From positions 53,286-117,285 of IMG/VR virus record IMGVR_UViG_3300044530_000662: 64,000 nucleotides of DNA, one strand, 5' to 3'. Shown piece by piece: positions 1 to 64,000 of this stretch; the first letter of the stretch is position 1, and the number at the start of each line of letters is the position of its first letter. The stretch is from a virus. The notes under the pieces are model-generated. The model was not told where the DNA came from. It was given only the letters and a program-made list of their open reading frames with translations, and did no database searches. The translations under genes and the position numbers were made by a program.

Positions 1-607
1 TAGTCATAGGATCAAATCCATTAACAAAAGCATTATAGTTTACTCTATTATCTCTTAATGGTAAATTAGGTATACCACCTACATTAAAGTTATCTCTATT
101 ACCAATAAAGTTCTGAGATACTCCAGTACCTAAAGGCATACCATATTCTCCACCTGATGCATAATACTTAGCATTAGGATCAAATACTTTTCTTTTTTTA
201 TCCTTTGGTTTTTTAAATAAATTATTCTCAGTAAATAATTTATTAGTAGCATCTAAGCTTCTAGAGTATGCTTTAGATGCTAAACCTTTTTTACTAGGTT
301 TAGGCATAACAACTAATTTTTTCATATAACCTCCTCTTTTCATCTGAGGATATTCATCAACATAGTCTGCTTCAGGAAACATATATTCTTGACCTGGATA
401 CATCATCTGTGGTTGACCTACGTTAGGTTGTGCATATACAGGATATGGTACTCCTTGCATAGTTATATTACCACCAGGTATTCTTGTATTTTGTCCAGGA
501 AATTTCCATTGTCCTGCAGGATCATAGATTATGTCCTTTGATTTTTTAGGAGCTTTGGCTTTAGTCAACTCCTTAGTTGCTTTTTGTAATATTCTGCTGT
601 TACCCAT
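1..607 (-). CDS. Virion-associated protein with KGG-type motif, C-terminus cut by the window edge
   Basis: The reading frame starts with ATG at 607, overlapping the stop of the upstream muzzle-like gene by one base (TAATG), and stays open for 202 codons to the window edge. The product starts MGNSRILQKATKELTK, is basic at first, then rich in Pro, Gly and Tyr, and holds the segments QMKRGGYMKKL and YYASGGEYGMP, variants of the GG motif found in the small basic proteins at 17.6-22.3 kb. I do not recognise the family. Its position right after the muzzle gene suggests a tail or cargo protein ejected with the DNA; this is inference from context. Confidence 0.75.
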   Translation of the reverse strand, partial: MGNSRILQKATKELTKAKAPKKSKDIIYDPAGQWKFPGQNTRIPGGNITMQGVPYPVYAQPNVGQPQMMYPGQEYMFPEADYVDEYPQMKRGGYMKKLVVMPKPSKKGLASKAYSRSLDATNKLFTENNLFKKPKDKKRKVFDPNAKYYASGGEYGMPLGTGVSQNFIGNRDNFNVGGIPNLPLRDNRVNYNAFVNGFDPMT

Positions 608-3600
608 TACCTTGGAGAGTATTGATTTTTACTATCTACTGTTTTTAATATCATATTGACATTACCAGATATTTCTTTTCTTAAAGATAAGAAATGTGTA
701 TAGTGTCTAAACTTCTTTCTTTGAAGTTGAGCTTTATTATAGTCTATATTTACTAAGTTAAGTTCTCTTGTGTAACCATCAGGTTTACTATTCCAAATTA
801 ACTGTTGTACATAGTTACCTAATAATACAGTTGTGTTAGGTACAAGAGGTCCTTGTGGAGGATAACCGGCACCAACTGGAAACTCACCTCTATTGTTTGT
901 TACATCCCAGAATTGATTAAACCTGTATTTGTTTTCTTCTTTAGAAAATAATATATCAAATCCAGGAACACCAGTAACACTAGGTAATCCAGTAACAGGA
1001 TTAGTAAATATCATTGGTATTGAAGGATTAAACTTAGGATAGTTTAAACTCAATACTATATTGTTCTTAGGGAATATATTTAAGTTTAAGTATCCGGAAA
1101 CTTGTTCTGAATTATAAATTACAGCATTGTCAAAGTTAAAGTCTAATACATGAAACTGGTCAACACAATTACTAGCTCTTGTATAACATTCTAGTATATA
1201 CTCAAATGATTTTACAACAGTAGGAGTTTGCCCAGTAATAATAGGGAACTCAATTTCAAATGGATAATTAACACCATAGTAGTTACAGTACTGTTGACAA
1301 TTAAAATTATGTTTCCATATAGTCTCCATCTTAGTAGTTAAGAATACTGTTTTAGTTGGTATAACTAAATCTGGATGCCAGTCATGATATGATATCCAAA
1401 ATTCATTTTTTGGATCATAACTTATTGTCCATGAAGCACTGTCAAATAGTTTTGGATCTCCAATTAAATAACGTCCAGCACCATCTAATGTAAAGTAATC
1501 TCCTGTTCCTTTTTGTACAGCTGCTCCATTTGAATTAACATAACACTCTTTTACAAAAGGAATATATTCTACTCTATCAGCTAGTTCTGGTTTAACATCA
1601 TAATCTTTTTTACAGAAATACAATATAGAGTTTTCATTATCATATACTGCTTGGATGCCAATACCTGCTACTGGATTATCTTGCCATTCATAATTTGGAA
1701 AATGTTGTGTTAATTTATATTTTAAAAATAATGAGAACCACCATTTTAAACCTATCTGAGATATCTCTTTTAAACCTTCACCATAACTAAATATTTTACC
1801 TTGGTTTTGTGACACATAAAAAAGTCCAGCAGGTGTAGACACAACAGATAATCTATTTTGAGAAGAACCATACTCATATGGTTTATCTGCATTAGATACA
1901 GATTGTCCAGGTTGACTAAATAAACCTCCGTCACCTATAGTAATCTTAGTTCCAAGAGCTGTATTAAGTGTATCAACACCTTGAAACATTTGAGGCATAT
2001 CATTTTTAAACGTGATAAATAAACCACTTTTATTAATAGATTTTACACCAGAGATTTGAGACTTAAATTCTCTATAGTTATTTGCTAAATATACAAACCA
2101 ACTATCTTTAAATGATTGATCTTGTTGTGGTAATGAATAGTATATTGTGTCTGGTAAGTATGTGTAACAAAGTTTAGCTACAGCAGGATTATAATAAGGA
2201 CTCTGTAAGGCACCAGAAGAAAAGTATTCTGTAAACAGTTTACTTATACTTAATGAGTAATCATATCTGTATGTATTACCTCTAGTAATGTTTTGAGGAT
2301 CAATATCAAACATTCTTGTTAACTCTGTATAGTTATATGGGTTATAATGTTTTTCCCATTCATAATCACCAGCAATTCTAAAATCTACAAGTACATCTGA
2401 TTCTACAAAGAAATCTCTTACAGAAGAACATGCTAAATAAAAGTTAGCATTTTTTGCTCTAAACAAACCTGGGTAACCACCAATAGGAAAGTCACTTGAA
2501 TAACTATAATACCTTGATGAGTTTTTATAATAATCTAAATTATAGAAACTGGTTGGTAAATCTCCTGTTCCTGGAGTTGTATTACCATTTGCAAAATCTG
2601 GAGCTAAATCTGATACATCATAATCTTTTGAATTCATCCAGAATCTTGGTTGCGGAATCATTTGACGCAATAAGTAATTAAACTCAAATCCATCAGGTTG
2701 ACCAAATAACCAGTCATAGAAAAAGAACATACTATTCTTTTCTGTATATCTATTTACAAAAGTATCACCTCCAAAAAATACAGGTGATTGTCTTATTCTT
2801 TTGATTTTTGTATCTACATTACAAGCAGCACATTTTGTACTTGCACCTGGTGTATCTTCTAATTGTCCTAAACTAAACTTCTGTTCACATGGAGTAATTA
2901 CAATTTGTTTAACTCCTTGCAATTGACCATATTGATTTCCAAGTCTAATTTTCATACCAGCATAATGACTGGCAATAGGTGCTTGAAAAGGTGTATCAGT
3001 TTTTGTAAATGTTGGGATGTCTAAACTTGACCCAGTAATATTAGCTAAGGTGTCAGTTTTAATAATTCCATTTTGATTTAATCTACCTAGTGTTGTTAAT
3101 GATTGATCTACATAACTTACACCAGTTGGTTCAGTAATATAATTAGGACCAATAACATTATTATATAAAGGACCTGCATAGTTAGGACCAGCCTTTGTTC
3201 TTATTACAACTGTATCAGATCTATTAAGGTTGTTTATACTATAGCTTGTGAGAGCATTATTATATTTATAATATGAAGGAACTTGTTGTATGTTACCTCT
3301 AATGTAAAAGCTATCTTCTATTTTAAATCTAAATAATCCATTAGCTGCATTGTTGCGTCTCATATCATCATAGAAACCATGAGCAATCATTTGTAATGCA
3401 AATTGATCTTCAGGTATAAAAGCTTTTATTAAAGTTAATGTTGTTCTAGCACCTTCACTAAAATAAAATAATAATTGATTAGTTGCACCAAGTGCTCTAC
3501 TAAAAGGATCTAAATATGCCCAATCAGGTAATGTATAACTGTATCTACTTCCTGATGCAGCTACCCCTCCTACTGCAACAGCACCTGCCATATAACCTTC

Positions 3601-6132
3601 AAGTGTTGTATCAATTACACTTAAAACTGGAGTACTGCCTGTATAGGCCATAGAAAAAGAATCAAGTAAAGCACCGCCCGATGTAAAATATCTTGTTAAT
3701 GCATTATTGTAACCTAGAGCTGGTATAAGACTTGAAGGTAAAACGTAGGGACTTACAGTATATGCAGCATTTGCAATACTTGCACCAACAATTTGAGCAG
3801 CAAAACTGACATCTCCTCCTAAGCCGGGAGTTGTATACTCAGCAGAAGTAATATCTATTTTACCTCTCATAGATATAATAGCTTCAATAAGACCTCCTAT
3901 TGAAATTACAGCAACAACAAGATCACTTAGTAATTTATTCTGTGGATGTTTGTTTGGTTCAATATATCTTTGATTAGATTGTCCTCTCAAATAACCATAG
4001 AGTTTTAATTCTGTAGATGATAAGAAAGGAGTATTAAACATAGTATCCGGAGAATGGAAACTTACCATATCCATCGGAACTGCTTGATCTAATACATTGT
4101 TATTATTACTAGGACTTGGTATTCTAATATAAGGATCCATAAAAGGTCTATCATGATTATTTCCAGACCCTGTATTAAAAAATGAGTTAATTGTATTAAA
4201 TGGATAGTTAGCATATAAGCCTGTAGTAGGGTTTGCTTGATTAACCACTTGACCTTGTATATTATATGTTCTAAAGTTATTCAACATACCTTTAGCAATA
4301 ATAGACTTGTTCCCTTCTCGGGAACCTCTTAGTATTTCATAACCTACTATACCAGGAATATCATTACCTTCATTATCTTTTGGATAAGAAATGTTTTCAA
4401 AGTATACTCCCATTAATCTAATCTTTAAAGGATTAGGTGTATAAGGAGGATTTGGTTTAAAATGATTAGTTACAGCATTAGGTGTAGTATCCGTCATGTT
4501 GTCTGGAAACTTATGATGTCTTATGGCTTGTCCACATAAATCATATTTAGTACTTTTTTTACCAAATACTCCTGTCCAACATTGATCACTAGCATTCCAT
4601 ATGTCAGGTCTATCATCAGGATATTTTTCACTAGATTCCCAATAAGCCATACGACCAACAGCAATAACAGTACCTCCATCATCAGTTACTGAACCTACTA
4701 CAGGATTACCAATAGGATCAACACTTGCTGTATTATATACTTCAAATATTTTATCATCTGGAGTTAAAGAATTTACACCATTATCATCATCATTCTCATA
4801 TGTTGGACTAGCTGATGTTGGATATCTTTCAGCAGCTCTTCCTGGAATATGATAGGATGAAGATTTATCTCCTGTATCATATACCCATCTAATAAAATAA
4901 CAGTATACTTCATCTCTTAAATAGCTTCCTTTATTACCACCTTTTACATAATAGTCTGCTGGATATTCTACGGAAGCCCACTTAGCTTGAATAAGATTAG
5001 CAAAAGGTTGATAATTAAAATCAAATTTAGAAGTAGGACCTACTCTTAGCAAGTAACTGTTTACTTCAGCTATTTGATCACACTTTTCAAACACTGGAGT
5101 TTGTAATGGTAGAAATTGTAATGGTACAGATAATAAATCTGTTATAATTTGATCTATTGCAATTCTACTAGTCTTAGTAGAATAGGTACCAATTTGTTTT
5201 GCTACTGTTCCTTGGTTAATATTCTGAACAATGACTAATTGAAATTCATCAAAGTTTTCAAAGTCTGCTTCTACATCTATTACCAAAGATCCTTGTAAAT
5301 CATTTGGATACCAGATTGGTTGTGAATTACTTGGAGAAAAATAATCTGTAACTCTTTGACCTTTAATACTATATGCAATAGTAGCAAAGTAAGTTCCGTT
5401 TCTTAATGTTCCTCCTTGATCTCCTAATCTTACTTTAAGACATGGTGTTGACATAAGTCTTGCAAGTCTTATTTTATCACAATTTAAACTAGAGTCAAAA
5501 GTAATATAATCACATGAACCTCCAGGTTTTACAAATTCATTCCATGCAACACCAGGCCATAATATTCTATTGGTACCATCAGAATAATAATTTATAGTAG
5601 GTTGACCTAACCACACATAAGGAGCTTTTGGCCATGTCTGTGGATCTCCTACATTTAAAAATCTATCTGGATTATTTGCATCAGCCCAATATACTTGCCA
5701 AGTACAATCTTCTTTTTCTCTTGCTGAACCAGATATAAGATATCTTTTATCAAATCCTAAACAAGCATCTTGAACAATAGGTCTATATGTACAGGTATCT
5801 GTTTCAAGTAAACCAATTTCTGACATAACGCTACCACCTTTAATTCCGTGACCAGCTGTAAAGATTATCCATTTATCAGAAAATAATTGTATTGCACCTA
5901 TGATGTATTTTTTTACTACACTAATAGGCATTGTTGATCCTGCTGTAATACATAAAAAGTTTGCACTCTCATTTGATATTGTACCCAAGTCACCTTCTTC
6001 TGTATTGTTTACAACATTACGGGCATGAGTCCACATACCTTCTTGTATAAAGGTAGTGTCAGCATCTTTATTTAAACCTTTAGTAAAACTACGGTTGATA
6101 ATTTGTGTTGTGTTTTGCATTCCTTTTGCCAT
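607..6132 (-). CDS. Giant tail muzzle/stabilisation-type protein (1841 aa)
   Basis: This is the largest gene of the window. The N-terminus, with SFTKGLNKDADTTFIQEG followed by a THARNVVNN segment and GDLGTISNE, fits the start of phage stabilisation (muzzle) proteins of crAss-like podoviruses, which begin with a GLN-D motif and an N-V-N strand. The rest is rich in Tyr, Asn and aromatic beta-type sequence with no membrane segment. Muzzle proteins close the distal end of the short tail. It follows three putative ring/adaptor genes with one-base TAATG overlaps, so the four are probably translated together. Family recognition rests on the N-terminus and gene order; other large tail hub proteins remain possible. 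Confidence 0.6.
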   Translation of the reverse strand: MAKGMQNTTQIINRSFTKGLNKDADTTFIQEGMWTHARNVVNNTEEGDLGTISNESANFLCITAGSTMPISVVKKYIIGAIQLFSDKWIIFTAGHGIKGGSVMSEIGLLETDTCTYRPIVQDACLGFDKRYLISGSAREKEDCTWQVYWADANNPDRFLNVGDPQTWPKAPYVWLGQPTINYYSDGTNRILWPGVAWNEFVKPGGSCDYITFDSSLNCDKIRLARLMSTPCLKVRLGDQGGTLRNGTYFATIAYSIKGQRVTDYFSPSNSQPIWYPNDLQGSLVIDVEADFENFDEFQLVIVQNINQGTVAKQIGTYSTKTSRIAIDQIITDLLSVPLQFLPLQTPVFEKCDQIAEVNSYLLRVGPTSKFDFNYQPFANLIQAKWASVEYPADYYVKGGNKGSYLRDEVYCYFIRWVYDTGDKSSSYHIPGRAAERYPTSASPTYENDDDNGVNSLTPDDKIFEVYNTASVDPIGNPVVGSVTDDGGTVIAVGRMAYWESSEKYPDDRPDIWNASDQCWTGVFGKKSTKYDLCGQAIRHHKFPDNMTDTTPNAVTNHFKPNPPYTPNPLKIRLMGVYFENISYPKDNEGNDIPGIVGYEILRGSREGNKSIIAKGMLNNFRTYNIQGQVVNQANPTTGLYANYPFNTINSFFNTGSGNNHDRPFMDPYIRIPSPSNNNNVLDQAVPMDMVSFHSPDTMFNTPFLSSTELKLYGYLRGQSNQRYIEPNKHPQNKLLSDLVVAVISIGGLIEAIISMRGKIDITSAEYTTPGLGGDVSFAAQIVGASIANAAYTVSPYVLPSSLIPALGYNNALTRYFTSGGALLDSFSMAYTGSTPVLSVIDTTLEGYMAGAVAVGGVAASGSRYSYTLPDWAYLDPFSRALGATNQLLFYFSEGARTTLTLIKAFIPEDQFALQMIAHGFYDDMRRNNAANGLFRFKIEDSFYIRGNIQQVPSYYKYNNALTSYSINNLNRSDTVVIRTKAGPNYAGPLYNNVIGPNYITEPTGVSYVDQSLTTLGRLNQNGIIKTDTLANITGSSLDIPTFTKTDTPFQAPIASHYAGMKIRLGNQYGQLQGVKQIVITPCEQKFSLGQLEDTPGASTKCAACNVDTKIKRIRQSPVFFGGDTFVNRYTEKNSMFFFYDWLFGQPDGFEFNYLLRQMIPQPRFWMNSKDYDVSDLAPDFANGNTTPGTGDLPTSFYNLDYYKNSSRYYSYSSDFPIGGYPGLFRAKNANFYLACSSVRDFFVESDVLVDFRIAGDYEWEKHYNPYNYTELTRMFDIDPQNITRGNTYRYDYSLSISKLFTEYFSSGALQSPYYNPAVAKLCYTYLPDTIYYSLPQQDQSFKDSWFVYLANNYREFKSQISGVKSINKSGLFITFKNDMPQMFQGVDTLNTALGTKITIGDGGLFSQPGQSVSNADKPYEYGSSQNRLSVVSTPAGLFYVSQNQGKIFSYGEGLKEISQIGLKWWFSLFLKYKLTQHFPNYEWQDNPVAGIGIQAVYDNENSILYFCKKDYDVKPELADRVEYIPFVKECYVNSNGAAVQKGTGDYFTLDGAGRYLIGDPKLFDSASWTISYDPKNEFWISYHDWHPDLVIPTKTVFLTTKMETIWKHNFNCQQYCNYYGVNYPFEIEFPIITGQTPTVVKSFEYILECYTRASNCVDQFHVLDFNFDNAVIYNSEQVSGYLNLNIFPKNNIVLSLNYPKFNPSIPMIFTNPVTGLPSVTGVPGFDILFSKEENKYRFNQFWDVTNNRGEFPVGAGYPPQGPLVPNTTVLLGNYVQQLIWNSKPDGYTRELNLVNIDYNKAQLQRKKFRHYTHFLSLRKEISGNVNMILKTVDSKNQYSPR

Positions 6133-7163
6133 TATCTCAAAGTTGTATTGCGTCCAAAATAACCATTATACCCTTGGTATGATTTAAACATATCATAATA
6201 CTTAGAGTATTGTGCTCTTCTGTTTGTCCACCATAGTTTCTCCATCTCTTTAAAGTTTGGAGTATTAACTAGGCTAAGTGCTTGACTTCTAGCTGCTTTT
6301 AATCTTTGTTCAAGTAATGTCATTCTTTGAGCAACATCTTCACCATTTAGAAATAGGTTTTCCATGATTCTCATTTTTAATGCATACTCATAATATTCAT
6401 TTAATAAATCATGATCAGGAACTAAAAGCTGTCCTTGCTCATTCTCCATTAAACCTTGATAGTTAAGATATACTTTACCATCTTGAAATGTAGTAAACAA
6501 ATATCCATTCTTAATCCAACCTTCATTAGGTCCATTGTAATATAAGTTAGGACATTCACATTCTATTTCTTGACTAGCTTTTAATCTTAAAGGAATTAAT
6601 CCAGTATATGTATAATAGTTTGAATTAGTTATTACTTGGATTAGTTCATACTTGTCTCCTTTACAGTTCATAAAAACTCTTGGTGGAATACATGTATCAC
6701 CATATGGATTATTTGGATCATATGATGTTGGTATTGGATCTACTATAGGGTGATTAAGATCACAACCTGCTGTATGATTACACGGATTAGCATTACATGT
6801 TCTACAGTTAACACTTATGGGAGCACAAGTATCAACAGTACTTGGAACTTCTACATAGGGTATCTCTTGTATATTAGTACCGCCCTGTGGGTATCCTGTA
6901 TGTTGTGTATATTGACCACACACCATTGCATAGTTAACTGTATAAAAATTATCAGGTAATTTTACTTTACCATGACATACATCAAGTACAGCTTCTTTTG
7001 TTTGATTAATTCTAAGACCTAAATCATAATTAAGTTTTTTTACAAGCTTAATTAATTGTTGAGGCTCAATCATATTTTCAAGAGCAAATGAATTTAGATC
7101 AACTGTTACATCTTCAAGTAACTGATCAAATGTACGGTATTTAAGTGTGTAGTTAAAATCCAT
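6132..7163 (-). CDS. Tail ring/neck protein candidate (343 aa)
   Basis: Residues 1-90 are helical and end in a KLPDNFYTVNYAMVCG strand. A central Cys-rich stretch (about 125-165: CRTCNANPC, CDLNHP) may bind metal or form a knot. The C-terminal third is helical and basic (LLEQRLKAARSQALSL). The gene lies between the muzzle-like and adaptor-like genes and overlaps the former by one base, so a role in the tail ring stack is likely from context. I do not recognise a named domain. Confidence 0.6.
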   Translation of the reverse strand: MDFNYTLKYRTFDQLLEDVTVDLNSFALENMIEPQQLIKLVKKLNYDLGLRINQTKEAVLDVCHGKVKLPDNFYTVNYAMVCGQYTQHTGYPQGGTNIQEIPYVEVPSTVDTCAPISVNCRTCNANPCNHTAGCDLNHPIVDPIPTSYDPNNPYGDTCIPPRVFMNCKGDKYELIQVITNSNYYTYTGLIPLRLKASQEIECECPNLYYNGPNEGWIKNGYLFTTFQDGKVYLNYQGLMENEQGQLLVPDHDLLNEYYEYALKMRIMENLFLNGEDVAQRMTLLEQRLKAARSQALSLVNTPNFKEMEKLWWTNRRAQYSKYYDMFKSYQGYNGYFGRNTTLR

Positions 7164-7825
7164 TATCTAAGAGCATTTTGGCTGTCATCAGGACCATCAC
7201 TTGGAACTGACATTGACATTGTTAATTCTTTTACTACATATTGTTCTACTTCTGCAAACAAGTATTCAGGAATATTTAATATTTCATCTTGTTGAATCAA
7301 GCATGGTTCTGTATCACATTTTACTGTATTGTTTTCAAAGATTGCTTCCATTCTTATTGCATCCCAATCAATATTAGGACAGTATACATATCCGTTAAGA
7401 TACCAGAAGTAAGGTCTTGTGTTATACTTAAATGTTGTTGTTCTAGTCATGGATACCCAAGTGCCTGGATCAGTTCTAAACATTTCAATACTACCATCAA
7501 TAGATGAAGTAGTTCTTATTATAGGACCAAACATACCATTAAGTATACTAGGTAATTTATCTTTAGATCTTTTGAAGTAACATTCTGAATAAACACCAAC
7601 ACATCCAGCTTCAACTTTATCAACATCAATTAATTCTATGTAGGGAAGTACTTGAAATATCTGACTCATCTTCATTAACCTAAATTGATTATCCTCTCTC
7701 TTAATAAGAGTCTGAGAATATTTCATTAAAGAAAAGTAAATAGTCCTGTCAGTTAAAAAGGGATCCTCTTTAACAGCTTTTAAAGTATTTCTTACTCTTG
7801 ATATTGCTTCACCTATTGTTGTCAT
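7163..7825 (-). CDS. Head-tail adaptor/ring protein candidate (220 aa)
   Basis: A helical N-terminus (MTTIGEAISRVRNTLKAV) leads into a long beta region, and a C-terminal helix reads IPEYLFAEVEQYVVKEL. This helix-beta-helix arrangement is seen in gp4-like adaptor and ring proteins of podoviruses. It overlaps the next gene by one base and the previous gene by four, inside the tail-assembly operon. The function is inferred from architecture and position. Confidence 0.55.
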   Translation of the reverse strand: MTTIGEAISRVRNTLKAVKEDPFLTDRTIYFSLMKYSQTLIKREDNQFRLMKMSQIFQVLPYIELIDVDKVEAGCVGVYSECYFKRSKDKLPSILNGMFGPIIRTTSSIDGSIEMFRTDPGTWVSMTRTTTFKYNTRPYFWYLNGYVYCPNIDWDAIRMEAIFENNTVKCDTEPCLIQQDEILNIPEYLFAEVEQYVVKELTMSMSVPSDGPDDSQNALR

Positions 7826-8403
7826 AAGTTAAATTCATTATATGTTGTCAAGGCTTCTGCCTGTTTTTTAAGGGCATAATGCTTCTTAAAGAAGTTTTGA
7901 TATGTTATTCTTATTTTAGCATTAGGTTCAACTACCACATACATATTCCAATTTTCAGGATATGTTTTTGCTACAGCTCTTTTAAATTCTCTGCATGCTA
8001 CAAATTTCCAATACTCCTTATTTTTCATTTTTATTTTAGGAGCATAATTTGTATAAAATATTTTAGCTAGTTTTCCATCAGTAGCCCAGTTATTATTTGA
8101 TACAGCCATTCCGTATGTATGAGATTTGGCAAAGTCTATATTCTTTTTCTTGCTTTGCTGACAAGTCCCTATAAATAACCAACCAATTGATTCTGGTAAT
8201 TGCACACCATCTCTTGTATTAATAACTGTTTGATATACAGTTTGATTAAATAGTTTAGCTATTTGTTTCAATGTTGCATTATCAAAGTGTTTATACTTTG
8301 GATACCTATTTCTAAAATTTTCAAAGAACTCATTATTTAGAACATTATATACATCTGGTCTAAATCTTGGAGCTTTAACATCTGGTTTTTTAATTTCCTT
8401 CAT
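7822..8403 (-). CDS. HU/IHF-like virion or packaging protein (193 aa)
   Basis: Residues about 42-81 (ATLKQIAKLFNQTVYQTV followed by RDGVQLPESIGWLFIGTC) resemble the fold signature of HU/IHF family proteins, in which a helix pair precedes a V-LPE-G-F strand. crAss-like phages commonly carry IHF-like proteins next to tail genes. The C-terminal half is basic with aromatic patches (YPENWNMYVVVEPNAKIRI). It is the first gene of the ring-muzzle operon and has its own promoter-like motif 12 bases upstream. Whether it still binds DNA cannot be told from sequence. Confidence 0.55.
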   Translation of the reverse strand: MKEIKKPDVKAPRFRPDVYNVLNNEFFENFRNRYPKYKHFDNATLKQIAKLFNQTVYQTVINTRDGVQLPESIGWLFIGTCQQSKKKNIDFAKSHTYGMAVSNNNWATDGKLAKIFYTNYAPKIKMKNKEYWKFVACREFKRAVAKTYPENWNMYVVVEPNAKIRITYQNFFKKHYALKKQAEALTTYNEFNL

Positions 8404-8414
8404 GCTACTATATT

Positions 8415-8430
8415 AATATACTAAAAATAA
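8415..8430 (-). promoter_or_regulatory. Late-type promoter motif before the IHF-like/ring operon
   Basis: On the minus strand the site reads TTATTTTTAGTATATT, identical over 16 bases to the site at 41107-41122, which also precedes a late gene. It lies directly upstream of the start at 8403 and just after a terminator, as expected for a new transcription start. The activity is inferred. Confidence 0.5.
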
Positions 8431-8454
8431 ATGACTTTAACAAATGTACATAAA

Positions 8455-8480
8455 AAACAAAACCCCCACAAGTGTGAGGG
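8455..8480 (-). terminator. Intrinsic terminator of the fibre/Cys-rich transcription unit
   Basis: Read on the minus strand, CCCTCACA pairs with TGTGGGGG around a CT loop, followed by TTTTGTTTTTT. It closes the unit that ends with the 316-aa gene and its structured 3' element. Confidence 0.8.
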
Positions 8481-8532
8481 CTTTGCCGTTGTTGTTACAG
8501 AAACCAACAAACCGTAACTTCTTTTAATACAG

Positions 8533-8641
8533 AATAATGTTATGGGCACGCCTATAATCAGGTATACACCTAGGTGCGTACTTATAATCAGGCAATCTCC
8601 TTGGAGATCAATTATCATCAAGCACTACCCATAACATTATT
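8533..8641 (-). ncRNA. 109-nt structured RNA element in the 3' UTR of the 316-aa gene
   Basis: AATAATGTTATGGG (minus strand 8641-8628) pairs perfectly over 14 bases with CCCATAACATTATT (8546-8533). The enclosed 81 bases hold two exact copies of CCTGATTATA 30 bases apart (8592-8583, 8562-8553), a degenerate third (GCTTGATGATAA), and two small palindromes (CACCTAGGTG; ATCTCC/GGAGAT). It lies between a stop codon and the terminator, so it is transcribed with the late mRNA. I do not recognise a known family; a regulatory, processing or RNA-protecting element is possible. Confidence 0.6.
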
Positions 8642-8652
8642 GTGCATATTAG

Positions 8653-9603
8653 TTAATGATTAAAATGTTTAATATTAGTAGGATCATGATTTATTGCATA
8701 TGAAACATAAGAAGGACCACCAATAGTCAATCTAAACTTCACTATTTTACATTGAATACTTGCTGTTAATGGACCAAATATAATTGGATATTTTGAATTT
8801 GGATCTGGATTTTCAATACCAATTGCAAATCTAAAATACACTGATCTGTTTGGACTATCTCTTTTTCTTCCTCTTACATAATATTTTGCTAACTGATCCC
8901 ATAAAACTGTATTATTAAATGGTGCTGGTAATGAGTCAGAAATGAGTGAACAAATATAAAATTCTCCTGGATTAAAATCAGTTAGTAATTGTCTTTCATA
9001 AGGTTCAGTTATTGTTAAAGGAAACTCTGAATGTGTAGGACATAATGTAGTTCCACTATAAAAATTACCGTTTGGAAAATTTATACCTTGCATGTGAGTA
9101 GTATGTTTCCATCCACCATGGTAATACTTTTTTTGTGAATCATCATTAATATCACGCACTTTTCTATTCTTTCCATTTTTCTTTACAAAAAGATAAATCT
9201 TAGGATTATAGTCTAAGTATGCATTAGATTCAGTACCAGGTAATATTGAAGCATGCAATAACTTACCTGCTTGTGATTGTATAGTTAATTGTGGTATTTG
9301 AATACCAGAGCCTCCTGAATTATTACAAAAATAATCAACTATACTTTCTAAAGCTTCAGCTACTGTATCATTAGTATTTACAATAGGTCCTGCAGGTGCA
9401 GGATTAGGTTCAGGTGCAGCATTAAATGTTTGAGCTACTGTACATGATAAAGGTAATCCTGTATATCTTACACATTGTGCATCAAATATTTCAGAGCATG
9501 GTTGTGGAGTAGGACATCCTATTGGTGTAGGACATGGAGCAGGACTAACCATAAAGCTATCCTGACATCCGCATTTCTTACATGTATTATTTGTTGTTGT
9601 CAT
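8653..9603 (-). CDS. Tail fibre-type protein with Cys/Pro-rich N-terminus (316 aa)
   Basis: Residues 1-50 hold many Cys and Pro (CKKCGCQDSF, PAPCPTPIGCPTPQPC), then DAQCVRYTGLPLSC, the same kind of CV-W/Y-G-P-C attachment segment found at the start of the 511-aa gene upstream. A TNDTVAEALESIVDYFC helix follows (a fibre trimer-stalk type motif), then a beta-rich C-terminal domain. The shared N-terminus suggests that both proteins dock to the same virion site. Receptor binding is inferred. Confidence 0.55.
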   Translation of the reverse strand: MTTTNNTCKKCGCQDSFMVSPAPCPTPIGCPTPQPCSEIFDAQCVRYTGLPLSCTVAQTFNAAPEPNPAPAGPIVNTNDTVAEALESIVDYFCNNSGGSGIQIPQLTIQSQAGKLLHASILPGTESNAYLDYNPKIYLFVKKNGKNRKVRDINDDSQKKYYHGGWKHTTHMQGINFPNGNFYSGTTLCPTHSEFPLTITEPYERQLLTDFNPGEFYICSLISDSLPAPFNNTVLWDQLAKYYVRGRKRDSPNRSVYFRFAIGIENPDPNSKYPIIFGPLTASIQCKIVKFRLTIGGPSYVSYAINHDPTNIKHFNH

Positions 9604-9620
9604 AGTTTAATTTTTTAAAA

Positions 9621-11156
9621 TTATGGACAAACTGTAGTAGTTAAACCATCTTTTAATTTTACAATAGAAAAAGAAATACCATCGGCACCAGCATAACCTG
9701 TACCATCATAATTTCTATTTGTTGTATTTAATACCTTTACTCTAAAAGTTGCACCTGCATTAGCTACTAAAACTTGTGAAACAGATATTTCTACATTTCT
9801 ATCTATACTTGGTATTAAAGCTTGACCTTGAGCAACATAAACATCTGTATTATTATTAGGATGTATACCTAATAAAAAAGAACCTATATCTGTTGAAACA
9901 GTTCCTGACCAAAATACTGTACTACCATTATCAGGTTTTAAATGGACTCTAGCATTAATTAAGTAAGTACCTGGATCGTTTATTGTAAATAAACCATTAT
10001 CATTATCAAAGGTACCAAATGATATAGTTGGTATACAACTATTAGTTACATAGTTACCACTTCCAAGAGCAGCTGTAACAAAGTTTTTATTTACCCCAAT
10101 ACTTGTATATTTAGAAATAACTTGTCCTTTTGTTACACCATCAACACTTGAAGGTACTACTTTAGGAATAACACCTGAATCTGGAGCGTATGTATTTTTA
10201 ATAGTAAGATTTGCTACAAATGTTTCTAAATAATCATTAGTAACTGTATAAGTTGTTTCATTACCAACAGTAACTGGTGTAACAAGTATGCCTTCTCCTG
10301 CTGCTACAACACTTGTTGGAAGATCCGTTACATATTCTCTAATATCACATATAGCAATCCAAATGTTATTTATTGCATTTGATACTGATGGAGATGATCC
10401 AAGAGTAGCTGCATTAATCCAGCTTCCAGAATAGTATGCACTAAAACTATTTAGAGCAGGTAAAGCTGCTAATGCTTGATCACTATCAGCAATACATTGA
10501 GATAATACTGCATCATTTATTTCTGCAGGAGTTCCTGTAGAACTAAGCAATGCACAATAACCCAATGTATTATCATTCATAAGAGCTTCAACTATTGCAT
10601 CTAAGGGTTGATCACCTGTTAATATACAGTCTACACTAAATGAAGGTAATGTATATGTAGCAATGTTATCTATTTGAAACTGAAGATCATTTAAAGTATT
10701 ATTGATTACACCTATTTGATTATTAATTGAGTCTATTTCTAAAACTATACTACATACTCTATTAGCAATCATTTGAACATAGTCTACTAATTGCATAGTA
10801 GTTGCAGTACCTTGAATAAAACAATCTGCTACAACAACTACACAATCAGGACAACCTGATGATTTTGGTGTATCTACAACAACACCATTAGCTTCACAAA
10901 TTTTATTAATCAATAATTGTATTAAAGCTTGAAAGTCTTCTGGAGGACATGCTGTTAAGTTAAAACAAGATAAGTCATAATTAGAAACATTCAACTGTTC
11001 CATAATTGTACATAACTCTGTGCCTAATTTATATACAATATCAGATACTGTATCTCCAGTACATATTTTAATGCATGGGATATCCGGTCCTTGCCAAATA
11101 ACACAGTTACTTGATATTGGGCTACACGGTCTATTATCTAAGTTTAGTGGCTTCAT
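9621..11156 (-). CDS. Tail fibre/receptor-binding candidate with C1q/TNF-like C-terminal domain (511 aa)
   Basis: The N-terminus has paired Cys (RPCSPISSNCVIWQGPDIPC, then CTGDTVSDIVYKLGTELC), which appear to be the attachment domain. A central helical segment (about 120-170) suggests a trimeric coiled-coil stalk. The C-terminal 160 residues contain GLFTINDPGTYLINARVHL and later beta strands ending ISFSIVKL, typical of C1q/TNF-like jelly rolls used as phage receptor-binding tips. The gene lies between two other Cys-rich structural genes in the late operon. The jelly-roll call is by eye. Confidence 0.55.
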   Translation of the reverse strand: MKPLNLDNRPCSPISSNCVIWQGPDIPCIKICTGDTVSDIVYKLGTELCTIMEQLNVSNYDLSCFNLTACPPEDFQALIQLLINKICEANGVVVDTPKSSGCPDCVVVVADCFIQGTATTMQLVDYVQMIANRVCSIVLEIDSINNQIGVINNTLNDLQFQIDNIATYTLPSFSVDCILTGDQPLDAIVEALMNDNTLGYCALLSSTGTPAEINDAVLSQCIADSDQALAALPALNSFSAYYSGSWINAATLGSSPSVSNAINNIWIAICDIREYVTDLPTSVVAAGEGILVTPVTVGNETTYTVTNDYLETFVANLTIKNTYAPDSGVIPKVVPSSVDGVTKGQVISKYTSIGVNKNFVTAALGSGNYVTNSCIPTISFGTFDNDNGLFTINDPGTYLINARVHLKPDNGSTVFWSGTVSTDIGSFLLGIHPNNNTDVYVAQGQALIPSIDRNVEISVSQVLVANAGATFRVKVLNTTNRNYDGTGYAGADGISFSIVKLKDGLTTTVCP

Positions 11157-11177
11157 ATTATAATATAATAATTATTA

Positions 11178-13841
11178 TTAAGAATTACAAGTTTTAAGTG
11201 TACTATTACATCCACACCCGCAAGAAGTTATTGGTTGATTACAACAACTAGTAGTTGGTTTACATATATAATCAGGATCTCTTAAAGCATCTAAGTCTAT
11301 TAGTTCTTTTTTAATTAACCATTTTTCATCATCTTCTGGACAGCAATTAGTTAAACCATATCTTAATCTCATTACTTGTTTGTATAAGATTTCAGATGAA
11401 CGGCAAGTTATTTTTTCATACTTCTCTATGTCACATGAAGGTGTAGAGTATCCTGGTTTTACTTTTCTTTTTGGAAGTATTTCTACTGGACAAGCTCCAT
11501 TAATACAGTCTCCATATTCTTTAATATCATCTGTAGCAGAAGGAATAAAAGGTTCATATCCTACTGAGCAATCAACTGTTTGAGCTTCACAAAATCCTTT
11601 AATTTCAATGTAGAATGCAGTTGGTTCAACATTTGTGTAAACACCATTTAAACAACTACAGTCTGCTGGAAATGCTGCTACTTGTGTCCAAACAGGTTCT
11701 GGTAAGTCAGTGTTAAAATATTCTAAATACCATATACCATTGCATGACATAAAATAAAATACACGTAATCTAAATTCATAAACAGTACCATCAACTTCAA
11801 TATCTCCAGTATACAAATTTGTTGTATAATTATAAACTAATACTCCTTGTAATACTAATGTACCATTATCTAAAAAAACTGATATATCAATAGCAGGATT
11901 ACTGTCAACATCCCATTCTCCAACAGGACATGTTATACTTGGACTACCTAATGTAGCTATAGGATTGGGTGCTGTTGAATTTGTAATTTTCCAACCAATT
12001 ATTGCATCATATACAATATTGAAAGTTAATGTATTATATACAAAAGTCCAAGCTGGTTTTCCGTTTACAAGATTTGGTTGAAGTACTGCGGTAACTGATT
12101 GTCCACTAATAGTAAGTGTAATACAATTACAAAGTTTATCTCCAACAAAATTTCTTATACATTCTTTTTCACTTTCTTGATTAGAAGTTAATGTGATTGT
12201 TTGTGCAATACCATTACAGTCTATGTAAGTATAGGTATGCGGTAAAGTATCATAATTTTTAACTGTAGTACATATGCATGGTGCAATTGCTCCACAGGCT
12301 TCACAATCATCAAATGATTCTATTAATGTAACTATACCAGCATTAATAGGTAATCTTGTTTCTTCTACTGTAAAACAAGTATCACATCCTTTAATTTTTA
12401 TTACTGGTAAAGAACTACAAGGTTCTACTTCAAACGCTTCAAAGATTGTAGCACCTAAACTTGGAATATAAAAAACTCCATAAGGACAATTTATATCTTC
12501 TTCTAAATAAACATACGTTGACCAAGCACCTATAAATAATAATAAATTCCAACTATCTTCACCATTCCATTCAATTTTTGCATTTATATCTCCAATAATG
12601 AAAGTGTAAGAATTTTTTCCAAAAGCTGTTCCACTACTCTCCACCTCCACCGTAACAGGCTCTTCACCAACTAAGGTGTAAGTAACTTTTATACATTCAC
12701 AACCTATTACTGGTGGTGGTATAATTGAACTTAAGTCAGTATATGTATATGTTACATTACTAAGATTTGTACAATCAGTAAGTTTATAATAAGTTCTGTT
12801 ACATGCTGCACAATTATCAAATGTATAAAGTATAACAATAGTTTGTGTGCTTGGTGGTATGTAATCTATTTCAGATACAAACCAACATTCACCACATTCT
12901 AGTTCTACTGTTTTTCCTACATAAACTGAGTAGTCTTCAGTACTATATCTAATAAGAGCTTGATTATTACAATTAGTAAACTTATAATTTACTATTGGTA
13001 AACAAGCAGGACAACTAGCATATGCTGTTAATACAGTAACACTAACTGGACATTCACAAACTTCTGTAATATCTATACTCCAACAACCATCATAACCTTG
13101 TAAAGTAACTACTTGTTCTTGAGCATAATAAGGAATTACAGTAGGTGAATTGGATACTACTAATACTTCACCTGTTTGGCAGTTAGTAAATTCAAAACAT
13201 ATCTCAGGACATTCTTCATCTACACATAATCCTAATTCTACAACAAATCCAGAACCGGCTCCAGTAACAATAGGTGTAATGAATGAACATACTCTAGTAG
13301 CACCAATTACTGTAATGATATCATAGTCAGCATTCATGTATGTTACTGTAGCAGGATTACCTGTAACTTGATAACATTTTAATACACAAGGTGTTTTAAC
13401 ACTAACTGTATCTAACACAACATCTATAGCATCATCACAAGTTGTTTTAGTTGGATCTTCTATTACATACCATGTTTTAGGATCATCTTCAATTCTGATG
13501 TAAGTTCCTACATTAGCAGAAAGATCTGTAGTAGTATTAAATGTACTACCATCACAAGCATATAAAGTATAACATGGTGTATCACAAATACATTTGACAT
13601 CATCACAACCTGTTCTAATTGTAAAATCTACAGCAAGCACATCCGGTAACCCTATAACAAAACCAATAGTTCCTGTTTTTGTACTTATACTATAACAACC
13701 ATCATTTACTAAACCATTTTCTGATACTCCTGAATATTGATAAAAATCAGGTGCTTCATTAAATCCGCTAGGTAATTTAAAGTTTAATATAATTAAAGGA
13801 TCACAACAAGAGATTACTTCTATGTATTTAGCTGTAGCCAT
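11178..13841 (-). CDS. Large Cys-rich repeat protein of the virion (887 aa)
   Basis: The protein is built from degenerate repeats of roughly 60 residues. Each has a (Y/F)-L/F-T-(D/N)-C start, a V-G-K/T-L strand, a CxxCW core and a CxxC end, for example YKFTNCNNQALIRY, ELECGECWFVSEI and YTFDNCAACNRTYYKLTDC. More than 60 Cys are present, many as CC, CxC or CxxC. The C-terminus (CCPEDDEKWLIKKELIDLDAL, then CCNQPITSCGCGC) is different and helical. No signal peptide is seen, so the Cys may bind metal or form disulfides only after release. It is probably an extended fibre or capsid decoration; the exact role is unknown. Confidence 0.55.
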   Translation of the reverse strand: MATAKYIEVISCCDPLIILNFKLPSGFNEAPDFYQYSGVSENGLVNDGCYSISTKTGTIGFVIGLPDVLAVDFTIRTGCDDVKCICDTPCYTLYACDGSTFNTTTDLSANVGTYIRIEDDPKTWYVIEDPTKTTCDDAIDVVLDTVSVKTPCVLKCYQVTGNPATVTYMNADYDIITVIGATRVCSFITPIVTGAGSGFVVELGLCVDEECPEICFEFTNCQTGEVLVVSNSPTVIPYYAQEQVVTLQGYDGCWSIDITEVCECPVSVTVLTAYASCPACLPIVNYKFTNCNNQALIRYSTEDYSVYVGKTVELECGECWFVSEIDYIPPSTQTIVILYTFDNCAACNRTYYKLTDCTNLSNVTYTYTDLSSIIPPPVIGCECIKVTYTLVGEEPVTVEVESSGTAFGKNSYTFIIGDINAKIEWNGEDSWNLLLFIGAWSTYVYLEEDINCPYGVFYIPSLGATIFEAFEVEPCSSLPVIKIKGCDTCFTVEETRLPINAGIVTLIESFDDCEACGAIAPCICTTVKNYDTLPHTYTYIDCNGIAQTITLTSNQESEKECIRNFVGDKLCNCITLTISGQSVTAVLQPNLVNGKPAWTFVYNTLTFNIVYDAIIGWKITNSTAPNPIATLGSPSITCPVGEWDVDSNPAIDISVFLDNGTLVLQGVLVYNYTTNLYTGDIEVDGTVYEFRLRVFYFMSCNGIWYLEYFNTDLPEPVWTQVAAFPADCSCLNGVYTNVEPTAFYIEIKGFCEAQTVDCSVGYEPFIPSATDDIKEYGDCINGACPVEILPKRKVKPGYSTPSCDIEKYEKITCRSSEILYKQVMRLRYGLTNCCPEDDEKWLIKKELIDLDALRDPDYICKPTTSCCNQPITSCGCGCNSTLKTCNS

Positions 13842-13847
13842 TATTTT

Positions 13848-14087
13848 TTATTTTGTAAACTTATCTAAGTTTTTATATCTTTCTTTACCCCAAACATTTA
13901 ATGGAGCAGGTGCTTTTCCTTCAATTGTTACTGTAGCTCTCCTTACCGGCTTAGCTATAGGTGTTGGACCTTTTGTTGCTCCTGCTGTTTTTCCTAAGCA
14001 ACTAGTGCATCCTTGAGATCCGTTTGGTAATGTTCTCTTCTGACATGAACATGTCATTGTACTATTACAGTTTGGACATTTTGCCAT
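13848..14087 (-). CDS. Small zinc-ribbon-like protein (79 aa)
   Basis: The N-terminus MAKCPNCNSTMTCSCQKR and a later CTSC give CxxC-x6-CxC...CxxC, a likely zinc-binding set. The C-terminal half is basic and Pro/Ala-rich. It is cotranscribed with Cys-rich virion genes on both sides, so it may be a structural partner rather than a regulator. No family is recognised. Confidence 0.6.
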   Translation of the reverse strand: MAKCPNCNSTMTCSCQKRTLPNGSQGCTSCLGKTAGATKGPTPIAKPVRRATVTIEGKAPAPLNVWGKERYKNLDKFTK

Positions 14088-14104
14088 AATTAGTTGGTTT
14101 TAAA

Positions 14105-14650
14105 TTATTTACAATTTGTACAAGTCATCTTGTTAAGAAGCTTCATAGCATAGTTATATAAACTCATACCTTTCTGAGGCTCATGACAAAATTCAACTTT
14201 TCCTTTTGCTGCTTGAAGATACATAAAAATTAATCTTAGTTCTTCAAGTCTTTGTTTAATTTTAAATGGAGGATCACATGCAGCAGCATCAACATCACAT
14301 AATACATTATAGTATTTGTTTAATGCTTGTGTAATTCTCATATGGTTATATTCTACATATACTGTTTCATTAGGAGATACACTATATTTAATAATGTATA
14401 CTCCATCAGGAATATCTACATTAATAATTCCACAGTCTACAGTTTGTAACTGTAAGTCACATGCAGTAATTGTTTCTACAAAATTTGCTGTAGTATCTAG
14501 TTGTACAGAATATCCAAAACCTGGTACAGTAATATTTAATGTAGGACAAGTTACCGGAATCAGAGCAGAATACACACTTGTATCAAATATTTTTAAGATA
14601 CAAGGATTCATTACTGTAGGTACTTCTAAACTTAGTATATGATTAGCCAT
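14105..14650 (-). CDS. Virion structural protein candidate (181 aa)
   Basis: The first 110 residues are beta-rich (SLEVPTVMNPCILKIFDTS, then YIIKYSVSPNETVYVEYNH). The C-terminal 70 are helical, contain KIKQRLEELRLIFMYLQAAKGKVEF and end in MTCTNCK. A terminator separates it from the upstream 551-aa gene, so it starts the Cys-rich fibre operon. It may be a tail or fibre-connector protein; I do not recognise the family. Confidence 0.5.
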   Translation of the reverse strand: MANHILSLEVPTVMNPCILKIFDTSVYSALIPVTCPTLNITVPGFGYSVQLDTTANFVETITACDLQLQTVDCGIINVDIPDGVYIIKYSVSPNETVYVEYNHMRITQALNKYYNVLCDVDAAACDPPFKIKQRLEELRLIFMYLQAAKGKVEFCHEPQKGMSLYNYAMKLLNKMTCTNCK

Positions 14651-14659
14651 AGTGATATA

Positions 14660-14699
14660 TTAAAAAAAGGGGAGGAGTATGAAACTCAGCTCCCCTTTT
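14660..14699 (-). terminator. Intrinsic terminator after the 551-aa virion gene
   Basis: On the minus strand AAAAGGGGA and TCCCCTTTT frame an 18-base inner region (with GCTGAGTTTCATACTCC) and run into TTTTTTTA. It isolates the 551-aa gene, as expected for an abundantly expressed virion protein. Confidence 0.75.
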
Positions 14700-14720
14700 C
14701 TAGTTATTAATTAGAGTTAA

Positions 14721-16376
14721 TTAATCTCTATCTTTTCTTTTCAATGGAATTGGAGGAAATTGAATTGGAACATCACATGATGTTTCACAACCAAAGGTTT
14801 CAATTTCACATACTCCACATTTATCTAACCATTCATCAGTTGCCTCATTGAATGCACCAAGACCATAAGATTGTGTTGCAACAACTTGTAACAAGTATTG
14901 GTCATTATCAAATGTACTTGATGGGTTATTGAAACGTGGAACACTGTGTTGTAAACATGATTGGTAGTACAATGCATTACGGTTAATTGAAGCAATGATT
15001 TGGTTTCCTTGTGTAATCTCTCTGATACGGAGATCAGAGTGAAGGAAGTTTTGTCTGTATGCTTCTGACAATGTTAAGTCACGTACAATTGTTTCACCAA
15101 GACCATTAGCTTGAGTACCTAAACACTCATGAACTACACAGATTCCATCAAATGTACATGGATCACCATTAAAGTCTACTTCAGATGCATAAAGTTTAAC
15201 TGGTTCTTTTTCATAGAAGTCAGTTAACTGGAATGTACAGTCACCAAATTTAGTGTCAACATAAGCACCGTTGAAAATCATACCTGCACATGCACCATCA
15301 ACATGTACTGTAGATACATAGTTATCCCAAGTATCACCACCTACTGTAGCTAAATCAGAAGCAGAAGTTCCTGGAGCATACCAAAGTACACCAGCTTCAT
15401 CTTGTATAACAATTTGTAAAAATGGATTAACTACTGGGTAACGTAAGATAGCATCAGCCCACTTGATAAATACTTCAGTTGAGTCAACTGCAACTGGTGC
15501 AATTGAACCATCTGGACAACATCCTGTGTAAGCTTCAGCAATATAGTATGCATTGTGATTTAAGTAGCGTAATGCTGGAGAACCTTTAATGTCAATACGT
15601 AATGAGTAAGTCTCACCACATAAGAATTCTTTACAACAGTTAATACCACCAGAACCTGTAATTGGATCTACGTTAGCTGTAGTAACACTGTTTACAGTAA
15701 ATGCAAAACCAGAACCATCACCAGCTACTGTTAATACATTACCAGCTGTGTACCCTTTACCAATTGCTTGACCAAAAGTGTATGCGGTAACAACACCAGA
15801 ACCATTAGTTGTAATTTGAAGAGTAGCTCCTGTTCCAGTACCACCTGTTAATTCAACAATAGCATTTACTAAGTTTGGAGTTTGTCCGTCAATTGGACCA
15901 CCTGTTGCTGAGTGAGTTAAAATACCACCACCTGCAGTCCAGAATGTAGAACCAATATGAAGTACTTCATTTTGTGGTGCACATGGATTCACTGTGTAGA
16001 AACGTGATACATACTTAGGATTGATCATCTTAGACTTGTTAGTCTCAGTATAACCTCCGTGGAAAGGACCAATCTTGTCATTAGTATAAATTGCTGAACC
16101 AGCAAGATAAGCATTACAACATCCTTCAGGAGTTCCTAAAGACAAGTTAGTTTTTGGATCAAAGTATCCAACATACCCACTGTAGTAAGGACCATAAGTA
16201 TTTTCTCCTTCAACAGATAATGAGTTTAATACATAAGTTGGTAAACCTGTTGTAGTTAAGAAACCATCAGAGGTTGCTGCAGCAGCAACTGTGCCATCAA
16301 GCAAAGTTACATTTGTGCTAAGACTTCTCCCTGTTGCAAGGAAAGTCTTTTTAAACGCGTGATTAAAATAAGCCAT
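14721..16376 (-). CDS. Abundant virion protein candidate with GxGATL beta domain (551 aa)
   Basis: The protein is beta-rich and starts MAYFNHAFKKTFLATG. Around residues 172-228 it holds GGTGTGATLQITTNGSG followed by GKGYTAGNVLTVAGDGSGFA, a repeated G-G-A/Y-G module common in phage tail and decoration proteins. The gene has its own promoter-like motif and a terminator. Like the MCP, it uses CGT and C-ending codons (AAC, TTC, TAC) far more than its AGA- and A/T-ending neighbours, which suggests high expression. A head-fibre, decoration or major tail role is inferred. Confidence 0.6.
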   Translation of the reverse strand: MAYFNHAFKKTFLATGRSLSTNVTLLDGTVAAAATSDGFLTTTGLPTYVLNSLSVEGENTYGPYYSGYVGYFDPKTNLSLGTPEGCCNAYLAGSAIYTNDKIGPFHGGYTETNKSKMINPKYVSRFYTVNPCAPQNEVLHIGSTFWTAGGGILTHSATGGPIDGQTPNLVNAIVELTGGTGTGATLQITTNGSGVVTAYTFGQAIGKGYTAGNVLTVAGDGSGFAFTVNSVTTANVDPITGSGGINCCKEFLCGETYSLRIDIKGSPALRYLNHNAYYIAEAYTGCCPDGSIAPVAVDSTEVFIKWADAILRYPVVNPFLQIVIQDEAGVLWYAPGTSASDLATVGGDTWDNYVSTVHVDGACAGMIFNGAYVDTKFGDCTFQLTDFYEKEPVKLYASEVDFNGDPCTFDGICVVHECLGTQANGLGETIVRDLTLSEAYRQNFLHSDLRIREITQGNQIIASINRNALYYQSCLQHSVPRFNNPSSTFDNDQYLLQVVATQSYGLGAFNEATDEWLDKCGVCEIETFGCETSCDVPIQFPPIPLKRKDRD

Positions 16377-16410
16377 TGTTTTTTTGTTTTAATTTATAAA
16401 TATATAATAT

Positions 16411-16426
16411 AATATAATAAAAGTTT
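16411..16426 (-). promoter_or_regulatory. Late-type promoter motif before the 551-aa virion gene
   Basis: On the minus strand it reads AAACTTTTATTATATT, a variant of the TTATTTTTAGTATATT motif, about 35 bases before the ATG in a strongly AT-rich gap. The assignment rests on motif similarity and spacing. Confidence 0.4.
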
Positions 16427-16441
16427 TTGAAATAACAAAAT

Positions 16442-16894
16442 TTATTTCAAGAAAAGTAATTTATATTTTGTAGAATTAAGTGTAGACTTGATTGTATCCA
16501 AATCATTTACTAATTCTGAGTAAGGCATTTTAGCTTGAAGATTAGATACCATAGTAGTTATCTCTCTAATATAAGCTAGTGCATCTTGCACTGTATTTAA
16601 TGTTCTTGGTGATGTTTCATTATAAGATAATAATACTTCTGCTGCTCCTTGATATCCTTCTGCTAAATCATCAGCATGTCCTGGTAAAGCATCATACAAA
16701 TCATTAAGAGCTTTGTGTGCAGCATATGATCCTGCACCAGTTACTTTTAAATGTAGTTTATGTATGCTTGTTGCAGCATTCATTAATTCTGATACACATG
16801 CAGCAGTCATAGTAGTACAGTCTCCTCCTCCTGGAGCACTTGAGTATGATGCAGTTGATGCAGTATCTCTTTTTAACATTCTAGGTTTTTCCAT
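16442..16894 (-). CDS. Ferritin/Dps-like helical protein, DUF5856 type (150 aa)
   Basis: Residues about 35-140 form a four-helix-type pattern starting ATSIHKLHLKVTGAGSYAAH and continuing LNDLYDALPGHADDLAEGYQ. This resembles the Dps-like DUF5856 proteins of other phages, in which H-H and D-D-E positions mimic Dps helix pairs. Whether the ferroxidase residues are complete is unclear. It lies between a neck-like gene and the 551-aa virion gene. It may be a virion or DNA-protecting protein. Confidence 0.5.
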   Translation of the reverse strand: MEKPRMLKRDTASTASYSSAPGGGDCTTMTAACVSELMNAATSIHKLHLKVTGAGSYAAHKALNDLYDALPGHADDLAEGYQGAAEVLLSYNETSPRTLNTVQDALAYIREITTMVSNLQAKMPYSELVNDLDTIKSTLNSTKYKLLFLK

Positions 16895-16899
16895 TATTT

Positions 16900-17598
16900 T
16901 TAGTTATTACGTTCAGCTCCTTCAGATCCTCTAGAGAATTGGTTTCCAGACTCAATATCTCCAGCTAAGATGCTCACAGCTTCGTCAATTATTAATTCAA
17001 TTATATCATCTTTAAATTCACATTGTACATTTACTGCAGATGCTGTATTAGTATAAGGGTCAACACATCCTTGAACTTGTATCTTAACAGGTTGTCTGTA
17101 ATATATCAAGTCTAGTTTTTGAATATTAAATACACCGTCTGTGTATACATTAACATGATTACCTTTAAGTGTAGCAAATGTTTCTGCCCAATCAAAGTTA
17201 GGTTGTTTAGCTTTATCTCTGAGAAGTAAATTAAGATTTCCTTCTTCTGCTAAGTATACTGTCATTCTTCTTTTATCACAACAGTCTTTCTGAGCAAACA
17301 CATCTACTCTTTTCCACTGAAGATAATCTTCCGGAAGAAGTCCTGTGAAGTAATACTCTTTATTAACTGTAGGCAATGTCTCAGTAATAAGTAAAACTTG
17401 TAAGTCATCTTTTCTTCTAGTAGATTGCTCATCACCTTCTCTTACTTGGTTAATACCATGTAACTGTCTTCTAGCCCATTCAACTTGTGCTTTATTAAAA
17501 GCCTCAACAATAGCCCAGCATTCTATGTTATCATAGTCTTGGGAATCAAGCTTATTGATCCTTTCTTTAACTTTTATGGTAATGGTGCTATTTAGCAT
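16900..17598 (-). CDS. Neck/head-completion protein candidate (232 aa)
   Basis: An N-terminal helix (INKLDSQDYDNIECWAIVEA) is followed by a beta region with LPEDYLQWKRVDVFAQ and a C-terminal helix DDIIELIIDEAVSILAGDIESGNQ. That last element is widespread in structural proteins of Bacteroidota phages encoded near capsid genes. It is therefore a likely head-tail connector. It overlaps no neighbour and lies six bases from the Dps-like gene. Confidence 0.6.
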   Translation of the reverse strand: MLNSTITIKVKERINKLDSQDYDNIECWAIVEAFNKAQVEWARRQLHGINQVREGDEQSTRRKDDLQVLLITETLPTVNKEYYFTGLLPEDYLQWKRVDVFAQKDCCDKRRMTVYLAEEGNLNLLLRDKAKQPNFDWAETFATLKGNHVNVYTDGVFNIQKLDLIYYRQPVKIQVQGCVDPYTNTASAVNVQCEFKDDIIELIIDEAVSILAGDIESGNQFSRGSEGAERNN

Positions 17599-17601
17599 GT
17601 T

Positions 17602-18255
17602 TTATTTCTTTTTGGACTTTACAACTCCACCTTTTTTCTTTTCTGGCATTATGGGATATCTACCTGGTTCTGATGATGTACTCGGAGGAGAAACCCAATT
17701 TACTTTTGGTTTTTTTTCAGGTACTTCAAATGTTGGTGGTACAACAGAAAATGGACCTTTTTGAGTTTTAGCATTTTGCCAACCTGTATTTTTTATTCCT
17801 TTTCCTGATGTAAATTTATCAAATCCAGAATTACCTCCATCTTGTTTTTTAATAATACCACCTGTCTTTCTATAAGAGTCTTCAATATCTTTTTGATATT
17901 GTTGTTCTTTAGTAAGCTTTTTAGGTTTCTTTTGAACAGCTTTTTGTAAATCTTTTTTTGCTTGTATTTCTTTCATTGTCATATTACCTTTTGGACCACT
18001 CCCTCTATAAATAGGTTTACCTGCGGCTGCTCTTTGTTTTTGATATATAGACAATTCTTTTGAAATAGTTTTTGCTATTGGAGCAGGTTTAGAAACAACC
18101 TTAGAAGCAGCTGCAACAGGTTTGATATATTTAACGGCTGTTTTTACCAGCTTACCCAATTGAGCTTTAGGTAAAGACTTTTTTACTACAGCTTGTCTAG
18201 CTTCATTAGCTTTTTTAAAAAATGTAAGTGGATGTTCTTTAGTAGTCTTTTTCAT
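17602..18255 (-). CDS. Lys-rich virion-associated protein with LPKAQ and KGG motifs (217 aa)
   Basis: The protein is very basic. It contains SLPKAQLGKLVKTAVKYIKP near residue 28, GGIIKKQDGGNSG around 130 and KKGGVVKSKKK at the C-terminus. The first motif recurs almost unchanged (LPKAQYGKIVKTAANYIKP) in the 499-aa protein at 20.8-22.3 kb, so the two are partly paralogous. These proteins may be packaged with DNA, or cleaved at GG during head maturation; both are inferences. Confidence 0.6.
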   Translation of the reverse strand: MKKTTKEHPLTFFKKANEARQAVVKKSLPKAQLGKLVKTAVKYIKPVAAASKVVSKPAPIAKTISKELSIYQKQRAAAGKPIYRGSGPKGNMTMKEIQAKKDLQKAVQKKPKKLTKEQQYQKDIEDSYRKTGGIIKKQDGGNSGFDKFTSGKGIKNTGWQNAKTQKGPFSVVPPTFEVPEKKPKVNWVSPPSTSSEPGRYPIMPEKKKGGVVKSKKK

Positions 18256-18256
18256 T

Positions 18257-18421
18257 TTATTTCTTTTTTGCTTTTGCCATTTTCTTAAAAGTAAGAGCTA
18301 ATGTTTTAGCTTTACCTGTACAACCTGGTTTAGTTATTGGAGTACACTTACCTGCAGTACCTCTTCTTTTAATAGAAGCTGTAGCTTTTTGAATCCAGTT
18401 TTTATCCTTTTTCTCAGCCAT
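18257..18421 (-). CDS. Small basic Cys-containing phage protein (54 aa)
   Basis: The product starts MAEKKDKNWIQKATASIK and continues RRGTAGKCTPITKPGCTGKA, ending KKMAKAKKK. The KRRGTxGxCT segment followed by a basic tail matches a small family seen in many marine phages and giant viruses; I cannot name a function. ATG is at 18421, two bases before the stop of the 443-aa gene upstream. Confidence 0.65.
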   Translation of the reverse strand: MAEKKDKNWIQKATASIKRRGTAGKCTPITKPGCTGKAKTLALTFKKMAKAKKK

Positions 18422-18423
18422 GA

Positions 18424-19755
18424 TTAACAGCTTTTTTTACCTTTAACCATTCCACCTTTTTTAGCTTTTTTAATAGGTTTAGGTTTTGGACCATTAGCAA
18501 TAGCTACACCACTTGCAATAGGTTTTAACATAGGTTTTGATCCTGTTGATTTCATAGCTTTAATTTTAGACTGACCTGTAGACTGACCTGTAGATTGTGG
18601 TATAGATTTTGGTCTAGGTATTTGACGAGTAGGATTATTACCTGTTGAAAAACCACCCTGTAATGGATATGATTTAGTATTTTTAACAACAGATACTTTA
18701 GGTTTAGGTTTTGAAGATATTGTACCGCCTTTTTGCATTTTAACAGCACCTCCTTTTTTCTTCTGACCAATTTGATAGTTAGGATACATTTCATTTAATG
18801 TATCTGTATTAGCTCTATTATTTCTTGTCTGATTTATCTTTGCATTATATTCTTGTGTCCCTTTGTCTCTTATTTCTTTACTGAGTATTTTCATGTTTTC
18901 AGCTTGTTGTTTTGCAAGCATTTGTTTATCATAATCTAAAGCAGCATTTTTTGATTTACTACCGCCATCTTGATATTTTTTTGCAGTATCTTTTTGAAGT
19001 TTGTTTTTAGCAGCTGCTAGTTTTAATGAAGCTTCTTTTTTTGATTGAAGCATTTTAGTAGCATTTACTTTTTTAGCTATTTCATATGGATCTTTAGAAG
19101 ATATTTTTTGCATTGCAATACTTGTATCACCACCATCTTGATATTTTTTAACAGCACCACCTTTTTTCTTACGCATGCCTACAGGTACTGTACCTACACC
19201 AGAAGAAGATCTTACTCTTCCTGGAGCTGGAGAATGTTGTACTGAAACTGATGCACCAAATTTAGCTTTAGGAGTTTCTTTAGCTTTTTTAGCAGCTTTC
19301 TTAGCTCTTACTTTATCAGCAATAGCTTTAGCACCTATACCCATCATACCAGTAAGAGCTGTACCTACACCAATTCTAGCACTTTTACCATCAAGAATTC
19401 CTGCTTTTACACACTCACCATTGATATCTCTATATCCTGGAGGGCATCCAGTAGATTTAGTTGAGCCACCTTTTTTAAGAGTTCTACCAGCATCAGTTCT
19501 TGGATCATTAGAATACTTAGGCATTCCAACAATACCCATTGCTCCACCCATTTGCATTTTAGTAGTAGTCTTACTACTGCCTTTAAGCATTTTTTGTACG
19601 GCAGCTTTTTTTTCTTCAGCTGTTTTAAATGTTTTACTTTTACCAGTAGGTACTAAATAACCAGTTTGATTAAGTTTTGATAATTTTTTTTCTCCACCTG
19701 TTTGCATTTTTTTCATTTTAGTGGAGCCTCCACATTGCATACATTTAGTTTTCAT
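18424..19755 (-). CDS. Lys-rich repeat protein with seven GG motifs (443 aa)
   Basis: Motifs in order: MQCGGSTK, KMQTGGEKK, KMQMGGAMG, TLKKGGSTK, KKGGAVKKYQDGGDTS, KKYQDGGSKSK, KKGGAVKMQKGGTIS and KAKKGGMVK at the C-terminus. A hydrophobic Gly/Ala segment lies around residue 130 (VGTALTGMMGIGAKAIAD). The regular spacing of the xxGG sites suggests a precursor cut into small basic peptides, or a multivalent DNA/capsid binder. Nothing identifies an enzyme. It is flanked by other small basic proteins in one late unit. Confidence 0.6.
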   Translation of the reverse strand: MKTKCMQCGGSTKMKKMQTGGEKKLSKLNQTGYLVPTGKSKTFKTAEEKKAAVQKMLKGSSKTTTKMQMGGAMGIVGMPKYSNDPRTDAGRTLKKGGSTKSTGCPPGYRDINGECVKAGILDGKSARIGVGTALTGMMGIGAKAIADKVRAKKAAKKAKETPKAKFGASVSVQHSPAPGRVRSSSGVGTVPVGMRKKKGGAVKKYQDGGDTSIAMQKISSKDPYEIAKKVNATKMLQSKKEASLKLAAAKNKLQKDTAKKYQDGGSKSKNAALDYDKQMLAKQQAENMKILSKEIRDKGTQEYNAKINQTRNNRANTDTLNEMYPNYQIGQKKKGGAVKMQKGGTISSKPKPKVSVVKNTKSYPLQGGFSTGNNPTRQIPRPKSIPQSTGQSTGQSKIKAMKSTGSKPMLKPIASGVAIANGPKPKPIKKAKKGGMVKGKKSC

Positions 19756-19767
19756 TATATATAGTTT

Positions 19768-20040
19768 TTAACAGTTCCATTTTCTTAGTGAAAGAGCCTT
19801 TCTTGTAGGTCTTCCTTTTTCATCTTTCATAGGTCCAGGCATGCCTGACATTCTAGCACAAAAACTTTTTCTTCTATTTGCATCTTTACTTCCAGCTTTA
19901 AGCTTAGAAGGTTTAGTAGTTACAGCTGTCTGAAGTTTACTACCAGGATTAGCAGCTCTATAACTAGCTACTCCTTTAGCATTTAATCCTCCAGTTTTAT
20001 TCTTACCTTCAGATCTTGTCCAAGCTGGTGTTTTTGCCAT
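19768..20040 (-). CDS. DUF6321-type basic protein (90 aa)
   Basis: The start PAWTRSEGKNKTGGLNAKG and the end SFCARMSGMPGPMKDEKG, RPTRKALSLRKWNC match the DUF6321 signature shared by marine phages and giant viruses, from memory of the family. The function is unknown; the charge and conserved RKSFC suggest nucleic-acid contact. It is cotranscribed with the DUF5872-type gene. Confidence 0.75.
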   Translation of the reverse strand: MAKTPAWTRSEGKNKTGGLNAKGVASYRAANPGSKLQTAVTTKPSKLKAGSKDANRRKSFCARMSGMPGPMKDEKGRPTRKALSLRKWNC

Positions 20041-20042
20041 AA

Positions 20043-20381
20043 TTATGCTTTTGTAACTTTTCTTCCCATACCTACTTTAGACTTCTCAGCTTTTTTAGCA
20101 GCTAGTTTAGAAGGAGTTAGTTCATACTTTGTTTTAGGAGTATCTTTTGATACCTTTCTTGTAGGCCGGCAGTATTCATTTTTACCACCGGCTCCACAAG
20201 CTTTTCCTGATTTTGTGTCTTGCCACTTTTCTGCTTGCCATCTTTTAAGATCACTACCAGCTTTAGTCTTTCTTACTGTGCCTGAACCTTTACGGCATTT
20301 GGCAATAGCTTGAGAAGCTCTAGCTGAAGGAAACACAGCGTACTGTGCTTTTACTTTTGTATAGCAAGCATCTTTAGGCAT
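20043..20381 (-). CDS. DUF5872-type basic protein (112 aa)
   Basis: The N-terminus DACYTKVKAQYAVFPSARAS followed by AIAKCRK, LKRWQAEKWQDTKSGKACG and EYCRPTRKV fits the DUF5872 signature, again typical of marine phages and giant viruses. Four conserved Cys could bind zinc. It starts one base inside the stop of the upstream 47-aa gene. Confidence 0.75.
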   Translation of the reverse strand: MPKDACYTKVKAQYAVFPSARASQAIAKCRKGSGTVRKTKAGSDLKRWQAEKWQDTKSGKACGAGGKNEYCRPTRKVSKDTPKTKYELTPSKLAAKKAEKSKVGMGRKVTKA

Positions 20382-20524
20382 TACTTTACAGCCTTAACTT
20401 TTTTAGCTTTTGCTTCTTTAACAGGTGCTTCAGTTGCTTTTTCTTGCTCCTTAGAGTAAGCTGGATTTAATTCAAATCTACCTGGAGATGTTTCTACATA
20501 AGCTGATACTTCTGTCTTTTCCAT
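20381..20524 (-). CDS. Small Lys/Ala-tailed protein (47 aa)
   Basis: ATG at 20524 opens a 47-codon frame starting MEKTEVSAYVETSPGRFELN and ending in an Ala/Lys tail (KEAKAKKVKAVK). It overlaps the next start by one base (TAATG), which supports real translation. The function is unknown; the tail resembles those of its basic neighbours. Confidence 0.6.
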   Translation of the reverse strand: MEKTEVSAYVETSPGRFELNPAYSKEQEKATEAPVKEAKAKKVKAVK

Positions 20525-20548
20525 GATTACTTGTTTAGTAGTTAATAA

Positions 20549-20752
20549 TTATTTCTTCTTAACGGTCATTCCATATTTAGCTTTTGGAACAGCCGTTTTA
20601 GGAGCTGCAGATGTACCACCTGAATGTCCTCTAGCTACTTTAGAAGCAGCAGCTTTTGGATTTACACCAGACTTAACACCGTTAGATCCTGCTTTTTTTT
20701 GTACAGATAAGTTACCATTTAAACCTACCTTAACACCTGATTTTGTTGCCAT
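20549..20752 (-). CDS. Small basic protein ending in PKAKYGMTVKKK (67 aa)
   Basis: The product is rich in Ser, Gly, Ala and Lys with no predicted core (NGNLSVQKKAGSNG). Its C-terminus VPKAKYGMTVKKK matches the PKAQYGK motif of the neighbouring 499-aa protein, placing it in the same motif family. It is probably disordered. Confidence 0.6.
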   Translation of the reverse strand: MATKSGVKVGLNGNLSVQKKAGSNGVKSGVNPKAAASKVARGHSGGTSAAPKTAVPKAKYGMTVKKK

Positions 20753-20754
20753 GA

Positions 20755-22254
20755 TTATTTCTTTTTAGATTTCTTTTTATTTGGATATAATGCTAAAGCA
20801 GTTGATCCACCAGCTATACCAATTAGAGTGCGTTGTAATTTTTTGTCAGACTCAGCAGCTTTAAATTTTTCCCAATCTTCAGATCTTTTTAAATTAGCTG
20901 TTTTTTTATTATAACTATCTACTTTAGCTTTTTTATATTTATCTGAAAGTTGTTTAACACCTATCTTAGCAGATTTAGTAGCACTTTTAGCAGCACCCAT
21001 AGCTGGTTTAATATAGTTGGCTGCTGTTTTTACAATTTTACCATATTGAGCTTTAGGTAAAACTTGTCCACCTTTTCTCATTTTTTCTTTTTTTGACTTA
21101 TCAATGTTAGCATTCATTTTTTGTTCAGCTGTCATTGCTAGTTCTTTAGGTCCAGTATACTCAATAGGTCCTGCTTTTTTAATCTCCATTTTTTCTGGAG
21201 CTGTTACAGTTTTAGCTGGAGCAGTTTTAGGTTTTGAACTAGCCATTTGTTTATTAATGATAGCTTGAACTTTATCATAGTCTGCACCTAATGCTTTTTT
21301 TCTATCAGCACCTGAACCATATTTACCACTCATTACATCTTTTGCTTTTTGTTCAATTGATGTATTGTTAACTTTAGGAGTATCTTTTTTCAAGTTAGTT
21401 TCTATCTTAGTAGTATTCTTACCTGTTACTGTAGCTTTAACAGCACCGATAACTTTAGAACTTGTTACTGGTTTTTTAGCAGCTGGTTTTTTAGCACCTG
21501 GTCTTTCTAAACCTTCAATATAACCTTTTACAAATTTTGGATTACTTGTTTTAGTAGAACTTTTAGGAGCTTTCTTAGCAGCATTAACAGCAGCAGAACT
21601 AATACCTGTTGCTTTTTTAGGACCGGCTAAACTTTCTTTAACATTTTTTAAAGTGTTAGCATTTCTTTCAGCAGGTGTCATGTTTTTATAACGTGAATCA
21701 CTTGCTGGTATAGCTTTCTTAGAATCTGTTTTTGGTTTTGTAGATTGTTTAGTTTCAGCTTTTGTAGTATCAGGTTTTTTAGTAAGAGTTTTAGCTCCAG
21801 CTTTTATTGCTGTTCCTTTTTTCTTATCAAAAGCTCCAGATGAAGTGGCAGCTGCAAGAGCTGCTGCTGTACCATAAACAGCAAGCATTGCTTTACCTTT
21901 TATATCTTTTCCTTTACTAGCTTTTTTACCTACTTCAACAAAATCTGTATATTTTGGTGCTTGTTGTGCAATCTTACCAGCTTTAGCTAAAGCAGTACTT
22001 TTACCAGAACTTATTAATTTAGCTTTACTTACCGTACTTGCATTTTTTGTTTGAGTAGCAGGATAATTATTTCCAGGTTTAGCTACAGCTGTAGATGTAG
22101 ATTTTGATTTAGAAACATTTTCTGCAGCTTTTTGACCATATGATTTTGTTTTTTCTGTAGCTTTTTTAAATGCATCTCTAGATGTATTTTTTGTTTTAGC
22201 TGGTAAATTAAAACTCATTTGGAGTTGTTTAGCTGTTGTTTTTTTCTTTGCCAT
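20755..22254 (-). CDS. Lys/Ala-rich histone-H1-like protein with PKAQYGK motif (499 aa)
   Basis: About 400 residues are low-complexity Lys/Ala/Ser/Thr with many KKPxxK and AKK blocks (GAKKPAAKKPVTSSK), similar in composition to histone H1 tails. A short GAAAALAAAT-type helix occurs near residue 135. The motif MRKGGQVLPKAQYGKIVK is near residue 395, and the C-terminus holds a small hydrophobic stretch (IGIAGGSTALALYP). It is likely a DNA-binding or internal head protein; direct evidence is lacking. Confidence 0.55.
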   Translation of the reverse strand: MAKKKTTAKQLQMSFNLPAKTKNTSRDAFKKATEKTKSYGQKAAENVSKSKSTSTAVAKPGNNYPATQTKNASTVSKAKLISSGKSTALAKAGKIAQQAPKYTDFVEVGKKASKGKDIKGKAMLAVYGTAAALAAATSSGAFDKKKGTAIKAGAKTLTKKPDTTKAETKQSTKPKTDSKKAIPASDSRYKNMTPAERNANTLKNVKESLAGPKKATGISSAAVNAAKKAPKSSTKTSNPKFVKGYIEGLERPGAKKPAAKKPVTSSKVIGAVKATVTGKNTTKIETNLKKDTPKVNNTSIEQKAKDVMSGKYGSGADRKKALGADYDKVQAIINKQMASSKPKTAPAKTVTAPEKMEIKKAGPIEYTGPKELAMTAEQKMNANIDKSKKEKMRKGGQVLPKAQYGKIVKTAANYIKPAMGAAKSATKSAKIGVKQLSDKYKKAKVDSYNKKTANLKRSEDWEKFKAAESDKKLQRTLIGIAGGSTALALYPNKKKSKKK

Positions 22255-22266
22255 TTTATTTTGTTT

Positions 22267-23283
22267 TTATGAATTCCAATACTTCTCACAAGCAGTATTA
22301 AGATCTTTTAAAACATCCTCATTTAAAGGGTTCTTCAAGAACTCAACAACATCAGAAACATTTCTTCCAAGTAAGCTATTTGACTTAGAATGATAAATGA
22401 ATCCATCTGCCTTATTAATAATATACTTAAAAAATACGGAATCTCTAACAATTGATTTAATTTTTAATGCTTCCATATCCATATTTGCTGTTTCCATGAA
22501 GGATTTAGCAGCTCTTTCTTTATTAGTCTCTCCACCTTCACCGTTAATATATCTATCCATGTTCTCATAGATAATATCTGTTGGTGTTGCTTTTCTATAT
22601 TGTGTACTATTAATATCTACAACTTTTGCAATGTAGAATAATTTAGTACTGTTTTTGTCAAATAATTTTTGTAGTTCAGACAATGCTCTATTTCTAAGTT
22701 TTTTGTACTCAGTTCTAACCATTACTGTTTCTTCTTCTTTGTCTAAGTAAAACTTAGGTGGAACAGCTTTTGATCTAGCATCATCAAAACTTTTTGCTAC
22801 AATAGAAAACCCTCCGGCCTCAATAGCATATAGCTTAACTCTATCAAAAGGATCTTTAGGATCCAAGTATAATGGGTCATTACCACAAGAGATTTGTATT
22901 TTATTCCAAAACTCTGCATTATCTGGTTTAAGTAATTTTACTTTATTCCAGAATTGTAAATCATCAATATCAATATAATTAGCAGCAAGTTCTTTTTCTA
23001 ATTCTATTACCGCAGTTCTAATCTGAAATATTCTTGCTTCTTTTTCTTCTTTTGGTAAATGATTAATCTCTGGAGAAAATTCATTTAATCCTGTAATGTA
23101 TCTAACAACACCGTTTATTTCTAAACAAGATAATTGTTCATTGTGTGTAACTCCATCAAATAGAGTCATACCATATTCTTCTAATCCCATGTTAGAAGAT
23201 CTGCTGTCAAAGAAAGGTCTGATAGCAATTGCTGTTTTTCTTACTGAGCCCTTACCGGTCTCAACCATTGTGAAATTTTCCAT
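22267..23283 (-). CDS. Capsid-associated protein candidate downstream of MCP (338 aa)
   Basis: A soluble mixed alpha/beta protein starting with a GKGSVRKTAIAIRPF strand and ending in helices (FFKYIINKADGFIYHS, then LKDLNTACEKYWN). In Bacteroidota phages a gene at this place next to MCP usually encodes a head or auxiliary structural protein. A terminator lies between it and the MCP gene, so its transcript depends on read-through or its own start. The family name is unknown to me. Confidence 0.5.
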   Translation of the reverse strand: MENFTMVETGKGSVRKTAIAIRPFFDSRSSNMGLEEYGMTLFDGVTHNEQLSCLEINGVVRYITGLNEFSPEINHLPKEEKEARIFQIRTAVIELEKELAANYIDIDDLQFWNKVKLLKPDNAEFWNKIQISCGNDPLYLDPKDPFDRVKLYAIEAGGFSIVAKSFDDARSKAVPPKFYLDKEEETVMVRTEYKKLRNRALSELQKLFDKNSTKLFYIAKVVDINSTQYRKATPTDIIYENMDRYINGEGGETNKERAAKSFMETANMDMEALKIKSIVRDSVFFKYIINKADGFIYHSKSNSLLGRNVSDVVEFLKNPLNEDVLKDLNTACEKYWNS

Positions 23284-23319
23284 TTTGTTGTTGGTTTGTT
23301 TATTGGTTTGTTTTTATTT

Positions 23320-23356
23320 AAAAAAAGCACAGAGCATCATTAGTGACACTCTGTGC
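23320..23356 (-). terminator. Intrinsic terminator after the MCP gene
   Basis: On the minus strand GCACAGAG pairs with CTCTGTGC around a 14-base loop, followed by TTTTTTTAAAT. It may be partial, letting some transcripts into the 338-aa gene. Confidence 0.8.
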
Positions 23357-23371
23357 AATTATTTTGTTTAA

Positions 23372-24991
23372 TTAGAATGATCCACCAGTGATTGGGTTTC
23401 TCATAACAATTTTCAACACTTTAGTTGGGTCTTTTACCCAGATAGCTGGCATTGTTTGAGACATCATAACACGGTAACCATTGAATTGTCCTGAAGACTG
23501 GAACCCTTGTGTACGTCCCATGTAGTCCATAGTACCATTTTGATACCACCATTTCAATTGATTATCCCAAGATAATTTCAACAAGAAGATGTTGTCATTA
23601 GTATTATCTGTGATATCAAAGATAATGAATGAGTAAGATGATAATGGGAAACCATCAATGATTGGGTTCTCAATATCATTAGTATGAACATTGTCAAATG
23701 CTGGGTTCAATACAAACTTAACATTTGCCAAGAAAGGAATCACATAAGAAGTGTAAGCAAATCCAAAATTCAAGTCCATACCTTTACCAGTGATTGCACC
23801 AATATCAGCAGCTTGAATTAATAAACCTGAAGATACTGCTTCACGTTTGATAGCTTCATTTACCATTCTCATTCCACCCATACCAGTTTGTACAACTAAT
23901 GAGCGTTTTGGATCTGGACCTTGGAACTCAACTTTACCATTGAAGAAGTTGTAGATCTCTCCACGGAACAAATCAAGTGTAAAGTTATTTTTGTTGTATA
24001 CTCTTTTGAAAGAGTTATCCAACTGTTTCCAAAGACCTACAGACAATCTAACATCATCTGGTCCATCTTGACGTACTCTACCACCATGACCCCACATTAA
24101 GTAAGTCTCAATGTCAGTTGCAATTTTAGATAAATGTGCAGATTCCATTGTAGTTAAGAAAGTTCTTGACAAGTCTCCATTGTCAAATGCTTTTTTAACT
24201 TTATCCTTACCTAATTTAGTTACCATATCTTCTAAAGATGTGATAGATGGATCAATGTTTTTGTCAAATGTTCTCCAGATCTCAGTTACAGGAACTGTAC
24301 CATCTGCATTCATTCCACCTTTGATCATCAAGTCAGCACGGCTAGAGATAGAATAATGTACGTGAGCTTCAGCACCACCAACATAGTTGTAGAATTCACG
24401 GAATCCAGCTCTTGTTGTAATGTCAGAGAATCTCTCACCATATTCACCACGTGCAGAACCTTTACGGAATACTTTAGTTCCATTGTTCAAATACTTGTTA
24501 TCCAAATATTTGTAGTTGTCATTATCTACTAATTGTACTGTATAGATGAATCCATCTCCAATAGGAAGGATATCTTCTGAAGGTACAATGTACATCTCAG
24601 CACCATTGTATTTGTCATAAGTGATGATATCACCATGTCCAAACTCACGTCTGCTTAATTTGATACGGAATGTTGTTCCATCAACACCTTTGAAAGTATT
24701 GTCTGGTTCAATATCCTCAATAATGTAAGGTAAGTCTGTAGACACAGGTGTCTGCCATTTGTACTCACCACGCGCGTTATCAACCATGATAACATTTTTA
24801 CCACCAAATGATGACATTTGATAAAGTGGCATTTCAACTTTCTGAGCCATAGCCCATAAGTCAACTGGGCCTAAGTCCATAGGCTCAGCATCTTTTAGCA
24901 TGTTCACCAAGTGGTAAGAATCCACATGGGAAGTAGCTTGATACGCGGTATCTCTAAGGAATATACCATTGTTTAAAACTGGAGTTGCCAT
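23372..24991 (-). CDS. Major capsid protein candidate (539 aa)
   Basis: The call rests on position (TerL, portal, scaffold-like gene, then this gene) and on the mixed alpha/beta composition with an extended N-terminus, as in HK97-fold capsid proteins. The segment RREFGHGDIITYDKYNG and the C-terminal QTMPAIWVKDPTKVLKIVMR are beta-rich. Codons differ from most neighbours: CGT for Arg and TTC/TAC/AAC are frequent, the usual sign of very high expression in an AT-rich genome. A terminator follows. I cannot confirm the fold by eye. Confidence 0.75.
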   Translation of the reverse strand: MATPVLNNGIFLRDTAYQATSHVDSYHLVNMLKDAEPMDLGPVDLWAMAQKVEMPLYQMSSFGGKNVIMVDNARGEYKWQTPVSTDLPYIIEDIEPDNTFKGVDGTTFRIKLSRREFGHGDIITYDKYNGAEMYIVPSEDILPIGDGFIYTVQLVDNDNYKYLDNKYLNNGTKVFRKGSARGEYGERFSDITTRAGFREFYNYVGGAEAHVHYSISSRADLMIKGGMNADGTVPVTEIWRTFDKNIDPSITSLEDMVTKLGKDKVKKAFDNGDLSRTFLTTMESAHLSKIATDIETYLMWGHGGRVRQDGPDDVRLSVGLWKQLDNSFKRVYNKNNFTLDLFRGEIYNFFNGKVEFQGPDPKRSLVVQTGMGGMRMVNEAIKREAVSSGLLIQAADIGAITGKGMDLNFGFAYTSYVIPFLANVKFVLNPAFDNVHTNDIENPIIDGFPLSSYSFIIFDITDNTNDNIFLLKLSWDNQLKWWYQNGTMDYMGRTQGFQSSGQFNGYRVMMSQTMPAIWVKDPTKVLKIVMRNPITGGSF

Positions 24992-25018
24992 TTTTATTAT
25001 TTATTTAATTGTTACTAA

Positions 25019-26275
25019 TTAAAATCTCTTGAACATATTTGCTCTTGGGATTGTTCTTTGTTGAGGTTTTGCGGTCCCTCTTTTTTGTTCTTCAAAAGCA
25101 TCTGTTGATGATGAAGAAGCAAGTTTCCTAGACTCCTCTGTCTTTAATTGTCTTACTGTTTTTTCTACAGCTTGTTTACTACCTTGCTCTCTGATCTTTG
25201 CTTCAAATCCATCTGGATCTGCAAGTAACCAAAGTGCTTTAGCAATTAATCCATGATTAGGTTCTACAAACTGATACTTTTCAAGTAAGTGTCCTAACAT
25301 GTTTGTTTGTTTACCAGAAATTGATGGGTAGTTAGGTTGAACTAATCCTGAGTATAACATACTCTGAATTTTTTTGTCAAGCTTAACACCACTTAGTTCA
25401 CCAGTTACAAGAGTATTATATACACTATCAGTATATGCTTTAGCTTGTTTTTGTTGTTGATCTTTTCTATGCTCTTGTTCTGCTAATTGACTTGCAACAA
25501 TTTCTTCTTGCATTCTGTCTAACTTAGGTTTAAACTGATTAGCTTTTTGTTCTAGTTTACCAACATCAGACCAATCTTCAATTTCAGATTCAATCTCTTC
25601 AGGTGTACCAAAGTTTGTTGCATAAAGATATTGTCTTGCAATTTCAGCTTGATCATTTTCATCTGATGGATTTAAAGATCTCATTTCTTCTACATGAGCA
25701 AGAGTTCTGAATAAGCTTTTAAGGTCTTGACCACCATCAGCTACATACTTTGCTGCTATTTGAAGTTCTTCTGGAAGAGAGTTAAAGAATTCTTTTGGTG
25801 TATCTTCTCTAACTTTATTTTCTCTTTCTTGGAAGTTTGCTTCAAATAATTCTCTGAAGTCTTTAGTAGTATATTCATCTAATGATTTATCATCATCAAA
25901 TGGAACAAGTGTACCTTCTTCAATCATTTTACTAGCTAATTCAGCAAGACCTGATTTATCAACCTTTGGTCTTCCTTTATTACCAGCATCTTCTTCTTGA
26001 AAAATTAAGTCTTCTAGCTCAGCAATTGTTTCATCAACTTCTGTTTTCTTTTCTTTGGCTTCTTGCTTTTCAGCATAAGTAGCCGTAGAGTTGTCAAGGA
26101 ACGTGGTATCAACATTCTCCTTTGAGAATACTGATTTAGGTTTTTCAGACTTATCATCTGGTAACATGATGTTTGCTGCACCAGGGTTACCAAAGATCTC
26201 ATCAATATTTACATCTACTTGTTCTACCGTTGTAGAATTTAGGACCTCAGCAAGGTCTTTTGTTTCTTCACTCAT
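25019..26275 (-). CDS. Scaffold-like acidic coiled-coil protein (418 aa)
   Basis: An acidic helical protein with an Asp/Glu-rich first third (VDETIAELEDLIFQEEDAG), coiled-coil segments around residues 230-275 (LASQLAEQEHRK type), and a basic C-terminus (KPQQRTIPRANMFKRF). Scaffolding proteins typically have a basic C-terminus that docks to the coat, and the gene lies exactly between portal and MCP. A late-type promoter motif precedes it. The role is inferred. Confidence 0.65.
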   Translation of the reverse strand: MSEETKDLAEVLNSTTVEQVDVNIDEIFGNPGAANIMLPDDKSEKPKSVFSKENVDTTFLDNSTATYAEKQEAKEKKTEVDETIAELEDLIFQEEDAGNKGRPKVDKSGLAELASKMIEEGTLVPFDDDKSLDEYTTKDFRELFEANFQERENKVREDTPKEFFNSLPEELQIAAKYVADGGQDLKSLFRTLAHVEEMRSLNPSDENDQAEIARQYLYATNFGTPEEIESEIEDWSDVGKLEQKANQFKPKLDRMQEEIVASQLAEQEHRKDQQQKQAKAYTDSVYNTLVTGELSGVKLDKKIQSMLYSGLVQPNYPSISGKQTNMLGHLLEKYQFVEPNHGLIAKALWLLADPDGFEAKIREQGSKQAVEKTVRQLKTEESRKLASSSSTDAFEEQKRGTAKPQQRTIPRANMFKRF

Positions 26276-26300
26276 TGTTGTTGGTTTTTGTTTATACTTT

Positions 26301-26314
26301 AATATACAAAATAA
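26301..26314 (-). promoter_or_regulatory. Late-type promoter motif before scaffold and MCP
   Basis: On the minus strand it reads TTATTTTGTATATT, 26 bases upstream of the ATG at 26275. It is a close variant of the late motif and has the TATATT core placed as at the other sites. Confidence 0.45.
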
Positions 26315-26366
26315 ACTTGATAAATTTAAAAGAGATTATATAATTTTTTGCACTATATAGCTAAGT

Positions 26367-29117
26367 CTACTTTTTCTTAGCATCTTTATTTGGTTTATCA
26401 AACTTATTTTTGTTTTCTCTAGCAATTTGTAATTGTTTATCAGCTATTTCTTTTTGAGTTTGAAGCTTCTGTCTGTCAAGATCAATCTTTTGACTTTCTC
26501 TGTAGTTCTCATTACTTTGCTTTTCTCTTTGTAATTGCATTTGAGACTGATACTGTTCAGTAGATCTTATTTCTTTCATAGCATCTTCATAGTCAGATAT
26601 CTCATTTTTGTTTACATCCTGCATAGCACCGTATCCTGCTGATCTTATCTCAGCTACAGTAATATCTTTCTGTATAAGTTTATCTTGTTTTTCAGCTTCT
26701 GCTTGAATCTCCATTTGTTTTTGTTTCTCTTGAGAAGCAATTTGTTCTTGTTGCATTTGTTGTGCTGACTGTTGTTCTTGTTGTTTCATCTGAGTTTGTT
26801 TTTCTTCAGATGATTTAAGAGCTGTATTTACTTCAGCAATTGAATCTGCTTGTACAATTTTACCAAGATCATAGATTGATGCTCCACTTGTATTATTAGT
26901 CAAGGCCATAGATTTTAACTGTTCTAATACTGCCCTATGATTTGCTGTTGTTGTACAGAAAATATTAAGGTCTCTCAGAAGTAAATCTGTTCCATTTACT
27001 TGAAAATTAACTTTATCATCAGCACCCGTGATATAACTAAGTCTAGCAGATGGTTTTGTAGAATGATAATATTGAGCTAAGTCAGTTCTCATCTGATGAA
27101 CTCTTGGCATTAAGTAGTCACAATGTTGAATAAAGAATACTTCTGTTTGAGCATAAGATGATGCAGTAGCTTGTTCCACACCTGTTGCAGTCATTTGTGA
27201 TAACTGTGCACCCATACGTTGTGGATTTATTCCTATCACTTCATATGCTTGTTGTTTAAAATGTTCAGCAAGTTTAATCCTTGACATTAATCTTTCTGTC
27301 TGAGATAGATCTAGTTTCTGGAAATGTTGGAAGTTAAGAGCATTCTCTGTATTTGTAATAGAGGTATCAAGAGGAAGCATCTGGAAGTTCTTCATAGCTA
27401 CATAAGCTTTAGCTAAATTTCCTTTCCCCCAGTCTTCTCCTAATGAATGTCTTGGTAAAGCATTTTGATCAAGTAAGATAATAGTACCTAACTCATCTAC
27501 TAAGATGTCTGCAATCTGATTATTTACAATATTGTATCCAATCTGATATGGCTTCATTAAGTCAAGTAAAGCAGTTGACTTGGTGTTTCTATCTGAGAAT
27601 ACTGCTCCCTCCACAGGCAACTTACAACCATATAGAGTATTATCTCCTTTAAATTGAAACTTAAGTGGTCCTATATGGTTTCTGTCTACCCCTAAATATA
27701 TTGGTGAAAATCCTCCTGGATTATTCATACCCCAGAATGATGGAATGTTTGGACCTATTTTAATACCACCCCAAACTTCATTGATCCATATCCAGTCAAT
27801 ATGTTCACCAAATACAAGATTGTCTTTTGTTTTGTTTTTAAAAAGTCTTGTATCATAAATAGGCTTGTCTTCAACTTTGTAATCTTCAGTAATTACTTCA
27901 TTAATAATTTCACCATTATCTGATATCTTGGTTAAGTGCCCTACTTTACGTTGAGACTTCCAGTATCCTGTAGTTACTCTTAATAAGTATGCTGTACCTT
28001 GGTCAAAGTAATCTTCTCCCTCAGACATAATTGAAGCAATAATATCACCACCATCTAATACAGAACCTGCTCTCATAGTAGTATACTGTCTGTATGCTAA
28101 TGAAGGCATGTTAACATTCCACTCATGAGATTTAGTACCGTCATAATAAGTACCATCATTTTGATATCCTCCAGTGATGTAACCAGCAGAACGGATAGGA
28201 TATACATTTTCTAGAGCTTCTAACTGATCTTGGGTCATCATATAACCAAATCTATCAATTACATCTGATACAGTCATCATATCAATTTTACCTACCCAGT
28301 TAGCTTGAGAGATATATCTAGCATCTGGAGATTTATGATAGAATGTAATTGGGGGATTCCATAGCTCAATTTCATAGTCATCTTCCATCATGCGGAAATG
28401 CCAGAACTCTCTATCTGTAATAAGCATGTCTCTGAAACCTCTTTCTTCAAGCTCATCCATTTTAAATCTTTCTACATCTACATGATGCTGATGAACTGCC
28501 CATTGTTCTGCCATTGATCTGTAATCTTTTTTAAAGAAAGATTCTATCTCAGGTAAGCTTTTTATTTTATCAGGAGATAATTCTTCTTGTGCTTCTGGAG
28601 AGTTTGGATCAAGACCTTGTTCTAATAATGCTGCAGTAATTTTAATCTGTGCATTTGCCATTAATACTTCTTCTACAGCAGTTCTTTTTTGTTCTAGTAA
28701 TTCATTATATGAATACTCATCAACAGCTCTATATGTAAGTTTAGTTGATCTCTTAGCAAATTCAGCTACTAGAACATTAATAACATTTGGAATGATTGGG
28801 TAAAACTTAAGCTCTAATGCTGAAGCATCTTCTCTAGTTAATACTTCTACTATGTCTCTATAGTCATTATCTTCTTCTACAATATAATCAGACTTATCTA
28901 TTACACCTTTTGCTAACTTATAGTTTTTCATAAGTCTGCGAGCATTTCTGCGGATCTGTTTTAATCCATTCCATTCTAACCAGTCTAAGTTCCAAGCTGC
29001 CCACTCATCATCTTTATCTTTTTTATTTAAAAATTGAAGCGGTTGAGTAATACTACCCATTCTATTATGAGATGTCTTAGCACCTTTTTTGGCTTGTAAC
29101 GCGTTGATAATTTGCAT
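26367..29117 (-). CDS. Portal protein (916 aa)
   Basis: The gene lies between TerL and scaffold and has the expected size. The N-terminal half holds the type of core found in crAss-like portals (RRNARRLMKNYKLAKGVID, then LKFYPIIPNVINVLVAEFA). A stem/clip-like region (PSFWGMNNPGGFSPIYLG) and a helical region IKLAEHFKQQAYEVIGINPQ follow. The last 170 residues are a Gln/Lys/Glu-rich coiled coil ending KFDKPNKDAKKK, longer than in many portals, perhaps reaching the DNA or the neck. The portal forms the dodecameric DNA gate of the procapsid. Confidence 0.8.
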   Translation of the reverse strand: MQIINALQAKKGAKTSHNRMGSITQPLQFLNKKDKDDEWAAWNLDWLEWNGLKQIRRNARRLMKNYKLAKGVIDKSDYIVEEDNDYRDIVEVLTREDASALELKFYPIIPNVINVLVAEFAKRSTKLTYRAVDEYSYNELLEQKRTAVEEVLMANAQIKITAALLEQGLDPNSPEAQEELSPDKIKSLPEIESFFKKDYRSMAEQWAVHQHHVDVERFKMDELEERGFRDMLITDREFWHFRMMEDDYEIELWNPPITFYHKSPDARYISQANWVGKIDMMTVSDVIDRFGYMMTQDQLEALENVYPIRSAGYITGGYQNDGTYYDGTKSHEWNVNMPSLAYRQYTTMRAGSVLDGGDIIASIMSEGEDYFDQGTAYLLRVTTGYWKSQRKVGHLTKISDNGEIINEVITEDYKVEDKPIYDTRLFKNKTKDNLVFGEHIDWIWINEVWGGIKIGPNIPSFWGMNNPGGFSPIYLGVDRNHIGPLKFQFKGDNTLYGCKLPVEGAVFSDRNTKSTALLDLMKPYQIGYNIVNNQIADILVDELGTIILLDQNALPRHSLGEDWGKGNLAKAYVAMKNFQMLPLDTSITNTENALNFQHFQKLDLSQTERLMSRIKLAEHFKQQAYEVIGINPQRMGAQLSQMTATGVEQATASSYAQTEVFFIQHCDYLMPRVHQMRTDLAQYYHSTKPSARLSYITGADDKVNFQVNGTDLLLRDLNIFCTTTANHRAVLEQLKSMALTNNTSGASIYDLGKIVQADSIAEVNTALKSSEEKQTQMKQQEQQSAQQMQQEQIASQEKQKQMEIQAEAEKQDKLIQKDITVAEIRSAGYGAMQDVNKNEISDYEDAMKEIRSTEQYQSQMQLQREKQSNENYRESQKIDLDRQKLQTQKEIADKQLQIARENKNKFDKPNKDAKKK

Positions 29118-29122
29118 ATCTG

Positions 29123-31327
29123 TTATTTAAGGTTTTTAAATGGGGATTTTTTAAACCCCGTTCCATTAGAATAATAGGACTTACCCATATGTCTAAAGGG
29201 ACTATTATTTAATTTAAACAAATTTTCTGACTTTTGCAAGTTTTTAGCTGCATCATCCATGATAACTCTTTTACTATATCCCCTATTTGCTTGCTGTATT
29301 CTCATAAAAGCTACAAGTGCACAGAAAGCTACCATCCTATCCACGTTGAGCCCATCAGCATAAGCTTGCATCTCTTTAAGCAACATTGGATCAGGTATTC
29401 TTTCTATACCGTATTTAGTTCTTACAATAGTACCATCTGTTTTAGTTTCAATATCTAACTCTTCTTTAGTATATTCTATAGCATAACTAAGAAGGTGATT
29501 TTTAAATAGTACTCCTGTATTTTTCCAACCATACTCCTGGAATACATTAGCATTAGCACCTAAGTCTTTTAAGAACATAATCTGACTTTTAGGTACTAGA
29601 TATTTTTGTTTCTTTCTGGATATCATGTATTGAATAAATAGAGAGATGTTATTCTCTATAACAGCCCATGCATTATACCATTCTATAATTAACTCTAGTC
29701 TTTGGTGTGTTTTGTTAAGGTCATCAAACCTTCCACACCAAGCTGCTACAATTTTATCTGGTTCTATATAAGTCTCTGTTTCTGTACCTGTAACCTTGGT
29801 AACTTCTATTGGAGCTTTCATTATATAGATAGAACATAGTGATTCTGAGGTAGTTGTCTTACCCTCCGACACCGGGTCAATAGAAGCATAATAATGTTTA
29901 GCAAACTCTGGATTAGGTATAGGTCTTTCCCATACTACAAGTACTCCTGTTTTATCTTCTGTATTTTTAGTAACTGGAAATTCTCTAATAGGCATTTTAT
30001 TAGAAATTTTAACTGCAGGTTTTCCATTCTCATCTGCATAGATATCTAAAAATTCATATGCATATTCTTTTTCTTCTATTCTTCTTTGTTGTGCAGCAAT
30101 TAAGTGTGTTGGAAATTTAGATACAGTTCTGTTTGCAAAAGCTTCTTCAATATTTCTAGGATGCTGTGAAATCCTTAACTGATAAGTTTCTGGATCCAAT
30201 TCTTTTTTCCAAACTTCAAACTGTCTATCTAATGCTTCTAATGCTTGTTCTACAAGTGAATTACCATAAGCATCAATGTGTGGTGGCATAGACCATTGTT
30301 CAGGTATAAATAAACCTGATAAACCTATAGTACCTTTATTATCTATTAGATCTGTTTCTACAGCATATACATCACTATCTTTTGGTTTAAGAATCATTTT
30401 TCTCAAAGGTTCACATTGAGATAAGTCACCCACAGATCCTGCAGCAATAAACATCCCTGTAGTAATTAAACCAGATCTCATGGCTGGACGCATGTACTCA
30501 TATGTAGTATCCATCTTAGGAGCAATCCCAGCCTCCTCATGAAAGAAGTATTTAACTGGACCCCCTACACCATTTGTTGGATCTTTTTCAAAAGACATAC
30601 CTTGCATAGTACCTTTTAGACCCACTTCTGTTTTTCTGTCTCCTTTTCTTACTTCAATCTTCTGCTGCCACATTAAGACCTTGTCTGGAGACATTGGACG
30701 GTACCATGCAGTATGTTCATTAAGGAAGGCAGCATATTCCGATAAAAACTTCCAAGAACCTTTCTCATTAATATAATCTTTAAGACTGGCTCCCATTTTT
30801 AATGTTACCCCTGACTCAAACCATAACTGATTAAGTAACTTAGATATATGAAAATAAGAAGATGCTATCTGACGTTTCTTTAAGATAGCAACATGTTTGT
30901 AATTTAATTCTGCAAGTAACTCATACAGAGCCATGTGATACTGAGCATCACGGATTTTAGCAAAGTCAAACTTCTGTTGTTCTTTATCAAAGATTGGTAA
31001 GAAGTTTAACCACATGTAATAGTCTCTAGTTATAAACCATTTCTTATTACCATTTATATAAAAGACTCCTTTTCTACATTTGTTTTTTTGATCATCCCAG
31101 TAATTAATAAAATCTTTAGATTTAAAGGGAGCTAAGCAATATACATTGTTAGCCCTAAATAAAGTAGATTGTTCATTAAATAAATAACTGGTTTCATCAA
31201 AGTTATATTTACCTGGTTCAGCAAATATCTCTTCTATAGATTTAGAAAATTCTTCTCTAGACTCAAATGATATTGTAGTCCAAGTACCATTATCCCAACA
31301 GGGTATATCTTGATAGATTTCACTCAT
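29123..31327 (-). CDS. Terminase large subunit, TerL (734 aa)
   Basis: The ATPase domain covers about residues 90-400. A Walker A region lies at about 145-160 (HVAILKKRQIASSYFH, a degenerate loop seen in crAss-like TerLs), and the Walker B/catalytic pair is VKYFFHEE (258-265). The segment HPRNIEEAFANR (389-400) is typical of this TerL group. The RNase-H-like nuclease begins with YASIDP (Asp484) and continues to about residue 690. TerL pumps DNA through the portal encoded immediately downstream. The length fits crAss-like terminases. Confidence 0.88.
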   Translation of the reverse strand: MSEIYQDIPCWDNGTWTTISFESREEFSKSIEEIFAEPGKYNFDETSYLFNEQSTLFRANNVYCLAPFKSKDFINYWDDQKNKCRKGVFYINGNKKWFITRDYYMWLNFLPIFDKEQQKFDFAKIRDAQYHMALYELLAELNYKHVAILKKRQIASSYFHISKLLNQLWFESGVTLKMGASLKDYINEKGSWKFLSEYAAFLNEHTAWYRPMSPDKVLMWQQKIEVRKGDRKTEVGLKGTMQGMSFEKDPTNGVGGPVKYFFHEEAGIAPKMDTTYEYMRPAMRSGLITTGMFIAAGSVGDLSQCEPLRKMILKPKDSDVYAVETDLIDNKGTIGLSGLFIPEQWSMPPHIDAYGNSLVEQALEALDRQFEVWKKELDPETYQLRISQHPRNIEEAFANRTVSKFPTHLIAAQQRRIEEKEYAYEFLDIYADENGKPAVKISNKMPIREFPVTKNTEDKTGVLVVWERPIPNPEFAKHYYASIDPVSEGKTTTSESLCSIYIMKAPIEVTKVTGTETETYIEPDKIVAAWCGRFDDLNKTHQRLELIIEWYNAWAVIENNISLFIQYMISRKKQKYLVPKSQIMFLKDLGANANVFQEYGWKNTGVLFKNHLLSYAIEYTKEELDIETKTDGTIVRTKYGIERIPDPMLLKEMQAYADGLNVDRMVAFCALVAFMRIQQANRGYSKRVIMDDAAKNLQKSENLFKLNNSPFRHMGKSYYSNGTGFKKSPFKNLK

Positions 31328-31329
31328 AA

Positions 31330-31845
31330 TTAAGAATCATAAGATAACCCAATTCCTCCTCTAACTTTACTAGACTGTTCATCTTGTAGGTCTTTGTACA
31401 CACCCTTAAATGATTGTCTAATGCCATCAAAGTCTTTTGCTAATGCTCTTATCTGAGCTATGTTACCATCTTTACCATCTGTGATTTGTGCAGTAGACAA
31501 GTAATTAGATATCCTATCAAGTGCTTTTTGCATACCCCCATATGCTCTGGATGTTGGAGTTTCATATAATTTTTCACAGAACTTAAGAGCATTAAATATA
31601 TCCTCATCTTCTGTTGAGAATTCTCCATCTATTTCTCTTATAATCAATGATTCTTTTTCTATCTGTGGTGTATGAAAGAAAGGATTCAAATCTGGATCAG
31701 GACATGTCATATAAAACAAGTACTGGTATATTTTTAGATAATCATCTGGATAATTATCCATGATATCTTTTAGAGATTTAAGTGTATAGCAATGTTCAGT
31801 TGGAACTACTGTTCTGTTCTGTACATCAAATAGTTTAATCAGCAT
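31330..31845 (-). CDS. TerL-linked protein, small-terminase position (171 aa)
   Basis: A soluble helical protein, acidic in the middle (EIDGEFSTEDEDIFNALKF), with a Gly-rich C-terminus (VRGGIGLSYDS). It immediately precedes TerL in the operon, where small terminase subunits are often found, but no helix-turn-helix is clear by eye. The role in packaging is context only. Confidence 0.5.
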   Translation of the reverse strand: MLIKLFDVQNRTVVPTEHCYTLKSLKDIMDNYPDDYLKIYQYLFYMTCPDPDLNPFFHTPQIEKESLIIREIDGEFSTEDEDIFNALKFCEKLYETPTSRAYGGMQKALDRISNYLSTAQITDGKDGNIAQIRALAKDFDGIRQSFKGVYKDLQDEQSSKVRGGIGLSYDS

Positions 31846-31847
31846 CT

Positions 31848-32681
31848 TTATTTCTTTTTAATATTTTGTTTGTTCTCATGAAGGTAATGAATAAGTGCAT
31901 GCACTTCTTCTACTAGATAAGGTATTGCCATAGGTATTACCTCTTTTACTATAGGATCTCCATTATCATCTAGTTTTGCAATTGGATAACCCCACTGATC
32001 TTCTCTATCTACTTCAAATGTTATATGATGAATATAAATGCTTCCTGGTTTTAATTTAGGATTATGCTTTAATATAATATACATATAAATGCTAAGTTGT
32101 AAAGCATAATGATAAAAGTTACAGTCATCTAAATTATTGACAGGGTGAGCCATCTTTTCAGATATTCCTTCCCAGTTAACATAAGATTCTTTCTTTATCT
32201 CCTTGTTAGTTTTGTAGTCAATAATATTTACTTTACCATTCACTACTTCTACTAAATCTGATTGGCCACAAAGACCAACTGATCTTAAATAGACCATATG
32301 TTCTGGATACACACCTGGTTCTAATTTTTGTAATGGAGCCACCTTAACTCCTTCTTTAACTTCTGATGGTTTAAATACAGGTACTGTTACACCTTCTCTT
32401 TCCATAGAAGCTAGTGCACATAAGTCATCTTCTCTTTGGTTGTGATACCATGAACCAAGAGTAGTAGACCTAGTAGATTCATTATTCCAAATATCTTGAA
32501 TAGTCTGAGGATCTACTCCGGCCCATTTAGATTTTTTATTTTTGCTTACTTTCTGAGCTACAGCTTTGGCATCAAAAGATTTTTTAAAATGGGATACAAG
32601 TGTAGTTACACTTATCCATTCAATACCTGTATCTTCTATACTTCTATAGCTGTGATCAGATGCGTTAAATATTATGCTCAT
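31848..32681 (-). CDS. PD-(D/E)XK nuclease, Cas4/RecB-like (277 aa)
   Basis: The motifs of the PD-(D/E)XK fold are visible: GSWYHNQRED (His80), GVYPEHMVY (Glu127), GQSDLVEV (Asp142) and IIDYKTNK (Asp155, Lys157). The spacing fits RecB/Cas4-like exonuclease domains, and LQLSIYMYIILK forms the usual helix that follows. It acts on DNA, plausibly in end processing or recombination before packaging, as it lies next to TerL. No Cys cluster of Cas4 is present, so the exonuclease label is generic. Confidence 0.8.
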   Translation of the reverse strand: MSIIFNASDHSYRSIEDTGIEWISVTTLVSHFKKSFDAKAVAQKVSKNKKSKWAGVDPQTIQDIWNNESTRSTTLGSWYHNQREDDLCALASMEREGVTVPVFKPSEVKEGVKVAPLQKLEPGVYPEHMVYLRSVGLCGQSDLVEVVNGKVNIIDYKTNKEIKKESYVNWEGISEKMAHPVNNLDDCNFYHYALQLSIYMYIILKHNPKLKPGSIYIHHITFEVDREDQWGYPIAKLDDNGDPIVKEVIPMAIPYLVEEVHALIHYLHENKQNIKKK

Positions 32682-32683
32682 AA

Positions 32684-33004
32684 TTATGCATTTTCAATTA
32701 TTGATTCTGCTAATGTTCTTGATGATTCATCTTCAGCCATTAACATCTTACGGATATTAGTTACTTCTTCTTGTGTAAACTTACCCTCCATAGAAAGAAT
32801 CTTTAGTCTTAAGAACTTATTATCTGTTTCTAACTTCTTTACTCTTTCTAGTAGATCTTGTATAGGATTCCCCCATGGATCATTATTAATAGCACTAAAT
32901 AAACCATTAGCATTACCAGGAATGGTATTAATTACTGTAGTAGGATCATTAACATATACACCTTGTATACTTTGTGTTTGTAATCTATCTGTAAACTTTG
33001 ACAT
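32684..33004 (-). CDS. Small coiled-coil protein (106 aa)
   Basis: Residues 48-75 form a short coiled coil (LLERVKKLETDNKFLRLKIL), followed by a helical acidic end. The N-terminus has a VYVNDPTTVINTIPGN segment. It is cotranscribed with nuclease and zinc-binding genes. No function is recognised. Confidence 0.55.
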   Translation of the reverse strand: MSKFTDRLQTQSIQGVYVNDPTTVINTIPGNANGLFSAINNDPWGNPIQDLLERVKKLETDNKFLRLKILSMEGKFTQEEVTNIRKMLMAEDESSRTLAESIIENA

Positions 33005-33008
33005 AATA

Positions 33009-33308
33009 TTAATCTTTAAGGTTATCTAAATCATCTTCTTCATCTTCAGTACAAACAGCTTTCCATTTACCTAGTGGGCAATCTGCAGACAGAGCTCTAG
33101 TTTTAAATGTTAATGAGCAACCACACTCATTACAACAGGGAGCTGTACCTGGTACTGCACAATCATCACCTTTTGAAGTACAGTCATCACAAACTTCTTT
33201 TCTAAATTTTGCTACATCTTCAATAAATTCATCTCTGATAATAGAATTTTTAATTCCTTCAACAATCCCTTTTCTATTCTCCCAGATTGTTTTTAATACT
33301 GCTTTCAT
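33009..33308 (-). CDS. Cys-cluster zinc-binding protein (99 aa)
   Basis: The Cys pattern CDDCTSKGDDC, then APCCNECGCSL and ADCPLGKW (residues about 35-85) is a recurrent zinc-binding arrangement in small phage proteins. The N-terminus is basic and helical; the C-terminus is acidic (DEEDDLDNLKD). It overlaps the HU-like gene by 35 bases. It may be a nucleic-acid binder; the function is unknown. Confidence 0.6.
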   Translation of the reverse strand: MKAVLKTIWENRKGIVEGIKNSIIRDEFIEDVAKFRKEVCDDCTSKGDDCAVPGTAPCCNECGCSLTFKTRALSADCPLGKWKAVCTEDEEDDLDNLKD

Positions 33309-33663
33309 TTTTGGTTTTTTTAAAATTATCTTTTCTGGTTTCCTCTACTAGCATTTTCTTTTCTAATTCTAGTAATTGTTCAAGTTTAACTTCTAAACCT
33401 TTTTTATTAAAATAAGCTCCAAAAGTTGATGTGTCATGTTCTTGTAATTTTTTTGTTATCTTAGGTATATCATTTTTAACTAGCATAGGTTTAGCAACAA
33501 AATGACCAAGTCCTTCTAAGTTTACTCTAGGATACTCTAAGTTAGATAGCACACTTCTCAGTTCTTTATAACAAAATTCAATATAAGTTTCTAGCATAGT
33601 TTCATCAAGATTGTTATCTTCTGCTAACTGCTTATATATGCTATTTGCTTTCTTGGGTATCAT
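33274..33663 (-). CDS. HU/IHF-like DNA-binding protein (129 aa)
   Basis: The N-terminal half (IYKQLAEDNNLDETMLETYI, then YKELRSVLSNLEYPRVNLEG, LGHFVAKP) matches the HU/IHF helix pair plus the N-L-G-x-F strand. The basic helical C-terminal half replaces the long DNA-binding arm region, so this is a divergent member, as reported for crAss-like phages. It overlaps both neighbours, which indicates coupled translation. Confidence 0.6.
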   Translation of the reverse strand: MIPKKANSIYKQLAEDNNLDETMLETYIEFCYKELRSVLSNLEYPRVNLEGLGHFVAKPMLVKNDIPKITKKLQEHDTSTFGAYFNKKGLEVKLEQLLELEKKMLVEETRKDNFKKTKNESSIKNNLGE

Positions 33664-34021
33664 TTCCTAAAAATTTATAATCTAGTAAAAGTGTTCCCTT
33701 TGTTTGTATTTTAATATCTGGATTAATCATAATCAATTTCTTATTGTTAGGATCTTTAATAACCAGATTATTCTTTTCTGCTTTATTAATACAATTCCTT
33801 ACAGTTTGAGGTGATTTAAATATCCAGTCTTCATCTGCAGAGGCATCATAACAAAAATGGGTAAGTTCTATAGGTTCATTAAAACTAAGTAAAGTTAAAC
33901 AGTTTAAATCAGACTCACTCACTGTTATACGGCTAATATAACAATGAGTAAGAATCTGAAACTTAACAACATCCCATTTTGGCATCTTGACACGCTTCTG
34001 TACCTGATTTACAAGTGCCAT
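33641..34021 (-). CDS. Winged-helix-like protein (126 aa)
   Basis: A helical N-terminal half (VVKFQILTHCYISRITVSES) with a possible helix-turn-helix (SPQTVRNCINKAEKNNLVIK, residues about 70-90), then a beta wing (NKKLIMINPDI). This order resembles winged-helix regulators. It lies in the packaging and DNA-binding unit next to HU-like genes. A DNA-binding role is inferred. Confidence 0.5.
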   Translation of the reverse strand: MALVNQVQKRVKMPKWDVVKFQILTHCYISRITVSESDLNCLTLLSFNEPIELTHFCYDASADEDWIFKSPQTVRNCINKAEKNNLVIKDPNNKKLIMINPDIKIQTKGTLLLDYKFLGNDTQESK

Positions 34022-34023
34022 GA

Positions 34024-34329
34024 TTAATTCTTTTTAAGCTTTCTTTTTGCTGTTTCCGGATTAATTCTACCATCTAACTCTAAACCTTCTTCTTCTAGAT
34101 CTTCATCTAAAGGTGTAGGATTATTTATTTGATACATAGTTACAGCATACTGATGTTCATACTGTAGTCTCTTAAGTTTATTTTCTGAGATCTCAGCTAA
34201 TAACTTTTCATATTCAGCTTGAGCTTTTAAATAAGGTAAAGCTTCTTCAAAGAATTGTTTCATCTCTTCTTTTCTAGCTGTTAACTGTTCTGGAGATAAA
34301 TTCTCCATTTGTTCTTGTTGGTTTTCCAT
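34024..34329 (-). CDS. Coiled-coil protein at the head of the packaging unit (101 aa)
   Basis: Nearly all helical and acidic, with heptad-like Leu/Tyr spacing (residues 5-75, QAEYEKLLAEISENKLKRLQ) and a Lys-rich C-terminus. It has a promoter and a preceding terminator, so it is the first gene of the packaging transcript. The function is unknown. Confidence 0.55.
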   Translation of the reverse strand: MENQQEQMENLSPEQLTARKEEMKQFFEEALPYLKAQAEYEKLLAEISENKLKRLQYEHQYAVTMYQINNPTPLDEDLEEEGLELDGRINPETAKRKLKKN

Positions 34330-34352
34330 TACTTTTTAATTTTAAGTTTAGA

Positions 34353-34360
34353 CAAATATA
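34353..34360 (-). promoter_or_regulatory. Bacteroidota-type -7 box before the packaging operon
   Basis: The minus strand reads CTTGTATATTTGTC. TATATTTG fits TAnnTTTG exactly and lies 24 bases upstream of the ATG at 34329, directly after a terminator. It also carries the TATATT core of the late motif. Confidence 0.6.
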
Positions 34361-34390
34361 CAAGAAAAGTTTAAATTAAAATAGTTTAAA

Positions 34391-34422
34391 TAAAAAAATC
34401 CAGGCATAGTATATACCTGGAT
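34391..34422 (-). terminator. Intrinsic terminator after the 102-aa gene
   Basis: ATCCAGG pairs with CCTGGAT around an 11-base loop, with a TTTTTTTA tail on the minus strand. Confidence 0.85.
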
Positions 34423-34441
34423 CTCTATAATTTGTATGTAA

Positions 34442-34750
34442 TTATTTTTTCTTAGTCATTGTTTTGGCTTTAACAATACCACCTTTTTTATTTTTATCTA
34501 GCATCTTTTTAACACCTAGTCCTGCGGCACCTGCGGCACCTATCCCTAGAATAGCACCTAATGCACCACCGCCTCCTCCACCACTTCTAGAAGATGATCT
34601 AAACTTAGTTGTTTTACCACAACCACTTTTTCTTCTTCTTCTTTTTTTACCATCAGCTGCTACATATTCTTCCATACAACTATCTTCTGTACTTCCGCCC
34701 TCAGCATAACTCTTCATAGATCTAATGATCTGGTTTTTACTATCTATCAT
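34442..34750 (-). CDS. Small GG-motif protein with Gly-rich hydrophobic segment (102 aa)
   Basis: It holds the GG motif twice (SYAEGGSTED and KKGGIVKAKTMTKKK at the C-terminus), linking it to the basic virion proteins at 17.6-22.3 kb. Between lie an Arg/Lys patch (KKRRRRKSGCGK) and GGGGGALGAILGIGAAGAAG, a possible membrane-interacting helix near residues 58-80. As the last gene after the lysis cassette it could be a lysis accessory or a small virion protein. Confidence 0.5.
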   Translation of the reverse strand: MIDSKNQIIRSMKSYAEGGSTEDSCMEEYVAADGKKRRRRKSGCGKTTKFRSSSRSGGGGGGALGAILGIGAAGAAGLGVKKMLDKNKKGGIVKAKTMTKKK

Positions 34751-34752
34751 GA

Positions 34753-34914
34753 TTATCTATTTTTAAGTGTAAAGTTTAATACAGTAATCATATAAAATGA
34801 TCTTGGTACATCTATTTCTAGAGTAAATACATCAATAGAAGATACTCTTAAACTTAATCTTAATTGTTTTAAGTTTTTCTTCCAGTTTTTCCAATTATTT
34901 CTAGACTTTATCAT
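34753..34914 (-). CDS. Small basic protein after the endolysin (53 aa)
   Basis: ATG at 34914 overlaps the endolysin stop by four bases (ATGA). The product starts MIKSRNNWKNWKKNLKQLRL and ends with a hydrophobic beta segment (RSFYMITVLNFTLKNR). The amphipathic N-terminal helix could bind membrane. The overlap argues for translation, but there is no family match. Confidence 0.5.
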   Translation of the reverse strand: MIKSRNNWKNWKKNLKQLRLSLRVSSIDVFTLEIDVPRSFYMITVLNFTLKNR

Positions 34915-35429
34915 GCTTCATTTGTACTTATGGTTCCTTTTGCTTCAAGATAAACTTTTCTAACACTTGCTGGTTGTGCTACTTTCCAAGCAGTTCTTCT
35001 AGCTTGTGTTAGTCTAGACTTAGCAAGTCTCATCACATTTACCTGGTTAGATTGGTTACCACCAAGAACATGATAGTGAGTTTTATCCTCACCTACATAA
35101 AATCCAACATGGCCACCGCCATTTCTTTTGAATGTAAGTATATCACCTAACATAGGTTCAGTTACTTGAGTTCCGTACTTATTCCAGTTAAGAGCCCATA
35201 AAGGTCTTTCAACTACTTGTACTCCTGCCTTGTGTGCACAGTAAGCTACAAATAAACCGCACCAAGGAATTTCATCATTGGTATAAATAGTACTTAGACT
35301 AAGTTCTTTAGCCCAATTGAGTATTACAGGATTATGTGCTTTACCTACTATCTCTTTAGTACCTATCAGCTTTATAGCTTCTACTAATATTTTAGGAGCT
35401 GTTTCTTGAGTTAAATAGCCGTAACTCAT
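34911..35429 (-). CDS. Endolysin, CHAP/NlpC-type (TIGR02594-like) (172 aa)
   Basis: The catalytic set of a papain-like peptidoglycan hydrolase is visible: PWCGLFVAYC (Cys57), GGGHVGFYVGED (His107) and VLGGNQSN (Asn125). The order and the GDILTF strand before the His fit TIGR02594/CHAP proteins. It cuts peptide bonds in peptidoglycan at the end of infection. There is no signal peptide, so it needs the holin candidate encoded just upstream. Confidence 0.85.
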   Translation of the reverse strand: MSYGYLTQETAPKILVEAIKLIGTKEIVGKAHNPVILNWAKELSLSTIYTNDEIPWCGLFVAYCAHKAGVQVVERPLWALNWNKYGTQVTEPMLGDILTFKRNGGGHVGFYVGEDKTHYHVLGGNQSNQVNVMRLAKSRLTQARRTAWKVAQPASVRKVYLEAKGTISTNEA

Positions 35430-35737
35430 TGCTTAGGTTTTTTATTTAATTTTTTACTAATTAGTTTTGCTATCCATGATCCTACTTTTTTAAGAACATT
35501 AGATTCAGCATCTACATTCACTGTTGTTCTTTCTCCAGTTTTTTCTACAGTGATATCTAATTTTTTAGTATCTACTTTAACAGATTTACTATCTGCATCC
35601 GCGTGAACTTCTACATCAACTTTTTTTGTATCTACTACAACATCCAAAGTTTCTGGAGTCTTATCAATGCTTACTGTAGTTTCTCCTACTTTTACTTCAG
35701 CATCAATACTTACTGGTTTTTTTGGTTTCTTACTCAT
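35426..35737 (-). CDS. Beta-repeat lysis-cassette protein (103 aa)
   Basis: It consists of repeated strands of about 12-14 residues (VGETTVSIDKTPETLDVVVD, then TKKVDVEVHAD, VKVDTKKLDITVEKTGERTT) between Lys-rich ends. There is no signal or membrane segment. It overlaps the endolysin start by four bases. Its role is unknown, perhaps spanin- or fibre-like. Confidence 0.5.
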   Translation of the reverse strand: MSKKPKKPVSIDAEVKVGETTVSIDKTPETLDVVVDTKKVDVEVHADADSKSVKVDTKKLDITVEKTGERTTVNVDAESNVLKKVGSWIAKLISKKLNKKPKQ

Positions 35738-35740
35738 GGT

Positions 35741-35977
35741 TTATTCATTTATTAATTCTTCTTCTACTTTAGAATCATCAACTGTTAATTGTGATAATGT
35801 TGCTGCTACTGTTCCTGCTGTAGCTAAATAACCTGCTGCTGTAATTACTGCTGCTGGTAATGATATTGGAGCTGTTAGAATTACTCCTGCTACTGCACCT
35901 AATGTAATTGCAATGTTTCTTACTTTCTTCCAAAACTTTGGAGTTTTACCACTCCATCTTCTTTTTAACTCTTTCAT
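35741..35977 (-). CDS. Holin candidate with two membrane segments (78 aa)
   Basis: A basic N-terminus (KRRWSGKTPKFWKKVR) is followed by two hydrophobic helices with a short turn (IAITLGAVAGVILTAPISLP, then AAVITAAGYLATAGTVAATL), and the C-terminus is acidic. This charge pattern, size and position beside the endolysin fit class II holins, which open the inner membrane to release the lysin. Confidence 0.65.
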   Translation of the reverse strand: MKELKRRWSGKTPKFWKKVRNIAITLGAVAGVILTAPISLPAAVITAAGYLATAGTVAATLSQLTVDDSKVEEELINE

Positions 35978-36246
35978 TTGTCTTTATTTAATACAAACAT
36001 CTTAACTGCATCTGATAATTCACCTACATTCTTAGCTAGATTCTTTATCTCAAGTTGAGTAAGTTCTTGCAATGCTTGATATTTTATCTGTGTCTCTTGT
36101 TGTACAAGTTCTATTTTACCTTTCAGTCTTCCTTGCTCTTCAGTATTTTTTCTAACATCTCCGTGAATCATTTTTAAAAAGTATCCAAATATAGCAAAAA
36201 CAATACTTGTAATAAAAAGTCCTACGGTTAGTGTTTGTGTATCCAT
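35974..36246 (-). CDS. Membrane-anchored coiled-coil lysis protein, XhlA/spanin-like (90 aa)
   Basis: One N-terminal membrane helix (LTVGLFITSIVFAIFGYFL) is followed by a coiled coil through residue 85 (GKIELVQQETQIKYQALQEL). XhlA-type proteins and inner-membrane spanins have this layout. It is the first gene of the lysis cassette, with a late promoter motif 28 bases upstream, and overlaps the holin candidate by four bases. Confidence 0.6.
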   Translation of the reverse strand: MDTQTLTVGLFITSIVFAIFGYFLKMIHGDVRKNTEEQGRLKGKIELVQQETQIKYQALQELTQLEIKNLAKNVGELSDAVKMFVLNKDK

Positions 36247-36273
36247 TGTTATAAGTTATAAATATATATAATA

Positions 36274-36288
36274 ATATAGTAAAAATAT
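36274..36288 (-). promoter_or_regulatory. Late-type promoter motif before the lysis cassette
   Basis: On the minus strand it reads AATATTTTTACTATATT, the late motif with G to C at one position, 28 bases before the ATG at 36246. The spacing matches the other copies. Confidence 0.45.
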
Positions 36289-36303
36289 TTGAATCTACAG
36301 TGA

Positions 36304-37704
36304 TTATACCAAACTATATTCTATATACCATGTATCTGTATCTGTTTTTGTAAGTGTTGCTACACTGTATTGTCCTGGTAAAGGTCCAGGAATACTTGTA
36401 TATAAGGTTACTCCAATTACTCCTAATATGGTTACAGTTCCGGTTCCTTGTTGTGATACTTTTATTACAGCACCTGTAGGAATTGGAAAATTACTATTTA
36501 ATTGAATAGTCATAGTCTGCGGAGATGCCGAATCAACCATTAAAAATTTACCAGCATCTATATTCAATAAAATTCTACCAGCAATATTTAACTCTGGTGT
36601 TACATAAGCATTTATAGAGTTAGCTGCTACATTTATTCTATTATTAATAGCATCATTTACAATAGCCCAATCTACTCCAGCACCTGAAATAAAATTTATT
36701 TTTGATGTACTTCCTACAGCATTTGCATTTTCTGTAAGATCAATAGTTGCTACATTTGCTTGAGGTCCAAATCCTGATTGAAACTTAACATCATCTAAAG
36801 CATATCTATCAAAATTGGTAGCAAATGTATTAGCTGTTGTACCAGTCATAAATATTCTTACCATTGACATAGTACTGATAGCAAGATTGCCAAATGCATT
36901 TGTAGGAATAGAAACTAATTGCCAGTTTCCTATACTATTCATATTCATACCCCAGTTTGTAGCAAGGACAGAACCAATCAAAGTTGTACCGTTATAAAGG
37001 AAAATTTGAATATTTCTAGCAGGAAGAGCTACTGGTAAGTAAACTCTAAATGTAAGAAAAGCAAATGTTGTCCTAGAGATATTTCCTGTTGGTTTTGTAT
37101 ATTGTATATACTTACCACTACTATAGGTAGGAGCAGTAACTAAAGTGCACTGGCTTCCTTGAAAAACTGGAGCTGGAGTTGTACTTGAAAAATTAACTGA
37201 CAAAGCCGGAGCTGCACCTGCTACAGAAGAGGGATTCCAATCTGGAGTTAATCCTTCTCTGTAGACAAATTCGTTTGTTACTGTAGGAGTAGTTGAACCA
37301 GCTCCTACTAACACATACTGGATAAGTACATAGTTCTCATCTACTGCAGGAGTAAGAGGATTTGTAGCAGGAGTTCCAGAGATTACTGAAACTACTCCAA
37401 TATCATTTACAACTATAGCATCAAATCTTGGTAATGTTGGATTACTTGCAGGTAATGTTACATTCTGAGCATTTGCTGAAAGTTGTATTCCTGCAATTTG
37501 ATATACCAAAGCTGATACATTAAACACCATACCTGTATCAGACCAAGAAGCTCCTCCAGATATTAATAAGTTGGCTCTACCAGGGTTATTAATATTTGCA
37601 AGATCTAACTGAGTTGCATATGGATTAGTTACTGATGGAGTATTTGCACCTACGGCTGCATCATATGCATTACCAGGTAAATTTCTATTTATATTGATAC
37701 TCAT
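36304..37704 (-). CDS. Tail fibre protein with jelly-roll-type middle (466 aa)
   Basis: The N-terminal 160 residues form a conserved fibre base (NINRNLPGNAYDAAVGANTP). A middle domain (about 170-310) looks like a carbohydrate-binding beta sandwich (FAFLTFRVYLPVALPA, then DRYALDDVKF). The C-terminus holds PTGAVIKVSQQGTGTVTI and QYSVATLTKTDTDTWYIEY, a tail-fibre end domain common in phages. It overlaps the next fibre gene by one base. Receptor contact is inferred. Confidence 0.65.
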   Translation of the reverse strand: MSININRNLPGNAYDAAVGANTPSVTNPYATQLDLANINNPGRANLLISGGASWSDTGMVFNVSALVYQIAGIQLSANAQNVTLPASNPTLPRFDAIVVNDIGVVSVISGTPATNPLTPAVDENYVLIQYVLVGAGSTTPTVTNEFVYREGLTPDWNPSSVAGAAPALSVNFSSTTPAPVFQGSQCTLVTAPTYSSGKYIQYTKPTGNISRTTFAFLTFRVYLPVALPARNIQIFLYNGTTLIGSVLATNWGMNMNSIGNWQLVSIPTNAFGNLAISTMSMVRIFMTGTTANTFATNFDRYALDDVKFQSGFGPQANVATIDLTENANAVGSTSKINFISGAGVDWAIVNDAINNRINVAANSINAYVTPELNIAGRILLNIDAGKFLMVDSASPQTMTIQLNSNFPIPTGAVIKVSQQGTGTVTILGVIGVTLYTSIPGPLPGQYSVATLTKTDTDTWYIEYSLV

Positions 37705-38267
37705 TAGTATGTTTTGTTTAAAATAAATATATCACTATAGATATTGTTTCCTGTAGAAGCGACTTGCCATTGAACTGTTACATCCAATACATTAGGAATG
37801 GTTGTATCAAATGTTGTGTTATTTACCTCATTAAATCCAAATCCTTGAACAGAAGCATTGTTAGTTTTTGTATAATGAAATGAACCTAATGCTACAATAG
37901 ATGCTACACCAGCAATCCCAATTTGTCTAATTGTAAAATCAACATTTAAAGACCATACATCATCTATAACACTGCTGCCCAAATTTTGTAGATTACTATT
38001 TAAAAGAACAATAGATCCTGCTTTAACTCTAATTGTAATATTTTGATTATTATTAGCATTCATTACACCACCAAAAACAGCTCTAAAACTATCTCCTACC
38101 TTGAAGCCATTAGGAGGAACCGTTAATGTACCTACACCACCATTAATAAGACTAAGTTCTACATTAGTATTAGTGATTATAGTACTATTGCCTGTTTGAG
38201 CAAATAGACCTCCTGTTTTACTGTAGGGGCTAAAAAAATCACTATCTGTATAAACCTGAATACCCAT
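37704..38267 (-). CDS. Tail fibre-tip or head-domain beta protein (187 aa)
   Basis: Residues 40-130 (GTLTVPPNGFKVGDSFRAVF, then NNNQNITIRVKAGSIVLL and WSLNVDFTIRQIG) match a beta-sandwich module common in phage tail structural genes near fibres. No coiled coil is seen. It is coupled by one-base overlaps to both neighbours. Confidence 0.6.
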   Translation of the reverse strand: MGIQVYTDSDFFSPYSKTGGLFAQTGNSTIITNTNVELSLINGGVGTLTVPPNGFKVGDSFRAVFGGVMNANNNQNITIRVKAGSIVLLNSNLQNLGSSVIDDVWSLNVDFTIRQIGIAGVASIVALGSFHYTKTNNASVQGFGFNEVNNTTFDTTIPNVLDVTVQWQVASTGNNIYSDIFILNKTY

Positions 38268-39106
38268 TAGATATAACTATAGATAATTATTAATGATGAT
38301 CCTACATTAGTTGTAGTATCCCAAAAGAAAGAAGTTCCTACATAAGCATTTGAAGGACTATTTGCATCAAGATTTATAGTTGTTCCAGGTACTAAATTTA
38401 CATATGAGGCACCTCCATTAACTGATACTAATGCATTAGCTGTCCCATTAGAGAAGAATGATATTGAAGTAATATTAGGACCAAAAGAAGATAGATTCCC
38501 ATCTGCTGCAGAAACTTCAAGATTTTCAAGACTTACTATAATATATCTAGGTAATACATTAACATCTAATGCTTGTTCAGTTGGACTAAATGCAGTACTA
38601 GTAAGAGGAGTTCCCCCAGCACAAATTGATACTGAATCAGTTGCACAGTCTAAATCTCTTATATCTAAATCAAGAGCATCAACAGTAATACCTCCTTGAA
38701 GTTCAGTATATATATTATCTAAAGTTACTTCAGTAGCTAAACCTGTAGTGTTACTTACAATTTGAGCTAAGTAAGTATTAGGATTGATATATGTAATTGG
38801 AGCAACTGGAGTACCAGGTACAGTATCTCCAGCTTCAAAATATATAGGTGGATCAAATGTAGTTCCATTCCAAATTCTTATTTCTAACCATGTAACATCA
38901 TTAGCATCTACAACTAAGGCTGCTTCATAATCAGTACCATTTTGAATAGCTGCAAGTATTTGAGTTAGTAATGGTTCTACAGTATCTGTGTTATCTACAA
39001 TTTCTTGTAAAGCATCACAAGCACATTGTTGACCCATCAACATTTTCAATTGCCAAGGAAAGTTATTTCCTTTGTTTCCATAGTCTTTTAAATTTCCTAT
39101 TGACAT
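38267..39106 (-). CDS. Tail fibre-associated protein (279 aa)
   Basis: The N-terminus SIGNLKDYGNKGNNFPWQLK is a well-conserved start in tail-associated proteins of Bacteroidota phages, probably a docking segment. A short helix (LQEIVDNTDTVEPLLTQILA) and a beta-rich C-terminal domain follow. It is part of the coupled fibre cluster. Confidence 0.6.
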   Translation of the reverse strand: MSIGNLKDYGNKGNNFPWQLKMLMGQQCACDALQEIVDNTDTVEPLLTQILAAIQNGTDYEAALVVDANDVTWLEIRIWNGTTFDPPIYFEAGDTVPGTPVAPITYINPNTYLAQIVSNTTGLATEVTLDNIYTELQGGITVDALDLDIRDLDCATDSVSICAGGTPLTSTAFSPTEQALDVNVLPRYIIVSLENLEVSAADGNLSSFGPNITSISFFSNGTANALVSVNGGASYVNLVPGTTINLDANSPSNAYVGTSFFWDTTTNVGSSLIIIYSYI

Positions 39107-39132
39107 TGTTTCTTATTTTTAATTTTTAAAAC

Positions 39133-39294
39133 TTAATCTTCTTTTGTTAACTCCACTACATCTTGTGGTTGCGGTGGAAATAGTACTGCTAATGCTTGTA
39201 CTAAAAAAGCTGCATCCTGTAATGAGTAAGCACCTTTCTTAAACCCTTGATCTAATGCCTGGTTTAAAATTTGAATTGCTTGTTCTTGATTCAT
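39133..39294 (-). CDS. Small helical protein in the fibre cluster (53 aa)
   Basis: I choose the ATG at 39294 (MNQEQAIQILNQALDQGFKK) because it overlaps the stop of the 74-aa gene by four bases. A longer frame up to 39345 would lie inside that gene. The product is an acidic, two-helix protein ending VVELTKED. It may be a fibre chaperone by position. Confidence 0.55.
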   Translation of the reverse strand: MNQEQAIQILNQALDQGFKKGAYSLQDAAFLVQALAVLFPPQPQDVVELTKED

Positions 39295-39515
39295 ATTGCT
39301 TGTAATTCTGTTATTTGTAAAGGTGTAAGACCTGCAACAAACCATTCTTTACCCATCATAATTCTGATGTGTTCTACATTACGGTCAAATGTTGCTAATT
39401 CTTCTTCAGTGATATCTAGTTTACCGTTCAATTGATTATAGATAGCTACACTATCATAAGCAGCAGATACTGATTGTGCTACTTCTTCTGGGGTATAAGT
39501 AATTATATTTTCCAT
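39291..39515 (-). CDS. Small helical protein in the fibre cluster (74 aa)
   Basis: Acidic and helical (EEVAQSVSAAYDSVAIYNQL), ending with GLTPLQITELQAI. It is coupled to the 53-aa gene, and the two may form one tail-assembly chaperone unit. No family is recognised. Confidence 0.55.
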   Translation of the reverse strand: MENIITYTPEEVAQSVSAAYDSVAIYNQLNGKLDITEEELATFDRNVEHIRIMMGKEWFVAGLTPLQITELQAI

Positions 39516-39534
39516 GATTCAAATGTATTAAAAA

Positions 39535-40527
39535 TTATGCTAATAGAATTCTTTGTGCTACTCCATTAATAATAACATTCCAGTATTTAGTTTGAGTTTG
39601 TGCTGCTGTAACTACTGAACCTGCATTAGTTCCAACTGATCCAACTACAAATTGATTACTTGCTGTAGCTTGAGCATTTCTACCCAGAATAATACAACTA
39701 TTAAAATTACCTGAAAAAATATTGCTACCAACTATTGTATTATTAAAACCTGATACAAGATCTTGTGCAGATCCATATCCAATTACTGTATTTTCACTAC
39801 CAACAGTATTATATTGAGCAGTTTGATTTCCTAAAAATATATTACCGCTTCCTGTAGTAGTTCTAGTTCCAGCATAATATCCAATTGTTGTATTTTGACT
39901 TCCTGTAGTTGTATTCGTTGATGCTAAATAACCTATTGCAACATTTTGATCTGAATTTGAATTTAATAATGCTGCATTTCCTACAGCTGTATTATAACTA
40001 CCTGTAGTATTACTAAATAATGCTCCTCTTCCGATAACAGTATTATAGTTACCAGTAGCATTATTATACATAGCATTACAACCTATTCCTGTATTTTGAA
40101 TACCTCCCGTATTACTACGTAATGTATTCCAACCTATTGCTACATTTTGTTCACCTGATGTATTTAATCTTAAAGCAAACTCACCATATGATGTATTAGT
40201 TTGCTGATTACCTTTACCATTGTTCCAAATAGTTAAGTCAGTAGCATCATACTCTAACCATGCTGGTAATGAGCTAGTTGAATAGTTAGGAATGTTTAAA
40301 GTTGAACCTACTAAAGTAGACGCTCCACTAGTACCAAATGTAGTTAAGCTTAAGCCACCGCCACCAAGTTGAGCAGCTAGATCAGCATAAGTTATAACAG
40401 TAGGTTGATAACCACCGCCAAATCTTGCATCTGGTGTACCAATTGCTAATAGATCTTTATTGTCTAAGGTTGTCTTAACCTTACGCGTTGTGATAAGGTT
40501 AAAGAAGTTTGTAAGATTATTTAACAT
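39535..40527 (-). CDS. Tail fibre with YadA-head-like beta-roll repeats (330 aa)
   Basis: Residues about 105-280 hold at least ten tandem repeats of roughly 14-18 residues with the pattern S/G-x-N-T-x-I/V-G-x-x-A, for example GNYNTVIGRGALFSNTTG and QNTTIGYYAGTRTTTG. This is the left-handed beta roll of trimeric autotransporter heads (Hep_Hag type), reused in phage fibres. The C-terminal segment (TKYWNVIINGVAQRILLA) probably caps the trimer. It is a likely receptor-binding or shaft protein. Confidence 0.75.
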   Translation of the reverse strand: MLNNLTNFFNLITTRKVKTTLDNKDLLAIGTPDARFGGGYQPTVITYADLAAQLGGGGLSLTTFGTSGASTLVGSTLNIPNYSTSSLPAWLEYDATDLTIWNNGKGNQQTNTSYGEFALRLNTSGEQNVAIGWNTLRSNTGGIQNTGIGCNAMYNNATGNYNTVIGRGALFSNTTGSYNTAVGNAALLNSNSDQNVAIGYLASTNTTTGSQNTTIGYYAGTRTTTGSGNIFLGNQTAQYNTVGSENTVIGYGSAQDLVSGFNNTIVGSNIFSGNFNSCIILGRNAQATASNQFVVGSVGTNAGSVVTAAQTQTKYWNVIINGVAQRILLA

Positions 40528-40529
40528 AA

Positions 40530-41081
40530 TCAGTTAATTGTATAAAGTTCATAGTAAACATACAAATCACCATCCCAGTTATTAAGACCAGCTATTGCAG
40601 GATTAGCATTATAAAGATTAAACTCTAATCCATTTGCAATACCTGTAGATATCAAATATGGAATAGTATTATCAACTATAGTGTTTTTATAATATACAGA
40701 GTATTGTAAATATATATTATCTCTATTAGCTACAGTAAGATCTAGATCTGGATTATTAATCTTAAAAGATACAGTGCTAGCATAACCAGGAGCAGGTCTC
40801 AATGGTGCACTTATTCCCATACCAGTAATATCAATAATACCACGGGTAGTATCTACTGTTACAACATCAGTAGCTGCTCTATTTAATTCATAATGCTTAG
40901 TATTAGCTTTACAACCTGATTGTACAGCATCTTTAAGAGTCATTGCATAATCTTGATATCCATCATCTCTTTTAGTAAATGGTACCTCAGCACCTAATAC
41001 TATTAAGTCTGTGTCAGCATTATTAGCTTCTGTTTTGATAAGTTGCTGTTTTTTCCAGTACAGCCAGTTTAATATTGTCAT
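40530..41081 (-). CDS. Fibre-cluster structural protein (183 aa)
   Basis: The first 60 residues resemble the start of the 330-aa fibre: both hold NLTNFF/LNWLYW, D-L-I-V/L-A-I/L-G, then a YQDYAMTLKD/YQPTVITYAD segment, so they share a docking domain. The rest is beta-rich and ends NNWDGDLYVYYELYTIN. It is the first gene of the fibre operon. Confidence 0.6.
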   Translation of the reverse strand: MTILNWLYWKKQQLIKTEANNADTDLIVLGAEVPFTKRDDGYQDYAMTLKDAVQSGCKANTKHYELNRAATDVVTVDTTRGIIDITGMGISAPLRPAPGYASTVSFKINNPDLDLTVANRDNIYLQYSVYYKNTIVDNTIPYLISTGIANGLEFNLYNANPAIAGLNNWDGDLYVYYELYTIN

Positions 41082-41106
41082 GATATAAAAAATTAGATTA
41101 CAATAT

Positions 41107-41122
41107 AATATACTAAAAATAA
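41107..41122 (-). promoter_or_regulatory. Late-type promoter motif before the fibre operon
   Basis: The minus-strand sequence TTATTTTTAGTATATT is identical to the copy at 8415-8430 and lies 26 bases before the ATG at 41081, downstream of a terminator. Confidence 0.55.
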
Positions 41123-41125
41123 TTG

Positions 41126-41159
41126 AATAAAAAAAATCCTTAGCTAAAAAACTAAGGAT
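41126..41159 (-). terminator. Intrinsic terminator after the small membrane gene
   Basis: ATCCTTAG pairs with CTAAGGAT around TTTTTTAG (minus strand), followed by TTTTTTTTATT. Confidence 0.85.
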
Positions 41160-41186
41160 CTTCTATATGGAGAGAAACAGGGGATA

Positions 41187-41381
41187 CTATAATCGGGTAC
41201 CTAAATAAAAAGCTACAGCCAACATAACACAAAGTAATAAGTTAGCATATTGCCTACCTGTAGGATCATCCTCATAGACATTAGACATCTTATTATATAT
41301 AGGTTTAGTTAATGCATTATGCAATAAAAAACTAAATCCTATAACAAGGGTACCTATAAAAGCAATTATAAAATCTATCAT
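41187..41381 (-). CDS. Small two-helix membrane protein (64 aa)
   Basis: Two hydrophobic helices (IDFIIAFIGTLVIGFSFLLH and LLLCVMLAVAFYLGTRL) flank a short charged loop with VYEDDPTGRQ. There is no signal peptide. It has its own promoter motif and terminator. It may act at the host inner membrane. Confidence 0.6.
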   Translation of the reverse strand: MIDFIIAFIGTLVIGFSFLLHNALTKPIYNKMSNVYEDDPTGRQYANLLLCVMLAVAFYLGTRL

Positions 41382-41401
41382 AGTGTATCAATTCTTTTTT
41401 G

Positions 41402-41416
41402 TAAATATACTAAAGC
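41402..41416 (-). promoter_or_regulatory. Late-type promoter motif before the small membrane gene
   Basis: The minus strand reads AGCTTTAGTATATTTA, sharing AGTATATT with the other late copies, 21 bases upstream of the ATG. Confidence 0.45.
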
Positions 41417-41435
41417 TTTTTGTAAATCCTATTTT

Positions 41436-41729
41436 TTACCAAATAATAATTACATCTCCTTCATTAAGAACAAGTTTTGTCTCACCGTCAATATCAATAC
41501 GCTCAACTACTTCCATGTTTAAAGAACTTGTGCGGATGTAAACTTGATCTCCTACAGATACTTCTTCTACTTTATCACCTACTGCAAATACAGTAAGTTT
41601 GTTCCACATCTTTACAGCTTCAGCCATGATTGCTTCTTCATCCTTTGAGCTTAACTCAATAACTGATTTCTTTCTTTCAGGAATGCTTAACAAGATTGTT
41701 CTTCCTCTTAATTTTTTAAATGGTGTCAT
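41436..41729 (-). CDS. GroES-like cochaperonin (97 aa)
   Basis: The order of segments follows Cpn10: an initial FKKLRGRTILLSIPERK strand pair, a mobile-loop-like stretch (VIELSSKDEEAIMAEA), then KLTVFAVGDKVEEVSVGDQV, and a final KLVLNEGDVIIIW that matches the GroES end E-x-D-I-L-A-I. T4 gp31 and similar phage proteins replace host GroES so that GroEL can fold the large capsid protein. The role is inferred from the pattern. Confidence 0.6.
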   Translation of the reverse strand: MTPFKKLRGRTILLSIPERKKSVIELSSKDEEAIMAEAVKMWNKLTVFAVGDKVEEVSVGDQVYIRTSSLNMEVVERIDIDGETKLVLNEGDVIIIW

Positions 41730-41732
41730 GGT

Positions 41733-42017
41733 TTATGATTTAAATGTAATTACTTTTACTACTGCCATTTGAGCGTTCACCAGTTCTCCTACTGCATGAT
41801 CAAATAACAAACTTTTAATTGGAGATTTCTGCTCTGTATTATACTGATCTTTCATAAGGTTAGCAATTTCAGCCATCATAGACTTTACTTTAGCTACCTT
41901 GTCATCATTAGAAGGATTAAATTCTATCCCTACTAGTAATTCTCCAAAAGAGAGAATCTTAGTTTCAGTAATTGTTGTTCCTTCTGGAACAGTCACTGTT
42001 GGTTTGTTTGTTTCCAT
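41733..42017 (-). CDS. Acb2/Tad1-hairpin-like protein, candidate cyclic-nucleotide sponge (94 aa)
   Basis: The core SFGELLVGIEFNPSNDDKVA followed by KVKSMMAEIANLM and, after a linker, AVGELVNAQMAVVKVITF matches the helical-hairpin pattern of Acb2-type proteins (G-x-x-FNPS-x-x-x-V-x-x-K-x-x-x-A ... AQM-x-x-VK-x-x-T). Acb2 proteins bind CBASS and Thoeris cyclic nucleotides as hexamers and block defence signalling. The length (94 aa) fits. The assignment is from memory of homologues. Confidence 0.6.
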   Translation of the reverse strand: METNKPTVTVPEGTTITETKILSFGELLVGIEFNPSNDDKVAKVKSMMAEIANLMKDQYNTEQKSPIKSLLFDHAVGELVNAQMAVVKVITFKS

Positions 42018-42018
42018 T

Positions 42019-42228
42019 TTATTTATTTTCTGGTTTATGGTTTGGTCCTCCTGGTTGTTGTGCTAACCATTGAACATATAACTTATCTAATGTGGTCTCG
42101 CGTGATCCAGGATATATTTCTAAAATATGAATAGGTTCCATGTAGCATTTAAAATCACTATTCTCTCTGGAGTAGCATGCAACCTCACGGCCCTGGTGTT
42201 GTACTATTTCTTTTGTATACTTACTCAT
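42019..42228 (-). CDS. Small hypothetical protein (69 aa)
   Basis: A soluble mixed protein starting MSKYTKEIVQHQGREVACYS, with a CYMEPIHILEIYPG strand and a polar tail (QPGGPNHKPENK). It is adjacent to the Acb2-like gene and overlaps its upstream neighbour by eight bases. No family is recognised. Confidence 0.5.
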   Translation of the reverse strand: MSKYTKEIVQHQGREVACYSRENSDFKCYMEPIHILEIYPGSRETTLDKLYVQWLAQQPGGPNHKPENK

Positions 42229-42484
42229 TTACTTTATCATATGTAAGAACAAAGATATCCGGCTTACATGGATAGAACTCACCCTTAACTCCCATAATAA
42301 TATAATCTCCTACAGTAGCAGTCATTAATCCTTCTAAGGTCTGAATCTTTAACTCAGGTTCTAACTTAGCATTAGAGTAAGTTAAATAGCCTTTAGTACA
42401 AAACTTAAGAATCTCTTCTTTGTTTTTCCCAGTCCATTGAAGAGCATCAATGACAACTGGTCTTTTTACATACTTAGGCATCAT
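42221..42484 (-). CDS. Conserved phage protein of the GDYIIxGVKGEFYPCKPDIF family (87 aa)
   Basis: The C-terminal segment VGDYIIMGVKGEFYPCKPDI is the hallmark of a very widespread phage family of unknown function. The N-terminal KRPVVIDALQWTGKNKEEI is also typical of it (usually a P-V-x-x-A-x-Q-W strand). I chose the start at 42484 (MMPKYVKRP) because longer versions enter the preceding gene. Confidence 0.75.
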   Translation of the reverse strand: MMPKYVKRPVVIDALQWTGKNKEEILKFCTKGYLTYSNAKLEPELKIQTLEGLMTATVGDYIIMGVKGEFYPCKPDIFVLTYDKVNE

Positions 42485-42662
42485 ACTTAGTTTTAGCTGG
42501 TTTACTTTTTTTAGGATCAGTAGGAAGAGCTTCATCCAAAAGACTAATCTTAATCTTTTCTAATAAACCTACTATGGCAAGATTACCATAAGCTTCTTCT
42601 CCTACTCTGACCTCAATACCATTTTCAGTATTTGAGATACTAATTATTAACTTATTATCCAT
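42474..42662 (-). CDS. Small hypothetical protein (62 aa)
   Basis: The ATG at 42662 (MDNKLIISISNTENGIEVRV) is preferred over an upstream TTG that would overlap the promoter. Beta strands are followed by a helix (LAIVGLLEKIKISLLDEAL) and a basic tail. The pattern (I-x-I, G-E, L-G-x-L) resembles small phage proteins with an I-G-L-L helix, but I cannot name it. Confidence 0.55.
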   Translation of the reverse strand: MDNKLIISISNTENGIEVRVGEEAYGNLAIVGLLEKIKISLLDEALPTDPKKSKPAKTKYDA

Positions 42663-42683
42663 TATATATAATTGTTGGTTAGA

Positions 42684-42691
42684 CAAATATA
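42684..42691 (-). promoter_or_regulatory. Bacteroidota-type -7 box before the accessory group
   Basis: The minus strand reads TATATTTG, an exact TAnnTTTG, 22 bases before the ATG at 42662. Its context (ATTACTATATTTGTCTAACC) resembles the site at 34353. Confidence 0.6.
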
Positions 42692-42700
42692 GTAATATTT

Positions 42701-42901
42701 TTATTTATCAGCTACTCTACCAAATGTAATATTATTCTTTACTCTGATATCCTTGTGTGTAAACTGCCACATCTCTCCAGTGTCATTTAATATCACAGTA
42801 TATATAGTATCTGTCTCATGACCATAGTCTGTAACTAACCAAATAATCCCGGATCCTTTAGGTGTATTAACTTCTAGTCTATTATGTGGTTCATATATCA
42901 T
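42701..42901 (-). CDS. Small hypothetical protein (66 aa)
   Basis: I start at the ATG at 42901 (MIYEPHNRLEVNTPKG), which overlaps the end of the upstream 224-aa gene. A TTG nine bases upstream is less likely. The product is beta-rich (GIIWLVTDYGHETDTIYTVI), SH3-like in appearance. No family is recognised. Confidence 0.5.
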   Translation of the reverse strand: MIYEPHNRLEVNTPKGSGIIWLVTDYGHETDTIYTVILNDTGEMWQFTHKDIRVKNNITFGRVADK

Positions 42902-43565
42902 AGTTCTCAATTTTTATATCTTCATCTCTTGCAACTAAACTCTTATATAAATCTATATCAGTAGACCATTCTTTACCTGTCCAAAACTCAAACCCGGAAT
43001 AGTTACTCTTATACTCACAACACTTCTCATACCCACCAAGTAAATACACATACTCACATTCTAGAACTTTAGCAGTATTGCACTCTACCATCTGTGCTAT
43101 GGTACCCAGAGAAAGTTTTGGATCTTTATAATCCCATATAAACTGATATGCCACAAACTGATTCTCAAACTGTTTATAAAAACTAACTCCAATCAATTCA
43201 CCATTCCAATATTCTATAACATTACAATCAGCAAAATTATCTAAATCAATATCTCTTTTAAACCCATGATACTTACAGTACTCTTCATGCAATACTTCAT
43301 ACTTCTCTTTATTACTGATTACATTACCAGCTTGTACATATATCTTTTGACTTAACTTCTTAGTAGTCTTACTAGGTTTATACTCAGCTAGATTTATCCG
43401 GGTACTCCTTTCATTATACCATCTATCCTTCCAAGGAATCCATCCTTCCTTTAATGCATCTATAGAAGATTCATCAGAGTCAAGAATACCATAAGCACAA
43501 TTAACAATTATCTCCAAGTCACTTACTTTGCCAAAGCCTTGGATATGATCAAAGAATACTTTCAT
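42891..43565 (-). CDS. Arginyl/leucyl-tRNA-protein transferase-like (ATE1-type GNAT) protein (224 aa)
   Basis: Residues about 112-200 follow the C-terminal GNAT core of ATE1: GELIGVSFYKQFENQFVAYQ, then LSLGTIAQMVECNTAKVLEC, EYVYLLGGY and EYKSNYSGFEFWTGKEW, corresponding to SLG-x-x-x-L, Y-L-G-Y-x-I and M-x-Y-K-x-x-F-x-P-x-E in ATE1. ATE1-like enzymes add an amino acid from tRNA to protein N-termini, marking them for degradation. The N-terminal Cys cluster of eukaryotic ATE1 is absent. It is the first gene of the leftward block, with a promoter-like box right before its ATG. Confidence 0.5.
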   Translation of the reverse strand: MKVFFDHIQGFGKVSDLEIIVNCAYGILDSDESSIDALKEGWIPWKDRWYNERSTRINLAEYKPSKTTKKLSQKIYVQAGNVISNKEKYEVLHEEYCKYHGFKRDIDLDNFADCNVIEYWNGELIGVSFYKQFENQFVAYQFIWDYKDPKLSLGTIAQMVECNTAKVLECEYVYLLGGYEKCCEYKSNYSGFEFWTGKEWSTDIDLYKSLVARDEDIKIENYDI

Positions 43566-43569
43566 ATTG

Positions 43570-43577
43570 TAAAGATA
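43570..43577 (-). promoter_or_regulatory. Promoter-like box at the start of the leftward block
   Basis: The minus strand reads TTTTTTTATATCTTTACAATATG; TATCTTTA differs from TAnnTTTG by one base. It lies only five bases before the ATG at 43565, so a transcript would have almost no leader. It is fused to the terminator at 43586-43602. Confidence 0.45.
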
Positions 43578-43580
43578 TAA

Positions 43581-43602
43581 AAAAACCCACTCTGTAAGTG
43601 GG
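43581..43602 (-). terminator. Intrinsic terminator of the third small RNA unit
   Basis: On the minus strand CCCAC pairs with GTGGG around TTACAGA, followed by TTTTTTT that runs straight into the next promoter box. Confidence 0.8.
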
Positions 43603-43672
43603 TGCTCAACTTTAGGTAATGAGATTGCAAGGACTTGCCTCTGACCATATCACTCACAATTTTTGCAAGGAT
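43585..43672 (-). ncRNA. Small RNA segment C, or read-through part of unit B
   Basis: About 90 gene-free bases lie between the inner terminator at 43673-43715 and the terminator at 43581-43602. There is no clear promoter of its own. It contains complementary pieces (CTTGCAA and TTGCAAG around GTCC). It may be the 3' part of unit B when the inner terminator is passed. Confidence 0.35.
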
Positions 43673-43715
43673 AAAAAACCCATGCAGTTTATATTCGTCA
43701 ATATTCTTACATGGG
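43673..43715 (-). terminator. Inner terminator of small RNA unit B
   Basis: CCCATG pairs with CATGGG around a loop of about 25 bases, followed by TTTTTTATCC on the minus strand. Confidence 0.65.
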
Positions 43716-43803
43716 GGTTTGTCATAAGTTATACTTTTCAGCTTTCCTTTACACAGAAAAAGACCAGAGATGGAGCTGTGGCAGAACAGTCTCAGGTACT
43801 GTA
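43676..43803 (-). ncRNA. Small RNA candidate B (promoter-terminator flanked)
   Basis: It begins a few bases after the TATCTTTG box at 43807-43814 and ends at the terminator near 43676, giving about 130 nt without a sizeable leftward reading frame. The 5' end can fold (GTACTACAGTAC; CTGAGACTGTTCTG). There is no known family. It may be a regulatory RNA, or a decoy made late from the control region. Confidence 0.5.
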
Positions 43804-43806
43804 GTA

Positions 43807-43814
43807 CAAAGATA
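43807..43814 (-). promoter_or_regulatory. Exact Bacteroidota -7 box for small RNA B
   Basis: TATCTTTG on the minus strand, in TTTTTTTATATCTTTGTA. The T-run is the tail of the terminator of unit A, so terminator and promoter share bases. Confidence 0.6.
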
Positions 43815-43815
43815 T

Positions 43816-43860
43816 AAAAAAACCCAGACAGTAATTCTTGATCAATGACACTTATCTGGG
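43816..43860 (-). terminator. Intrinsic terminator of small RNA unit A
   Basis: CCCAGA pairs with TCTGGG around 26 bases that hold the palindrome TTGATCAA, followed by TTTTTTT on the minus strand. Confidence 0.7.
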
Positions 43861-43985
43861 TGTGTTACCAGTTATACACTTATAGATATCATGCTTTCCC
43901 GGTAACAAGAAGTCCAAGAAAAGTGAGCAGAGCTTACGGTATGCTTCCCTGGATCTGATCCTATGTTTACTCAACACAGGTGCAC
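43821..43985 (-). ncRNA. Small RNA candidate A (promoter-terminator flanked)
   Basis: About 165 nt between the TATCTTTG box at 43990 and the terminator at 43816. Stems seen on the minus strand are CCTGTGTT/AACATAGG around GAGT (eight pairs with one GU) and TGTTACC/GGTAACA. No useful leftward reading frame exists. It is a stable, structured transcript of unknown role. Confidence 0.55.
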
Positions 43986-43989
43986 CTTA

Positions 43990-43997
43990 CAAAGATA
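43990..43997 (-). promoter_or_regulatory. Exact Bacteroidota -7 box for small RNA A
   Basis: TATCTTTG on the minus strand within AAAATTTTATATCTTTGTAA, the first of three tandem copies spaced about 183 and 237 bases apart. Confidence 0.6.
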
Positions 43998-43999
43998 TA

Positions 44000-44300
44000 A
44001 AATTTTATAGAATTTTTAAAAGTTGTATATAAGACATGGTAGTGGGTCCTTATAAAACTTACCCCGGGGGTGCAAAACAAAGTGGTATACCCCCTACAAA
44101 TTCTACAGAGGAAGCCATACTCTAGAAAATATTTGTAAAACATTTATTTCTAGAAAAGTATTTCTATTCTACTACAAGAAGTAAGTAGTACATACTATAT
44201 TATATCTTATGTACTAATTATTAATACAAGAAGAAAGAGAGAAGGTGCTCTTGCTCACACACAAGCCAACACAAGAGAACACAGAAGACAAGCCATATAT
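44000..44300. other. Gene-free divergent control region, possible origin
   Basis: The strand of all genes switches here. The stretch holds a rare GC-rich palindrome (ACCCCGGGGGT near 44062), an inverted repeat TCTAGAAA/TTTCTAGA separated by 17 bases (near 44131-44160) and AGTACATA/TATGTACT (near 44188-44215). No gene fits. The features are compatible with a replication origin or a regulatory hub, but no iterated initiator sites are proven. Confidence 0.4.
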
Positions 44301-44301
44301 A

Positions 44302-44318
44302 CAACTTCTATTGTAATA
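44302..44318 (+). promoter_or_regulatory. Early promoter motif copy 1
   Basis: CAACTTCTATTGTAATA, 30 bases before the ATG of the first early gene. It is one of ten copies of GCAACTTYTATTGTA in 3.1 kb. Confidence 0.6.
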
Positions 44319-44331
44319 TAAATTATATACT

Positions 44332-44532
44332 ATGAAAATATATTATGCAGAGATTACTGACTTTGCAGGCAAAGCAGTAATGAATTTAGAATACACAGCA
44401 TCAGCTAAACATAGTGCTAAGCTTGCTGAAATATTCATAAAGAATTGCCCACCTGCTCAAGGATTCAACATAAGGCTTGCCTTTATTGAAGCTAAGCATA
44501 TTGCAAGTATGATGAATAACTATAGAGGATAA
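44332..44532 (+). CDS. Early small protein 1 (66 aa)
   Basis: A short soluble protein starting MKIYYAEITDFAGKAVMNLE with an amphipathic helix in the middle (SAKHSAKLAEIFIKN). It is a single-gene unit: promoter motif, gene, and a terminator whose loop contains the stop codon. Such early phage proteins often inhibit host functions; no family match. Confidence 0.65.
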   Translation: MKIYYAEITDFAGKAVMNLEYTASAKHSAKLAEIFIKNCPPAQGFNIRLAFIEAKHIASMMNNYRG

Positions 44533-44549
44533 ACCTCTATAGTTTTTTT
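44518..44549 (+). terminator. Terminator overlapping the stop of early gene 1
   Basis: AACTATAGAGG pairs over 11 bases with CCTCTATAGTT; the loop ATAAA contains the TAA stop; TTTTT follows. Confidence 0.9.
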
Positions 44550-44553
44550 ATTA

Positions 44554-44568
44554 GCAACTTCTATTGTA
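44554..44568 (+). promoter_or_regulatory. Early promoter motif copy 2
   Basis: GCAACTTCTATTGTA, 32 bases before the ATG at 44586, directly after terminator 1. Confidence 0.65.
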
Positions 44569-44585
44569 TTATAAAACTATATGCT

Positions 44586-44753
44586 ATGAAATACAAGATT
44601 CAATTCCACATAGTTTCTGTTGATGAGATTAAATCTATACAACAGAAACTAAATACTTGGCTTACTACAGGCCATATGAAAAAGTTTGAAACATTTGTTC
44701 TACCTGATGGAAGACTTCTGTTTCAATGCTTAGTGTTAAAATCAGAGGAGTAA
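44586..44753 (+). CDS. Early small protein 2 (55 aa)
   Basis: ATG at 44586 opens a 55-codon frame (MKYKIQFHIVSVDEIKSIQQ, ending LLFQCLVLKSEE). It has the same promoter and spacing as its neighbours, and its TAA lies in the terminator loop, which makes the short gene credible. It has a beta-helix-beta look. The function is unknown. Confidence 0.65.
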   Translation: MKYKIQFHIVSVDEIKSIQQKLNTWLTTGHMKKFETFVLPDGRLLFQCLVLKSEE

Positions 44754-44768
44754 TCCTCTGTTTTTTTT
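44743..44768 (+). terminator. Terminator overlapping the stop of early gene 2
   Basis: CAGAGGA pairs with TCCTCTG around the loop GTAA, which holds the stop codon; TTTTTTTT follows. Confidence 0.9.
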
Positions 44769-44776
44769 CTGCATAA

Positions 44777-44790
44777 CAACTTTTATTATA
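44777..44790 (+). promoter_or_regulatory. Early promoter motif copy 3
   Basis: CAACTTTTATTATA, 29 bases before the ATG at 44806. Confidence 0.55.
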
Positions 44791-44805
44791 TAAGAAATAT
44801 ATACT

Positions 44806-44988
44806 ATGACTGCAAACCAACTATTTGATTTAGCTGAAACGCTAGATAAAGCAATTGCTACCTTAGAAACAGAAGGTAAGACATTTAAAGAAAGATGTGA
44901 ACTAGCTGATTTAAAAGCATATAGAGCCTATGTTCAAGAAGGTATTGAAGCTGTTATATCAGCAATGGAGAGTAATACAGGGGAATAA
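44806..44988 (+). CDS. Early small helical protein 3 (60 aa)
   Basis: An acidic, all-helical protein (NQLFDLAETLDKAIATLETE, then YRAYVQEGIEAVISAMESN). It forms a monocistronic unit with its own promoter motif and terminator. It has no hydrophobic segment and is possibly a protein-protein inhibitor. Confidence 0.65.
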   Translation: MTANQLFDLAETLDKAIATLETEGKTFKERCELADLKAYRAYVQEGIEAVISAMESNTGE

Positions 44989-45006
44989 CCTGTATTACTT
45001 TTTTAT
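44971..45006 (+). terminator. Terminator overlapping the stop of early gene 3
   Basis: AGTAATACAGG pairs with CCTGTATTACT around GGAATAA, which ends with the stop codon; TTTTTTA follows. Confidence 0.9.
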
Positions 45007-45008
45007 TA

Positions 45009-45023
45009 GCAACTTTTATTATA
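45009..45023 (+). promoter_or_regulatory. Early promoter motif copy 4
   Basis: GCAACTTTTATTATA, 30 bases before the ATG at 45039. The leader ATATAAGAAATATATACT is the same as in unit 3. Confidence 0.6.
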
Positions 45024-45038
45024 TAAGAAATATATACT

Positions 45039-45257
45039 ATGATAAAACTAATGTTTGTATGGTTGGTATTAACTGGACAAGTTAAGTATCAACAAAGTGG
45101 TGAAGATGGTAGAAAGCAATATGCTTTGTTCTTTGAAGATGGTAAAGTAATAGATTATGCTTATAAGCAAGAAATCTATGAATACATTCAAACTGGCACA
45201 TTTGAGTATGATGATACTTTGGATGACAAAGTAACAAAAGAACATAAGGGGGAGTAA
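45039..45257 (+). CDS. Early small protein 4 (72 aa)
   Basis: It starts MIKLMFVWLVLTGQVKYQQS, a short hydrophobic start without a typical signal cleavage site, followed by a beta pair (GEDGRKQYALFFEDGKVIDY) and an acidic end. It may be a small membrane-associated or soluble early protein; no family is recognised. Confidence 0.6.
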   Translation: MIKLMFVWLVLTGQVKYQQSGEDGRKQYALFFEDGKVIDYAYKQEIYEYIQTGTFEYDDTLDDKVTKEHKGE

Positions 45258-45270
45258 TCTCCCTTTTTTT
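45246..45270 (+). terminator. Terminator overlapping the stop of early gene 4
   Basis: GGGAG pairs with CTCCC around TAAT (stop codon), and outer AAGG/TT pairs extend it; TTTTTTT follows. Confidence 0.8.
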
Positions 45271-45275
45271 CTTAA

Positions 45276-45290
45276 GCAACTTTTATTGCA
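45276..45290 (+). promoter_or_regulatory. Early promoter motif copy 5
   Basis: GCAACTTTTATTGCA, 32 bases before the ATG at 45308. Confidence 0.6.
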
Positions 45291-45307
45291 ATAAAAATAT
45301 ATACACT

Positions 45308-45499
45308 ATGATAACAACATTTATTATTGAGCAAATAGAACAGATTGAAGGAATTCTGATTCTATTAGGAAAACAAACTGACGCAGTTGTGTTAAAAGCA
45401 TTTGAGCAATTACCTGAAAAGGAAATAATAGCTTACAGAGATTCATTAGTTCAAGAATTTGAAGTTATGAATCCGGGGAAAACTTTGTTAGTTGTATAG
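45308..45499 (+). CDS. Early small protein 5 (63 aa)
   Basis: Mostly helical (TFIIEQIEQIEGILILLGKQ, then AFEQLPEKEIIAYRDSLVQE). It ends with TAG, one of several normal TAG stops in the window. It is a monocistronic early unit with unknown function. Confidence 0.65.
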   Translation: MITTFIIEQIEQIEGILILLGKQTDAVVLKAFEQLPEKEIIAYRDSLVQEFEVMNPGKTLLVV

Positions 45500-45505
45500 T
45501 TTATG

Positions 45506-45528
45506 GGGGAAGCAATTCCCCTTTTTTT
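45506..45528 (+). terminator. Terminator of early gene 5
   Basis: GGGGAA pairs with TTCCCC around GCAA; TTTTTTT follows. The stop codon lies just before the stem. Confidence 0.85.
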
Positions 45529-45541
45529 CTTCTATACAAAA

Positions 45542-45556
45542 GCAACTTTTATTGAA
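45542..45556 (+). promoter_or_regulatory. Early promoter motif copy 6
   Basis: GCAACTTTTATTGAA, 39 bases before the ATG at 45581. Confidence 0.6.
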
Positions 45557-45580
45557 ATAAAAATCTTAAAACCATACAAT

Positions 45581-45967
45581 ATGAAAAAGTTAGATGCTTA
45601 CAAACAAGCAAAATTAGATTACAACTTTGCTAAAGAAACAGTTAACAAACTACACGAAGTCCTTAGATTTTATGGAACAGTTGCTGTTGGTAATAGTATT
45701 ACCATTAATTCTTCAAGTTCTGATAAACAATTTGTCTACTCAGTAGGTATATTGAATAATCAAATCAATGCTTGTAAAGAATTAGGTTTAGATCCTCAAG
45801 AGTATGAAGAATCTAAAGCTACTGTTATTCAGCTTAGAGCTACAAGCAAAGATTTAGTAGCCTGGAGTGATTACGCAAATGACTTGTACACTTATATGAG
45901 TAAGGTACACAATCTTTTAGATAAAGATGAGTTGTTCAAGTTAATTGAGATTCCTGTTAGACCGTAA
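45581..45967 (+). CDS. Early protein 6, helical (128 aa)
   Basis: The frame is open from 45503, but that region contains the terminator of gene 5 and a promoter motif, so I place the start at 45581 (MKKLDAYKQAKLDYNFAKET). The product is a helical hairpin type with a polar central strand (VGNSITINSSSSDKQFVYSV) and no membrane segment. The function is unknown. Confidence 0.7.
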   Translation: MKKLDAYKQAKLDYNFAKETVNKLHEVLRFYGTVAVGNSITINSSSSDKQFVYSVGILNNQINACKELGLDPQEYEESKATVIQLRATSKDLVAWSDYANDLYTYMSKVHNLLDKDELFKLIEIPVRP

Positions 45968-45973
45968 TAATAT

Positions 45974-46008
45974 AAGGGTGTGTAGAAATACATACCCTTT
46001 ATTATTTT
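45974..46008 (+). terminator. Terminator of early gene 6 with GAAA tetraloop
   Basis: AAGGGTGTGTA and TACATACCCTT pair (one GU) around GAAA; the tail TATTATTTTA is weaker than in the others. Confidence 0.7.
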
Positions 46009-46014
46009 ACACAA

Positions 46015-46029
46015 GCAACTTTTATTTAA
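46015..46029 (+). promoter_or_regulatory. Early promoter motif copy 7
   Basis: GCAACTTTTATTTAA, 31 bases before the ATG at 46046. Confidence 0.6.
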
Positions 46030-46045
46030 TCTTAAATTATATACT

Positions 46046-46195
46046 ATGGACAAAGTAACAATTGTGATCAGTTGGGAAGAGTATGAAACTATGATCAGTG
46101 CTATTAAAGCAATGAAGAATATGGTAGACAGTGACAAGTTAGATCAACTCTATGTAAAGTTATACATTGAAAGAAAAGTAGAGAAAGGGAAGTAA
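46046..46195 (+). CDS. Early small protein 7 (49 aa)
   Basis: ATG at 46046 gives MDKVTIVISWEEYETMISAI and a Lys-rich end (YIERKVEKGK). The strand-helix-helix layout and its own promoter and terminator (stop in the loop) support it as a real gene. No family is recognised. Confidence 0.65.
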   Translation: MDKVTIVISWEEYETMISAIKAMKNMVDSDKLDQLYVKLYIERKVEKGK

Positions 46196-46207
46196 TTCCC
46201 TTTTTTT
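46184..46207 (+). terminator. Terminator overlapping the stop of early gene 7
   Basis: AAAGGGAA pairs with TTCCCTTT around GTAA, which holds the stop; TTTT follows. Confidence 0.9.
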
Positions 46208-46227
46208 AAGCCTTCGGCTAGCCTATA

Positions 46228-46242
46228 GCAACTTCTATTTTA
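46228..46242 (+). promoter_or_regulatory. Early promoter motif copy 8
   Basis: GCAACTTCTATTTTA, 36 bases before the ATG at 46264. A small hairpin (AGCCTTCGGCT) precedes it. Confidence 0.6.
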
Positions 46243-46263
46243 CTAGAATTAAAACTATATATT

Positions 46264-46689
46264 ATGAACAAAATTATTGAAGTAGCCTTAAAAGGCAGAT
46301 TTAGTACTGATGATGTAACAAGCTTAATGGACGTAGTAACTGCTACACCTAATCCTGAAATGGCAACAGAGATTCTGTTAGGTGTCTATGTAAAACCTGA
46401 TCTTCCTAATGTTGTTGTTACAGATCAAGGATTAGAAAAGACTGTGGTTAGTGTTGACTATTGGACTAATTATGTTACTTATTCTTATCAAGAAGAAGTA
46501 AGAAAACAGTTCTATATTGACAAAGACACTGACACAAGTTTAATTACTCTTGACAATTACAAGGATTATGAAAGAAGATATGATGATGATAATATCAGAT
46601 CCTTTTATCTTCCAACAGGAGAAATTAAAACTAGAAAATCAAATTGTAGTTTTGGTGATTGGTTATCACAAGAAGCATTAGCAGTTTAA
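46264..46689 (+). CDS. Early protein 8 (141 aa)
   Basis: A helical N-terminal third (KIIEVALKGRFSTDDVTSLM, then TPNPEMATEILLGVYV) is followed by a charged, Tyr- and Asp-rich region (NYKDYERRYDDDNIRSFYLP) and a short SNCSFGDWL end. It is among the longest of the early units. The function is unknown. Confidence 0.7.
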   Translation: MNKIIEVALKGRFSTDDVTSLMDVVTATPNPEMATEILLGVYVKPDLPNVVVTDQGLEKTVVSVDYWTNYVTYSYQEEVRKQFYIDKDTDTSLITLDNYKDYERRYDDDNIRSFYLPTGEIKTRKSNCSFGDWLSQEALAV

Positions 46690-46693
46690 AGAT

Positions 46694-46720
46694 AAGGGGG
46701 AGAAATCCCCTTTTCTTTTT
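46694..46720 (+). terminator. Terminator of early gene 8
   Basis: GGGGA pairs with TCCCC around GAAA; TTTTCTTTTTT follows. Confidence 0.8.
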
Positions 46721-46818
46721 TGTCTCCACCGTGTGGAACAAGTTGACTTTGCCACTGAAAATGAGACAGTTACAAAATGAGAGTTTTTGACTGTTAGAAG
46801 CCTACGGCTTAGCCTTTA

Positions 46819-46833
46819 GCAACTTTTATTGTA
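46819..46833 (+). promoter_or_regulatory. Early promoter motif copy 9
   Basis: GCAACTTTTATTGTA, 47 bases before the ATG at 46866; a hairpin AAGCCTACGGCTT lies just upstream. The 100 bases before it (46720-46818) hold no gene. Confidence 0.65.
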
Positions 46834-46865
46834 AGAAAATATTATTAACCCAAAAACAAAAAGTT

Positions 46866-47270
46866 ATGATTGCAAAAACAAAGATTGCGTTGTTGTTCAA
46901 AGAAGAAACAACACCTAGTGGTAATGTGCAAAAAGTTGCCAACATTAAGGCTACTCTTGTTAGGTTAAGTGATAAAGAATTCTCATATGCTAATGCAGAC
47001 GGGGAAACTCTAACTTACAAGTTGGCTACTATTAAATTCTCTGATGCGAATGATAATAGCCACACCAAAGCTGATGTAGTAGTGTATAACACTAGTTATG
47101 AGCAAGGTATGGAAGTAGGGGAAACATACTTAGGTAAAGTTTCTAGAAGCAAAAATGCTGATGGAACTGCACGTAAACCTTGGTATACTTTATCTAGCCT
47201 TGTAGTTGCTTCTGAGAATTCTGATGAGGACTTTGAAGAGGTTGAGGTATCACAAGAGATTGGGATATAA
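46866..47270 (+). CDS. Early protein 9, OB-fold-like (134 aa)
   Basis: Beta-rich throughout (KTKIALLFKEETTPSGNVQK, then LTYKLATIKFSDAND, KADVVVYNTSYEQGMEVGET) with an acidic C-terminal tail (SENSDEDFEEVEVSQEIGI). A five-strand core followed by an acidic tail resembles single-stranded DNA-binding proteins, but the motif evidence is weak. Confidence 0.65.
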   Translation: MIAKTKIALLFKEETTPSGNVQKVANIKATLVRLSDKEFSYANADGETLTYKLATIKFSDANDNSHTKADVVVYNTSYEQGMEVGETYLGKVSRSKNADGTARKPWYTLSSLVVASENSDEDFEEVEVSQEIGI

Positions 47271-47282
47271 CAGGGATTGTAA

Positions 47283-47310
47283 TAGGGGTGTAGAAATACA
47301 CCCTTATTAT
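47283..47310 (+). terminator. Terminator of early gene 9 with GAAA tetraloop
   Basis: GGGTGTA pairs with TACACCC around GAAA, extended by outer AATA/TATT-type pairs; the T-tail is weak. Confidence 0.7.
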
Positions 47311-47377
47311 TTTAGTAAAGCTATACTAAGTATAGTGTATATAGTATGTTTAATTGTCTTTCAGACAATAGCCTTTT

Positions 47378-47392
47378 GCAACTTTAATTGTA
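47378..47392 (+). promoter_or_regulatory. Early promoter motif copy 10, facing the non-coding locus
   Basis: GCAACTTTAATTGTA with the same flanks (TTTTGCAAC...TAAGAGAAAG) as copy 9. No start codon with a useful frame follows; instead about 1.8 kb of structured sequence does. A hairpin TTGTCTTTCAGACAA precedes it. Confidence 0.6.
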
Positions 47393-48004
47393 AGAGAAAG
47401 AGTTTGACTGCTTGTGCGGTCAAGCAACGGTCATTCACCGGTCAATGAGTGGCACATTACTAGTATGTGGAGTGTTGGGTACAGATATAAGAATGTCTGT
47501 ATTATAGGTATGAATAGTTGTTATAGTTAACACTAAATAATTACTGAAAGCTAGTGTCAGTGAGGGATTGGGTGTAATACCCTCAGTCATTCTTTACTAG
47601 TGATGATAACACTACTTTTACCATACAGGCTTAGCTCTACACATTATATGGCTAACACAGTGTCTATATTACCTACTCTTACTCTTATTACTATTAGTGT
47701 TACTATCTCTTATAGTATTATATAAAGTATCACAGTATAAGCTTCCGGGATTACAGTAATTTCCGGTCATAAAGTCCTATTGTAGCATAGTTAACACAGC
47801 AGATAGGCATTACCTGTATTCCTGAGTATGAATCAAAACTACTCTTATTTACTAATCAGTATCCTTGAACAAATGATAGGAACAGATTAAACTATGTATT
47901 TCAATAGATATGGAGAGGCAGTAATCCTCTCTGCAACTTGTACAGCTAACCAATAATGCTGTACCACAAATCTTGTAGGTTGTTAGAAACCTTCCCTTAT
48001 AAGG

Positions 48005-48048
48005 CTCAAGAATAACACGCTTGAGATAGGTACGTGCAGTGTGTTATT
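48005..48048 (+). other. H-type RNA pseudoknot
   Basis: CTCAAG (48005-48010) pairs with CTTGAG (48020-48025). The loop AATAACAC (48011-48018) pairs perfectly with GTGTTATT (48041-48048). Both helices cannot arise from simple repetition, which supports selected RNA structure. Confidence 0.6.
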
Positions 48049-48176
48049 ACTCTCATCCAAGCAGGTAAACACAATCAGTTATGCTGAGCGTGTGGATATT
48101 ATACCAAGATAGTAGCATATGAAGCATAGTAATATGTAGAGGCTATCAAATTCAAGGATTGCAACCTTGTGAGAGT
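48049..48176 (+). ncRNA. Structured module 1 closed by ACTCTCA/TGAGAGT
   Basis: A seven-base closing stem is followed by the conserved TCCAAGCAGG. Inner stems include GATAG/CTATC and CATAT/ATATG, and the module ends with the hairpin CAAGG-ATTGCAA-CCTTG stacked on the closing stem. The layout resembles a tRNA T-arm on an acceptor stem, but the loop lacks the TTCRA motif and the module is 128 nt long. Confidence 0.6.
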
Positions 48177-48866
48177 ACACGGTCTGTCTATAATAGCAGA
48201 TAAGTCTTGCGGTTCACAACAAGATACTAACAGGTGGAAGTCCTGTTATTTATTAAACACAATTATAGTTCTTAGTGTTGAAAAAGGGATTTGAACTACC
48301 CAATTATGTACTATTTATTTAAGTTAACAGGGCATCAGTACGTGGAGTTCCTTAAGTCCAGCCAAGGTGTAATCAGGAATGATTACTAGGGTAAGACTCC
48401 ACCAGTTATTCTCAAATACTGCCACAATTTTAAAGTCTTTACATAACCTAATAAGAGAATAGGGTAAAGATTAAAAACAGTTTATTAGTTTACTATAGTG
48501 TTCTAGCACTAAAAATAACTGATGGTGTGTTATACCTAATAACAATGCTCTTGAACTTCCCGGACTCATAGAGATTAAGCATGTAAGAATCCGGGTTTCT
48601 GTTGAGCATTCAGATTCAGCTCACAGAGTGATGATTTATTATCACTAGAAAGGTAGATAAGTGTTACTTTGTAACTGCCATAGTTGGGAGATTTGTCTGG
48701 GTAGCAATACCAGATCGGACAAGTCAATGAAAGACTATGGAATGTTATAACAATATTTGTTATTGTTATTATTATTATTATAGTACCTAATGAATCTGAT
48801 TTGACCACAAGGTTTCAGGCTTAAACTCTCATCCTGTAAAGCAGAGTTTGACTTGTGGTTTTTTAT

Positions 48867-48974
48867 ACTCTCATCCAAGCAGGATAGAGACTATTGCAAA
48901 ACTAAGTTGGGTGAGGCTAACCTGTAAAACTGCACTTATGAGTAATAGTCCAAGGGTTGCAACCTTGTGAGAGT
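48867..48974 (+). ncRNA. Structured module 2, paralogue of module 1
   Basis: The same ends as module 1 (ACTCTCATCCAAGCAGG and CAAGG-GTTGCAA-CCTTG-TGAGAGT) around a different interior with GACTATT/AATAGTC. Conservation of both ends with a divergent middle points to a functional structure. It follows a terminator-like stem (ACCACAAG...CTTGTGGT, TTTTTT). Confidence 0.6.
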
Positions 48975-48977
48975 ACT

Positions 48978-49065
48978 AATAAGTAGGTTTGTGTTGCAAA
49001 TGCAGCAATTTAAGGAAATGTAATTGTAAAGGATCGCAACCTTTTTACAGAGTACTACTACTTAT
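48978..49065 (+). ncRNA. Structured module 3 with related hairpin
   Basis: AATAAGTAG (48978-48986) pairs with CTACTTATT (49057-49065). Inside, GTAAAGG-ATCGCAA-CCTTTTTAC is a third copy of the AAGGRTYGCAACCTT hairpin. Confidence 0.5.
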
Positions 49066-49202
49066 TTTTAATGCACCACAACTCACTTCCCAAGGGTGAG
49101 CAGTTGTAGTATGGGTGTGCCCTACTAACAAAAACAAGGACTACAACTGAGTGCAGAGGGATTATTAATTTGTAACTTATTAATTAACTTAAAACTATAC
49201 TT

Positions 49203-49409
49203 ATGATTAAAGTAACTAAACAAGAAGCAATTGATATGCTATTAGCTAACAATTACAGAGCAATTGAAATTCTTGAAACATGTGACCATGATGGTGAAGA
49301 TGAAGATGTATTTGTTACAATGGCTTATGTAGATAAATCACATAAACATGTACCATTAAAAGTGTTAAAACAAAACATGGATATGTATGATTTCATATAT
49401 ATAATATAA
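49203..49409 (+). CDS. Small acidic protein within the RNA-rich region (68 aa)
   Basis: It starts MIKVTKQEAIDMLLANNYRA and has a DHDGEDEDVFVTMAYVDKS strand region; soluble, alpha/beta. It is flanked on both sides by structured non-coding DNA, so its mRNA may be part of the large transcript. The function is unknown. Confidence 0.6.
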   Translation: MIKVTKQEAIDMLLANNYRAIEILETCDHDGEDEDVFVTMAYVDKSHKHVPLKVLKQNMDMYDFIYII

Positions 49410-49411
49410 TT

Positions 49412-49720
49412 AATACACCATTCTAACTTAGGTTAGACAGTTGTAATACCTTCGGACTGCTGTGTATACGCAAGGTCTTGTAGAAGTAATCAAGCAGGGA
49501 ATGCTTCTATTACAACTGTGGTGTATTAATTTATACTGGGAGCATGTGACCATGAAAGAGGCATGCATATTTACTCTAATTAGGCACAAGTATGACTCTA
49601 AGTGCCGAGCTACCTAGGGAGTTGAGTTACCCGATTTATTATGAGAACTGAAAAAGATTGTCCGTTTATAGTGCGGGGCTGAGAAGATCTGTAAGCCAAC
49701 ACTATTTCTTTTGATTATTA
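49412..49720 (+). ncRNA. Structured non-coding segment between small genes
   Basis: AATACACCA pairs perfectly with TGGTGTATT. Inside it ACAGTTGTAAT pairs over 11 bases with ATTACAACTGT and AGAAG with CTTCT, giving a long nested stem at 49415-49530. The following 190 bases hold further short stems but no gene. Confidence 0.55.
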
Positions 49721-49736
49721 ACTCTGATTAAAAATT

Positions 49737-49940
49737 ATGAAAATGAAGAAAATGAGTCAACACACCTGGGAAATATGGTTCCTGGGATCAATATTTGGTT
49801 GCATAGTGCCTATGTTGGCAGTTATGTGTGAATCAAGAGATCCACAAGTTATGAAATATGCTACTATAGCGTTAGTAATTTCTTTTATCTCTTTTATTTT
49901 ATGTGTTATTGTTGGTAATAAAACTGAAAACAAATTATGA
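49737..49940 (+). CDS. Small two-helix membrane protein (67 aa)
   Basis: Two hydrophobic segments (IWFLGSIFGCIVPMLAVMC and TIALVISFISFILCVIVGN) separated by a charged loop (ESRDPQVMKY). It overlaps the next membrane gene by four bases, so the two are probably made together. It may be a host-membrane modifier. Confidence 0.65.
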   Translation: MKMKKMSQHTWEIWFLGSIFGCIVPMLAVMCESRDPQVMKYATIALVISFISFILCVIVGNKTENKL

Positions 49941-50122
49941 AAAAACAAACCATTTACCTTAGTCTAAGTTTCCTGTCATTAGTTATGGCAGGAATTTCTA
50001 TGTTAGCTATGTATACTATAGCAGACAATCAAACCTTAATAGGAGCCATTATTGCTTTTACTTTATCAGTAATGATTGGTACTTTATCTATGTCATCTTA
50101 CTTACATTATAAAACACAGTAA
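49937..50122 (+). CDS. Small two-helix membrane protein (61 aa)
   Basis: Hydrophobic helices YLSLSFLSLVMAGISMLAMY and LIGAIIAFTLSVMIGTLSMS with few charges. It is coupled to the preceding gene by an ATGA overlap. The function is unknown; the pair may form a complex. Confidence 0.65.
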   Translation: MKKQTIYLSLSFLSLVMAGISMLAMYTIADNQTLIGAIIAFTLSVMIGTLSMSSYLHYKTQ

Positions 50123-50123
50123 G

Positions 50124-50195
50124 ATGGATATATTAATTGTTACAGTATTATCAATGCTGTTAGTTTACTCTCAAAGTTATCTTAATAGAAATTAA
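50124..50195 (+). CDS. Possible 23-aa membrane peptide
   Basis: ATG at 50124 gives MDILIVTVLSMLLVYSQSYL-NRN, one hydrophobic helix with a basic end, starting one base after the upstream stop. Its length makes it uncertain, but its composition and position continue the membrane-gene run. Confidence 0.4.
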   Translation: MDILIVTVLSMLLVYSQSYLNRN

Positions 50196-50206
50196 AAACT
50201 ATAATT

Positions 50207-50470
50207 ATGGAAACTGTTTACTGGACTATGAAGAATGGTCAAAAGATTGATGTTGATACTATGGACATTCAACATCTCCGGAATACTCTTAAAATGCTTA
50301 TCAAAGCTAAGAGAGCTGTAACTACATCTAAACCTAAGTTTGAGGTACACGGTGAAATTGCTAGTGAGTTTGCTGATATGGCAAGACTATATGCAATTAG
50401 TCCTGAATTAACTTGTACTTGTGATGAAGTACATGTATGTCAACAATGTTTTGAACTATCTATAAATTAA
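50207..50470 (+). CDS. Conserved phage protein with C-terminal Cys cluster (87 aa)
   Basis: The N-terminus METVYWTMKNGQKIDVDTMD followed by IQHLRNTLKMLIK is a start common in small phage proteins (W-T-x-x-G-x-x-I-x-x-x-x-M-x-x-x-H-L-x-N). The C-terminus has CTCDEVHVCQQC, a possible zinc site. The function is unknown. Confidence 0.65.
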   Translation: METVYWTMKNGQKIDVDTMDIQHLRNTLKMLIKAKRAVTTSKPKFEVHGEIASEFADMARLYAISPELTCTCDEVHVCQQCFELSIN

Positions 50471-50474
50471 AGCA

Positions 50475-50702
50475 ATGAAAAAACTACAAAGAAAATTAGA
50501 AGCTCTACAAGATGAGCTTTATGATTTGCATTTTATAGCTTCTTCTGAAGTATATCAACAAAAAAGAGCTGATATAGAATTTCAGATTGTTCTTATAGAA
50601 GAAGCAATTGAATTGGAAAAGAAAATGCTACCTTTTAAAATTACTTTTGCAGCAGCTTGTGCTGTTATAGTAGGATTACTTATTTATTCATTATTAAAAT
50701 AA
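50475..50702 (+). CDS. Coiled-coil protein with C-terminal membrane anchor (75 aa)
   Basis: Residues 1-50 form a coiled coil (KLQRKLEALQDELYDLHFIA). Residues 53-73 are a hydrophobic helix (ITFAAACAVIVGLLIYSLL) at the very C-terminus, as in tail-anchored proteins. It starts five bases after the preceding gene. Confidence 0.6.
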   Translation: MKKLQRKLEALQDELYDLHFIASSEVYQQKRADIEFQIVLIEEAIELEKKMLPFKITFAAACAVIVGLLIYSLLK

Positions 50703-50708
50703 ACCAAA

Positions 50709-51020
50709 ATGGCAAAAAAAAAAACGATTGACTTTTGTTTTGATGATACAGATATTAACTTAATGAAAGAAGAATTATTGAAAAAACTTAATGATGAGAT
50801 AATTGCTGATCTAGAAGCTAAATTAGACATAGCTTATAGAGAGCAAGAACAAATGCTAAAAGAACTGAAAAGATGGACAGATGCTTTTCCTTATGCATTT
50901 AGAGAACTTGAAGAACATGCTGGAAAAATTACTTCAGAAGATGTTACTTATCATGCAAAGCTTCTCTTAAAGATTATGGAGAATAAGTTTGGTTATAAAC
51001 CAAAAATGACAGAGCTTTAA
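50709..51020 (+). CDS. Small helical protein (103 aa)
   Basis: Begins MAKKKTIDFCFDDTDINLMK, then almost entirely helical and charged (ELLKKLNDEIIADLEAKLDI). It has no hydrophobic segment. It is the last gene before another structured RNA stretch. No family is recognised. Confidence 0.6.
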   Translation: MAKKKTIDFCFDDTDINLMKEELLKKLNDEIIADLEAKLDIAYREQEQMLKELKRWTDAFPYAFRELEEHAGKITSEDVTYHAKLLLKIMENKFGYKPKMTEL

Positions 51021-51026
51021 AGAAAA

Positions 51027-51209
51027 TGTGTTGTTCCCTTGAGAAAGGAATTATAGTATAGAAAGGTGATTAAAGATACATATCACCACAACACAGAGGC
51101 TCTCAACCTCAAGACACATAAACTTCAGTTCCCACACAGCGGTGAGATGGGCTAAGTTATATACAATTCCTCGGAGCTGGGAGTAGAAAGCTGAAGAGTG
51201 TGTCTTTTA
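51027..51209 (+). ncRNA. Structured RNA preceding the tRNA-like gene
   Basis: TGTGTTGT (51027) pairs with ACAACACA (51088) around an inner GGTGAT/ATCACC stem. AAGACACA (51111-51118) pairs with TGTGTCTT (51199-51206), enclosing CTTCAG/CTGAAG and TCCCA/TGGGA. All helices are perfect or near perfect. No gene fits in it. It could be part of one transcript with the tRNA-like element. Confidence 0.55.
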
Positions 51210-51210
51210 T

Positions 51211-51295
51211 AGCAAGGTGGTGTAATTGGTAACACGGTCCTAATTTAATATGGTGAATACCAGGTCTAGTATCTGTTCAAATCAGATCCTTGCTA
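51211..51295 (+). tRNA. tRNA-like gene with abnormal anticodon arm
   Basis: Acceptor AGCAAGG/CCTTGCT (seven pairs), D-arm GTGT-AATTGGTA-ACAC with GG in the loop, T-arm ATCTG-TTCAAAT-CAGAT and discriminator A are all canonical; CCA is not encoded. The anticodon arm is not: GTCCT/AGGTC has one T-T mismatch and closes a 20-base loop instead of seven, with TGGTGAATACCA able to form its own hairpin. The amino acid cannot be assigned. Confidence 0.55.
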
Positions 51296-51411
51296 CAGTT
51301 GCAACAGTGCAACTTTGCCTTACCCTGACAGGAACAAAAACCTAGAGGCTTAAAAGTGGGTGACAGCTGGAAAGACAGCATTTTTTATTTATAAACTGTA
51401 ATATCAAAGCA
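51296..51411 (+). other. Gene-free tail after the tRNA-like gene
   Basis: A hairpin GTTGCA/TGCAAC follows the tRNA-like element at once (51299-51314). GCTGGAAAGACAGC with TTTTTT near 51367-51386 can act as a terminator. No gene is seen. Confidence 0.45.
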
Positions 51412-51627
51412 ATGGAAGTAACACTTATTCACTCTGTCTTAGGTTTTAATAGGAATATTGAGATTAAAGACCAAAATGGGGAAACTATCAAAACTGGTGC
51501 TAGGACTATATATCCTACAGTTATGTTAGAACAACTACAATATAAGATTCTTGATAAAAGTGTTTTTACACATTATAATCAAGCATTACTAGACAAAATC
51601 AGAGACTGCAGAAGAAATATAGACTAA
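51412..51627 (+). CDS. Small hypothetical protein (71 aa)
   Basis: Beta strands first (VTLIHSVLGFNRNIEIKDQN), then a helical end with LLDKIRDCRRNID. It lies after a terminator-like hairpin and one base before the next gene. The function is unknown. Confidence 0.55.
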   Translation: MEVTLIHSVLGFNRNIEIKDQNGETIKTGARTIYPTVMLEQLQYKILDKSVFTHYNQALLDKIRDCRRNID

Positions 51628-51628
51628 T

Positions 51629-52057
51629 ATGAGCAATAAGATTCACTTAGAACTTGAAGAGACTGATTTATATAATGCTCTCAAAACAATAATTAACCAT
51701 CCAAATGGAGAAGAGATAGCAAAACTACTAACTCCTTATATTGGTGGTAGTCCAGATTGTTCAAAATGGTTTTTTAAACTATTGTATGGTAAGACTTTAC
51801 CTGATAAGATACCTGTAGGTACTATATGTTTGACACATGTTAACAATCTTACTTATGAAGTTGATAAAATACTAACTAAAGCATCTGATCTTTGTGATAA
51901 TGAAGGTATGATAGCTTGTACAATAGTTGAGTTTAGAGGTTATCATGACTGGAGACACTTTGAAGTTACATCACAAGGTATTGATTCATCTGGTAATCAA
52001 AAAGTATTTAAGAGTTATCTTATGGGAGATCAGTTAGAGCTATTAGAGGAATTTTAA
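51629..52057 (+). CDS. Hypothetical soluble protein (142 aa)
   Basis: An acidic helical start (IHLELEETDLYNALKTIINH) is followed by a beta domain with PVGTICLTHVNNLTYEV, IACTIVEFRGYHDWRHFEVT and a Leu/Glu end. The middle resembles small-barrel proteins of phages but I cannot name it. A terminator follows at 52101. Confidence 0.6.
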   Translation: MSNKIHLELEETDLYNALKTIINHPNGEEIAKLLTPYIGGSPDCSKWFFKLLYGKTLPDKIPVGTICLTHVNNLTYEVDKILTKASDLCDNEGMIACTIVEFRGYHDWRHFEVTSQGIDSSGNQKVFKSYLMGDQLELLEEF

Positions 52058-52100
52058 GATAGTATATTTGTGGATATGCTTTTCCAAACAAAATAATACA

Positions 52101-52125
52101 GGGAGTTGTAATATACTCCCTTTAT
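52101..52125 (+). terminator. Intrinsic terminator-like hairpin
   Basis: GGGAGT pairs with ACTCCC around TGTAATAT; a weak T-rich tail (TTTATTATGTT) follows. Confidence 0.6.
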
Positions 52126-52215
52126 TATGTTAGCTATATAGTGCAACAATTTATAATGCAGGATAACTTATAATGCTTGAGAATATCATATATTTACTCA
52201 ACTTTATAAATCAGT

Positions 52216-52485
52216 ATGCTTTATCAATTGCCTAACGGCAAAGTTATCTACTTAACTATAGATCAATACCTAGATCTCACTGATAATGACATACAATATC
52301 TTATGTCAGTAAATGCTGGCGACCACGCACAAAATCCTTTCACAGACTCTGCTGTTCATGAGAACACAAGAGAGAAATATTATGACTTTGATTATCTATC
52401 AGATGATGAAAGTTCTGATGATATTATATCAGATGATGAACCATTTGATGATATAATAGACCTTACGGGCCCACTGGATATATAA
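52216..52485 (+). CDS. Acidic protein with Asp-rich C-terminus (89 aa)
   Basis: A compact N-terminal half (LYQLPNGKVIYLTIDQYLDL) is followed by an Asp/Glu/Ser tail (DYLSDDESSDDIISDDEPFD). Such tails mimic DNA or RNA charge or bind basic proteins. It may inhibit a nucleic-acid enzyme; no family is recognised. The preceding 150 bases hold only a terminator. Confidence 0.6.
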   Translation: MLYQLPNGKVIYLTIDQYLDLTDNDIQYLMSVNAGDHAQNPFTDSAVHENTREKYYDFDYLSDDESSDDIISDDEPFDDIIDLTGPLDI

Positions 52486-52594
52486 TACCTGAATTGCAAT
52501 AATGGTATTTACAACTTATTACTAGCTTGAGTAGCTAGTATTATAGTATTCTACTCACACATCTATTTATTTATTTATTTTAAAACTTAAAGTT

Positions 52595-53059
52595 ATGAGT
52601 TCAAAAGCAATTATTGTAGCAGATGCTACTACAGGTTCAGTTATTAACATGTCTAGTAATCCAGATTTTGGTTATGTACGTGTTGAACAAGCAGTAAATC
52701 AATATGATGATAATGGTTTCTTAAGAAGAAAGAAATTATCAGCAATTATTTCTGCACCAATTGGTGATTTACAAGAAGCTGGTTATTATGCAGGTCAAAT
52801 GTTAGATGGTAGAGTTATTATTCAAGAGTCTACATCACCATGGAATGAAAAAAATCCTGAACGTGACCTTAAAGTAGCTGGTTCTACAGGTATTGTATGC
52901 CGTTTAGATGGTGCTCCTATTTACAGACGCACATTATACACTGAGAAAGAGAATGTTAAAGATACTCTTATTGCTCATGATAATGTTGAAGAGTTAAGAG
53001 CAGCATATGAAACAAACAAAGTCAGTGCTATTAAACCAAATGAAGAGTTTGGTATTTAA
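52595..53059 (+). CDS. OB-fold/ssDNA-binding-like protein candidate (154 aa)
   Basis: Beta-rich N-terminal 100 residues (GYVRVEQAVNQYDDNGFLRR, KLSAIISAPIGDLQEAG, RVIIQESTSPWNEKNPE) and a short acidic end (IKPNEEFGI) recall phage single-stranded DNA-binding proteins. Codons are more regular (CGT, GGT) than in neighbours, hinting at high expression. A terminator follows, so it is a single-gene unit. Confidence 0.5.
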   Translation: MSSKAIIVADATTGSVINMSSNPDFGYVRVEQAVNQYDDNGFLRRKKLSAIISAPIGDLQEAGYYAGQMLDGRVIIQESTSPWNEKNPERDLKVAGSTGIVCRLDGAPIYRRTLYTEKENVKDTLIAHDNVEELRAAYETNKVSAIKPNEEFGI

Positions 53060-53080
53060 TTAACACTTAATGTATTATGA

Positions 53081-53110
53081 GAGGGAATGGGTAACTGTTC
53101 CCTCTTTTTA
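53081..53110 (+). terminator. Intrinsic terminator after the ssDNA-binding-like gene
   Basis: GAGGGAA pairs with TTCCCTC around TGGGTAACTG; TTTTTATTT follows. Confidence 0.85.
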
Positions 53111-53126
53111 TTTATGATTAAAGAAA

Positions 53127-53615
53127 ATGTATAAAATGGAAAAGTTAAAACAACAGATTAAAGATTATCAGTTAAATGCAGGCAAAACCTACATGAGTTA
53201 TGAAACTGATGGGTACTCACAATACCAAACATACCTTTACAAAAGAGCACTATATGGTTTAGATGCTCTAACACAACAAGAACTAGCTACTATGTGTAGC
53301 AAAAAGAAACAAAGAATAATTAATGTTTATAAAAGAGCACAAGTTGCACTTAATAAGTTTAAGCAAGAAGTTACTATACAATATAGTAATTTTATATTCA
53401 AAACTTTGTTTCCAAATAGTCCTATTACAGAATTCTTAATGGCTGATACTGAGACTGATGAGAAGTTCAAGAATACTTTAACTTTTAAAGATTTAGGCAT
53501 CAACAAAGAACAAATTATTACTATCTTTATTAATGAAGGTATCCTTCCTAAAAACTTTTTAAGTTTAGATAAGGATCCAAACAGTTTACCAAGATTAAAA
53601 ACCACTAAAAACTAA
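53127..53615 (+). CDS. Hypothetical helical protein (162 aa)
   Basis: A helical, basic protein with a Tyr-rich start (MSYETDGYSQYQTYLYKRAL) and ELATMCSKKKQRIINVYKRA. The C-terminal third is shorter helices ending NSLPRLKTTKN. ATG is at 53127, with a second at 53136. No family is recognised. It starts a long co-directional operon. Confidence 0.6.
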   Translation: MYKMEKLKQQIKDYQLNAGKTYMSYETDGYSQYQTYLYKRALYGLDALTQQELATMCSKKKQRIINVYKRAQVALNKFKQEVTIQYSNFIFKTLFPNSPITEFLMADTETDEKFKNTLTFKDLGINKEQIITIFINEGILPKNFLSLDKDPNSLPRLKTTKN

Positions 53616-53619
53616 AATT

Positions 53620-53820
53620 ATGACAAGAAAAGAATTTTTAAACAAGTTTGAAGACTTAACTAGACAGTTAGAAGATCTAGTACGTCAATTACCTTCTATA
53701 CCTGAATTAGAAGAAGATATTTATAAAGAAGATGAAAGCAAAATTGCTGTATCTGCAGACATAATGAGCTTAGACATGAGTGTGGATAATTTATCAGACT
53801 TATACTTTGATCAAGACTAA
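53620..53820 (+). CDS. Small acidic coiled-coil protein (66 aa)
   Basis: A helical N-terminus (KEFLNKFEDLTRQLEDLVRQ) with an acidic C-terminus (MSVDNLSDLYFDQD). Its last 40 or 14 bases, depending on the start used, overlap the HNH gene in another frame. Confidence 0.55.
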   Translation: MTRKEFLNKFEDLTRQLEDLVRQLPSIPELEEDIYKEDESKIAVSADIMSLDMSVDNLSDLYFDQD

Positions 53821-54220
53821 AATCTGTGATGGATGTGGTTTAGAAAAACCTATCTGGAAAAGTAGTGGAACCGGGGGATTTAAGTATTGCAAATATTGTT
53901 GGAGTTGCCAGAATCCCAAGAATAAAGATAATATACAGAAACCAACTGATTATAAGATCCCCCAGGTTTCTGCTAAAAGAAAGAAAAAAGATGCTGAGTA
54001 TCTTAAATTAAGACAAAGATTTCTTACTGAGAATCCATTATGTGTAGTGAAGGTGAACGGATGTGGCCATAGTGCCACTGATGTTCATCATTCATTTGCT
54101 GGAGCTAACAGAGATGCTTTTTACTTAGTTCAGAGTACCTGGTTTGCAACATGTAGAAACTGCCATGATTGGATCCATGCTCATCCGGAAGAAGCAAGAG
54201 TAATGGGTTGGTTAAAATAA
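53780..54220 (+). CDS. HNH endonuclease with N-terminal zinc ribbon (up to 146 aa)
   Basis: CDGCGLEKP...YCKYCWSC (near residues 16-43) forms a zinc ribbon. The HNH core is visible as NGCGHSATDVHHSFAGANRD, then TCRNCHDWIHAHPEEAR, with catalytic His in VHH and metal His in CH. No in-frame ATG precedes the ribbon; candidate starts are GTG at 53780 and TTG at 53807, both inside the preceding gene. It may be a free-standing phage HNH nuclease used at replication or packaging ends. A frameshift fusion with the upstream gene is possible. Confidence 0.75.
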   Translation: MWIIYQTYTLIKTKICDGCGLEKPIWKSSGTGGFKYCKYCWSCQNPKNKDNIQKPTDYKIPQVSAKRKKKDAEYLKLRQRFLTENPLCVVKVNGCGHSATDVHHSFAGANRDAFYLVQSTWFATCRNCHDWIHAHPEEARVMGWLK

Positions 54221-54224
54221 AACT

Positions 54225-55130
54225 ATGACAGAAGAAGAACAATTAAAAATAATTCAGGCTAAGCTAAACATTACTGACAAAAGAACAGTAAAGCAAATCT
54301 TAGCACATAAAGAGCTTTGTGAAGATATTATAAACAGAGATGTGATATCTGAACAAGAGCTGGTGGAGGAATATCAAATTCCTCAGAGCCATTTAAAAAG
54401 TTTAAAACAACAGAATAAACTATCTTTCTTTGCAAGTACAGGTGAAGTAAATAAAATTAGCCGTGGATCTAAAGTATATTATTTTGTAGATGAAGTAAAA
54501 GACTTGTTTGGATATAACATCCGTTACAATAAATCTCATTCTTTTAAGAAAAGTATATTTAACAAGCTAGTGGTTGATATGTCAACAGAACTATGTACAA
54601 GTACAGAAGCTGGAGCATTAAAAATGTTTCTTATAAATAATTTATCAGTTGAAGAAATTGGTGAACATTACATTATAACCAATGAAAGAACAAATCAATT
54701 AATATCTAAGGCTTATAGAAGAATTGTTAGTAAAGTGTTTCAGCTTAATAAAATGTTTAAAAGCTATAGAACAAATCTTGAGTATCAAACTGAAAATGAG
54801 TTATTAAAAAAACAAAATACAGAATTATACAATAAGTTTTTAAGAGTTAAAGAAAATGATGTTCTTAAAGATCTTAAGTCTAATACAAATGTTGAACACT
54901 TTGTTAAACATGGTTATGATGTTAAAGACTTAGTTAAAGGCTTACATGAATTTAAAGAATATTTGTCTGTAAGAGCACTTACATGTTTAAAAAATGCATA
55001 TATTGAAAATCTTGATGAGCTACTATCTTATCCTAAACGTGATCTTATAAGATTAAGAAATATGGGTGAGAAGACTGTAAGTGAGATTTGTGATTGGTTA
55101 GAAGATAAGTACAATTGGGAATTAAAATAA
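54225..55130 (+). CDS. Sigma-region-4-like plus RNAP alpha-CTD-like transcription regulator (301 aa)
   Basis: Three DNA-binding-type parts are visible. Residues 41-95 resemble an excisionase/MerR helix pair (ISEQELVEEYQIPQSHLKSL). Residues 139-170 match a sigma-70 region 4 helix-turn-helix (LSVEEIGEHYIITNERTNQL, then ISKAYRRI). Residues 246-298 closely follow the RNA polymerase alpha C-terminal domain (YLSVRALTCLKNAYIENLDE, then LRNMGEKTVSEICDWL). A helical linker (180-240) joins them. It could recruit host or phage polymerase to middle or late promoters. It lies between HNH and helicase genes. Confidence 0.65.
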   Translation: MTEEEQLKIIQAKLNITDKRTVKQILAHKELCEDIINRDVISEQELVEEYQIPQSHLKSLKQQNKLSFFASTGEVNKISRGSKVYYFVDEVKDLFGYNIRYNKSHSFKKSIFNKLVVDMSTELCTSTEAGALKMFLINNLSVEEIGEHYIITNERTNQLISKAYRRIVSKVFQLNKMFKSYRTNLEYQTENELLKKQNTELYNKFLRVKENDVLKDLKSNTNVEHFVKHGYDVKDLVKGLHEFKEYLSVRALTCLKNAYIENLDELLSYPKRDLIRLRNMGEKTVSEICDWLEDKYNWELK

Positions 55131-55135
55131 GAAGT

Positions 55136-55411
55136 ATGCCAGAAGTTCAAGTTACAACTACAGTAGATATTGATCAATATGTTGATGTAGATATTGAAGA
55201 TATTCTAGATGAGTGTAGTGAAAAAGAATTAGAAGCAGTTGTTGACTATCTTGTAGATAATGAAATAATTAAAGCAAATAGAATTTTGCCTAAGTATATT
55301 TCTCTATCTGAAGAAGAGTTTAACAAAAATGTAGAAAAGCTATCAGAGCTTTATTTAGTACTATCTAATGAAGAGAGTGCTATAATAGATAGTATATTAA
55401 AAAGATACTAA
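55136..55411 (+). CDS. Acidic helical protein (91 aa)
   Basis: Start at 55136 (MPEVQVTTTVDIDQYVDVDI), just after the stop of the regulator gene. Very acidic, with the helix ILDECSEKELEAVVDYLVDN. The pattern V-D-V-D-x-x-D-x-L-x-x-x-x-x-x-E-L resembles small acidic phage proteins of unknown function. Confidence 0.6.
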   Translation: MPEVQVTTTVDIDQYVDVDIEDILDECSEKELEAVVDYLVDNEIIKANRILPKYISLSEEEFNKNVEKLSELYLVLSNEESAIIDSILKRY

Positions 55412-55430
55412 AATCATTAATTAAAAAACT

Positions 55431-56531
55431 ATGACAAAAGATAGACAAGACATACAAATGGAAGCTCTAGCTGCTACTGATGGTAAGCAAAAAGTATCCG
55501 TAGTTTTGGGAACCGGAGTTGGTAAAACCTTAGTAGGTTTAACTCATATGGATAGAAATACTACACCTTTGATGAAATGTCTTGTTGTGGCACCTAAAAA
55601 AGCTATATTTCAATCCTGGAAAGATGATGCTGTCAAGTTTGATATGCATCATCTACTAGGTAGAATAGTATTTACAACTTATCTCAGCTTAAATAAGCAT
55701 GATCCTAAAGATTATGATGTAGTATATCTAGATGAGATGCATAGCTTAAAAGATAGCCACAGAGGATTTTTACAGTTATACAAAGGTAAAGTACTTGGTC
55801 TTACTGGTACACCTCCTAAAAGAGATTATTCAGAGAAAGGTAAATTAGTACAAGAGTTCTGTCCTGTAGCATACACATTTCAAGCAGATGATGCTATTGA
55901 AAATGGTATCCTAAATAATTACCAAATTATTGTACATAAGTTATATCTATCAAAAGATAAAAACTATGAGACAATTGCAGGTGGTAGATCATACATGACT
56001 TCTGAAGAAGCTAATTATATCTACTGGTCAAGAAGAATTGATGCTGGTGGTGGTAATATGCATATGATCAGAGTTATGAGAATGAAAGCTCTTAAAGAGT
56101 ATCCTACAAAAGAAAAGTATGCTAAGCTATTATTTAATAGTATAGATACTAAATGTCTTTTGTTTGCAAATACTCAAGATCAGGCTGATAAATTATGCTC
56201 TCACAGCTACCATAGCAAGAACAAGAGTTCTGAAGAGAATCTTCAGTTGTTCAAGGACGGCAAGATTACTAAACTTTCAGCAGTAGACCAGTTGAGTGAA
56301 GGTATTAATATACCTAATCTTAGACAAGCTATTGTTATGCATAGTTATGGTAATGAAAGAAAGTTTAATCAGAAACTAGGTAGACTATTAAGACTTAATC
56401 CAGATGACACAGCTATTATCCACATACTATGTTATATGGATACAGTAGATGAAGTCTGGGTAAGAGAAGCAGTAGAAAACTTGGATCAAGAGAAAATTAT
56501 TTGGAAAGATTTTAATATTTCAGTATCTTAG
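55431..56531 (+). CDS. SF2 DEAD/DEAH-type helicase (366 aa)
   Basis: Clear motifs: Walker A GTGVGKT (27-33), motif Ia VVAPKKA (52-58), DEMH (101-104), TGTP (125-128) and the C-terminal QKLGRLLR (about 314-321, motif VI) with an IVMHSYG segment before it. The protein is smaller than most SF2 helicases but both RecA-like domains are present. It probably unwinds or remodels DNA or RNA during replication or recombination; crAss-like phages carry such helicases in this arm. Confidence 0.85.
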   Translation: MTKDRQDIQMEALAATDGKQKVSVVLGTGVGKTLVGLTHMDRNTTPLMKCLVVAPKKAIFQSWKDDAVKFDMHHLLGRIVFTTYLSLNKHDPKDYDVVYLDEMHSLKDSHRGFLQLYKGKVLGLTGTPPKRDYSEKGKLVQEFCPVAYTFQADDAIENGILNNYQIIVHKLYLSKDKNYETIAGGRSYMTSEEANYIYWSRRIDAGGGNMHMIRVMRMKALKEYPTKEKYAKLLFNSIDTKCLLFANTQDQADKLCSHSYHSKNKSSEENLQLFKDGKITKLSAVDQLSEGINIPNLRQAIVMHSYGNERKFNQKLGRLLRLNPDDTAIIHILCYMDTVDEVWVREAVENLDQEKIIWKDFNISVS

Positions 56532-56535
56532 AAGT

Positions 56536-56793
56536 ATGGAAGATATCAAAACACACAAGATTAGTATCTATAATGATGCTATTAATGAATTTGGTTATAT
56601 CATAGCTTGTTTAATTAGGTTTTGTAATCATGAACCTTTGCAGGCAGAACAATGTGCTATTATAGCAGATAATGCTGGTAAATGTCATGTAAAATCAGGA
56701 TCCTATGAAGAAATGCTTAATATTAAAACTACTTTTAAGAGATTAGATATCAAAACTAAAATTGAAGAATATGAAAATAGTAGTTTGCATTAA
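56536..56793 (+). CDS. Hypothetical protein (85 aa)
   Basis: Starts MEDIKTHKISIYNDAINEFG; alpha/beta, with ACLIRFCNHEPLQAEQCAII and a Lys/Glu end. The layout (helix, then CHVKSGSYEEMLNIKTTFKR) looks like ATP-dependent Clp adaptor ClpS-type proteins, a weak resemblance only. It overlaps the next gene by 23 bases. Confidence 0.55.
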   Translation: MEDIKTHKISIYNDAINEFGYIIACLIRFCNHEPLQAEQCAIIADNAGKCHVKSGSYEEMLNIKTTFKRLDIKTKIEEYENSSLH

Positions 56794-57034
56794 CAACAAG
56801 AACAAGCCAAAACAAGTATCTTCTGCTGAATGGTTAACTGAAGGCAAAGAGTATTCTGTTATTGGTGAAAAAGCAATGAACCTACAAAATGGTAAGATTG
56901 GTTATTTATTAAAAGAAGTTCAATTATCAGAGTTATCATTTCCATATGAGCTTTATGACTCTGAAAGATTTATTTCTGCTGAAGAATATGCATTACAAAA
57001 TGTAAATTTTGAGGAATTAGAATTATCTATCTAA
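56771..57034 (+). CDS. Hypothetical protein, SH3-like look (87 aa)
   Basis: I start at ATG 56771 (MKIVVCINNKNKPKQVSSAE) rather than the TTG nine bases before. The W-L-T-E-G-K-E-Y-S-V-I-G segment followed by a Y-L-L-K-E-V strand is typical of a common small phage family with an SH3-like barrel. The function is unknown. Confidence 0.6.
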   Translation: MKIVVCINNKNKPKQVSSAEWLTEGKEYSVIGEKAMNLQNGKIGYLLKEVQLSELSFPYELYDSERFISAEEYALQNVNFEELELSI

Positions 57035-57076
57035 GCTGAAAAGCTGTATTTACAAACTTTTAATTTATTTATTGTC

Positions 57077-57511
57077 ATGGAGTATATCAAAGAAGATGTA
57101 ATAAATGCTTTATTGGCTTTAAATTTAAAAACAAATGCTAGAGTTACTGTTGATCAAAAAAGCTATTTAATAGGTATTCTTGCATATAAATTTATGATGA
57201 CAGAACACGGTATTGCTAAAGAACTTGATATTAATAGATTTACTGTTAATTATAGTAAAAAATTAGCATTACAGTTTTACAATGACAAGTTATATAAGCA
57301 AAATGTTTATGTACATTCTCAGTTATTTCCTTTTGACTTTAGTGTTATAAAAAAGTTTTCTGATACTAAGAGAAATAAACAAGTTGAACTAATATTAGAT
57401 AAAAAGTTTTACAATAAATTGAAAAAAGTAGGAGATGTTTTAGGTCATAAAGATATTAGAACTACTATTCAAATGCTTTTAGAAAAAAGTTTAAAGTTAT
57501 GGGAAGAATGA
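57077..57511 (+). CDS. DNA-binding protein candidate with helix-turn-helix (144 aa)
   Basis: Residues 28-70 form a helical HTH (YLIGILAYKFMMTEHGIAKE, then LDINRFTVNYSKKLALQF), and a second helical region at the C-terminus (FYNKLKKVGDVLGHKDIRTT) looks like a ribbon-helix or HTH motif. The protein is basic. A regulator or replication role is inferred. Confidence 0.6.
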   Translation: MEYIKEDVINALLALNLKTNARVTVDQKSYLIGILAYKFMMTEHGIAKELDINRFTVNYSKKLALQFYNDKLYKQNVYVHSQLFPFDFSVIKKFSDTKRNKQVELILDKKFYNKLKKVGDVLGHKDIRTTIQMLLEKSLKLWEE

Positions 57512-57762
57512 AAGATTTATACATGGATTTATTACATGCAAATAATGGTCACATACCACAAGAAGCTACTATAGCTGATTTGCAAAGAATGAAAGATTTA
57601 GAAATTTTTGAATGGAAGGAGTATGAGCGACAACAAGAGAAAACAAGATTACAGTTCTTTGAATCAGAAGATTCAGCTGAGACTGCAAAGATTGAGCAAG
57701 TCAATAAAAAGTTCTCAGCTTACTATGGAGAAGCCCGAGAAGAAAAAAAAAGTAAACAATGA
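57508..57762 (+). CDS. Small charged helical protein (84 aa)
   Basis: ATG at 57508 overlaps the preceding stop by four bases (ATGA), so I prefer it to the ATG at 57499. Helical and acidic/basic (ATIADLQRMKDLEIFEWKEY), ending EAREEKKSKQ. The function is unknown. Confidence 0.55.
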   Translation: MKDLYMDLLHANNGHIPQEATIADLQRMKDLEIFEWKEYERQQEKTRLQFFESEDSAETAKIEQVNKKFSAYYGEAREEKKSKQ

Positions 57763-57977
57763 AGAAGGGGACTAGAACTTGGAAACTAAAGGCTATGGTA
57801 ATAGTCTATTGTTTCAGTATTATTGGTGTAGTTGGGGTTTATTATAACTGCTTTTTTAATGTAAAAATGAATGAAATAATTCTATTTTTAGCTACTATAA
57901 CTACTATGTGTTTAGTAGCTGTATTTATGTTTCAATTAGTAAATTTATTAACCAGACTTTTAAAAAGAAAAAAATGA
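57759..57977 (+). CDS. Small two-helix membrane protein (72 aa)
   Basis: Two strong hydrophobic segments (AMVIVYCFSIIGVVGVYYNC and IILFLATITTMCLVAVFMFQ) and a basic end (RLLKRKK). It overlaps genes on both sides by four bases (ATGA), next to the lipoprotein gene. Confidence 0.65.
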   Translation: MKKGTRTWKLKAMVIVYCFSIIGVVGVYYNCFFNVKMNEIILFLATITTMCLVAVFMFQLVNLLTRLLKRKK

Positions 57978-58228
57978 AAAAATTAATTTATTTAACAGCT
58001 TTAACAATTACTCTTTTAAGCTGTAAAAAGTATGAGCCTGAACAAGACTGTACTTGTGGAACAATAGCAAATGATGGTGTAGATTATAATAATGGAAATT
58101 CTTGTTATTGGTTAGAGATAAGAAATAGTTGTTCAAACAACAAGAAAAAATTCTGCTTTGACCAAGATGTATGGATTAGTGCATATGTTGGTAGTAATTT
58201 CTGTGTTTCAGGTGTACAACCTTGGTAA
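57974..58228 (+). CDS. Phage lipoprotein with signal peptide (84 aa)
   Basis: The start at 57974 gives MKKLIYLTALTITLLSC, a classic type II signal with the lipobox LLSC and Cys17 as the lipidated residue. A short acidic linker (KKYEPEQDC) and a small domain with six more Cys follow, which could form disulfides in the periplasm or at the surface. Phage lipoproteins often block superinfection at the outer membrane; that role is inferred. Confidence 0.75.
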   Translation: MKKLIYLTALTITLLSCKKYEPEQDCTCGTIANDGVDYNNGNSCYWLEIRNSCSNNKKKFCFDQDVWISAYVGSNFCVSGVQPW

Positions 58229-58406
58229 ATATCTATTGGTATGGATAAGTCAAAACTTATCTGTACCATTTTGGATGGTAGGACATGTTCACCTGTCTGT
58301 TAATGTATATGAAGATATTCATGAAATAATAGCATCCTGTGGTATGAACTTAATTGTTGCTGCAGGATTTATTATTGATTACTTAGAACAAAAAAAGAAA
58401 TTATGA
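58167..58406 (+). CDS. Possible small membrane protein (79 aa)
   Basis: The frame overlaps the lipoprotein gene by about 60 bases and ends four bases inside the next gene (ATGA), which supports coupled translation. It is hydrophobic in two places (VHMLVVISVFQVYNLGKYLL and GMNLIVAAGFIIDYL). The start is uncertain: ATG at 58167, 58185 or 58275. Confidence 0.5.
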   Translation: MYGLVHMLVVISVFQVYNLGKYLLVWISQNLSVPFWMVGHVHLSVNVYEDIHEIIASCGMNLIVAAGFIIDYLEQKKKL

Positions 58407-58900
58407 AAGCAAAACTAATTAAAAGAGACACTGATTATTGTCTTTACAATGAATTAGGAGAAACTATTGCAGCATCTTGGGCTAATGTAACTGGTAAAAA
58501 ATTATTACAATCAAATTGTGATGAGATATTTGGAGTTGTTGATGCTGGGAAGTTAGCAGAAGAAGAAATTCCATATTCATCAAGTACAACAATAAATGTA
58601 CAAAGAATGAGGTTTATACACGGCTTCAACAAAGCAATGGAGTTGAATAAAGACAAAGTATTTACTTTGGAGGATATGGAAAAGGCTATTGATGTGTGTA
58701 TTGAGCTTATGAATAATAAAGGTTCAGAGTTTAGAACACATAAGCAGACAATAATCCAATCGCTCCAACAACCAACAGAAATAGATGTTGAGATAGGGAT
58801 GGAAGACATTATTCAGTTAAAGAAAAGAGCAGGTGGTCTTACCAATATGGGTAAACCAAAACTAGACTCAAACGGAAATTTAATACTTAGAAAATTATGA
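58403..58900 (+). CDS. Conserved phage protein with helical core (165 aa)
   Basis: An N-terminal beta unit (KAKLIKRDTDYCLYNELGET) leads to MRFIHGFNKAMELNKDKVFT and then a helix with MEKAIDVCIELMNNKG. These segments recur in many Bacteroidota phage proteins with the same order. The C-terminus has an N-G-N-L-I-L strand. The function is unknown. Confidence 0.6.
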   Translation: MKAKLIKRDTDYCLYNELGETIAASWANVTGKKLLQSNCDEIFGVVDAGKLAEEEIPYSSSTTINVQRMRFIHGFNKAMELNKDKVFTLEDMEKAIDVCIELMNNKGSEFRTHKQTIIQSLQQPTEIDVEIGMEDIIQLKKRAGGLTNMGKPKLDSNGNLILRKL

Positions 58901-59178
58901 AAACAGAATTAGAAGAAGCAGCTAAGAAAAGATATATTGAAGGAGTTTATGTTATAAATGGTATTGATATATGTGACGTATCAAGAAAATGTTTTATTGA
59001 AGGTGCTAATTACCAAGCTGAAAGAATGTATAGTGAGGAAGAGGTAATAGAATTATTAACAGCAAGATGTAAACATTTTGGTACTACTATGACACCTTTT
59101 AGGGAATTACTTCTTAAACAAGATTTAGAATGGTTTGAAGAAAATAAAAAAAAAATAATATGGAACAAACAGCAGTAG
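58897..59178 (+). CDS. Small module protein, type A (93 aa)
   Basis: Contains EAAKKRYIEG...CFIEGANYQAERMYSEEEVI, the E-A-A...F-x-x-G-A-x-x-Q-A-E-R-M-Y-S-E-E-E-V block shared in part with the next gene. Helical and acidic. One of several adjacent genes built from shuffled modules; the function is unknown. Confidence 0.6.
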   Translation: MKTELEEAAKKRYIEGVYVINGIDICDVSRKCFIEGANYQAERMYSEEEVIELLTARCKHFGTTMTPFRELLLKQDLEWFEENKKKIIWNKQQ

Positions 59179-59435
59179 AATGGTTAGCAAATGAAATACA
59201 AGAACAATTAAAAATATTTTTTCCTGGTGCGACATTATATCAGCCAACAATTCAAAAAGCCAAAGAAATGGAGAAAGAATGGCAAACTGAAAGAATGTAT
59301 AGTGAGGAAGAAGTCAAAAGATTAGCATTTGACTTTTATTATGATATGTCCCGTCAAATGGGTGTTGCTGAAAATTTAATTTCAGAAAATGCAACAAATG
59401 TAGATGTGTGGTTTGAACAATTTAAAAAAAAATAG
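59160..59435 (+). CDS. Small module protein, type B (91 aa)
   Basis: It starts MEQTAVEWLANEIQEQLKIF, continues KAKEMEKEWQTERMYSEEEV and ends DVWFEQFKKK. It shares ERMYSEEEV with the preceding gene and TAVEW...KEMEK with the genes at 59437 and 60288. Overlaps its neighbour by 19 bases. Confidence 0.6.
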   Translation: MEQTAVEWLANEIQEQLKIFFPGATLYQPTIQKAKEMEKEWQTERMYSEEEVKRLAFDFYYDMSRQMGVAENLISENATNVDVWFEQFKKK

Positions 59436-59436
59436 T

Positions 59437-59643
59437 ATGAAAGACACAGCAGTAAAATTTTTGATAGATGAAATCTCATGCAGATTTGTAATATCTGAGG
59501 AGCTAAGAATAGCAATGTATAAGGCTATTGAAATGGAGAAACAACAGATTATTGATGCTTATATAGAATCTAGCCCAAGATTAGAAGATATTACAAAAGA
59601 ATCAGCAGAACAATATTACAACGAAACCTTTAAATCAGAATAA
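59437..59643 (+). CDS. Small module protein, type C (68 aa)
   Basis: Start at 59437 (MKDTAVKFLIDEISCRFVIS). It carries KAIEMEKQQIIDAYIES and ends AEQYYNETFKSE, which is almost identical to the end of the 60288 gene. The helical layout is the same. The function is unknown. Confidence 0.6.
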   Translation: MKDTAVKFLIDEISCRFVISEELRIAMYKAIEMEKQQIIDAYIESSPRLEDITKESAEQYYNETFKSE

Positions 59644-59644
59644 A

Positions 59645-59794
59645 ATGGAAAAAATACTTTGTTGGTTAGGATGGCACAAGTATACTTGTACTATTCAAGA
59701 TTTAATAAATGAGTTTGGATATATACCATTAGACAACAGAATGTCATCTAACTCAAAATGTGAAAGATGTGGTAAAACCTTTAAATCAGAATAA
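59645..59794 (+). CDS. DUF1660-like zinc-ribbon protein (49 aa)
   Basis: ATG at 59645 gives MEKILCWLGWHKYTCTIQDL...CERCGKTFKSE. The C-x-x-x-x-H...C-x-x-C arrangement (Cys6, His11, Cys39, Cys42) fits small prophage DUF1660-type zinc proteins. The C-terminal KTFKSE matches the end of adjacent module proteins (ETFKSE). Confidence 0.6.
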   Translation: MEKILCWLGWHKYTCTIQDLINEFGYIPLDNRMSSNSKCERCGKTFKSE

Positions 59795-59795
59795 G

Positions 59796-60041
59796 ATGGG
59801 AAAAGTAACAATAGAATTTGATACCGTAGAAGAAGCACAAGATATAAGAGATGCTTTGGATGGATATAAGTGGAAACTTGCTGTATGGGATTTAGACCAA
59901 AAACTAAGAGATACTACTAAGTATGGAGCTAGTTTAATTGGTACAAAACCAGGTGCTAGTGCAGAAGAACAAGATGTTGCAGAAAAAGTAAGAGATTTGA
60001 TAAGAGAATATTTATCAGATTATAACCTTGAAATGGAATAG
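59796..60041 (+). CDS. Conserved phage protein (81 aa)
   Basis: Start at 59796 (MGKVTIEFDTVEEAQDIRDA), one base after the previous stop. The F-D-T-V-E-E-A strand-helix start, then KLAVWDLDQKLRDTTKYG, is common to a widespread phage family. The end is acidic and helical. It uses TAG as stop. The function is unknown. Confidence 0.6.
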   Translation: MGKVTIEFDTVEEAQDIRDALDGYKWKLAVWDLDQKLRDTTKYGASLIGTKPGASAEEQDVAEKVRDLIREYLSDYNLEME

Positions 60042-60042
60042 T

Positions 60043-60303
60043 ATGAGCACAACCTTTGGAATACCAAAAAAACCTATCAATATAGAGTTAGGTGATGAAA
60101 ATGGAGTATATGAACATATTAATTCAGAAATATTTAAAAAAGTATGGTTCAGAACTATGAAAAATAGTAGGTGGCTAAGTGATTCAGCTAAATTATTACC
60201 TGATGATACTAGAGTGTATGCTTTGGATAATAGTCAACAAGGTATTTTTACAATTGGAGATATTAAAAAATCAATGGAAGAAGACTTATGGAAACAGCAG
60301 TAG
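60043..60303 (+). CDS. Conserved phage protein of the FGIPK...DNSQQGIFTIGDI type (86 aa)
   Basis: The start MSTTFGIPKKPINIELGDEN, the W-F-R-T-M strand and the end LPDDTRVYALDNSQQGIFTI are the hallmarks of a widespread small phage family. Its role is unknown. The overlap with the next gene is 16 bases. Confidence 0.65.
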   Translation: MSTTFGIPKKPINIELGDENGVYEHINSEIFKKVWFRTMKNSRWLSDSAKLLPDDTRVYALDNSQQGIFTIGDIKKSMEEDLWKQQ

Positions 60304-60512
60304 AATGGATTGAAGGTTATTTAAAAAAATTCAACCACATACAAGAATCATTATCTTTAAGAAAAGCATTTGAACAAGCCAAAGAAATGGAGAAGCAACA
60401 GATAATAAATACTTATAGAGATGGTAGGAGCGACCAACAATCTGAAAAACCAAGTAGATTTTATAATAGAATGGCGGAACAATACTATAACGAAACTTTT
60501 AAAAAAGAATAA
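60288..60512 (+). CDS. Small module protein, type B/C hybrid (74 aa)
   Basis: It starts METAVEWIEGYLKKFNHIQE (type B start), then KAFEQAKEMEKQQIINTYRD and ends MAEQYYNETFKKE (type C end). It is a chimaera of modules seen in the genes at 59160 and 59437. Helical and soluble. Confidence 0.6.
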   Translation: METAVEWIEGYLKKFNHIQESLSLRKAFEQAKEMEKQQIINTYRDGRSDQQSEKPSRFYNRMAEQYYNETFKKE

Positions 60513-60513
60513 G

Positions 60514-60594
60514 ATGGCTTGGGTATTAATTATATCACATATAGGGTTTGCTCTATGGTTTTATGCAGGATATAAAATTGGTAAAAGAAAATAA
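60514..60594 (+). CDS. Possible 26-aa membrane peptide
   Basis: ATG at 60514 gives MAWVLIISHIGFALWFYAGY-KIGKRK: one membrane helix and a basic end. It starts one base after the preceding stop and ends one base before the next ATG, so it fits the operon exactly. Confidence 0.5.
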   Translation: MAWVLIISHIGFALWFYAGYKIGKRK

Positions 60595-60595
60595 T

Positions 60596-60751
60596 ATGGA
60601 AGAAGAAATCAAAGAAGCTGCTGCTAATTTAGCTGATCCAAATGTAGACAAGACAGACAATTGGATTGCAGGTGCTAAATGGATGTTAGAAAAGTTACAA
60701 GACTTTGACACCTGGAAAGAGTGGAAAGATATAAACTTTAAATCAGAATAA
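60596..60751 (+). CDS. Small module protein, type A-like (51 aa)
   Basis: Start at 60596 (MEEEIKEAAANLADPNVDKT), then WIAGAKWMLEKLQDFDTWKE and the end DINFKSE. E-x-A-A and G-A-K-W-x-x-E-K resemble module A. Helical and acidic. The function is unknown. Confidence 0.6.
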   Translation: MEEEIKEAAANLADPNVDKTDNWIAGAKWMLEKLQDFDTWKEWKDINFKSE

Positions 60752-60752
60752 G

Positions 60753-60893
60753 ATGAAAGAAGAAGAATGTTGCCCTAATTGTGGTGAATGTGAAAACATT
60801 CATACTAATTATGATTGGAGTAAACCTGACAGACCAGTAGAAGAGTATCTGTGTAATGAGTGTGGAGCTTATTTTCCACCTAAATCAAACTAA
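60753..60893 (+). CDS. Small zinc-ribbon protein (46 aa)
   Basis: MKEEECCPNCGECENIHTNY...YLCNECGAYFPPKSN: CxxC...CxxC spaced about 24 residues apart, a typical zinc ribbon. ATG follows the previous stop by one base. It may bind nucleic acid or protein. Confidence 0.6.
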   Translation: MKEEECCPNCGECENIHTNYDWSKPDRPVEEYLCNECGAYFPPKSN

Positions 60894-60894
60894 G

Positions 60895-61071
60895 ATGGAA
60901 TGTGTAAAATGTGGAGCTAAAGCTACCAAAAGGTATAGTCCAGACCTTGATATTAAAGGTATAGGAATGTGTGATGAACATGAAGAGGAAATAAAACTTG
61001 ATTTGTTGATTACACAATTTGATCCTAAAGGTTGGAAAAAGTTTGAGAAAAAGTACTCAAAGAAAAACTAG
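60895..61071 (+). CDS. Small Cys-containing protein (58 aa)
   Basis: Start at 60895 (MECVKCGAKATKRYSPDLDI), with a second Cys in IGMCDEHEEEIK: a half or complete zinc site (C-x-x-C...C-x-x-H). The basic C-terminus is KKFEKKYSKKN. It is directly linked to the previous zinc-ribbon gene. Confidence 0.6.
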   Translation: MECVKCGAKATKRYSPDLDIKGIGMCDEHEEEIKLDLLITQFDPKGWKKFEKKYSKKN

Positions 61072-61081
61072 AATAAGATAT

Positions 61082-61372
61082 ATGACACTTAGAGATACAG
61101 AACTAATAGGTAAGAAGCTTGTAAAGCATGGGTTTTATAGATCTGATACTGATCACCAAAATTATAGGTCCTACAGTATAAATACTAAAGGTAGAATATC
61201 TATACAGTTTAGACTATCAGAAAGTGGTTGGTGTGCATTAATAGTTCATGATATAGATTCAGATTCACATACCCTAGTTAAATGTGATGGTTATGAAACT
61301 GTATTTACTCCAGAATGGGTAATAGAAGAACATGAGAAATTACAAGCAATGTTTAAATTTGCAAGATTATGA
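61082..61372 (+). CDS. Hypothetical alpha/beta protein (96 aa)
   Basis: Start at 61082 (MTLRDTELIGKKLVKHGFYR), then beta strands (RISIQFRLSESGWCALIVHD) and a helical end with WVIEEHEKLQAMF. It shares the helix-three-strand-helix layout with the next gene and the 62063 gene, so the three may be distant paralogues. Confidence 0.55.
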   Translation: MTLRDTELIGKKLVKHGFYRSDTDHQNYRSYSINTKGRISIQFRLSESGWCALIVHDIDSDSHTLVKCDGYETVFTPEWVIEEHEKLQAMFKFARL

Positions 61373-61659
61373 CAACTGAAGAAAAAGAAATTTCTATAAA
61401 AAGATTAGAAGCTTTTGGTTTTACAGCATGCCGTGTTAATTCTGATTCTTATTTGTATTATTATAAGGGTATTGAGATTAACTGTAATTATGTAAAGAAT
61501 ATTAAGCCTCATAAGTGGCATGTAGATATAATACTTTCATTTGAAAGTAATTTACAAATGATGTTTACAGATATTTTTTTTGAAGATGACATTGATCCAG
61601 AAGCTATTTTAAATGCTGTAAAGAAACTTGCAGCAGCTGTAGAATTTATTGAGCTATGA
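61369..61659 (+). CDS. Hypothetical alpha/beta protein (96 aa)
   Basis: The start ISIKRLEAFGFTACRVNSDS is followed by strands (YYYKGIEINCNYVKN, KWHVDIILSFES) and a C-terminal helix. The same layout as its neighbours; overlaps both by four bases (ATGA). Confidence 0.55.
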   Translation: MTTEEKEISIKRLEAFGFTACRVNSDSYLYYYKGIEINCNYVKNIKPHKWHVDIILSFESNLQMMFTDIFFEDDIDPEAILNAVKKLAAAVEFIEL

Positions 61660-62066
61660 CAAAGAAAGAGAAAAATGATTTAGGTAAATTTTGTAAACAA
61701 ATCTGTAATGATCATTATGAACTTTTAAAAGATACTAATAGCAATATGAGTTATACTTTTAACTTATATGCTAATGGTTCTTATAATGGTCAATATAAGA
61801 AATTTATGTTTTATGCTGAGTTAAAACTTAATAAAGTATTAGGTTTAATTACTGCTGAAGAAGTAGAAAATGCATATAATATGATTATGTCTTCAGATGA
61901 AGATAACTTTTATATAGCTTATCAAATTATAAAACACTTTCTTAAAGAAAGGCATAAAAAGTTTGGAGCTATCATGGATTATAAAGGTTATGACTATGCT
62001 AGAAATAATTACACAGAAGAAATCTTAAATCCAGAAGACTTCTTAACTAAATTACTAAACCGATGA
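61656..62066 (+). CDS. Hypothetical helical protein (136 aa)
   Basis: Helical and charged throughout (GKFCKQICNDHYELLKDTNS, then AYQIIKHFLKERHKKFG), with a Tyr-rich middle. It is coupled by ATGA overlaps to both neighbours. No family is recognised. Confidence 0.55.
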   Translation: MTKKEKNDLGKFCKQICNDHYELLKDTNSNMSYTFNLYANGSYNGQYKKFMFYAELKLNKVLGLITAEEVENAYNMIMSSDEDNFYIAYQIIKHFLKERHKKFGAIMDYKGYDYARNNYTEEILNPEDFLTKLLNR

Positions 62067-62314
62067 CAGAACAAGAATTAATTGAATTAGGCTTTGAAAA
62101 AGTATCTGTTACAGATGATGAAAGCCAAAATGGATATGATTACCATTACTATCATAAAGAAGTTTGTGATAATATAGTTTTACATAGTGTAGATAGTGCA
62201 GAAGTTAAAGATGATGACTGGTATTTAAGATGTTGGGAGATTCCGGCAATAAGAATACACAGTAAATTACATTATACTGAGTTTCTTGAAGTATTAAGTA
62301 ATATAACTTGTTAA
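62063..62314 (+). CDS. Hypothetical alpha/beta protein (83 aa)
   Basis: Starts MTEQELIELGFEKVSVTDDE, with strands (DYHYYHKEVCDNIVLHSVDS) and a helical end ending LEVLSNITC. It resembles the two 96-aa neighbours in layout (helix, F-x-x-V/R, strands). The function is unknown. Confidence 0.55.
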   Translation: MTEQELIELGFEKVSVTDDESQNGYDYHYYHKEVCDNIVLHSVDSAEVKDDDWYLRCWEIPAIRIHSKLHYTEFLEVLSNITC

Positions 62315-62315
62315 T

Positions 62316-62693
62316 ATGCTATCAGTTAAACTAATAAAGAAAGATGGTATTCTTACATATCTAAATGAAAAATCTAGATTAGATTACCAAATCTTTTTGG
62401 ATAAAATTCAAGAAGGACAAAAATTAGAAATGTATATTGGTCTAGCAGATGCTGATCATAGTATTGCACAATTAGCAAAAGTGCATGCATGTATCCGAGA
62501 ACTTGCAAAAGAATCAGGATACAGTTTTGAAGAAATGAAAATGCTTATTAAAGAAAAATCTGGATTATGCTATGATGCAGGTGGTGCAATAATGTGCAAA
62601 TCATTTGCAGACTGTGACAAAACAGAAATTGCACTTGCTATTGAAGCTTGTATAGAAATAGGTAGAGAAAACTATAATCTTAACCTAGCTTAG
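62316..62693 (+). CDS. NinB-like recombination protein candidate (125 aa)
   Basis: Residues 40-120 (SIAQLAKVHACIRELAKESG, then SFEEMKMLIKEKSGLC and KSFADCDKTEIALAIEACIE) follow the pattern H-x-x-I-x-x-x-A-x-x-x-G-Y-x-x-E-E-M-K...K-S-x-x-x-x-x-K-x-E, seen in NinB-like phage proteins. NinB-type proteins bind single-stranded DNA and help recombination. Its 3' end overlaps the convergent gene by 14 bases. Confidence 0.5.
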   Translation: MLSVKLIKKDGILTYLNEKSRLDYQIFLDKIQEGQKLEMYIGLADADHSIAQLAKVHACIRELAKESGYSFEEMKMLIKEKSGLCYDAGGAIMCKSFADCDKTEIALAIEACIEIGRENYNLNLA

Positions 62694-62991
62694 GCTCTAC
62701 ATAACCTTCATCTCCAGGTTGAAGAATTTCTTTTTCTTGGAATAGGTTATTATCTTTAGCTACTTTTTCAATTTCAGCTAATAAAAGACCTGTAGTATAA
62801 AAAGATCTTTGAGTTTCATCTAAGTCTTTGTACTCTTTAGTCATTGATTCTTTGATGTAGGTATCTTTATCTTCTACAGTAATATTATTTATTAAGTTTA
62901 ATAATATTGCTTTTACCATAAGATAAAATGCTTTATTGACTTTTATTTCAATAATAGCATCATCTTTTAATTCTTTAACTTTTATGGGCAT
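62680..62991 (-). CDS. Lone minus-strand gene in the right arm (103 aa)
   Basis: The ATG at 62991 (MPIKVKELKDDAIIEIKVNK) is preferred to an upstream TTG. A helical protein (FYLMVKAILLNLINNITVED) with an acidic C-terminus ending DEGYVEPKLG. It is the only leftward gene after 44 kb, converging with the NinB-like gene and diverging from the glycosylase gene. It may be an acquired or separately regulated gene; no family is recognised. Confidence 0.6.
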   Translation of the reverse strand: MPIKVKELKDDAIIEIKVNKAFYLMVKAILLNLINNITVEDKDTYIKESMTKEYKDLDETQRSFYTTGLLLAEIEKVAKDNNLFQEKEILQPGDEGYVEPKLG

Positions 62992-63022
62992 TGTGTTAGT
63001 TTTAAACAAAAATAAATAAAAT

Positions 63023-63736
63023 ATGAATCAAAAACTAGATTTAGAAGAAATTAAAGATAAATTATCAGCTAAACTTGAACCATCAGGTTGGGCATTAAAA
63101 CTTAGAAGTTTTATTTATAGTATTGAATTTGACAAAATTATTACTCAACTTGCTAAGTCAGCTAGTGAAGGTAAAAGATTTACTCCTACACTTAAACAAA
63201 TGTTTAGAGCGTTTGAAGAATGTCCTGTAAATGAACTTAAAGTAATCATGATGGGACAGGATCCTTATCCTGCTGTTGGAGTTGCTGATGGACTAGCATT
63301 TAGTTGTAGTAATACTAAAGAATTACAACCAAGTTTACGGTATATGCTAGATGAAGTGAATAGAACAGTGTACAATGGTCACCCAGGAAGCTTAGATCCA
63401 GATTTAACTAGATGGTCAAATCAAGGTATACTATTAATTAATACAGCTCTTACAACTGAAGTAGGAAAAATAGGTCAGCATTATGATATTTGGAAGCCAT
63501 TTTTTGCATATTTATTTGATTATCTTACTTGGAATGAAACAGGTCTGATATATATTTATATGGGTAAAGAAGCTAAAGCATGGTCTGAAGCTGTTAATGA
63601 TAACAATTACAAATTCTTTGTAACTCATCCTGCTAGTGCATTTTATGCTAAAAATGAAAGATGGGACTCAAATAATGTATTTGTTATAACTAATGAGATT
63701 GTAGAAAAACAGTTTAATGCAAAAATTACTTGGTAA
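63023..63736 (+). CDS. ung: Uracil-DNA glycosylase, family 1 (237 aa)
   Basis: The family-1 motifs are all present: GQDPYP (78-83, catalytic Asp80), ADGLAFS (88-94), LLINTALT (137-144) and HPASAFY (202-208, His202), with KIGQH at the leucine-loop side. It removes uracil from DNA. The HPSPLS motif is changed to HPASAFY, but His is kept. UDG genes occur in crAss-like phages near replication genes. ATG at 63023; the next gene overlaps the stop by one base. Confidence 0.93.
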   Translation: MNQKLDLEEIKDKLSAKLEPSGWALKLRSFIYSIEFDKIITQLAKSASEGKRFTPTLKQMFRAFEECPVNELKVIMMGQDPYPAVGVADGLAFSCSNTKELQPSLRYMLDEVNRTVYNGHPGSLDPDLTRWSNQGILLINTALTTEVGKIGQHYDIWKPFFAYLFDYLTWNETGLIYIYMGKEAKAWSEAVNDNNYKFFVTHPASAFYAKNERWDSNNVFVITNEIVEKQFNAKITW

Positions 63737-64000
63737 TGACAGAGATATTCAACAGGTTAATAAATGAAAATTTAACCCCCAATACTTACTATGTTTTACA
63801 TTGTATAAAAGAAAAAATTGTACCTAATAATTTTGTCAATAAAGAATTAGAATGCAAAAGACTGCAAAAGGATCAATGGCTTACAGAAGACTTGCATTTA
63901 ACAAGCAAAAGTCTTATCTTTATGGAAGAAATTAACGGGTTCTTTAAAAGAACTAAGAAGAAAACTTCAACAGATTTAATGGGTTCAAGCTTTTTGCAAA
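63736..64000 (+). CDS. Hypothetical protein, C-terminus cut by the window edge
   Basis: ATG at 63736 overlaps the glycosylase stop (TAATG). The 88 visible codons begin MTEIFNRLINENLTPNTYYV and continue KEKIVPNNFVNKELECKRLQ, with a basic FFKRTKKK stretch. The helical start resembles small winged-helix replication factors that follow DNA genes, but the visible part is too short to name. Confidence 0.65.
   Translation, partial: MTEIFNRLINENLTPNTYYVLHCIKEKIVPNNFVNKELECKRLQKDQWLTEDLHLTSKSLIFMEEINGFFKRTKKKTSTDLMGSSFLQ

Follow-up and report, generated by a model that had tools for sequence, protein, structure and literature searches.

Organization of the small-RNA locus

The window analyzed here, a stretch of 64,000 nucleotides, runs from base 53286 to base 117285 of a viral record 117,285 bp long. 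The divergence point of the genome lies near 44 kb, and a row of small RNA units begins there on the minus strand, as an earlier note on this DNA had proposed. The GC skew switches sign at ~44000 of the window, i.e., at the same point. The leftward boxes at 43990, 43807, and 43570 and all of the terminators named in that note are indeed present on the minus strand, and the RNA ends given below were deduced from the positions of boxes and terminators.

Unit 1 is predicted from a covariance model, from covariation, and from minimum free energy (MFE) to be an RNA of about 170 nt (43985-43816, minus strand). On that strand it would fold into helix P1 (43980-43960), helices P2/P3 (43957-43911), helix P4 (43906-43864), and the P5 terminator (43860-43823), which is followed by a T-run (43822-43816). 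The apex of P3, GCATACCGTAAGCTCTGC (43927-43944, minus strand), is one base off both the family consensus and the apex found upstream of an AbiD gene of Prevotella nigrescens, the single change being A to C (17/18 identical). Unit 1 reached 171.7 bits in cmsearch with a model that had this sequence in its seed, and its MFE z score is -2.4. Unit 2 (about 129 nt; 43802-43674, minus strand) was found by covariance model R1 with 34.4 bits and an E value of 5.6e-6 and, since it was absent from the seed, we regard it as a diverged paralogue of unit 1. It retains features of P4 and P5 (GGAAAGC..GTATAAC and the terminator, whose hairpin has a z score of -4.1) and has lost the P3 apex. Unit 3 is a conserved RNA element of ~90 nt (43579-43667, minus strand) with its own terminator hairpin (43602-43586). 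Its sequence is unrelated to units 1 and 2. Columns of its alignment with homologues from other contigs are on average 93% identical, and these homologues occur at times alone and at times behind unit 1 or unit 2.

The earlier note had envisaged two or three RNAs of about 90-165 nt. Unit 3 has no good box of its own, the only candidate being the degenerate TATCCTTG after the unit 2 terminator (43673-43666, minus strand), which is not kept in relatives. As that note had claimed, no useful leftward reading frame was found: none with an ATG exceeds 24 codons through the units. An antisense ORF spans 43619-43804, and its frame is not kept in relatives. A search of the phage's own genome for antisense targets of the loops returned nothing except the units themselves.

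Promoter boxes and terminators

The box consensus and its position were taken from PMC9723704 and PMC7366714; in flavobacteria, the sigma-A box TAnnTTTG spans positions -12 to -5 relative to the start of transcription (PMC9723704). Unit 1 is preceded by a putative -7 box of this Bacteroidota sigma-A type, TATCTTTG (43997-43990, minus strand), with no terminator before it. The same TATCTTTG precedes unit 2 (43814-43807, minus strand), and the box TATCTTTA follows unit 3 (43577-43570, minus strand), both being fused to the T-run of a terminator. No -33 TTTG was seen at the window boxes. Across the window, TANNTTTG is not enriched (84 found versus 105 expected), so that a box alone means little and the comparison had to come from relatives, in which boxes of the TAnnTTTG type are present and conserved, with a box-to-ATG spacing that peaks at 4 nt; the start sites are deduced. 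The region holds eight terminator-like sites, compared with 0.8 expected from shuffles. From the promoter type and the AbiD loci described below, the putative host is assigned to the Bacteroidota.

Several other features were observed in the window and in related contigs. Rightward of the divergence point, a similar AACTTnTATTnTAtTATAA..ATG stretch precedes each of the small genes (44300-44332, 44555-44590, and 44776-44806, plus strand), perhaps representing a second promoter class. ARAGORN calls an unusual tRNA-like gene at 51211-51296 (plus strand), whose anticodon has two letters. The rightward region also contains a gene for a 301-aa protein (54225-55130, plus strand) that has the C-terminal domain of RNA polymerase alpha and weakly matches sigma-70 region 4, possibly a phage sigma-like factor. 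Contig L036 encodes a protein of 4301 aa (2232-15137, minus strand; 22232-35137 of its record) in which a 2OG-Fe(II) oxygenase domain is embedded; it adjoins a protein of 1603 aa that weakly matches NERD.

Fused junctions and a leaderless gene

At the first fused junction (43822-43807, minus strand), the T-run of the unit 1 terminator runs into the -7 box of unit 2 and TTTTTTTATATCTTTG is exact, as it is nowhere else; at the second (43585-43570, minus strand), which has one mismatch (the final A), the T-run of the unit 3 terminator runs into TATCTTTA, followed by 4 nt and an ATG. The claim that each T-run is shared between a terminator and the next box thus holds at these two junctions but not for the box at 43990, which has no fused terminator. 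The last junction, read previously as the promoter of a further RNA, instead appears to drive a protein gene with the arrangement box-N4-ATG. This gene (42891-43565, minus strand), predicted to be leaderless, encodes a 224-aa protein with the C-terminal domain of arginyl-tRNA-protein transferase (ATE_C, PF04377); a single-sequence AlphaFold model of the protein was uninformative (pLDDT 35).

The exact sequence GGGTTTTTTTATATCTTTG occurs in 33 IMG/VR contigs, whereas two box scrambles of the same composition occur in 1 and 0 contigs, showing that the fused junction is not due to chance. Thirteen of the 33 contigs belong to the unit 1 RNA family, and the remaining 20 carry other terminators. In many of the 33, all chosen for the junction and not for the spacing between box and ATG, exactly four bases separate the box from an ATG. 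The histogram of box-to-ATG distances has a sharp 4-nt peak both for these 33 contigs and for relatives of the 224-aa protein, and a control box gives no peak. Given the position of the box at -12 to -5, a 4-nt spacing would place the start site on the A of the ATG and yield a leaderless mRNA, a type that accounts for only 5.5% of the mRNAs in F. psychrophilum (PMC9723704). The search for further fusions that the earlier note had suggested was fruitful, with T-run-box-N4-ATG arrangements also at 17543 of the record (plus strand) and 39520 of the window (minus strand). Fused junctions would separate each RNA from its neighbor without using any extra bases, and at the last of them transcription would start anew precisely on the ATG of the gene that follows. 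We describe here a compact terminator-promoter-leaderless-gene junction that appears to be used by Bacteroidota phages.

Covariation, the conservation of the junctions in relatives, and the recovery of a paralogue by the covariance model together strongly support reading the locus at the divergence point as tandem small-RNA genes with fused terminators and promoters, from which discrete RNAs are predicted.

A new RNA family that includes unit 1

Among 55 relatives of the 224-aa protein, part have the conserved RNA in front. A covariance model built from a curated alignment of 12 sequences matches more than 40 viral loci at 86 to 185 bits. In an alignment of 35 phage loci, 95.4% of the cells are paired, compared with 76.6% in shuffles and 33-46% when the partners are slid by 1-3 columns, and two-sided changes affect 29 of 40 pairs (20.7 in shuffles) and 251 cells (71 in shuffles), figures that favor the structure somewhat since the rows were fitted to the model. 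The apex stem was also checked independently and without fitting: the complementarity between the flanks of the same apex averages 6.15, against a mean of 4.19 and a maximum of 4.72 for permuted flanks in 300 permutations.

No Rfam family matched the unit 1 RNA in the window or its relatives, and the GOLLD and ROOL models gave no gathering matches to these RNAs of about 45-250 nt. The Rfam abiF model (RF03085) did not match units 1 to 3 or the P. nigrescens RNA even at an E value of 10; that this test works is evident from the B. fragilis AbiF locus, in which the abiF RNA lies at the corresponding place and scores 40.1 bits. Unit 1 thus represents an RNA family not described before, which has no entry in Rfam and occurs in many uncultured phages.

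The family shows further variation. The P5 loop UUCUCUGAUCAAGAAUUACU (for example in L022) is more conserved than its stem and contains the palindrome UGAUCA, which could form kissing dimers. Many relatives, including L054, L062, L075, L116, L151, and L176, carry an extra 5' module of two hairpins before P1 (CACC..GGAACCC and CCATGGTGATACTGTTGCTATGG) that is absent in the window. In L046-L052, L073, L074, and L078, a conserved short terminator hairpin around CTGGAGTTGAAAGCCCGGG precedes the late operon, and the RNA is absent there.

Distribution and genomic setting of the core hairpin

The core of the RNA is a hairpin whose base contains a bulged U and a G-C pair, and its apex GCAUACCGUAAGAUCUGC caps covarying stems. 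A scan with CATACCGTAAGNTCTGC found at least 120 stretches carrying the motif, and in most of the matches listed, the motif caps a stem whose letters vary freely while pairing is kept. Since the apex loci were mostly gathered by means of the apex, its invariance stems in part from their selection; loci gathered by the protein or the junction alone also keep it, bar a few variants. Of 21 large phage records, 20 contain a single copy of the apex and the remaining one has a further match with 3 mismatches, and some relatives of the window phage are without the RNA. No apex was found in isolate phages. Applied to 84,980 genomes of bacteria and archaea, a strict pattern that matches 34 of the viral motif loci gave a single match, on a contig that carries a phage portal gene; this result is a lower bound for bacteria, given that the pattern covers only part of the hairpin variants. 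Two Leptolyngbya matches were rejected, one in phage Lbo-JY46 as chance (3 mismatches, antisense within a CDS) and one in a plasmid (92%, within a CDS on the other strand). A literature text search for the letters of the apex returned unrelated papers only.

Among the loci listed, 106 of 117 lie outside ORFs, in intergenic regions, and 38 lie within 600 nt of tRNA genes, every tRNA gene listed nearby being on the same strand. The hairpin occurs in three architectures, namely the full P1-P5 RNA, the bare hairpin, and P1 plus P2/P3 with a P4-like helix. All three are found at one place in tRNA arrays, Met-[RNA]-Ser-Gln, between tRNA-Met and tRNA-Ser (L178, L207, and L093), and are therefore best read as versions of one gene. 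Phage-borne tmRNA genes were also seen near the RNA gene, at L150:8670-9115 (minus strand), at L160:2704-3074 (plus strand), and in L194.

This distribution bears on two other readings. A DNA-level element at the divergence point, such as an origin of replication or a packaging site, in which the hairpins are incidental features, would fit the change in GC skew sign near 44 kb, but the terminators and promoters are strand specific, G-U pairs are frequent, and the element also occurs at other loci such as tRNA arrays, leaving this reading with a negligible probability. We likewise consider it very unlikely that the RNA controls the late operon in cis, as a leader or attenuator with the P5 terminator as the point of regulation. 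P5 does end just before a gene in many loci, and RCd22 attenuates abiF in cis as well (PMC12373285). However, ten unrelated gene groups or tRNAs lie downstream of the RNA, which is thus not the leader of one gene, 25 of 33 distinct members have a new promoter box after the terminator, often at leaderless spacing, and some members end in tRNA arrays.

Counterparts of the hairpin upstream of AbiD/AbiF toxin genes

A plasmid search revealed one exact intergenic match to the apex, in P. nigrescens, starting 44 nt upstream of a gene annotated as AbiD in PADLOC and as Abi_2 in Pfam. IMG/VR contig L177 has the same arrangement of apex and AbiD, the protein being 65% identical to that of P. nigrescens. 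Both loci match the consensus apex at 18/18 positions, compared with 17/18 for the window, and both were found through the apex itself. In contrast, the Chryseobacterium and Salinimonas AbiD genes were fetched without regard to the RNA. The Chryseobacterium plasmid carries a hairpin with the same base (AACAGTACCCG..GCGGGTC) and an apex 2 letters from those of phage variants L017 and L021, and the apex in Salinimonas, a proteobacterium, is within 3 mismatches of phage variants. One of 30 Pseudomonadota AbiD homologues, L241, carries GCTTCCCGTAAGATCAGC, one letter from phage L017, at position -49 from the gene compared with -44 in P. nigrescens; the apex was not found at the other 29. When 3986 pieces of 150 nt were drawn at random from these loci, 10 had 3 or fewer mismatches, some of them probably true sites from the same pool. 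Only five AbiD/AbiF loci with this type of apex were found, two of them with the exact form.

AbiF is toxic, and the RNA encoded upstream neutralizes it in trans by binding (PMC12373285). The structure 8vz6 is that of PbAbiF with its noncoding RNA (PMC12737573), and its protein is a homologue of the P. nigrescens AbiD (E value of 1e-38).

The phages themselves appear to lack the toxin. No Abi_2 gene was found in 21 RNA-bearing phage records (that of the window and 20 others), which may be incomplete and in which a highly diverged toxin could go unnoticed, and in the search of viral contigs for close AbiD relatives, none matched the peptide patterns. Being without an adjacent toxin gene, the phage RNA is not filed here as half of an AbiF pair. 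That it is nevertheless the antitoxin of a pair whose toxin is encoded at another locus of the phage, with a role in maintenance or superinfection exclusion, has a precedent in the AbiF pairs of prophages (PMC12373285), but the absence of the Abi_2 domain from those 21 records, subject to the same two reservations, leads us to judge it extremely unlikely.

No host counterpart of P1, P4, or P5 of unit 1 was found, the plasmids yielding only short chance matches to P4/P5, so that the RNA would either do more than the host hairpin or carry other targets. These conserved parts beyond the AbiD-type hairpin, together with the many copies in tRNA arrays and the precedent of ROOL and GOLLD, phage RNAs found near tRNA islands (PMC12286853), are what one would expect if the structured RNA had another function in trans, for example related to the ribosome or tRNA in the manner of GOLLD/ROOL, and if the host toxin had evolved to sense, or to be restrained by, a common motif. 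We regard this scenario as unlikely, given that the only nonphage occurrences found lie immediately upstream of AbiD/AbiF (Abi_2) genes, where AbiF antitoxin RNAs are known to reside, and that bare hairpins lacking P4/P5 are retained at the same locus.

A putative antitoxin mimic

A hairpin of the antitoxin type that is solitary and unlinked to a toxin is best explained as an antitoxin mimic. We therefore propose that unit 1 is probably a stand-alone, trans-acting mimic of an AbiD/AbiF-type antitoxin, i.e., a putative RNA anti-abortive-infection factor. During infection, the host polymerase would produce unit 1 from its TAnnTTTG promoter as a short terminated RNA. The P2/P3 hairpin, with its invariant GCAUACCGUAAGAUCUGC apex and bulged-U base, would bind the AbiD/AbiF toxins (Abi_2, HEPN RNases) of Bacteroidota hosts, mimicking the upstream RNA of the toxin itself; the bound toxin would stay inactive, and the infection would not be aborted. 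Transcription during infection, binding to AbiD/AbiF, neutralization, and hence the anti-defense role are steps that we infer from these comparisons. More speculatively, units 2 (the apex-less paralogue) and 3 (a different element) might be antitoxin-like RNAs for other targets.

The frequent location in tRNA arrays would fit a role in counter-defense, since related HEPN nucleases cut tRNA, as cited for Cas13a in PMC12373285. Phages of aquatic Bacteroidota may even possess a dedicated RNA anti-defense gene, in which a stand-alone AbiD/AbiF antitoxin, extra recognition domains, and tandem paralogues add up to a multitarget RNA that neutralizes several toxins and is kept in tRNA arrays as a counter-defense island against tRNA- or RNA-cutting HEPN nucleases; this broader proposal is tentative, and we would sooner expect it to fail than to hold. 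If the antitoxin-mimic reading is right, the RNA would constitute a protein-free, gene-sized counter-defense against Cas13 ancestors, widespread in uncultured phages and unannotated so far because the RNA lies outside Rfam. It would also offer a reason for the presence of non-tRNA genes in phage tRNA arrays, and a direct test would be possible with one RNA and one toxin.

Comparison with known systems

The RNA antitoxins of AbiF/AbiD systems (RF03085 abiF, RCd22 of C. difficile, and AbiFr of PbAbiF, PDB 8vz6) resemble the phage RNA in being short, terminated hairpin RNAs, and the host counterparts of the phage hairpin lie just upstream of an Abi_2 gene. RCd22 acts in trans, and a single-stranded bulge was reported to matter in AbiFr (PMC12737573), while a bulged U is conserved in the phage RNA. 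Unlike these antitoxins, the phage RNA is unmatched by the Rfam abiF model, carries the apex GCAUACCGUAAGAUCUGC, has no toxin gene, and is embedded in a larger RNA with P1, P4, and P5. A phage DNA region protecting from AbiF is named in the title of a reference in PMC12737573. GOLLD and ROOL share with the unit 1 family the property of being structured phage RNAs near tRNA islands, but GOLLD often exceeds 800 nt and ROOL measures ~660 nt, and they form nanocages, whereas the family described here is far shorter and matches neither model. A parallel to the proposed function is pseudo-ToxI of phage PhiTE (PMC3475682), a phage RNA resembling a host RNA antitoxin and used to escape abortive infection; unit 1 is likewise phage-borne, resembles a host antitoxin RNA, and comes with no toxin. 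That case involves ToxIN and rare escape mutants, whereas the RNA described here would address a different toxin family and is a fixed, widespread gene in uncultured phages.
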